Shown one piece after another: positions 1 through 20,142 of a stretch of 20,142 bases of DNA. Position 1 is the stretch's first letter. Every line of letters starts with the position of its first letter. A program made the position numbers and the translations under genes. The notes beneath the pieces were generated by a model. That model saw only the letters and a list, made by a program, of their open reading frames with translations. It did no database searches and was not told the DNA's origin. The stretch is from a virus, in IMG/VR virus record IMGVR_UViG_3300010354_014354, positions 1-20,142 of that record; one strand, 5' to 3'.

Positions 1-1
1 A

Positions 2-538
2 ATAACAAATACCTCTGCGATTGTTGCGCCCAGGACCATGAAGCAGATCTGCTCCACGGTGATTAGCGAAGGTGGATTTAGTCCCAGCACCAAGGTTCAG
101 TATGTGACCAACAACACTTCGGTGACTAGAATCTCGGGAGCCAACACACTCACTGCCTTGGCCAGCATCCGACTCAACCCTGCCTATCCTGATGCCGTGG
201 TATTGCCCAGTCAGATTGGTATCTTGTTGTTGGATGTGAGATATGGGGAGTTTCAACTGGTCCAGGGAGCCAACATCGGCAATGTGACCTGGAGCAATGT
301 GCCAAACTCTGTGGTGCAGACAGTGAAAACTTCCAATGTGATCACAGACGGCACAGTGGTTTACCAAGGACTGAGCAGTTCAAGAGACGAAGTGTCAATC
401 AGTGAAGATGTAGCCAAGAGGTTGCAGTTGGCCAGAGATGTCAACGGCAATCCTGAAACCCTCACACTGTGCGTGGCCTACACTCAGACCAACGGCGATG
501 TGCTGTATAAATTTGGCTGGCAGGAACTCACCAATTAA
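2..538 (+). CDS. Virion structural protein, C-terminal part (5' end outside window)
   Basis: The frame is open from base 2, and the first ATG at 38 is internal rather than a real start. The visible 178 residues are the C-terminus of a longer protein. The early segment around KQICSTVISEGG resembles a conserved stretch in structural proteins of aquatic T4-like phages (from memory, not a search). The rest is rich in Val, Thr, Ser and Asn with alternating hydrophobic residues, as expected for a beta-sandwich domain. There are no membrane segments and no enzyme motif. The next gene, 13 bases downstream, is also a probable virion protein, so this is the end of a late structural module. It probably forms part of the tail, fibre or capsid surface; which one cannot be told. 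I am fairly sure of virion protein, unsure of the exact part. Confidence 0.72.
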   Translation: MTNTSAIVAPRTMKQICSTVISEGGFSPSTKVQYVTNNTSVTRISGANTLTALASIRLNPAYPDAVVLPSQIGILLLDVRYGEFQLVQGANIGNVTWSNVPNSVVQTVKTSNVITDGTVVYQGLSSSRDEVSISEDVAKRLQLARDVNGNPETLTLCVAYTQTNGDVLYKFGWQELTN

Positions 539-550
539 CGGTGATATCTA

Positions 551-1186
551 ATGGCCATTCCTCCACCACCATATTCAAACATCACTGGTATCAGCCGTGC
601 GGCCATGAAGGACAACGCACAGGTCTCTGTGCAGCAGTATGACGGCACAGCAAGACCTGCTGAATTGGTGGTAGAACAAACCGCTCTAAACTTATATGCT
701 GGTGACAACAACGGCAATCTGGTATTGCTGGCCAATGCCAATGCCACAAAGTTTTACGGATCATTCTATGACACCACCAGTCAAAACAACGATACAGGCA
801 ATGTCAACTACATGCAGTTGGGCACAACCTCCAGCAACAATCATGTCAGTATAGTCAACGGCGACGAAATCACCGTGGATTTTGCTGGTGTTTATGACAT
901 CCAATTCAGCGCACAATTCCTACAAACCGGCGGCGGCACACACAACATGGAGATATGGCTGGAAAAAAATGGCACCACGGTGCCCGACTCCGGTGGAGTG
1001 ACGACCTTTACAGGCAACAACAACAAAGTGGTTGTTGGCTGGAACTACGTGGAGCCCCTGGCAGCCGGTGACTATGTAAAGTTGGCCTGGTGGAGTAGTT
1101 TTGCGGGAATTGATATCGTGGCACTGGCCAGCGAAGGTCCAGGCCCTGTGGTGCCCAGCGTCATAGTCACTGTGGTACAAGTTTGA
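551..1186 (+). CDS. Probable jelly-roll virion or tail-fibre protein
   Basis: A 211-residue protein. The N-terminus (MAIPPPPYSNITGISRA) is proline-rich and looks like an attachment arm. The middle and C-terminal parts (about residues 70-190) have the look of a C1q/TNF-like or phage fibre beta jelly roll. Supporting pieces are FYDTTSQ, a GVYDIQFSAQF strand, an MEIWLEKNGT segment and GWNYVEPLAAGDYVKLAWW near the end. Low charge and high Asn, Thr and Gly content fit an extracellular virion component. The start lies 12 bases after the previous stop; no strong ribosome-binding site is seen, so coupling to the upstream gene is likely. No catalytic residues are evident. It may be a fibre tip, fibritin-like protein or head decoration protein. 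Confidence 0.68.
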   Translation: MAIPPPPYSNITGISRAAMKDNAQVSVQQYDGTARPAELVVEQTALNLYAGDNNGNLVLLANANATKFYGSFYDTTSQNNDTGNVNYMQLGTTSSNNHVSIVNGDEITVDFAGVYDIQFSAQFLQTGGGTHNMEIWLEKNGTTVPDSGGVTTFTGNNNKVVVGWNYVEPLAAGDYVKLAWWSSFAGIDIVALASEGPGPVVPSVIVTVVQV

Positions 1187-1202
1187 AATGGGAGAGAAGA
1201 AA

Positions 1203-1637
1203 ATGAAAAAACTCTGGCTTGTAATTTTCATGTTACCGGCGTTGGCTCTGGCACAACGCATGCCCCAAGGTGTGACCTATGACGCCAAGATCATCCGTGT
1301 CAACGATGGCGACACTGTGGTCATATCGGCACCATATCTGCCCGCCCCACTTCGCCCCGAATTGGCTGTGCGTATCTATGGTGTAGACACACCAGAAAAA
1401 GGTTTTCGTGCCCAATGTCCCAGTGAAGAGCAACGCGGCCAGGCCGCATCAGCGTTTACAAAAAACGCCGTGGCCACCGCTGAAAAACATCAAGTCATAT
1501 TGTATGGTTGGGACAAGTTTGGCGGCCGTGTGTTGGGCGACATATTGTTGAATGGCACCAGCCTTCGCTCCGAGCTCATACGCAATGGATTCGCCCGTGA
1601 ATATTACGGAGAAGCCAAACAGTCATGGTGTCAATAG
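1203..1637 (+). CDS. Secreted thermonuclease (staphylococcal nuclease family)
   Basis: A 144-residue protein. The start at 1203 is chosen because GGGAG at 1190-1194 sits 8 bases upstream; the ATG at 1188 overlaps that site. Residues 1-17 form a signal peptide (MKK, hydrophobic core, ALA cleavage motif), with no lipobox. The mature part carries the SNase core: NDGDT (34-38), R57 in AVRIYGVDTPE, D62, E65, and R109 in KFGGRVLGD. These match the calcium-binding Asp residues and catalytic Arg/Glu/Arg of the family. It should cut DNA or RNA, with Ca2+, outside the cytoplasm. It follows virion genes and overlaps the next small gene by 13 bases. Possible roles are degrading extracellular or incoming DNA, or nucleotide scavenging; these are inference. 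Confidence 0.88.
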   Translation: MKKLWLVIFMLPALALAQRMPQGVTYDAKIIRVNDGDTVVISAPYLPAPLRPELAVRIYGVDTPEKGFRAQCPSEEQRGQAASAFTKNAVATAEKHQVILYGWDKFGGRVLGDILLNGTSLRSELIRNGFAREYYGEAKQSWCQ

Positions 1638-1858
1638 ACCAACTACAGCGCCTGGCTGGTATACGTCGATCAGGTTGGGGGAACAGCGTGCGCGAGCAAG
1701 ATCGGGGCAGCAACATCTCGGTCACTGCGGCTGAAAAAGCCCGCCTCATGAAGCAGCACAACATAGAGCCCGGCACACCGGCCTGGTTCCAACTCTGGTT
1801 CAGTCTGCCCTATCTCACCGGCGAAAAGCCTGTAGGTCCCACGCGCCACCGTAAATAA
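1625..1858 (+). CDS. Small conserved-type protein, function unknown
   Basis: A 77-residue protein that overlaps the end of the nuclease gene by 13 bases. A GGAG about 12 bases before its ATG could serve as ribosome-binding site. The N-terminus (VSIDQLQRLAGI) looks helical and the C-terminal half contains PGTPAWFQLWFSLPYLTGEKP-type sequence rich in Trp, Phe and Pro. It is basic overall with no signal peptide and no recognised domain. Its stop codon is embedded in a TAAATA late-promoter motif for the next gene. I do not recognise a function. The tight overlap and the late promoter beginning exactly at its end support a real gene. It is not clearly the small terminase subunit, which is usually longer. 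Confidence 0.6.
   Translation: MVSIDQLQRLAGIRRSGWGNSVREQDRGSNISVTAAEKARLMKQHNIEPGTPAWFQLWFSLPYLTGEKPVGPTRHRK
1850..1857 (+). promoter_or_regulatory. T4-type late promoter motif (CGTAAATA)
   Basis: A TAAATA core at 1852-1857 overlaps the stop codon of the small upstream gene. T4 late promoters use TATAAATA centred near -10. By that spacing transcription would start near 1863, giving a leader of about 17 bases before the ATG at 1880. Support comes from the motif and from the same core at other junctions in the window. Confidence 0.55.
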
Positions 1859-1879
1859 CGTGCTCAACCAAGGCACGTC

Positions 1880-2521
1880 ATGAACCATATCAAACTGAAA
1901 TTTTATTACGAGACTGTTCTTACCCATGCACGCGGGGAAGGAGATTCTTCCTATCATGCCACTCTAACCAAAGACGTTGTGTCCAAGTTTGTGGATGCCA
2001 TGAATCTGCCCAAAGATGCTGTGATCTTGGATCTGGGCTGCGGGCCCGGTTATTTCCTAGACGAAATGAAGTCACGCGATTTTTCTGATGTCATTGGCGT
2101 CACGCTGAGTCCAGACGATGCTGAACAATGCAAGGCCAAATCACACAAGGTGCGTCAGGGCGACATGAACTTTCTATCAGAGCTGGATGAAAGCGTGGAC
2201 TTGATTTGGGCTAGACAAAGCCTGCAGCATAGCCCGTTTCCCTACATCACACTGTTGGAGTGGAATCGAGTGCTGAAGCCACGCGGTCGACTCTACATAG
2301 AAGTACCACAGCCCGATTGCGAGCGCCATCACGAGAATTCACTTAACCACTACAGCGTGTTGGGTCTCAAGATGTGGCTCAGTCTTCTGGCACGTACAGG
2401 GTTTGATGTGTCCTGGCACGAGGTTTCGGTGCCCATCAGTTTTGATAACGAAAAAACCTGGATCGAAGAAAAGGTATATATCTTTGACTGCACTCGCAAA
2501 CGAGCAGTTGATGTGAAATAA
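1880..2521 (+). CDS. Class I SAM-dependent methyltransferase
   Basis: A 213-residue protein with a Rossmann methyltransferase core. Motif I is VILDLGCGPGYF at about residues 48-59. The acidic residue after strand 2 is unclear. A QGDMNFL segment corresponds to motif II, and VDLIWARQSLQHSPFP to the post-motif region typical of Methyltransf_11 proteins. LEWNRVLKPRGRLYIEVP (about 127-144) is motif III. The late part (SLLARTGFDVSW) matches the usual final strand of small-molecule methyltransferases. It is preceded by a late-promoter motif and followed one base later by the terminase gene, so it is probably expressed with packaging genes. The acceptor is unknown; sugar or lipid modification is more likely than DNA, since no target-recognition domain or NPPY-type motif is present. 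Confidence 0.82.
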   Translation: MNHIKLKFYYETVLTHARGEGDSSYHATLTKDVVSKFVDAMNLPKDAVILDLGCGPGYFLDEMKSRDFSDVIGVTLSPDDAEQCKAKSHKVRQGDMNFLSELDESVDLIWARQSLQHSPFPYITLLEWNRVLKPRGRLYIEVPQPDCERHHENSLNHYSVLGLKMWLSLLARTGFDVSWHEVSVPISFDNEKTWIEEKVYIFDCTRKRAVDVK

Positions 2522-2522
2522 T

Positions 2523-4097
2523 ATGGCCAAACCCGGCGAAGTCACTCTAGTCAAGGCTCCGCACAGTGCTGCGGTATACACTGACCAGCAGATACAGGAA
2601 TTTGCCCGGTGCGCAGATCCCGTCACGGGACCCATGTACTTCCTGGACAATTTCTTTTTCATACAGCATCCGGTGCGTGGACGTATGTTGTACCATCCTT
2701 TTGACTATCAACGTAGGTTGATACAGACCTACCACGACTACAGATTTGTGATCAGCATGATGCCACGCCAGACCGGCAAGTCAACGTCTGCGGCAGGTTA
2801 TCTATTGTGGTATGCTATGTTTGTGCCGGACAGCACCATCCTTGTGGCCGCGCACAAGTACACTGGCTCACAGGAAATTATGCAGCGCATACGCTATGCC
2901 TATGAAAGCGTGCCGGATCACATACGTGCGGGTGCCGTGGACTACAACAAAGGCAGTCTCACGTTTGACAACGGCAGTCGCATAGTGTCAGCCACCACAA
3001 CTGAAAACACTGGACGTGGTATGAGTATTTCCTTGCTGTACGCAGACGAGTTTGCATTCGTGCGCCCCACCATAGCCACAGAGTTTTGGACTTCAATTTC
3101 GCCCACGCTGGCCACAGGTGGTAAGGCCATTATTACATCAACTCCCAACAGTGACGAAGATCAGTTTGCCTTGCTGTGGAAAGGTGCCAACAAGTGCGTT
3201 GACGAATACGGCAACCCCACCGAAGTGGGCATGAACGGCTTCCGGGCGTTCAGGAGTTTCTGGAACGAGCACCCCGATCGGGATGAATCATGGGCTCAGC
3301 AGCAGCGAGCTGCACTAGGCACCGAGCGTTTCCGTCGCGAGATGGACTGCGAGTTCATCATCAATGACGAGACCTTGATCGCGCCCACTACCTTGATTGA
3401 TCTTGAGGGCCGTGATCCCACATTCAAGACCGGTGAAGTGCGCTGGTACAAACGTCCCGAGGCCGGTCGCATATATTGCGTGAGCCTGGATCCCAGCCTG
3501 GGCACCGGCGGCGACCCTGCTGCCATACAGGTATGGGAAGCCAACGGCACAGAGCAAGTGGCGGAATGGCGACACAACAGAACTGACATCCCCACGCAGG
3601 TACGTATCTTGGCCGACATTGTGCGCCAGATCAACGAAGTAGTGAAAAATCCCCAGCAGATCTATTACACCGTGGAAAACAACACCATAGGTGAAGCAGC
3701 CTTGATCAGCATTGCGGAGTACGGCGAGGAAAACATCCAGGGTTATTTCCTCAGCGAACCCGGTGGCTCAGGCGGTTCAGGGCGCAGGTTCCGCAAGGGT
3801 TTCAACACCACCAACAAGCCCAAGCTCGCGGCCTGCGCCAAACTGAAAAATCTCGTGGAAAGTCGGCGGATGCAGATACGCAGCCGCAACCTTATCAGCG
3901 AGCTCAAGACCTTTGTGGCATCGGGCACAGGCTATGCTGCCAAGCCGGGCGAGACCGATGATCTAGTCATGGCCACACTGCTGATTGTGCGTATGCTGCA
4001 GGTCCTGCAGAGTTATCACAGCGATCTTGACTCACAGATGCGTGATCACCAGGACACCCTGATTGAACCCTTGCCCTTCGTGGTCTTGATGAATTGA
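2523..4097 (+). CDS. Terminase large subunit (gp17-like)
   Basis: A 524-residue packaging motor protein. It translocates DNA into the prohead using ATP and cuts the concatemer. The ATPase half shows PRQTGKST (81-88, Walker A), LYADE (172-176, Walker B with catalytic Glu) and TSTP (206-209, coupling motif). The nuclease half has an RNase H fold signature: D323 in SLDPSLGTGG, E385 in TVENN and D479/D480 in GETDDLV, corresponding to the metal-binding acidic triad of T4 gp17. It is shorter than T4 gp17 (610 residues), mainly at the N-terminus, as in many aquatic T4-like phages. No strong ribosome-binding site precedes the ATG, which lies one base after the methyltransferase stop, suggesting coupled translation. 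No small terminase gene is evident next to it. Confidence 0.95.
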   Translation: MAKPGEVTLVKAPHSAAVYTDQQIQEFARCADPVTGPMYFLDNFFFIQHPVRGRMLYHPFDYQRRLIQTYHDYRFVISMMPRQTGKSTSAAGYLLWYAMFVPDSTILVAAHKYTGSQEIMQRIRYAYESVPDHIRAGAVDYNKGSLTFDNGSRIVSATTTENTGRGMSISLLYADEFAFVRPTIATEFWTSISPTLATGGKAIITSTPNSDEDQFALLWKGANKCVDEYGNPTEVGMNGFRAFRSFWNEHPDRDESWAQQQRAALGTERFRREMDCEFIINDETLIAPTTLIDLEGRDPTFKTGEVRWYKRPEAGRIYCVSLDPSLGTGGDPAAIQVWEANGTEQVAEWRHNRTDIPTQVRILADIVRQINEVVKNPQQIYYTVENNTIGEAALISIAEYGEENIQGYFLSEPGGSGGSGRRFRKGFNTTNKPKLAACAKLKNLVESRRMQIRSRNLISELKTFVASGTGYAAKPGETDDLVMATLLIVRMLQVLQSYHSDLDSQMRDHQDTLIEPLPFVVLMN

Positions 4098-4103
4098 TAA
4101 ATA
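4096..4103 (+). promoter_or_regulatory. T4-type late promoter motif (GATAAATA) abutting a start codon
   Basis: The core overlaps the terminase stop codon and ends only 6 bases before the ATG at 4110. With T4 late promoter spacing the transcript would begin at about 4109-4110, that is, at the start codon itself. If used, this would give a leaderless mRNA. Confidence 0.5.
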
Positions 4104-4109
4104 CCCGGT

Positions 4110-5489
4110 ATGAAAGACAATCTAGCCACGGACGTACAAGATTTCCTCGTGACCCAGGGCTTCCAGCCCGAAGCCGTGGACAGCCGCACGGGCAAACCGC
4201 CCGTGGGCGCGGATGGTAGACCCGATCCCAGCCAGGCCGATCTCTTTAGTTTTGACTGGGAAAGCAACGGACGCAATTATGGTACCGTGGTCATACTGTT
4301 GAACAACAACGGTGACTTTGAAGTCTACTACGGTGACAATCTTGGCAAGGGCATGGAGCCCGAGGACAAGAACGACTGGTATCGCTTCCTGGAGCAACTC
4401 AAGCACTTTGCGATCAAAAATGCCCGCATGGGCTTCAAGGTCCAGGATCTAGGCCGTCTGCGATACGCCATGCAGGGCATGGCTGCCATCAAGGAAGGTC
4501 TTTTTGAAGGTTACTATGGACGTCGCAATGTCAGTTACCGCGATGAACCCAAGAAAGTGCGCCTCATGATCCGTCACAATCGCGACCTTGAAGAAGGCGA
4601 AGCGCGTTATCGTGCCATTGAAAGCATCTTTGTCGAGACCGGTGATGGCGAACGCTTCCGTGTGCCCAGCCGCAGTCTCGCACATGGTCGTCTTCTGGCA
4701 CGTCATGCCAGCGAAGGCGGCAGTCCTTATGATGCATTTGGACAGCACATCAATGAGATGATGAGCGAGATACGAGCCCTAGGCTCGTTCCTGCGCGCCA
4801 GCCGACATAGAACCATGGGCGACGAAGCGCAGGCCTTGACTGAGGTGGCAACAAAATACTACGAAGATCTCAAACGCCAGGCTCGTGGCATGATGACGCA
4901 GCGTGGATATCACGCTGCGCGTGAAAGTTTTGATCCCAGCCAGGTGCGTGACAGCAGCGTGGCCGTGGAAGCCATACGTGAGATGTTCACGGAACCCAAA
5001 CTAGACCGCCGCATAGAAGAGGCCTTGCCCCTGCTGTCGCGGCTGGCGGAGATGGACATGAAAGAAGCCAACGAATTTGAATCCTGGGCCAGCGATGTCA
5101 TGGAAGGCACTTGGGAAATACCACGCACCCCTGAACAGAAGAAAAAACTAGTGCAACTCATGGCGGAGCCCTTGGAAGTGGGCGCAGATGCCACCAATGC
5201 CAAGGACGCCTTGGCAGACATCGTGGGCGATGATGAACTGTTTGATCGTCTGGAAGACCTTGCTGAACGTGATCCCCGCGCCAACATTTGGGATGACAAA
5301 GAAGTCATGCTGAGATTGAGCATGCTGGCGCCGTTCATCAAGGACCAAGTTTCCACTCAAGAACCTGCCATGTCTGTGCCGGAAAATCTCGACACCGACG
5401 GTGTCATGATGACCAAGCAAAGCAACATGAGCAGCGAAAGCGTGGAACGTAGCGACTTGTCGCGCATACTAGAACTCGCTCGGCGATAA
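4110..5489 (+). CDS. Large unknown protein of T4-like phage type, next to terminase
   Basis: A 459-residue soluble protein with no signal peptide or membrane segment. The N-terminal third (about 1-110) mixes short strands and Asn/Asp/Gly turns (VVILLNNNGDFEVYYGDN). The middle (about 110-240) contains MQGMAAIKEGLFEGYYGRRN, then IRHNRDLEEGEARYRAIES-type sequence and an FGQHINEMMSEIR helix. The C-terminal half is mostly predicted helix, acidic and rich in Glu, Ala, Met and Leu. From memory, similar proteins occur in aquatic T4-like phages as unnamed genes, but I cannot confirm this. The position after gp17 and the late-promoter motif suggest a late gene, perhaps virion or assembly related. There is no ribosome-binding site at the ATG, which may be read leaderless or from readthrough transcripts. 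I do not assign a function. Confidence 0.8.
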   Translation: MKDNLATDVQDFLVTQGFQPEAVDSRTGKPPVGADGRPDPSQADLFSFDWESNGRNYGTVVILLNNNGDFEVYYGDNLGKGMEPEDKNDWYRFLEQLKHFAIKNARMGFKVQDLGRLRYAMQGMAAIKEGLFEGYYGRRNVSYRDEPKKVRLMIRHNRDLEEGEARYRAIESIFVETGDGERFRVPSRSLAHGRLLARHASEGGSPYDAFGQHINEMMSEIRALGSFLRASRHRTMGDEAQALTEVATKYYEDLKRQARGMMTQRGYHAARESFDPSQVRDSSVAVEAIREMFTEPKLDRRIEEALPLLSRLAEMDMKEANEFESWASDVMEGTWEIPRTPEQKKKLVQLMAEPLEVGADATNAKDALADIVGDDELFDRLEDLAERDPRANIWDDKEVMLRLSMLAPFIKDQVSTQEPAMSVPENLDTDGVMMTKQSNMSSESVERSDLSRILELARR

Positions 5490-5513
5490 ATTTTCCTGAC
5501 CCCCTTCGGACCC

Positions 5514-5521
5514 TGTAAATA
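5514..5521 (+). promoter_or_regulatory. T4-type late promoter motif (TGTAAATA) before the symporter operon
   Basis: The TAAATA core at 5516-5521 is followed by TCTGCAC. The whole 13-base string TAAATATCTGCAC (5516-5528) recurs exactly at 18423-18435. Expected transcription start is near 5527, giving a leader of about 38 bases with a good ribosome-binding site (AGGAG, 5553-5557) before the ATG at 5565. Confidence 0.6.
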
Positions 5522-5552
5522 TCTGCACCTAGGGCAGGTAGCCCCAATCTAT

Positions 5553-5557
5553 AGGAG
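5553..5557 (+). promoter_or_regulatory. Strong ribosome-binding site AGGAG for the symporter gene
   Basis: AGGAG lies 7 bases before the ATG at 5565. It is one of the best Shine-Dalgarno sequences in the window and fixes the start of the first gene of the three-gene cassette. Confidence 0.75.
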
Positions 5558-5564
5558 TCTCTAA

Positions 5565-6818
5565 ATGTCATTCAAGCCAAATGTCTTCTGGCCGGGCGTG
5601 CTGGGCGCGTTCGTTTGCTGGTACGACTGGATTTTGTTTAGTATCTGTACCGCCATTGTGTTCAAGGGCGTGTTTTTCCCTGAAGTCAGTTATCTTGTAC
5701 CACTCATGGTGTTTGCCGCGGGCTATGTAGCACGACCCTTGGGTGGTGTCATTGCAGGACACATCGGTGACAGGGTGGGGCGCAAACCAGTGCTACAGTG
5801 GACGCTGCTGATCACGGCCTGTACCACAGTGGCCATGGGACTCTTGCCCAACTACGCTGAAATTGGTGTGGCAGCGCCCTTGGCTCTGCTGGCCTTGAGA
5901 GTGATCCAGGCCTTGAGCTTTGGAGCGGAACTGGCCAGTACCGACGTCATCAACTATGAATTCCACAAGGAAAATTCACTGCGCGGCACCATCACCAGCG
6001 CCAATGCTGCTGTGCTGCCGGCTGCCATGGTGGCTTCCAGCCTGGCCATCACGCTGATGTTCTTTGATGGCCCCGAAACATTCAAGGACTGGGGCTGGCG
6101 CGTACCGTTCTTGGTGGGCGGCGTGCTGTTCTTGATCGCCTGGTACATCCGTAACCGAGTGTTGGAAACACCAGCGTTTGAAAAGGTTGTAGCCACCAAG
6201 AAGGTAGAACGCGCACCCGTGGTCACTGTGCTGCGCGACCACTGGCAGAAAGTTGTGCTGGGCACCGGCGTTGCTGCCTTGGGCGCGGTGTGGGATTTTA
6301 CTGCCTTGTTGTTTGGCTTTGCGTTCCTGGCCGACAAACTGGGCGTGGATCGAGACCATCTGGGACAGGTAGAACTGGTGTTGGCTGCTGTGGCCATCCC
6401 CTTGACCATCCTATATGGCTACCTGGGCGATAAGTTCAATCGATTGAGACTGTTCAATATCTCGGCGGTGTTGAGCTTCCTGTTGATCTATCCCATCCTG
6501 CACTTCCTCAGCCTGGGCGATGCTTGGATCCCGGTCATTATTGGATTTGTGTTCATGAGCATGTTTACCTATGCGCAAGTTCCAGCCTTTGTGAGCGAGA
6601 TCTTCCCCACGCAGGTGCGCACCACGGGTGCCAGCCTGGTGTTGAACCTGGGCGGCATGTTGGGCGGTATTACGCCACTGGTGTGCTGGTGGCTGTATGA
6701 ACAGCAACAAAACATCTGGGATGTGAGCTGGTGGTTGTTGGCCATGGGCGTTTACGGCCTTGGCAGTGGTCTATTGATGCGCAAGACTTACGATCCCGAA
6801 GCGCATGCGAAAACCTAA
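5565..6818 (+). CDS. MFS transporter, metabolite:H+ symporter (MHS) family
   Basis: A 417-residue inner-membrane protein with about twelve hydrophobic segments. MFS motif A is clear in the loop after segment 2 (GHIGDRVGRKPVL, about 65-77). Family markers of the metabolite:H+ symporters (ProP, KgtP, ShiA relatives) are WGWRVPFLVGGVLFL, followed by an ETPAFE segment, and FPTQVRTTGASLVLNLGG near segment 11. Substrates in that family are small zwitterions or carboxylates such as betaine, citrate, shikimate and 2-oxoglutarate; which one applies here cannot be told. It is slightly short but looks complete. It is preceded by a late-promoter motif and a strong ribosome-binding site, and its 3' end overlaps the ligase gene by 14 bases. 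A full-length transporter of this type is unusual in a phage and probably host-derived. Confidence 0.9.
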   Translation: MSFKPNVFWPGVLGAFVCWYDWILFSICTAIVFKGVFFPEVSYLVPLMVFAAGYVARPLGGVIAGHIGDRVGRKPVLQWTLLITACTTVAMGLLPNYAEIGVAAPLALLALRVIQALSFGAELASTDVINYEFHKENSLRGTITSANAAVLPAAMVASSLAITLMFFDGPETFKDWGWRVPFLVGGVLFLIAWYIRNRVLETPAFEKVVATKKVERAPVVTVLRDHWQKVVLGTGVAALGAVWDFTALLFGFAFLADKLGVDRDHLGQVELVLAAVAIPLTILYGYLGDKFNRLRLFNISAVLSFLLIYPILHFLSLGDAWIPVIIGFVFMSMFTYAQVPAFVSEIFPTQVRTTGASLVLNLGGMLGGITPLVCWWLYEQQQNIWDVSWWLLAMGVYGLGSGLLMRKTYDPEAHAKT

Positions 6819-8256
6819 CAACATATCAGCCAGGCTGCTGACCAACCGTTTGCGTAACGGTCAGGATGTGGCCTTTGTTTTTGGTGACCAATATCTCAGT
6901 CACGAAGAACTATGGCAGCGGTCTCGAAAGGCCGCTGCCATTCTCTTGGCTCAAGGCATCAGACCTCGCCAAAATGTGCTGTTCGTCATGGACGATGCAC
7001 TGGAATGGCCCATACTGTTCCATGCCCTGATCTTGATCGGTGCAGTACCCGTGGTCACCATGCCCACAGTGGACGATGCGTACCTGCAACACATCTGCAG
7101 TCACGTAGACATACACCATGCCTTGGGTGACGCACAAAGAGTGGCCAGCGGTGCCATCAACACAGTGGGCCGCATTGCCAGTGATGACGTAGACAGCACA
7201 CAGGGTGACATGCTGCCCTTGCACCGCATCTATGAATATCATGACCTGGATGCCTGGATCATACTGACCAGTTCCGGTACGACCAGTGCGCCCAAGCTCA
7301 TAGTGCATAGGCATCGCGGCCTGGAAGAAGTATTCACGCGCTACAATCCTTTTGAGTTTGGACCGGAACATCGAGTGTTGTGCTCGGTAAAAATGGCCAG
7401 CAGTTTCGGCATCATCATGAATGTATTGGGCGCCCCAGCACAGGGCATGCAGATGGTGGTGTTGGACACGCCGGGCGACTACCGAGATCTTGTGGACATC
7501 ATGGATCGTCATGGTGTCACTCATGCCATGCTGACTCCGCGCATGATAGGCTTTTTGCTGCACCACGGTCAGCCACGCTTCAATCCTGAACTCCAACACG
7601 TCTACAGTACCGGTGAATCTCTGCCGTTGCCCATGGCCCAGCAGTTCTTGGACAGGTTTGGATACACCGTGTATGACAGTTATGGCTGCGGTGAAGTGCG
7701 TGGGTGGGCGCTGGTGATCAATCACAAAAACAACTGGCGACGCGGCAGCCTGGGTGTGCCAGCATCGCCCACTATATGCCGCATAGTCAATGATCAGGGC
7801 GAGGATTGCAGCGAAGGCGAGATTGGTGAGCTGCATGTGCATCACAGCAATCTGGCCATGGCCTATGCGGGAGATCCCGAACTCAGTGCTGCTCGTTTCC
7901 AAGATGGTTGGTACCGTACCGGTGACTACGTCAGCCGTGACTATCAAGGTTACCTGTTTTATGCCGGCCGCCGCGAGCAGTTGGTGCCCACGGCCAATGG
8001 CTTTTTCAGTTGTTTGGACATAGAAAATCGCATCAATCAGATGCCGGGTGTCACGGACTGCGTGGTGCTGAACAGCAACGAACATGGACTCGAGGCTTTT
8101 GTCATGATACACAGCGCCGAGGCCTGGACCAATGTCATGCATTCTGGGCTCAGTGATCAGGTCACATGGTACTGGGTTGATCAACTGCCGGTCACAGGCA
8201 CCAACAAGAAACTGCGCCAACGCGACCAACTCATGAGCCATGTTATTAAACCATAA
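6805..8256 (+). CDS. AMP-forming acid ligase (acyl-CoA synthetase-like)
   Basis: A 483-residue member of the adenylate-forming superfamily, which makes an acyl-AMP from a carboxylic acid and ATP and usually passes the acyl group to CoA or a carrier. Core motifs are intact: the TSSGTTSAPK phosphate loop (155-164), YGCGE (293-297), GWYRTGDY (368-375) and GRREQ at the domain hinge (388-392). LPVTGTNKKLR near the end carries the catalytic Lys (K468, aligned with the Lys of PxTxxGK). Variations include N before that Lys instead of G, and E/Q at the hinge instead of D/D. Length is a little below benzoate-CoA ligase types. It overlaps the transporter by 14 bases and the acyltransferase by 17, so the three products probably work together. 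No carrier protein gene is visible nearby. Confidence 0.88.
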   Translation: MRKPNNISARLLTNRLRNGQDVAFVFGDQYLSHEELWQRSRKAAAILLAQGIRPRQNVLFVMDDALEWPILFHALILIGAVPVVTMPTVDDAYLQHICSHVDIHHALGDAQRVASGAINTVGRIASDDVDSTQGDMLPLHRIYEYHDLDAWIILTSSGTTSAPKLIVHRHRGLEEVFTRYNPFEFGPEHRVLCSVKMASSFGIIMNVLGAPAQGMQMVVLDTPGDYRDLVDIMDRHGVTHAMLTPRMIGFLLHHGQPRFNPELQHVYSTGESLPLPMAQQFLDRFGYTVYDSYGCGEVRGWALVINHKNNWRRGSLGVPASPTICRIVNDQGEDCSEGEIGELHVHHSNLAMAYAGDPELSAARFQDGWYRTGDYVSRDYQGYLFYAGRREQLVPTANGFFSCLDIENRINQMPGVTDCVVLNSNEHGLEAFVMIHSAEAWTNVMHSGLSDQVTWYWVDQLPVTGTNKKLRQRDQLMSHVIKP

Positions 8257-8845
8257 TCACGCCCACGCCACTTATGTGATTGGTTCTGGAGTGTTTGCTA
8301 AAGAATGCCTCCAGGTGCTGTATCGCGAAGGTGTCAAGCAGGTAATCAATTTGGAATACACTGACTTCCACTTGGTGCCACAGGGTGCCCAGGTGTTTCT
8401 GGGATTCAACAACACCGTGTACCGCAGGAACTTTTTTGCTGCGCACGACCATCAACTGTACCGTTGGCCCACTTATGTACATGACAGTGCAGTGATAGAA
8501 GAATTCAACTGTCTGGGGCAAGGCGTCTGGATATATGCCTTTGTGTATGTGGGATGGCACAGCACCGTGGGTGACTTCAATGTCATGGGTGGCCGTGCCG
8601 ATCTTGGACATGCGGTACACACCGGGCGCAACAACTACCTTGGACCTGGTGCTACTCTCACGGGCGGTATCACCACTGGCGACAATGTATTTTTTGGTGC
8701 CGGCACTGTGGTCAGCAACTATCTCAACATCTGCGGTGACACCAATTTCCTGATCAATAGCGTGGTGCACAAAGATGTCACCCAGCCTGGCAACTACTAC
8801 GGCAATCGAGCAGTTCCCGGCAACAAAATCATTCAAACTCGTTGA
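8240..8845 (+). CDS. PglD/NeuD-type acyltransferase with left-handed beta helix
   Basis: A 201-residue protein. Residues about 10-80 form a small Rossmann-like domain (TYVIGSGVFAKECLQVL), the usual N-terminal domain of PglD/NeuD sugar acetyltransferases. From about 85 on there are hexapeptide repeats (for example GDFNVMGGRADLGH, TGRNNYLGPGATLTG, TGDNVFFGAGTVV) forming a left-handed beta helix. H124 in ADLGHAVHTG aligns with the catalytic His of this family. These enzymes move an acyl group from acyl-CoA onto an amino group of a nucleotide sugar or similar acceptor, as trimers in the cytoplasm. The ATG lies inside the ligase gene (17-base overlap). Because it is coupled to an acid ligase, the donor might be something other than acetyl-CoA; that is inference. 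Confidence 0.85.
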   Translation: MLLNHNHAHATYVIGSGVFAKECLQVLYREGVKQVINLEYTDFHLVPQGAQVFLGFNNTVYRRNFFAAHDHQLYRWPTYVHDSAVIEEFNCLGQGVWIYAFVYVGWHSTVGDFNVMGGRADLGHAVHTGRNNYLGPGATLTGGITTGDNVFFGAGTVVSNYLNICGDTNFLINSVVHKDVTQPGNYYGNRAVPGNKIIQTR

Positions 8846-8871
8846 CGGACTAAATACAGTTACGCTATACT
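8842..8871 (+). promoter_or_regulatory. Sigma-70-like promoter for gp32, overlapping a late-type motif
   Basis: TTGACG at 8842-8847 and TATACT at 8866-8871 are separated by 18 bases, a good bacterial housekeeping promoter. Transcription would start near 8878, leaving a leader of about 59 bases before the gp32 ATG. A late-type motif, ACTAAATA (8849-8856), lies within the spacer. The -35 overlaps the stop codon of the upstream acyltransferase gene. The arrangement would let gp32 be made early by host polymerase and again late. Confidence 0.6.
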
Positions 8872-8920
8872 CTGTAGGGTATGCGTTATCAAGGCACATA
8901 CAGGCTTAACATAGGCAACG

Positions 8921-8926
8921 AAAGGA
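8921..8926 (+). promoter_or_regulatory. Ribosome-binding site of gp32 in an A-rich leader
   Basis: AAAGGA lies 10 bases upstream of the ATG at 8937 within an A-rich, apparently unstructured stretch. T4 gp32 represses its own translation by binding such an unstructured leader next to a pseudoknot. Here only a weak GTATG/CATAC pairing is seen further upstream, so autoregulation is possible but unproven. Confidence 0.5.
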
Positions 8927-8936
8927 AAAACATACT

Positions 8937-9935
8937 ATGGCATCTTTAGCAGAAATCCGCGCACGACTCCAAGCCGCTGAGTCGAACAAAGGCGGACAAT
9001 CAAATGGCGGCGACAACGCGATCTATCCCCACTGGAACATCGAAGAAGGCGCAAGCGCAGTAGTGCGTTTCTTGCCCGATGGCAATCCAAAGAACACTTT
9101 CTTCTGGGTTGAACGTGCGATGATCAAACTCCCATTTGCAGGTATCAAGGGCGAACTGGAATCCAAACAGGTCCAGGTCCAGGTACCCTGCGTGGAAATG
9201 TGGGGCGAGGCTTGCCCGATCTTGGCCGAGGTCCGAACTTGGTTCAAGGACAAGAGCCTTGAAGACATGGGTCGCAAGTACTGGAAGAAACGCAGTTATG
9301 TGTTCCAGGGCTTTGTGCGTGAGAATCCCTTGGCCGATGACAAGAATCCCGAGAATCCCATCCGGCGCTTCATCATTGGTCCGCAGATTTTCCAGACCAT
9401 CAAGTCAGCCTTGATGGATCCAGAATTGGAAGAACTGCCTACAGATCTCATGCGCGGTCTGGACTTCCGTATCACCAAGACCAGCAAGGGTGGCTATGCC
9501 GACTACTCCACTTCCAAGTGGGCTCGCAAAGAGAGCTCGCTGACAGAAGCCGAGCAGGCAGCCATTGAAAAGTATGGCTTGTTTGATCTCAACGAGTTCT
9601 TGCCCAAGAAGCCCACCGAGGTCGAACTGCGAGTCATGAAGGAGATGTTTGAAGCATCTGTGGATGGCAAGCCCTACGATCCTGAGCGCTGGGGTGCGTA
9701 CTTCCGTCCTGCTGGTCTCGCTGCTCCCAAGGAGTCAGCGCAGGCCGCAGCAGCACCTGCTCCGGCAGCAGCACCGGCTGCGGCCAAGGTCGAAGCCAAG
9801 GCAGCACCAGTAGTGAGCAGTTTTGACGAAGAGGATGATGCTCAGGCGGCCAATGCTCCGGTGCAGGCCAAGGCGCAGCCACAAAAGGCTGAGGACATCT
9901 TGGCCATGATCCGAGCTCGCCAAAACAAGGGCTAA
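8937..9935 (+). CDS. Single-stranded DNA-binding protein, gp32-like
   Basis: A 332-residue protein with the T4 gp32 plan. The N-terminal segment (1-25, MASLAEIRARLQAAESNKGG) is Arg/Lys-bearing and would drive cooperativity. The core runs from NAIYPHWNIEEGASAVVRFLP (about 28-47) through KKRSYVFQGFV (117-126) to about 255. A flexible Ala/Pro-rich linker follows (about 265-295). The C-terminus has an acidic patch, SSFDEEDDAQAAN, that would contact replication partners, then ends with EDILAMIRARQ. It coats ssDNA in replication, recombination and repair. In T4 gp32 zinc is bound by one His and three Cys; here C85 and C93 remain, but the last Cys is Leu (CPIL, L96) and no equivalent His is seen, so zinc binding is probably lost. 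It has its own promoter and ribosome-binding site. Confidence 0.9.
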   Translation: MASLAEIRARLQAAESNKGGQSNGGDNAIYPHWNIEEGASAVVRFLPDGNPKNTFFWVERAMIKLPFAGIKGELESKQVQVQVPCVEMWGEACPILAEVRTWFKDKSLEDMGRKYWKKRSYVFQGFVRENPLADDKNPENPIRRFIIGPQIFQTIKSALMDPELEELPTDLMRGLDFRITKTSKGGYADYSTSKWARKESSLTEAEQAAIEKYGLFDLNEFLPKKPTEVELRVMKEMFEASVDGKPYDPERWGAYFRPAGLAAPKESAQAAAAPAPAAAPAAAKVEAKAAPVVSSFDEEDDAQAANAPVQAKAQPQKAEDILAMIRARQNKG

Positions 9936-9942
9936 TCACTCA

Positions 9943-10515
9943 ATGTTGAGGAGTCGACGGGTAGCGGTATCTTATGATACCGCTACCTTTCATGATCTGG
10001 CGTGTTACATACCTGGAATCGAGAGGATCACTCCCGATCAGTTGTTCACTGACTGTGATGCCGACTTGGAATACATCAATCTAGTGAATAGAGATCTGGA
10101 CCTAAGGCGACAGATCAGTGAGTTTATCGACGGCCATGCTCTTCGCAGATTCTCATATATACATCCAACAGCAGTTACGACTGGTGCCAGTATAGGCCTG
10201 GGAGCAATGATCTATCCCGGTGTAGTGGTTTATCCCAATGCCACAGTTGGCAAAGATGTTTTGATACATGCCAACACATTGATAGCTCACCAGGTGAGCA
10301 TTGGGGACGGTGTATACATCAGCGGAGGCGTAACAGTGGGCGGGAGAACCACTATTGGCCGGTGGTGCATGTTAGGCTTGGGTGCCACCATCTACGACAA
10401 TGTCGTGATCGTGGACCAAGTGGTCGTGGGAGCATCAACCACGGTGCGTAAATCTGTCAATCAAGCCGGCACATATTGCATGGCCAGTGGTTTGAGACTG
10501 AGAAAACTAAAATGA
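9943..10515 (+). CDS. PglD/NeuD-like acyltransferase (second copy type)
   Basis: A 190-residue protein. Hexapeptide repeats run from about residue 75 (HPTAVTTGASIGLGAMIYPG) to 180. H116 in TLIAHQVSIGDG matches the catalytic His of PglD/NeuD acetyltransferases. The N-terminal part (1-70) is short and lacks the usual GxGG nucleotide-binding loop. The ATG at 9943 is 7 bases after the gp32 stop; AAGGG at 9927-9931, inside gp32, could serve as its ribosome-binding site. No alternative in-frame ATG or GTG is obvious in the N-terminal region. A perfect hairpin (9960-9987) lies in codons 6-15. The 3' end overlaps the next gene as ATGA. It probably acetylates an amino sugar in concert with the following three genes. 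The start is less certain than the fold. Confidence 0.8.
   Translation: MLRSRRVAVSYDTATFHDLACYIPGIERITPDQLFTDCDADLEYINLVNRDLDLRRQISEFIDGHALRRFSYIHPTAVTTGASIGLGAMIYPGVVVYPNATVGKDVLIHANTLIAHQVSIGDGVYISGGVTVGGRTTIGRWCMLGLGATIYDNVVIVDQVVVGASTTVRKSVNQAGTYCMASGLRLRKLK
9960..9987 (+). terminator. Perfect 12-bp hairpin just after gp32, possible terminator or attenuator
   Basis: The left arm 9960-9971 (GGTAGCGGTATC) and right arm 9976-9987 (GATACCGCTACC) are exact reverse complements with a TTAT loop, and TTT follows at 9988-9990. It begins 25 bases past the gp32 stop. The short T run makes it a weak intrinsic terminator on paper. It also falls inside the first codons of the acyltransferase gene, so it may act as an attenuator or as a 3' stabiliser of gp32 mRNA. 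Confidence 0.55.
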
Positions 10516-11177
10516 ACGATTGGTATCTAAAACTAGATGACTTTGTGATCGACGAGGACATTGTAGAGCGCCTCCGCGACATGGACGTTTCCAAATTGCC
10601 CAACCTGCATACCAAGTTCGGTCCATGGTATTATCTTCGAAAAATGCTCGCCAAGGGGCGTTGGTGGCAGAGCCGCAAGGACTATGGTTGGTTTTGTCAA
10701 AACACCAGTGAAATGCGCAGCCTGAGAATAGAGGATGATCTTACTGAACGTATCAGACAGTGTGTGCGAGAGTTAGTGGGACATGAACTAGCACAAGAAG
10801 CAGTGATTCGTTTGCAATTGGTGTATGGTGGTTCCGTCATCCCGCATCATATTGACATGACACGGCAAGTCAGTCTGGTATATCCTGTAGTACATGATCG
10901 TCCCAGTGTGACAGAATTTTATGACAGCCAATACAATAATGGCCAGGAACGAGACTTCGTTGGGGTGGAACCACCCAAGCGGCCTGCGGTGTCTTTATCT
11001 ATAGAAACCAAGGCGGTACTGCTCAACACCAACATCGTGCATGCTGTGAGATATGCCAAAAACGCCTATACCTTGCATCATCCCAGACGAAGTATCACGA
11101 TCAAATGGCAACATAAAGATTTTTCGCAAATCACAGCCGCTATATACAAACGTCGCGGCTACGTTCCGCCTTCTTGA
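10512..11177 (+). CDS. 2OG-Fe(II) oxygenase-like protein
   Basis: A 221-residue protein starting at the ATG (10512) that overlaps the previous stop as ATGA; an ATG 36 bases upstream would give a longer N-terminus but lacks this coupling. The fold suggested is the double-stranded beta helix of 2-oxoglutarate/iron oxygenases. H113 and D115 in PHHIDMTRQVSL form the HxD pair, H177 in LLNTNIVHAV is the distal metal ligand, and R192/R193 in PRRSITIKW may bind 2-oxoglutarate. Such phage proteins usually hydroxylate small molecules, sugars or proteins. The spacing is within family limits, but the overall sequence is divergent. It lies between an acyltransferase and two glycosyltransferases in an overlapping operon, so a glycan or glycan-precursor substrate is likely, by inference only. 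Confidence 0.72.
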   Translation: MNDWYLKLDDFVIDEDIVERLRDMDVSKLPNLHTKFGPWYYLRKMLAKGRWWQSRKDYGWFCQNTSEMRSLRIEDDLTERIRQCVRELVGHELAQEAVIRLQLVYGGSVIPHHIDMTRQVSLVYPVVHDRPSVTEFYDSQYNNGQERDFVGVEPPKRPAVSLSIETKAVLLNTNIVHAVRYAKNAYTLHHPRRSITIKWQHKDFSQITAAIYKRRGYVPPS

Positions 11178-12163
11178 TGTCAGATATGATCCTATGCCTG
11201 AGTCCCTACACAGACGATTGTGATCCTGAGCGTTGGCTGGATTCCCAACACGGTATCGTGCTGTCAGACCATCTGGGCCCGTTTGACCCCCAGGGCAACA
11301 ACGATCTGCTGCATCGTCTGCAACGTGCCTGTGAGCACCGCGGTCTGCGCCGACAATTTTTTTGGGTCAACTATCTAGAGCCCTGGGCCAGTCAATTATA
11401 TCCCAACTTAGACATAAGATTTGACTTGTTCAAAGGTCCTCACCATCGTGATCTTTATGAGCCATTGAAACTGTACCAGCGCCACCCGCCGGTGAACTTC
11501 CAAAATTTTGTTTGCAGTTTCAACGGAGCCATGAGCGTGGGAAGGCAATTTTTGGTGTCGGCCCTGCACCGGCGTGGATGGTTGCGCCAAGAATACAGCA
11601 GCAAAAATTTTGCTGTGGATCCACTTGTTCTTGATGGCAACATACAAGCAGCCATGGGCCACGATCCCGGCGGCACAATCAAGCAGTTCATTGCTGACAC
11701 TGAATCGGAATTTTGGAATCAATGCTGGGGATTTGGTCATTTGCGTTTTGAACACGGGCGCAACATTTACAATCTTGAATCTGCCCTGACACAGAGTTTT
11801 GTGCATGTGGTAAGTGAGACCATGAGCAGTTCGCACCATCCCTATGTCACAGAAAAATTCTTGTACAGTGTTGTTACGCGGGGTTTGTTCGTGGCCTTTG
11901 CACAACCTGGCTGGCATCGGCACCTTGAAGCGATTTACGGATTTAGACCTTACCAACATCTGTTTGACTATGGATTTGACAACGAGATCAATGCTGTCCG
12001 GCGTTTGATACGTCTCTTGGACATGTTGAGCAAGTACGAGCACCTCAGCACACAGGACTGGCATGATCTCTACACTCTTGAGTCAGACACTATCGAATAC
12101 AACTACGACCATTTCATGTCAGGTGGGTATGAGCGCGCCGTGCAAAAGTGGATCCATACATGA
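11177..12163 (+). CDS. GT10-like glycosyltransferase, first of a related pair
   Basis: A 328-residue protein. The ATG at 11177 overlaps the previous stop as TGATG; a TTG three bases upstream is less likely. The C-terminal domain resembles that of alpha-1,3-fucosyltransferase-like (GT10) enzymes: VVSETMSSSHHPYVTEKFLYSVVTRGLFVAF (in two pieces, 211-220 and 223-241), then a PGWHRHLEAIYGFRPY segment and an EYNYDHF end. In this fold the Glu and TEK segment (225-227) binds the nucleotide sugar. The N-terminal half has CLSPYTDDCDPERW and a QNFVCSFNGAMSVGRQ strand. No signal peptide or membrane segment is visible, so it acts in the cytoplasm. The donor and acceptor are unknown. The next gene aligns with it over the C-terminal half. 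Confidence 0.65.
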   Translation: MSDMILCLSPYTDDCDPERWLDSQHGIVLSDHLGPFDPQGNNDLLHRLQRACEHRGLRRQFFWVNYLEPWASQLYPNLDIRFDLFKGPHHRDLYEPLKLYQRHPPVNFQNFVCSFNGAMSVGRQFLVSALHRRGWLRQEYSSKNFAVDPLVLDGNIQAAMGHDPGGTIKQFIADTESEFWNQCWGFGHLRFEHGRNIYNLESALTQSFVHVVSETMSSSHHPYVTEKFLYSVVTRGLFVAFAQPGWHRHLEAIYGFRPYQHLFDYGFDNEINAVRRLIRLLDMLSKYEHLSTQDWHDLYTLESDTIEYNYDHFMSGGYERAVQKWIHT

Positions 12164-13362
12164 AGACTTACGTGCCTTTTTATCCCTACAACATCAATCT
12201 GTACCGACTACAATACCAATCTGACTGGTCTTGGTTACGTAAATGGCCCGATGATGCGCCACTGGTGGCATGGAGTCTCGAATACATTCATCCCGCAACA
12301 GTATCGCAGTTGTTGCACCATATACAGAGCGTGAGACCAAATAATCCCTTGTGCTGCTTGCTGCATCCACAACAAAGTCACGTTTCCAATCCTCCACAGA
12401 TGCCCAAATCAGTCGAGCTTACCTACATCAACATGGATCGACTGTGCTTTTACTTTGAAATGTACTTGTGGAAATCCACACGCCTCAATCCACAATGGAA
12501 TCCGCAGAGCAAGAAATTTTTATATACCATGGGCAAGCCTGACAGACCTCTGCGTCTCAGATTGATGTATGCGCTGTACAAACAGGGTCTACTGGACCAT
12601 GCTGAATGGAGCATGTACTTGGACCTTGCGTTGGAACGCACCTGCAGATCCATCATGACCGAACTGTCGGACACTGAATATCAAGACTTCGTTGAACACA
12701 CAGTCCGGACCTTGGATCCCATTCCGGCCATGTTGGGCGCTGCGGGTAGTTTTCACTATAACGCTTACCCATTTGATCCTGACATCTTTGCTCGCACCAG
12801 TTTCAGGCTGCTGAATGAGACTATGATGCATGATGAGATTTCACTAACCGAAAAAACCATGATCACCATGGCCAACCGGCAACCTTTCATCATGGTGGCC
12901 TTGCCGGGCACCTTGGCGTATTTACGAGACCAAGGTTACCGCACCTTTGAGCAATATCTACCCTGTCCAGACTACGACAGCGAAGTCGACGATGCTCGCC
13001 GCGTCAACATGATCATAGAAAATCTTCGGCACTGGCTGTCTGACATAAACACGTATGCCCAAGACATAGCCTGTGACTTGGAGCATAACTATCATTTACT
13101 GATGCAGCACATACGCAGCGACTATGAAGAATATCATAGGTTTTGGCGAAATTTTCCAGCAAGTGATCACATCACAAAGTTCTTGCCCTTGAGCCAACAG
13201 AGGTCTTATTGGATGAACCAGTATTACAGCATCAAGGATGACAGTTGGCCCGACTGTTGGGTGCAAGAGCATTTTCAGCATTTGCCCCAGTACATACAGG
13301 ATGAATGCCAGACTGAGTACAACATCAACCCCAAAACACTAGCGAAAAATCTAGACTTATAG
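12160..13362 (+). CDS. GT10-like glycosyltransferase, second of a related pair
   Basis: A 400-residue protein. The ATG at 12160 overlaps the previous stop as ATGA; a GTG 12 bases upstream is the alternative. It shares with the preceding protein a KFLYTMGKPDRPLRLRL region (119-135), a LLNETMMHDE segment (217-226), LTEKTMITMANRQPFIMV (229-246), a PGTLAYLRDQGYRTF loop and an LEHNYHLLMQH end. The match of these blocks in order suggests duplication and divergence. It is longer, with an extra block around residues 150-215 (a helical stretch, then NAYPFDPDIFARTSF). No membrane segment is present. It probably adds a sugar to a phage- or host-derived glycan. Whether the catalytic residues are intact cannot be settled by eye. 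It ends 35 bases before uvsX. Confidence 0.58.
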   Translation: MKTYVPFYPYNINLYRLQYQSDWSWLRKWPDDAPLVAWSLEYIHPATVSQLLHHIQSVRPNNPLCCLLHPQQSHVSNPPQMPKSVELTYINMDRLCFYFEMYLWKSTRLNPQWNPQSKKFLYTMGKPDRPLRLRLMYALYKQGLLDHAEWSMYLDLALERTCRSIMTELSDTEYQDFVEHTVRTLDPIPAMLGAAGSFHYNAYPFDPDIFARTSFRLLNETMMHDEISLTEKTMITMANRQPFIMVALPGTLAYLRDQGYRTFEQYLPCPDYDSEVDDARRVNMIIENLRHWLSDINTYAQDIACDLEHNYHLLMQHIRSDYEEYHRFWRNFPASDHITKFLPLSQQRSYWMNQYYSIKDDSWPDCWVQEHFQHLPQYIQDECQTEYNINPKTLAKNLDL

Positions 13363-13397
13363 TAAACTATCTAACACTAATCAAGGACACAATCACC

Positions 13398-14456
13398 ATG
13401 CCAAAGCCATTTGACGTCAGCAAGTTCCGCAAGGAAATCACCAAGAGCATCGATGGACTCTCCATCGGTTTCAATGACCCCACGGACTGGATCAGTACCG
13501 GCAACTATGCCCTGAACTATCTTATCTCGGGTGACTTCAACAAGGGCATCCCCCTGGGCAAGGTCACAGTGTTCGCGGGCGAATCTGGTGCAGGCAAGAG
13601 CTACATCTGTTCCGGCAACATCGTTAAGCATGCACAGCAGCAAGGTATCTTTGTGGTGTTGATCGACACAGAAAACGCCTTGGACGAGACCTGGTTGCAT
13701 GCCTTGGGTGTGGACACAGATGAAAGCAAACTGTTGAAACTCAGCATGGCCATGATCGATGACGTGGCCAAGACTATATCCACTTTCATGACTGACTACA
13801 AGGCCATGGCCGCAGAGGAGCGACCCAAAGTGTTGTTTGTGATTGACTCTGTGGGCATGTTGTTGACACCCACGGACGTGAATCAGTTTGAAGCCGGTGA
13901 CATGAAAGGTGACCTCGGTCGCAAGGCCAAGAGTCTCACGGCCCTAGTGCGCAACTGCGTCAACATGTTTGGCGCTTACAACGTGGGGCTAGTGTGTACC
14001 AACCACACCAATGCCAGTCAGGACATGTTTGATCCCGACGACAAGATCTCGGGCGGACAGGGCTTTATCTACGCCAGCAGCATCGTGGTGGCCATGAAAA
14101 AGCTCAAGCTCAAGGAGGACGAGGACGGCAACAAGATCTCGGACGTCATGGGCATCCGCAGTGCCTGCAAGGTCATGAAAACACGCTATGCCAAGCCATT
14201 TGAGGGAGTGCAGGTCAAGATTCCTTACGAGACAGGCATGAATCCTTACTCGGGCCTGACAGATCTCGCTGAGAAGAAAAACATCCTGAAAAAGGACGGT
14301 AACCGTCTCATGTTCGTGACTTCGGAAGGCGAAATTGTTAAATACTTCCGTAAGGGCTGGGAGAGCAACGAAGATGGATGCCTTGACAAGCTCATGGCAG
14401 ACTTCTCTCGCATCGCTCCCGCAACAGCAGCCGACGAACCTGAGGAAACCGCATGA
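13398..14456 (+). CDS. uvsX: UvsX, RecA-like recombinase
   Basis: A 352-residue strand-exchange ATPase. Walker A is GESGAGKS (61-68), Walker B is VLFVID (145-150), and the loop regions typical of UvsX are visible: NQFEAGDMKGDLGRKAKSL, VCTNHTNASQDMFDP and KISGGQGFIYASS. The C-terminus is acidic (ADEPEETA). UvsX forms filaments on ssDNA and drives recombination-dependent replication, loaded by UvsY against gp32; all three types of protein are coded in this window. The ATG has AAGGAC about 10 bases upstream (13383-13388). No convincing promoter is seen in the 35-base gap, though a short palindrome (13359-13370) lies there. The stop overlaps the next ATG as ATGA. Confidence 0.95.
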   Translation: MPKPFDVSKFRKEITKSIDGLSIGFNDPTDWISTGNYALNYLISGDFNKGIPLGKVTVFAGESGAGKSYICSGNIVKHAQQQGIFVVLIDTENALDETWLHALGVDTDESKLLKLSMAMIDDVAKTISTFMTDYKAMAAEERPKVLFVIDSVGMLLTPTDVNQFEAGDMKGDLGRKAKSLTALVRNCVNMFGAYNVGLVCTNHTNASQDMFDPDDKISGGQGFIYASSIVVAMKKLKLKEDEDGNKISDVMGIRSACKVMKTRYAKPFEGVQVKIPYETGMNPYSGLTDLAEKKNILKKDGNRLMFVTSEGEIVKYFRKGWESNEDGCLDKLMADFSRIAPATAADEPEETA

Positions 14457-15673
14457 TACAGCAAGCCTGTACACACCAAAAAACAAGCCTAATCAGTGGA
14501 CAGGAACTTGTGCCTGTGCTGGATTTTGGCATGCATGCCTGCGCCGACACCTTTGTTGGCGTGCATCAGCTCACGCTCAGCGAGCCGACCTTTCCCTTGG
14601 TCTGTGGACTGGACACAGTGACAGGCTACCTGCAACTGCAGAACATCACCCCGGCCTCGGATCGCTACACGCTGTATGATTACAGTTACACCAGCGCCAA
14701 CAATCTACCTGCACAGCGGCACTGGGCCGAACTGGCTGATTGGATCATGCGCAACTGCAATATCGCGTCTCGTCCCGTGGTGGAAGTTGGCAGCAATGAT
14801 GGCTTCCTGTTGGAACTGCTACAGAACCGTGGAGTGCAGGTGATCGGTATTGATCCCAGCCCCGGCATGATCGAGATGGCCCGCGCTCGCAAAATTGAGT
14901 GCTTGGCCACGATGTGGGACGAAGCAGCCGCAGCCGAAGTGGTACACCGCAAGGGCAAGGTGGCGGCTGTGATCAGCAACAATGTCTTGAATCATGCCAA
15001 TGATCCTTTGGCGTTTGCACTAACAGTCAAGAGCGCCCTGTTCCGCGGTGGCTACTGGGTGTTTGAGGTTCCGTATCTGCAGGACCTGGTAGCGGGCGAC
15101 AGATTTGATCAGATCTATCATGAGCATGTGAGCTACTTCACTGTCAGCAGCATCAAGCATCTCTTGGACGCAGCGGGCTTTGGTATCGTGGCCATTGATC
15201 GTATTGATTATCATGGCGGCAGCCTGAGAGTGGCAGCACAGATTGGTAAGCCTCATGCTGCTGTGGTATCGCCCATGATCGCAGCAGAACGTCAGCGTGG
15301 CTTGTTTAGTCCCGACACGTTCCGTGACTGGCAGGCGCGCCTGGTTACTAAACGCAATACATGGTTGGAAAAGTTCTATCAGCGTGTCAACGAGCAGCCC
15401 GAAGTGCCTGTGATAGGCGTGGGTGCTGCTGCCAAGAGCAACACGGCCTTGACCTGGTATCGCCTGGACAACACCGTGATCCGCTGCATCACTGATGCCA
15501 GCCCGCTCAAGCAGGGCAAGTTCACTCCCTTGACTCGCATACCCATCCGGCATGACGAAGAATTTGCCAATCATCCCCGGGCCACGGCCCTGATACTGAG
15601 CTGGAACCTCAGTGCGCAGTTGATGAAGACCATCAGCAACATCAACTCCAACGTAGACTTTATTTCTCTTTGA
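14453..15673 (+). CDS. Sugar C-methyltransferase-like (NovU/TylC3 type)
   Basis: A 406-residue protein with the three-part plan of deoxysugar C-methyltransferases: N-terminal zinc-binding domain (about 1-65), SAM-binding domain (about 75-260) and C-terminal domain (about 265-406). Motif I is VVEVGSNDGFLLELL (109-123). Family markers are IYHEHVSYFTVSSIKHLLDAAGF and HGGSLRVAAQ, and the C-terminal domain has GVGAAAKSNTALTW. The zinc-binding quartet is degraded: C6 and H8 are present and C51 is kept, but the expected CxxC before GYLQL is D54/T57. The enzyme family methylates a carbon of a nucleotide-bound keto-sugar. It is coupled to uvsX by ATGA. It may act in the same glycan route as the neighbouring transferases. 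Confidence 0.8.
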   Translation: MIQQACTHQKTSLISGQELVPVLDFGMHACADTFVGVHQLTLSEPTFPLVCGLDTVTGYLQLQNITPASDRYTLYDYSYTSANNLPAQRHWAELADWIMRNCNIASRPVVEVGSNDGFLLELLQNRGVQVIGIDPSPGMIEMARARKIECLATMWDEAAAAEVVHRKGKVAAVISNNVLNHANDPLAFALTVKSALFRGGYWVFEVPYLQDLVAGDRFDQIYHEHVSYFTVSSIKHLLDAAGFGIVAIDRIDYHGGSLRVAAQIGKPHAAVVSPMIAAERQRGLFSPDTFRDWQARLVTKRNTWLEKFYQRVNEQPEVPVIGVGAAAKSNTALTWYRLDNTVIRCITDASPLKQGKFTPLTRIPIRHDEEFANHPRATALILSWNLSAQLMKTISNINSNVDFISL

Positions 15674-15691
15674 ACCATAGGTACAACACTA

Positions 15692-15940
15692 ATGAGCATT
15701 GATCTTGTCGCAGACACCTGGAGCGAAATCAAACGATTCATCATCGTTACTGACAGATATGAAGCCGCTGACGCCCTAGTCAACTTATTGATTGACAACA
15801 ACTTTGACGCCGACGACATCGCGTCTGCGTTTCAGGGCGATGCAGACATCAAGAAGGCGCTGGGCCAGTTTGGCAAAGACACCGATGAAGAGTACGATGA
15901 GGAAGACTACGACGGAGACGACGACTACGAGGATGAATAG
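15692..15940 (+). CDS. Small acidic protein, unknown function
   Basis: An 82-residue protein. The first 60 residues look helical (IDLVADTWSEIKRFII, DRYEAADALVNLLIDNN, FDADDIASAF), and the last 20 are nearly all Asp, Glu, Tyr and Gly. From memory, similar small proteins occur in aquatic T4-like phages, but I cannot confirm this or name a function. The acidic tail suggests interaction with a basic or nucleic-acid-binding partner. It is in the same frame as the next gene, separated only by a TAG stop. It is not an obvious match to gp33 or other T4 transcription factors. Start at ATG 15692; a ribosome-binding site is not strong. Confidence 0.7.
   Translation: MSIDLVADTWSEIKRFIIVTDRYEAADALVNLLIDNNFDADDIASAFQGDADIKKALGQFGKDTDEEYDEEDYDGDDDYEDE
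15929..15933 (+). promoter_or_regulatory. Ribosome-binding site GAGGA supporting a TTG start
   Basis: GAGGA lies at the 3' end of the acidic-protein gene, 7 bases before the TTG at 15941. It supports TTG as the start of the radical SAM gene, since no upstream ATG exists in that frame without crossing the TAG stop. Confidence 0.55.
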
Positions 15941-17206
15941 TTGTCGCAGCGCGTTTTCCCGATCAAGACACCTACAGCATGCCAGCTCAAGTGGTCCTGG
16001 AGCACTCTCTACCTAAACAACGGAGTCACTGCCAGTTGCTGGCGCACAGCGCACAGCGAACTCACGCCGGAAAATTTCAACGATTTCCATAACACTCCGG
16101 TAAAGATAGCGGATCGCGAGGCCATGCTGCGTGGTGAATGGCCGGAAAAAAACTGCGGCTATTGCCGAACCATCGAAGCCGAGGGAGGTGTCAGTGATCG
16201 CATCAGGCATCTGTCTGATCCTGCCAATCAAGTACCCCAAGAGTTGATACAGGATTCCGGGGCCACCTGGGTGGAACCCACAGTGATTGACGTAATGTTC
16301 AGCAACACCTGTAACCTGGGTTGCTTGTACTGTCAACCTAGATACAGCAGCGTGATCAACAACGAAAACGCCAAGCATGGTAGGTTCCACAAGAATGGCG
16401 TGTTGTTGCAGTCTCACAGCAACACCTATCGCGACCTTGCACCCAGTTTTTGGAGATGGTTCGAGACTGGATTCCAGAAACTGCGCAGGTTGCATGTCTT
16501 GGGCGGTGAGCCATTGATCATGAAAGAGTTCCAAGATCTCTTGGACATGATCCACAAGTATCCCAATCCCGAATGCGAAATCAACATCGTAACCAATCTC
16601 ATGATTTCAGATGCTAGATTGCAGCAATACATCCAGACCTTCCGGGATTTGATACAGCAAAAAAAGATCCTGAGGATCGACATCAGTGCCAGCATCGATT
16701 GTTGGGGTCCACAACAGGAGTTTGTGCGCTGGGGGCTGGATCTAGATCAATGGCAACGCAATTTTGAAACTCTGTTGTCACATCGTTGGATCAAACTCAA
16801 CATAAGCCAGACCATAACTCCCTTGACCATAGGCACAGCAGCTGACCTCATGGATCGCCTCAACCAATGGCGCCAGCAAAGACCCATAGGTCATTGGTTT
16901 TCAGATGCATCGCCCAATCCAGATTATCTCAAGATCAACATATTTGGTGACAGATTCCTGCCTGACTTTGAGCGTCTGATCGAGCGTATGCCCCAGGACA
17001 CAGATGAGAATCGTTTGGCCCGGGAAAACATGCGGGGACTCATGCTAAAAAGTCAATCTACCGGACCGGATCGCGAACAGATCAAGAATTTGTTAATATA
17101 CTTGGATGAAAAGGATCGACGCCGCGGCACCAACTGGGAATCTTTGTATCCCTGGATGGTGCCATATCGCGCATTGCTGAGCACAGGAGACCACGATGTG
17201 GTATAG
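15941..17206 (+). CDS. Twitch-type radical SAM enzyme
   Basis: A 421-residue protein. The radical SAM motif CNLGCLYC (C124, C128, C131, pattern CX3CX2C) is preceded by an MFSNT strand and followed by a HVLGGEPLIMKEF segment, the GGE motif that contacts SAM. Extra N-terminal cysteines (C33 in TASCWR, C72 and C75 in KNCGYC) are typical of the phage twitch-type group and might bind a further cluster. The C-terminal half has few cysteines, so a full SPASM set is absent. It probably performs a radical modification of a peptide, protein or sugar. The start is TTG with GAGGA 7 bases upstream, directly after the TAG of the acidic-protein gene. The end overlaps the UvsY-like gene by 11 bases. The substrate is unknown. 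Confidence 0.83.
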   Translation: MSQRVFPIKTPTACQLKWSWSTLYLNNGVTASCWRTAHSELTPENFNDFHNTPVKIADREAMLRGEWPEKNCGYCRTIEAEGGVSDRIRHLSDPANQVPQELIQDSGATWVEPTVIDVMFSNTCNLGCLYCQPRYSSVINNENAKHGRFHKNGVLLQSHSNTYRDLAPSFWRWFETGFQKLRRLHVLGGEPLIMKEFQDLLDMIHKYPNPECEINIVTNLMISDARLQQYIQTFRDLIQQKKILRIDISASIDCWGPQQEFVRWGLDLDQWQRNFETLLSHRWIKLNISQTITPLTIGTAADLMDRLNQWRQQRPIGHWFSDASPNPDYLKINIFGDRFLPDFERLIERMPQDTDENRLARENMRGLMLKSQSTGPDREQIKNLLIYLDEKDRRRGTNWESLYPWMVPYRALLSTGDHDVV

Positions 17207-17648
17207 TAGAGTCACCAACGATCTATCAGCCATTCCCGACTTTATCGCTCACTACGAGAATGAACTGGTTGGAGCTCGAGCAGAATGCCGCATTGGTGGT
17301 ATCATCGAGAAAAACATCAAGGAACTGCCGGGCATCACAGAATACAGATTCAATCAGTTGCAAGAGATCGAAGCAGTACTGAGCTATCTAAATATACAAC
17401 TGCGCAAGATACGCCGGAGACATTTCCAAAAGTATCTTGAAAACTATGCCCGTGCGCTGAGTGCTCGCGACGCAGAAAAGTACGTGGACGGCGAGGACGA
17501 AGTCATTGACTTTGAGACCATCATCAATGAAGTGGCATACCTGCGCAATCGTTGGCTGGGCATCATGAAGTCGTTTGAAAGCAAAAACTTCATGTTGGGG
17601 CATATCACGCGACTGCGCATAGCAGGCATGGAGGATGCGCAACTATGA
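17196..17648 (+). CDS. uvsY: UvsY-like recombination mediator
   Basis: A 150-residue, mostly helical protein of the right size and position for UvsY (T4 UvsY is 137 residues). The pattern fits: an N-terminal helical part (DLSAIPDFIAHYENELVGAR), a basic helix (IQLRKIRRRHFQKYLENYAR), a DAEKYVDGEDEVIDF linker and a final helix pair (VAYLRNRWLGIMKSFESKNF, ITRLRIAGMED). UvsY displaces gp32 from ssDNA and loads UvsX; a gp32-like protein and UvsX are coded upstream here. Identification rests on memory of the family and on context, since UvsY diverges strongly. The start overlaps the radical SAM gene by 11 bases, and the end overlaps the following methyltransferase as ATGA. Confidence 0.72.
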   Translation: MWYSRVTNDLSAIPDFIAHYENELVGARAECRIGGIIEKNIKELPGITEYRFNQLQEIEAVLSYLNIQLRKIRRRHFQKYLENYARALSARDAEKYVDGEDEVIDFETIINEVAYLRNRWLGIMKSFESKNFMLGHITRLRIAGMEDAQL

Positions 17649-18400
17649 CCTATTTTGAAAGTCCACAGCAGAGCCACCAGCACAGCCTTGAAACCCTGAA
17701 CATGCTGTATGAGTATGATGACTTCATGGACAGCATAGAGACTCTGGCCGACATGGGCTGTGGTGCCGGGCTAGATGTCACCTGGTGGGCCACACGCACC
17801 ACGCGAGAAGAGACCCCCCGGCCTTTGAATATCAGATGCTTGGGCATTGACATCAATGGACGTGATGGCATGGACGCACAACACAAAAACCTTGGCTTCC
17901 GCCGGCATGATTTTGAGCAGCCCTTGGATCTCCTGCAACCGTTTGATGTGGTGTGGTGCCATGATGCCTTTCAATATGTGCTGGATCCGTTTGCCACTCT
18001 GCGTACTTGGCGCGGACTCATGGCTCCCGAAAGCATGTTGGCCATAGTGCTGCCGCAGAGCACCAATCTTGAATTCAACCGCCAGGCCTTTGACCAACGT
18101 GACTTCTGTTATTTCAACTGGACCATGGTCAGCCTCATACATGTGCTGGCTGTGTCGGGATTTGATTGCCGCAGCGGATTTTTCCGTAAACGTCCCAATG
18201 ACCCATGGCTGCATGCCGTAGTTTATAACAGCCCACACGAAGCCATGGATCCGCGCACCACGACCTGGTTGGATCTTGCCGAACGCGAATTGTTGCCCCA
18301 GACCGTGGAAGACAGTTATCGCAGGCATGGCATGGTGCGCCAGCGCGATCTAGTGCTGCCCTGGTTGGACCGAGCCCTGTACAACTTCGCAGAGCATTAA
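17645..18400 (+). CDS. Class I SAM-dependent methyltransferase
   Basis: A 251-residue protein. Motif I is TLADMGCGAGLDVTWWATRTT (begins at residue 33), with GIDINGRDG as the strand-2 acidic segment. FDVVWCHDAFQYVLDPFATL corresponds to the motif IV region and GLMAPESMLAIVLPQ to the next strand. The C-terminus (YRRHGMVRQRDLVLPWLDRAL) is basic. The start ATG overlaps the UvsY-like stop as ATGA. No DNA methylase target motifs are present, so a small-molecule, lipid or sugar acceptor is likely. It resembles the other methyltransferase of this window (1880-2521) only in the shared fold. It ends 51 bases before the acyltransferase, which has its own late-promoter motif. Confidence 0.82.
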   Translation: MTYFESPQQSHQHSLETLNMLYEYDDFMDSIETLADMGCGAGLDVTWWATRTTREETPRPLNIRCLGIDINGRDGMDAQHKNLGFRRHDFEQPLDLLQPFDVVWCHDAFQYVLDPFATLRTWRGLMAPESMLAIVLPQSTNLEFNRQAFDQRDFCYFNWTMVSLIHVLAVSGFDCRSGFFRKRPNDPWLHAVVYNSPHEAMDPRTTTWLDLAERELLPQTVEDSYRRHGMVRQRDLVLPWLDRALYNFAEH

Positions 18401-18417
18401 AACTAGCATGAGTCTGG

Positions 18418-18433
18418 GCAGATAAATATCTGC
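18418..18433. repeat. Palindrome around the late-type promoter motif
   Basis: GCAGATAAATATCTGC has 7-base arms (GCAGATA and TATCTGC) that are exact reverse complements around AA. The palindrome contains a TAAATA core, so it may be a protein-binding site or a promoter-associated element rather than a terminator, since no T run follows. Confidence 0.5.
18421..18428 (+). promoter_or_regulatory. T4-type late promoter motif (GATAAATA)
   Basis: The TAAATA core at 18423-18428 is followed by TCTGCAC, identical over 13 bases to the motif before the symporter operon. The expected start is near 18434, with an 18-base leader carrying GGGGA (18443-18447) ahead of the ATG at 18452. Confidence 0.6.
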
Positions 18434-18442
18434 ACAGAAAAT

Positions 18443-18447
18443 GGGGA
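18443..18447 (+). promoter_or_regulatory. Ribosome-binding site GGGGA
   Basis: GGGGA lies 4 bases before the ATG at 18452, close but usable, and supports that start for the WbpD-like acyltransferase. Confidence 0.55.
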
Positions 18448-18451
18448 ACTC

Positions 18452-18871
18452 ATGCTCAAAGACGTTATCCAGGCCCAGGGCGTAAAAATCATCGAGCCCG
18501 TGAATCTCTACGGATGCAAACTCGAACAAGATTGTTTTGTTGGGCCTTTTACCGAGATCCAGAATGATGTAGTGGTGGGCGCTCGCAGCCGAGTGCAGAG
18601 CCACAGTTTCATTTGCAGCAACGTGCGCATCGGCGAAGACTGTTTCGTGGGCCACGGTGTGATGTTTACCAATGACAAGTTCCGCGACCGGCAGCTCAGC
18701 AAAGACTTTTTGCCCACGCGCATAGGTAACAAGGTCTACATCGGCAGCAACAGCACCATCTTACCTGTGACCATCTGCGATGACGTGGTGATAGGAGCAG
18801 GCAGCGTGGTCACCAAAGATATAGTCGAACCTGGCACCTATGCCGGCAACCCTGCTGTCAGGATCAAGTAA
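18452..18871 (+). CDS. WbpD/WlbB-like nucleotide-sugar N-acetyltransferase
   Basis: A 139-residue protein made almost wholly of hexapeptide repeats (LbH fold), shorter than family members of about 190. Markers are FVGPFTEIQNDVVVG (29-43), QSHSFICSNVRIGEDCFVGHGVMFTND (in two pieces, 49-60 and 61-75) and the terminal YAGNPAVRIK. The GHGVMFTND segment is typical of WbpD and FdtC/QdtC enzymes, which acetylate an amino group of a nucleotide sugar. Its partner in the WbpD pathway is the Gfo/Idh oxidase WbpB, and a candidate for that lies two genes on. The start is at ATG 18452 with a GGGGA site and late-promoter motif upstream. The stop overlaps the next start as TAATG. The exact sugar is unknown. 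Confidence 0.8.
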   Translation: MLKDVIQAQGVKIIEPVNLYGCKLEQDCFVGPFTEIQNDVVVGARSRVQSHSFICSNVRIGEDCFVGHGVMFTNDKFRDRQLSKDFLPTRIGNKVYIGSNSTILPVTICDDVVIGAGSVVTKDIVEPGTYAGNPAVRIK

Positions 18872-19554
18872 TGGGCATCGATAACTTTTACCTGAGGGAA
18901 TTGCACAAGGTTATACAGACCTATCCAAGATCAACACCTTGGAGAGCGGTGTGTCTTGGTTATCCAGATCTCTTAGTGAATCGCGAAACTATCACCGATA
19001 TCATGGGTACAGACTTCTCACTACCCCTGGATCCTCATGCTGACAAAATAAAGTCATGGCACAACTATCCCGGCGATGTCTACGACGGTGTAGCCATGCT
19101 GCAACGTCTTGGTTGCACGGTCACGGTGCTGGACAAGATACAGCACCGCGGTATCGAAGTTGTCATGGATCTAAACGACGTATTGCCTCCCAATCTAAAA
19201 GACACGGCTGATCTAATCATAGACACTGGAACATTAGAGCATTGTTTTAACGTTGGAACCGCTTTTCGCAACATGTGTGAAATGGTATCCTTATACGGCG
19301 TTGTGGTTACAGCAGCACCTGCCAACAAACTAGGACACGGATACTATAATTTCTGTGACAACGTCTATCACGATGGTTTCACAGCCAATGGATTTGAAGT
19401 CATCAGTGTCAAACTGTTAGGTGCAGACAATCAGGAAATACATCCTATACCACCCAAAAAACGTGGTGCTCCTCCCAAGAGTATATGGGTCTGCGTGGCA
19501 CGCAAAATACAGTCGCGACCGTGGACCTGGCCAGTGCAAAGCAAGTATCTATGA
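18871..19554 (+). CDS. Methyltransferase-like protein, divergent
   Basis: A 227-residue protein. The N-terminal motif I is atypical: AVCLGYPDLL replaces the usual GxGxG loop. Strand 2 could be TVTVLDKIQH, followed by VVMDLNDVLPP. DLIIDTGTLEHCFNVGTAFRNM and LYGVVVTAAPANKLGHGYYNF match the mid-domain pattern of phage SAM methyltransferase-like proteins. The rest (IHPIPPKKRGAPPKSIWV) is basic. The start at ATG 18871 overlaps the previous stop as TAATG, and the end overlaps the next gene as ATGA. By eye, codon use and AT content look somewhat higher than in its neighbours. Whether it still binds SAM is open. It probably works with the acyltransferase and oxidoreductase on a sugar. Confidence 0.68.
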   Translation: MGIDNFYLRELHKVIQTYPRSTPWRAVCLGYPDLLVNRETITDIMGTDFSLPLDPHADKIKSWHNYPGDVYDGVAMLQRLGCTVTVLDKIQHRGIEVVMDLNDVLPPNLKDTADLIIDTGTLEHCFNVGTAFRNMCEMVSLYGVVVTAAPANKLGHGYYNFCDNVYHDGFTANGFEVISVKLLGADNQEIHPIPPKKRGAPPKSIWVCVARKIQSRPWTWPVQSKYL

Positions 19555-20142
19555 TAGCCTTGATTGGTTTTGGATATTGGGGACGCAATCTTGCCAGGAA
19601 CTTTGGCCAGCGCATGGTGGCTGTGTGTGATAGTGATCCTGCTAGATTGGCACAGGCCAAGAGTTTGTATCCTTGGGTGCGCTGCTACACTGATCTAGAC
19701 AGCACCTTTGATGACCCCGATGTCAAGGCTGTGCTGGTGGCCACCAAGGCTCGCCTGCACCATGACATTGGTGTACGCGCTATAGAAGCCGGACACGATG
19801 TTTGGTTGGAAAAGCCCGCCTGCCAAACCCTAGATGAGGTGTACTCGGTCATGGATGCCAGCGAGCGCAATCATAGGATAGTGTTCGTTGATCATACTTT
19901 CTGTTACAATCCTGCTGTGCAAAGTCTGCGTCGTGTGGATATTGGTAGGCCCATCTACTATGACAGCACTCGTATCAGTCTGGGCTTGTTCCAGGACGAT
20001 GTTGATGCACTGTTGGACCTGGCCATACATGATCTCAGTATCATTGACTATCTCTATCCCGACCTTGAACTAGAACATCGTGACATCATACGCAACTGCC
20101 ATGTCAATGACAAGGCCAACCAGGTCATCGTTAATCTCAAGT
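19551..20142 (+). CDS. Gfo/Idh/MocA-family oxidoreductase, N-terminal part (cut by window end)
   Basis: The frame is open to the last base, giving 197 residues of an enzyme that is usually 310-360. GFGYWG (6-11) is the NAD(P)-binding loop, VCDSDP (25-30) the next strand end and AVLVATKARLHHDIGVRAIEAG (begins at residue 60) the usual middle region. WLEKPACQTLDE carries the family EKP motif (87-89), whose Lys is near the active site. LAIHDLSIIDYL (158-169) matches the HD motif of the C-terminal domain. These enzymes oxidise or reduce sugars; WbpB/WlbA relatives oxidise UDP-N-acetylglucosaminuronate at C3, the step before amination and then acetylation by WbpD. The ATG overlaps the previous stop as ATGA. 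The substrate is inferred from context only. Confidence 0.85.
   Translation, partial: MIALIGFGYWGRNLARNFGQRMVAVCDSDPARLAQAKSLYPWVRCYTDLDSTFDDPDVKAVLVATKARLHHDIGVRAIEAGHDVWLEKPACQTLDEVYSVMDASERNHRIVFVDHTFCYNPAVQSLRRVDIGRPIYYDSTRISLGLFQDDVDALLDLAIHDLSIIDYLYPDLELEHRDIIRNCHVNDKANQVIVNLK

Follow-up and report, generated by a model that had tools for sequence, protein, structure and literature searches.

Gene content and setting of the locus

We analysed a 20,142-nucleotide stretch of viral DNA, hereafter the window. Judging from its genes, the window covers part of the genome of a jumbo T4-like phage; the backbone order terL, structural gene, gp32 and uvsX, with homologous proteins, matches that of the PA5oct/Atu_ph07/GAP32-like jumbo phages. 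In isolate relatives, only about 200–260 bp separate the structural gene from gp32; this slot was hypervariable among 58 records. In the window, this slot contains a cassette that, from the open reading frames and family models, consists of an MFS symporter of probable MHS type, an AMP-forming ligase and a NeuD/PerB-type acyltransferase, all on the + strand (Table 1). The three genes and their overlaps of 14 and 17 bases, as proposed in the first-pass annotation, were borne out by the ORF coordinates. Because each gene has a homologue in L101, a related 222-kb contig, and the ligase and the acyltransferase retain their catalytic residues, the three are more than chance ORFs.

Table 1. Features of the window, with positions counted from its first nucleotide
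Feature	Position	Strand	Remark
Terminase large subunit (backbone)	2523..4097	+	
Structural protein (backbone), left edge of variable slot	4110..5489	+	
Candidate late promoter of the cassette, TGTAAATA	5514..5521	+	not above chance
MFS transporter, metabolite:H+ symporter (MHS, 2.A.1.6) type, predicted import step	5565..6818	+	417 aa
MFS/ligase overlap, 14 bases	6805..6818	+	
AMP-forming acid ligase (ANL superfamily), C-terminal domain complete, predicted activation step	6805..8256	+	483 aa
Ligase/acyltransferase overlap, 17 bases	8240..8256	+	same length in L101
NeuD/PglD/PerB-type left-handed beta-helix acyltransferase, predicted transfer step	8240..8845	+	201 aa
gp32 promoter region, TTGACG-18-TATACT + CTAAATA (8850-8856)	8842..8871	+	bounds cassette
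gp32 ssDNA-binding protein (backbone), right edge of slot	8937..9935	+	
Second NeuD-like hexapeptide acyltransferase	9943..10515	+	TIGR03570 106 bits
Conserved protein, glycosyltransferase-like by eye only	11174..12163	+	no Pfam/PHROG match; homologues in 9 relatives
Conserved protein, glycosyltransferase-like by eye only	12148..13362	+	no Pfam/PHROG match; homologues in 8 relatives
UvsX recombinase (backbone)	13398..14456	+	
C-methyltransferase, Methyltransf_13/23/14 type, as in sugar C-methylation	14453..15673	+	PF08484 98 bits
Third hexapeptide acyltransferase	18452..18871	+	
Gfo/Idh oxidoreductase, UDP-GlcNAc 3-dehydrogenase-like, cut by contig end	19485..20142	+	PF01408 71 bits; NF040723 = best NCBIfam match

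Among the expression signals that had been proposed, a ribosome-binding site was found as a GGAG Shine-Dalgarno-like site 5' of the first ATG. The late-type promoter did not hold up, as TGTAAATA is one of eight one-mismatch matches to TATAAATA in the window, where 5.2 are expected by chance. The gp32 promoter 3' of the cassette is conserved; 56 of 60 sequences, the window among them, have TAAATA ahead of gp32 (11 expected). Elsewhere, the window encodes a radical SAM protein (NF033640, 225 bits). An 82-aa acidic ORF at 15692 was considered as an acyl carrier protein and dropped; it is a conserved uvsX neighbour in 53 relatives and matches no family. Family scans detected no acyl carrier protein gene in the window.

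The three cassette proteins

The symporter scored 78 bits with MFS_1 (cut-off 33.4). Its best NCBIfam match, over the full length, was the metabolite/H+ symporter model TIGR00883, with 273 bits, under the cut-off of 443. The L101 homologue (33% identity) likewise matched TIGR00883 with a score under the curated cut-off.

The ligase scored 188 bits with the AMP-binding model PF00501 (cut-off 29.9). Residue comparison showed that its motifs are conserved (SSGTTxxPK 157-164, E297, D374, R389 and K468), and the A3, A5, A7 and A8 motifs, the A10 lysine and the two-domain fold that define the ANL superfamily are all present. The AF2 model (pLDDT 87) gave a TM score of 0.88 to the anthranilate-CoA ligase 4wv3 and of 0.87-0.88 to acyl-CoA ligases, and the nearest enzymes are catabolic benzoate-type CoA ligases. 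The ligases of the window and L101 are 42% identical. Bacterial homologues were at most 30% identical among the matches listed. Both phage ligases have R299 and W301, positions at which other residues are the most frequent in the bacterial sequences.

The acyltransferase matched a hexapeptide transferase model with 30.7 bits (cut-off 27). With the NeuD model TIGR03570 it scored 91 bits against a cut-off of 160.8, and is therefore a distant relative rather than a NeuD equivalog. The NeuD/PglD/PerB architecture is present, i.e., an N-terminal sugar-nucleotide-binding part and a left-handed beta-helix with the catalytic His. The best solved relative was PerB (4ea7), in which the catalytic H141 aligns with H124. 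The predicted structure is of low confidence (pLDDT 68, Foldseek E 0.05); it has an N-terminal alpha/beta part and a beta-helix, and the informative structural matches were all to PglD, PerB, WeeI and PglB. The substrates of the solved relatives are all nucleotide amino sugars, lipid-A amino sugars or sugars related to them. Identity to the L101 homologue is 44%.

Recurrence of the trio in related phages

Single-protein scans of IMG/VR with each cassette gene gave no matches, and the homologues emerged only from the alignments with L101. There, the ligase, acyltransferase and MFS genes occupy the same slot, with the structural gene on one side and gp32 on the other. The recurrence of the trio in another phage was thus confirmed, although the gene order is permuted (ligase-acyltransferase-MFS). 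This full triad with an MFS transporter was found in two genomes only. Ligase and MFS matches in the 'phages' collection (19-35% identical) were set aside, as most of them were wastewater or fecal contigs without annotation, or annotated pieces of bacterial genomes.

Directly 3' of gp32, L101 carries a second trio, composed of a NeuD-like acyltransferase, a short AMP ligase and a Na+/solute symporter (SSF). This trio is also complete in L028/L113, right after gp32, and so occurs in at least two phages in all; its ligase-symporter end is present in L115 with 95-99% identity. The second-trio ligase (331-341 aa) is much shorter than that of the first trio, and the SSF symporter has no homology to the MFS symporter. 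A search for the short ligase in Burkholderiales gave weak partial matches only. An origin of the second trio by duplication of the first was rejected in view of the unrelated transporters and the only marginal similarity of the ligases.

In the records searched, AMP ligases were confined to the trio loci (including L115) and one solitary copy. Four of the five complete ligase loci in this phage group are trios; at the fifth, in L054, the ligase stands without an acyltransferase or a transporter. Together with the non-homologous symporter of the second trio, this count suggests that the combination of importer, ligase and acyltransferase was probably assembled twice. A functional unit is strongly supported, because the trio recurs and the second trio has the same three classes with a transporter of a different superfamily. 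The first-pass reading of the genes as import, activation and transfer is supported in part; the late promoter that had been included in it is not supported.

Sugar genes and the proposed pathway

A Gfo/Idh gene is present in the window and in its closest sister, G040, which also encodes a DegT sugar aminotransferase. The sister's Gfo/Idh enzyme is UDP-GlcNAc-3-dehydrogenase-like as well, and these neighbouring genes make an amino-sugar acceptor plausible. The aminotransferase was also found in G042; no Gfo/Idh was present among the genes found in that contig, and the acceptor sugar may therefore differ between phages. The amino-sugar genes occur in the same phages as the ligase and the acyltransferase but in separate slots.

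In the pathway that we propose, the symporter would make more of a carboxylic acid, small and probably polar, available to the cell, and the ligase would convert the imported acid to an acyl-AMP and then to an acyl-CoA. The acyltransferase would then acylate a nucleotide-activated amino sugar at its amino group. A likely acceptor is a 3-amino-3-deoxy-UDP-GlcNAc-type sugar, which the phage may make itself with its Gfo/Idh dehydrogenase and a DegT aminotransferase (found in the sister contig). The decorated sugar would be built into a glycan, most likely a host surface polysaccharide, where it may mask the receptor against other phages, or else a virion glycan. On the sequence evidence, we lean slightly towards the three genes forming one functional unit for acid import, CoA activation, N-acylation of a nucleotide amino sugar and glycan decoration. 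We see an even chance for the wider proposal, in which jumbo phages assembled this module at least twice from non-homologous parts and a captured environmental or host-released acid is the donor for an unusual N-acyl sugar on the host surface or the virion.

The acyltransferase may instead be a conventional sugar N-acetyltransferase that takes acetyl-CoA from the host, next to a nutrient module of transporter and ligase that feeds an acid as its CoA thioester to host catabolism, the adjacency being incidental. NeuD relatives with known function are mostly acetyl-CoA users, and the PDB names of the NeuD/PglD/PerB enzymes also describe acetyltransferases. Catabolism is a frequent role of MHS symporters, the closest enzymes to the ligase are catabolic as described above, and the lone ligase of L054 fits the same picture. 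We nevertheless consider this explanation unlikely, since a NeuD-type enzyme is present in both independently composed trios, the 17-base ligase/acyltransferase overlap is found in both phages having the pair, and the window encodes no enzyme of acyl-CoA catabolism.

Another explanation concerns the transporter, which may be an exporter or antiporter, or may import a compatible solute or a carboxylate for another purpose, while the ligase and the acyltransferase draw on a host-made acid. Proline/betaine carriers are known among MHS and SSF members, ProP was among the NCBIfam matches of the symporter, and the same slot of a relative, L084, contains the TctA component of a tripartite tricarboxylate transporter but no ligase or NeuD. 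This appears quite improbable to us, because two unrelated symporter superfamilies, both mainly uptake systems, adjoin a ligase and a NeuD-type gene. An acceptor other than a sugar, such as a hypermodified DNA base, a virion protein or a peptide or siderophore-like small molecule, would agree with the known hypermodification of phage DNA, the radical SAM protein and a Burkholderiales locus (L254) with SDR-ligase-NeuD beside NRPS, but is likewise quite improbable given the sugar-directed solved relatives of the acyltransferase, the sugar genes surrounding the cassette and the absence of a thymidylate-synthase-type base-modifying enzyme from the fragments G042, G043 and G040.

Comparison with known systems

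The statement that no described phage system has this combination agrees with our limited literature searches. By gene description, the cassette can be compared with the Vibrio cholerae O1 system, in which an O-antigen amino sugar is acylated at its amino group with an unusual acyl moiety from a dedicated acid pathway that includes WbeL, presumably an AMP ligase. The sugar is perosamine, N-acylated with tetronate (wbeKLMNO, VC0248-VC0252), and loss of WbeL (471 aa) leads to resistance to phage ICP1 (PMC3441752). However, that locus is a bacterial chromosomal O-antigen locus with no phage copy, the acid is synthesised rather than imported, and the described gene groups include no acid transporter. 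The cassette has a symporter in place of acid biosynthesis with an acyl carrier protein.

In a Burkholderiales O-antigen-like cluster, L255 (G117), the gene for a NeuD/PglD-type acyltransferase also precedes that for an AMP ligase (471 aa), and genes for a sugar transferase, an epimerase and a glycosyltransferase lie next to them. It has LuxE/LuxC-type genes (NeuD-ligase-LuxE-LuxC) where the cassette has the symporter, and the ligases are only 24-26% identical. The pairing of ligase and NeuD is thus known from bacterial O-antigen clusters, and the new element is the dedicated uptake. With the PerB/PglD/NeuD sugar N-acetyltransferases, the cassette acyltransferase shares the fold family and the aligned catalytic His; those enzymes use acetyl-CoA donors, whereas the presence of a dedicated ligase and a transporter in the cassette points to a different acyl donor.

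Phages carry sugar and glycosyltransferase genes. In T4-like cyanophages and pelagimyophages, scattered sugar genes are believed to modify the O-chain of the host (PMC9602691, PMC7029224); the parts of these reports consulted describe glycosyltransferases, epimerases and sugar synthesis, with no acid import or activation. The tctA of SUP05 viruses is a phage-borne carboxylate transporter (PMC4164917), reported without a ligase or an acyltransferase.

The presence of the same trio in relatives, once rebuilt with a different importer, suggests that these viruses use outside acids for glycan decoration, and the finding of two non-homologous trios at the same places in related genomes indicates strong selection in favour of acyl-sugar chemistry. 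If this is true, a dedicated acyl-group route including uptake would be a new layer of phage glycan chemistry, in which the building block is imported and not made. The outcome of infection, i.e., superinfection exclusion, receptor change or the virion surface, would then depend on an acid outside the cell, and the trios would help in predicting the occurrence of unusual acyl sugars in glycans from the environment.

Arrangement and recurrence of the three genes

The overlapping reading frames for a transporter, a ligase and an acyltransferase were confirmed, with overlaps of 14 and 17 bases, and a GGAG ribosome-binding-like site is present upstream of the first gene. The late promoter proposed in the first-pass annotation at position 5514 (TGTAAATA) was no better than chance. 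The conserved element assigned upstream of gp32 is present: 56 of the 60 upstream regions contain TAAATA, where 11 would be expected, and a sigma-70-like pair before gp32 matches 10/12. The first gene encodes a 417-aa MFS protein, the second a 483-aa AMP-forming ligase (PF00501, 188 bits; cut-off 29.9), and the third a 201-aa NeuD/PglD-type hexapeptide acyltransferase.

The expectation that the trio would recur elsewhere held for gene content but not for order. All three genes occupy the same slot, between the structural gene and gp32, at locus L101 on a related contig of 222,775 bp, where the order is ligase, acyltransferase, MFS transporter. Identities to the window are 42% for the ligase (493 columns), 44% for the acyltransferase and 33% for the MHS-type MFS protein, and the ligase and acyltransferase genes again overlap by 17 bases. 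The L101 contig was the sole match when IMG/VR was scanned with the ligase and acyltransferase alignments, and therefore the MFS-type trio is rare, being found in two genomes. TIGR00883 matched none of 46 relatives searched, a set that excludes L101.

A second trio after gp32

Directly 3′ of gp32, L101 carries another set: a NeuD-like acyltransferase, a 341-aa AMP ligase and a 457-aa sodium:solute symporter (SSF). L028, of one species with L113 and L114, has the same set behind gp32 (38%, 41% and 44% to L101), and the ligase-symporter end is present in the distinct phage L115. No similarity links the SSF transporter to the MFS one, and only a distant similarity is seen between the two types of ligase and between the two types of acyltransferase; the short ligase has the N-domain motifs without the usual C-terminal lysine domain. 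SSF turned up in 4 of 49 records, always at the second trio. Since this recurring trio is built from dissimilar parts, the same combination of functions appears to have been put together twice; no other evidence links the three functions as strongly.

A search for AMP-binding genes covered 89 records from the phage group; as most of these are fragments, absences carry little weight. Outside the trio loci such a gene was found only in L054, without an acyltransferase or transporter; trios make up 4 of the 5 complete distinct ligase loci.

The variable slot in the phage backbone

The window spans an entire 20-kb IMG/VR record, and its gene order (terminase, structural gene, gp32, uvsX, uvsY) is that of the jumbo phages PA5oct/Ettore, Phosso, Atu_ph07, GAP32 and XbC2, with 46-53% identity in gp32. 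The interval between the structural gene and gp32 is about 200-260 bp in those isolates and ranges from about 13 bp to 2.5 kb in the 58 records with both flanks measurable (4 of them isolates); the window's insert is larger than any other seen. Cargo also differs among relatives, being a glycosyltransferase/GDSL/methyltransferase-like trio or TctA, and the interval is a hypervariable slot. Between L115 (1-1863) and L113, the ligase and SSF symporter are 95-99% and uvsX 98% identical, whereas intervening genes are absent or reach 40-66%, a pattern of cargo being swapped rapidly between neighbours that stay conserved.

The other cassette, recurrent in this slot in many relatives, was assigned by eye as glycosyltransferase-like, 'FTFGCSFTQYWRWPTWADALG' GDSL-like and methyltransferase-like genes. 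A methyltransferase gene immediately upstream of the terminase is kept in L073 and L101 (58-59%) and is missing at that place in L113. A Twitch-domain radical SAM protein between uvsX and uvsY (NF033640, 225 bits, above cut-off) is kept in 38 relatives.

Positions of the genes discussed
Feature	Record	Position	Remark
MFS symporter	window	5565-6818	+ strand
AMP-forming ligase	window	6805-8256	+ strand
Acyltransferase	window	8240-8845	+ strand
Methyltransferase	window	1880-2521	
Radical SAM protein	window	15941-17206	
Hexapeptide acyltransferases, two more	window	9943, 18452	
C-methyltransferase	window	14453	
Gfo/Idh oxidoreductase	window	19485	truncated; closest to UDP-GlcNAc 3-dehydrogenase
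Glycosyltransferase/GDSL/methyltransferase-like cassette	L073, L015, L046, L113, others	3843-6174, 3096-5376, 3318-5549, 3920-6232	by eye
TctA, tripartite tricarboxylate transporter	L084 (IMGVR_UViG_3300020403_002430)	670-2109	334 bits; slot region
ORFs of TctC/TctB size	L084	3645-4697, 4698-5051	no Pfam match
Lone 473-aa AMP ligase	L054	1874-3295	between gp32 and uvsX; then 82-aa protein
NodU/CmcH-type carbamoyltransferase	L205 (G042)	5930-7417	near glycosyltransferase-like genes
Adjoining amidinotransferase-looking protein	L205 (G042)	7412-8434	no Pfam match

Enzyme features and candidate acceptor

In the ligase, the parts that ANL enzymes use for adenylation are intact (phosphate-binding loop, E297, D374, R389 and, at the C-terminal end, K468), and the predicted structure of this protein (pLDDT 87) gave TM-scores of 0.87-0.88 to anthranilate-, benzoate- and malonyl-CoA ligases. 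R299 and W301, just past the A5 motif, are common to both phage ligases and atypical among 33 bacterial homologues, a hint that the acid substrate may be out of the ordinary and perhaps charged. In the acyltransferase, whose TIGR03570 score (91 bits) is below the cut-off of 160.8, H124 aligns with the catalytic H141 of the perosamine N-acetyltransferase PerB; confidence in the model is low (pLDDT 68), and its informative Foldseek matches, all PglD/PerB/WeeI/PglB, have weak E-values. That this protein is a plain acetyltransferase beside a nutrient module is unlikely. Another role for the transporter, whose top NCBIfam model is the metabolite:H+ symporter TIGR00883 (273 bits, below the strict cut-off of 443), is improbable.

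Sugar-type genes are interleaved with the backbone genes of the window. The closest sister contig, G040 (uvsX 93%, gp32 88%), begins within gp32, so that its cassette slot is not visible; it keeps the window's order and then carries a complete Gfo/Idh gene, a DegT/PseC-like sugar aminotransferase and a nucleotidyltransferase-cupin protein, together with several long glycosyltransferase-like proteins. Dehydrogenase, aminotransferase and acyltransferase together form the logic of 3-amino sugars, as in WlbA/WlbC/WlbB or GnnA/GnnB. Another phage genome, G042, has a different DegT enzyme, an epimerase and a carbamoyltransferase, and no Gfo/Idh was found in it; the acceptor sugar may therefore differ. 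An acceptor other than a sugar is the least probable of the alternatives.

Relation to known systems and proposed function

The nearest system in working principle is that of V. cholerae O1, in which tetronate is carried on perosamine amino groups and WbeL is required and controls sensitivity to phage ICP1 (PMC3441752). An AMP ligase adjoins NeuD in 2 of 25 Burkholderiales NeuD loci sampled, once within an O-antigen-like cluster. LPS-type genes in T4-like phages (PMC9602691 and PMC7029224) and tctA in SUP05 phage contigs (PMC4164917) are likewise already known. In agreement with the first-pass annotation, no description of a phage with ligase, acyltransferase and transporter was found in the literature, of which coverage was partial; the BFVD structure library holds just a handful of phage ANL enzymes.

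There is good support for a functional link among the three genes, and we infer the rest: an acid, a CoA step, an amino acceptor and a glycan. The best reading, which we hold with moderate confidence, is that an acid would be imported, activated to acyl-CoA and used to N-acylate a nucleotide amino sugar, which would end in a surface or virion glycan.
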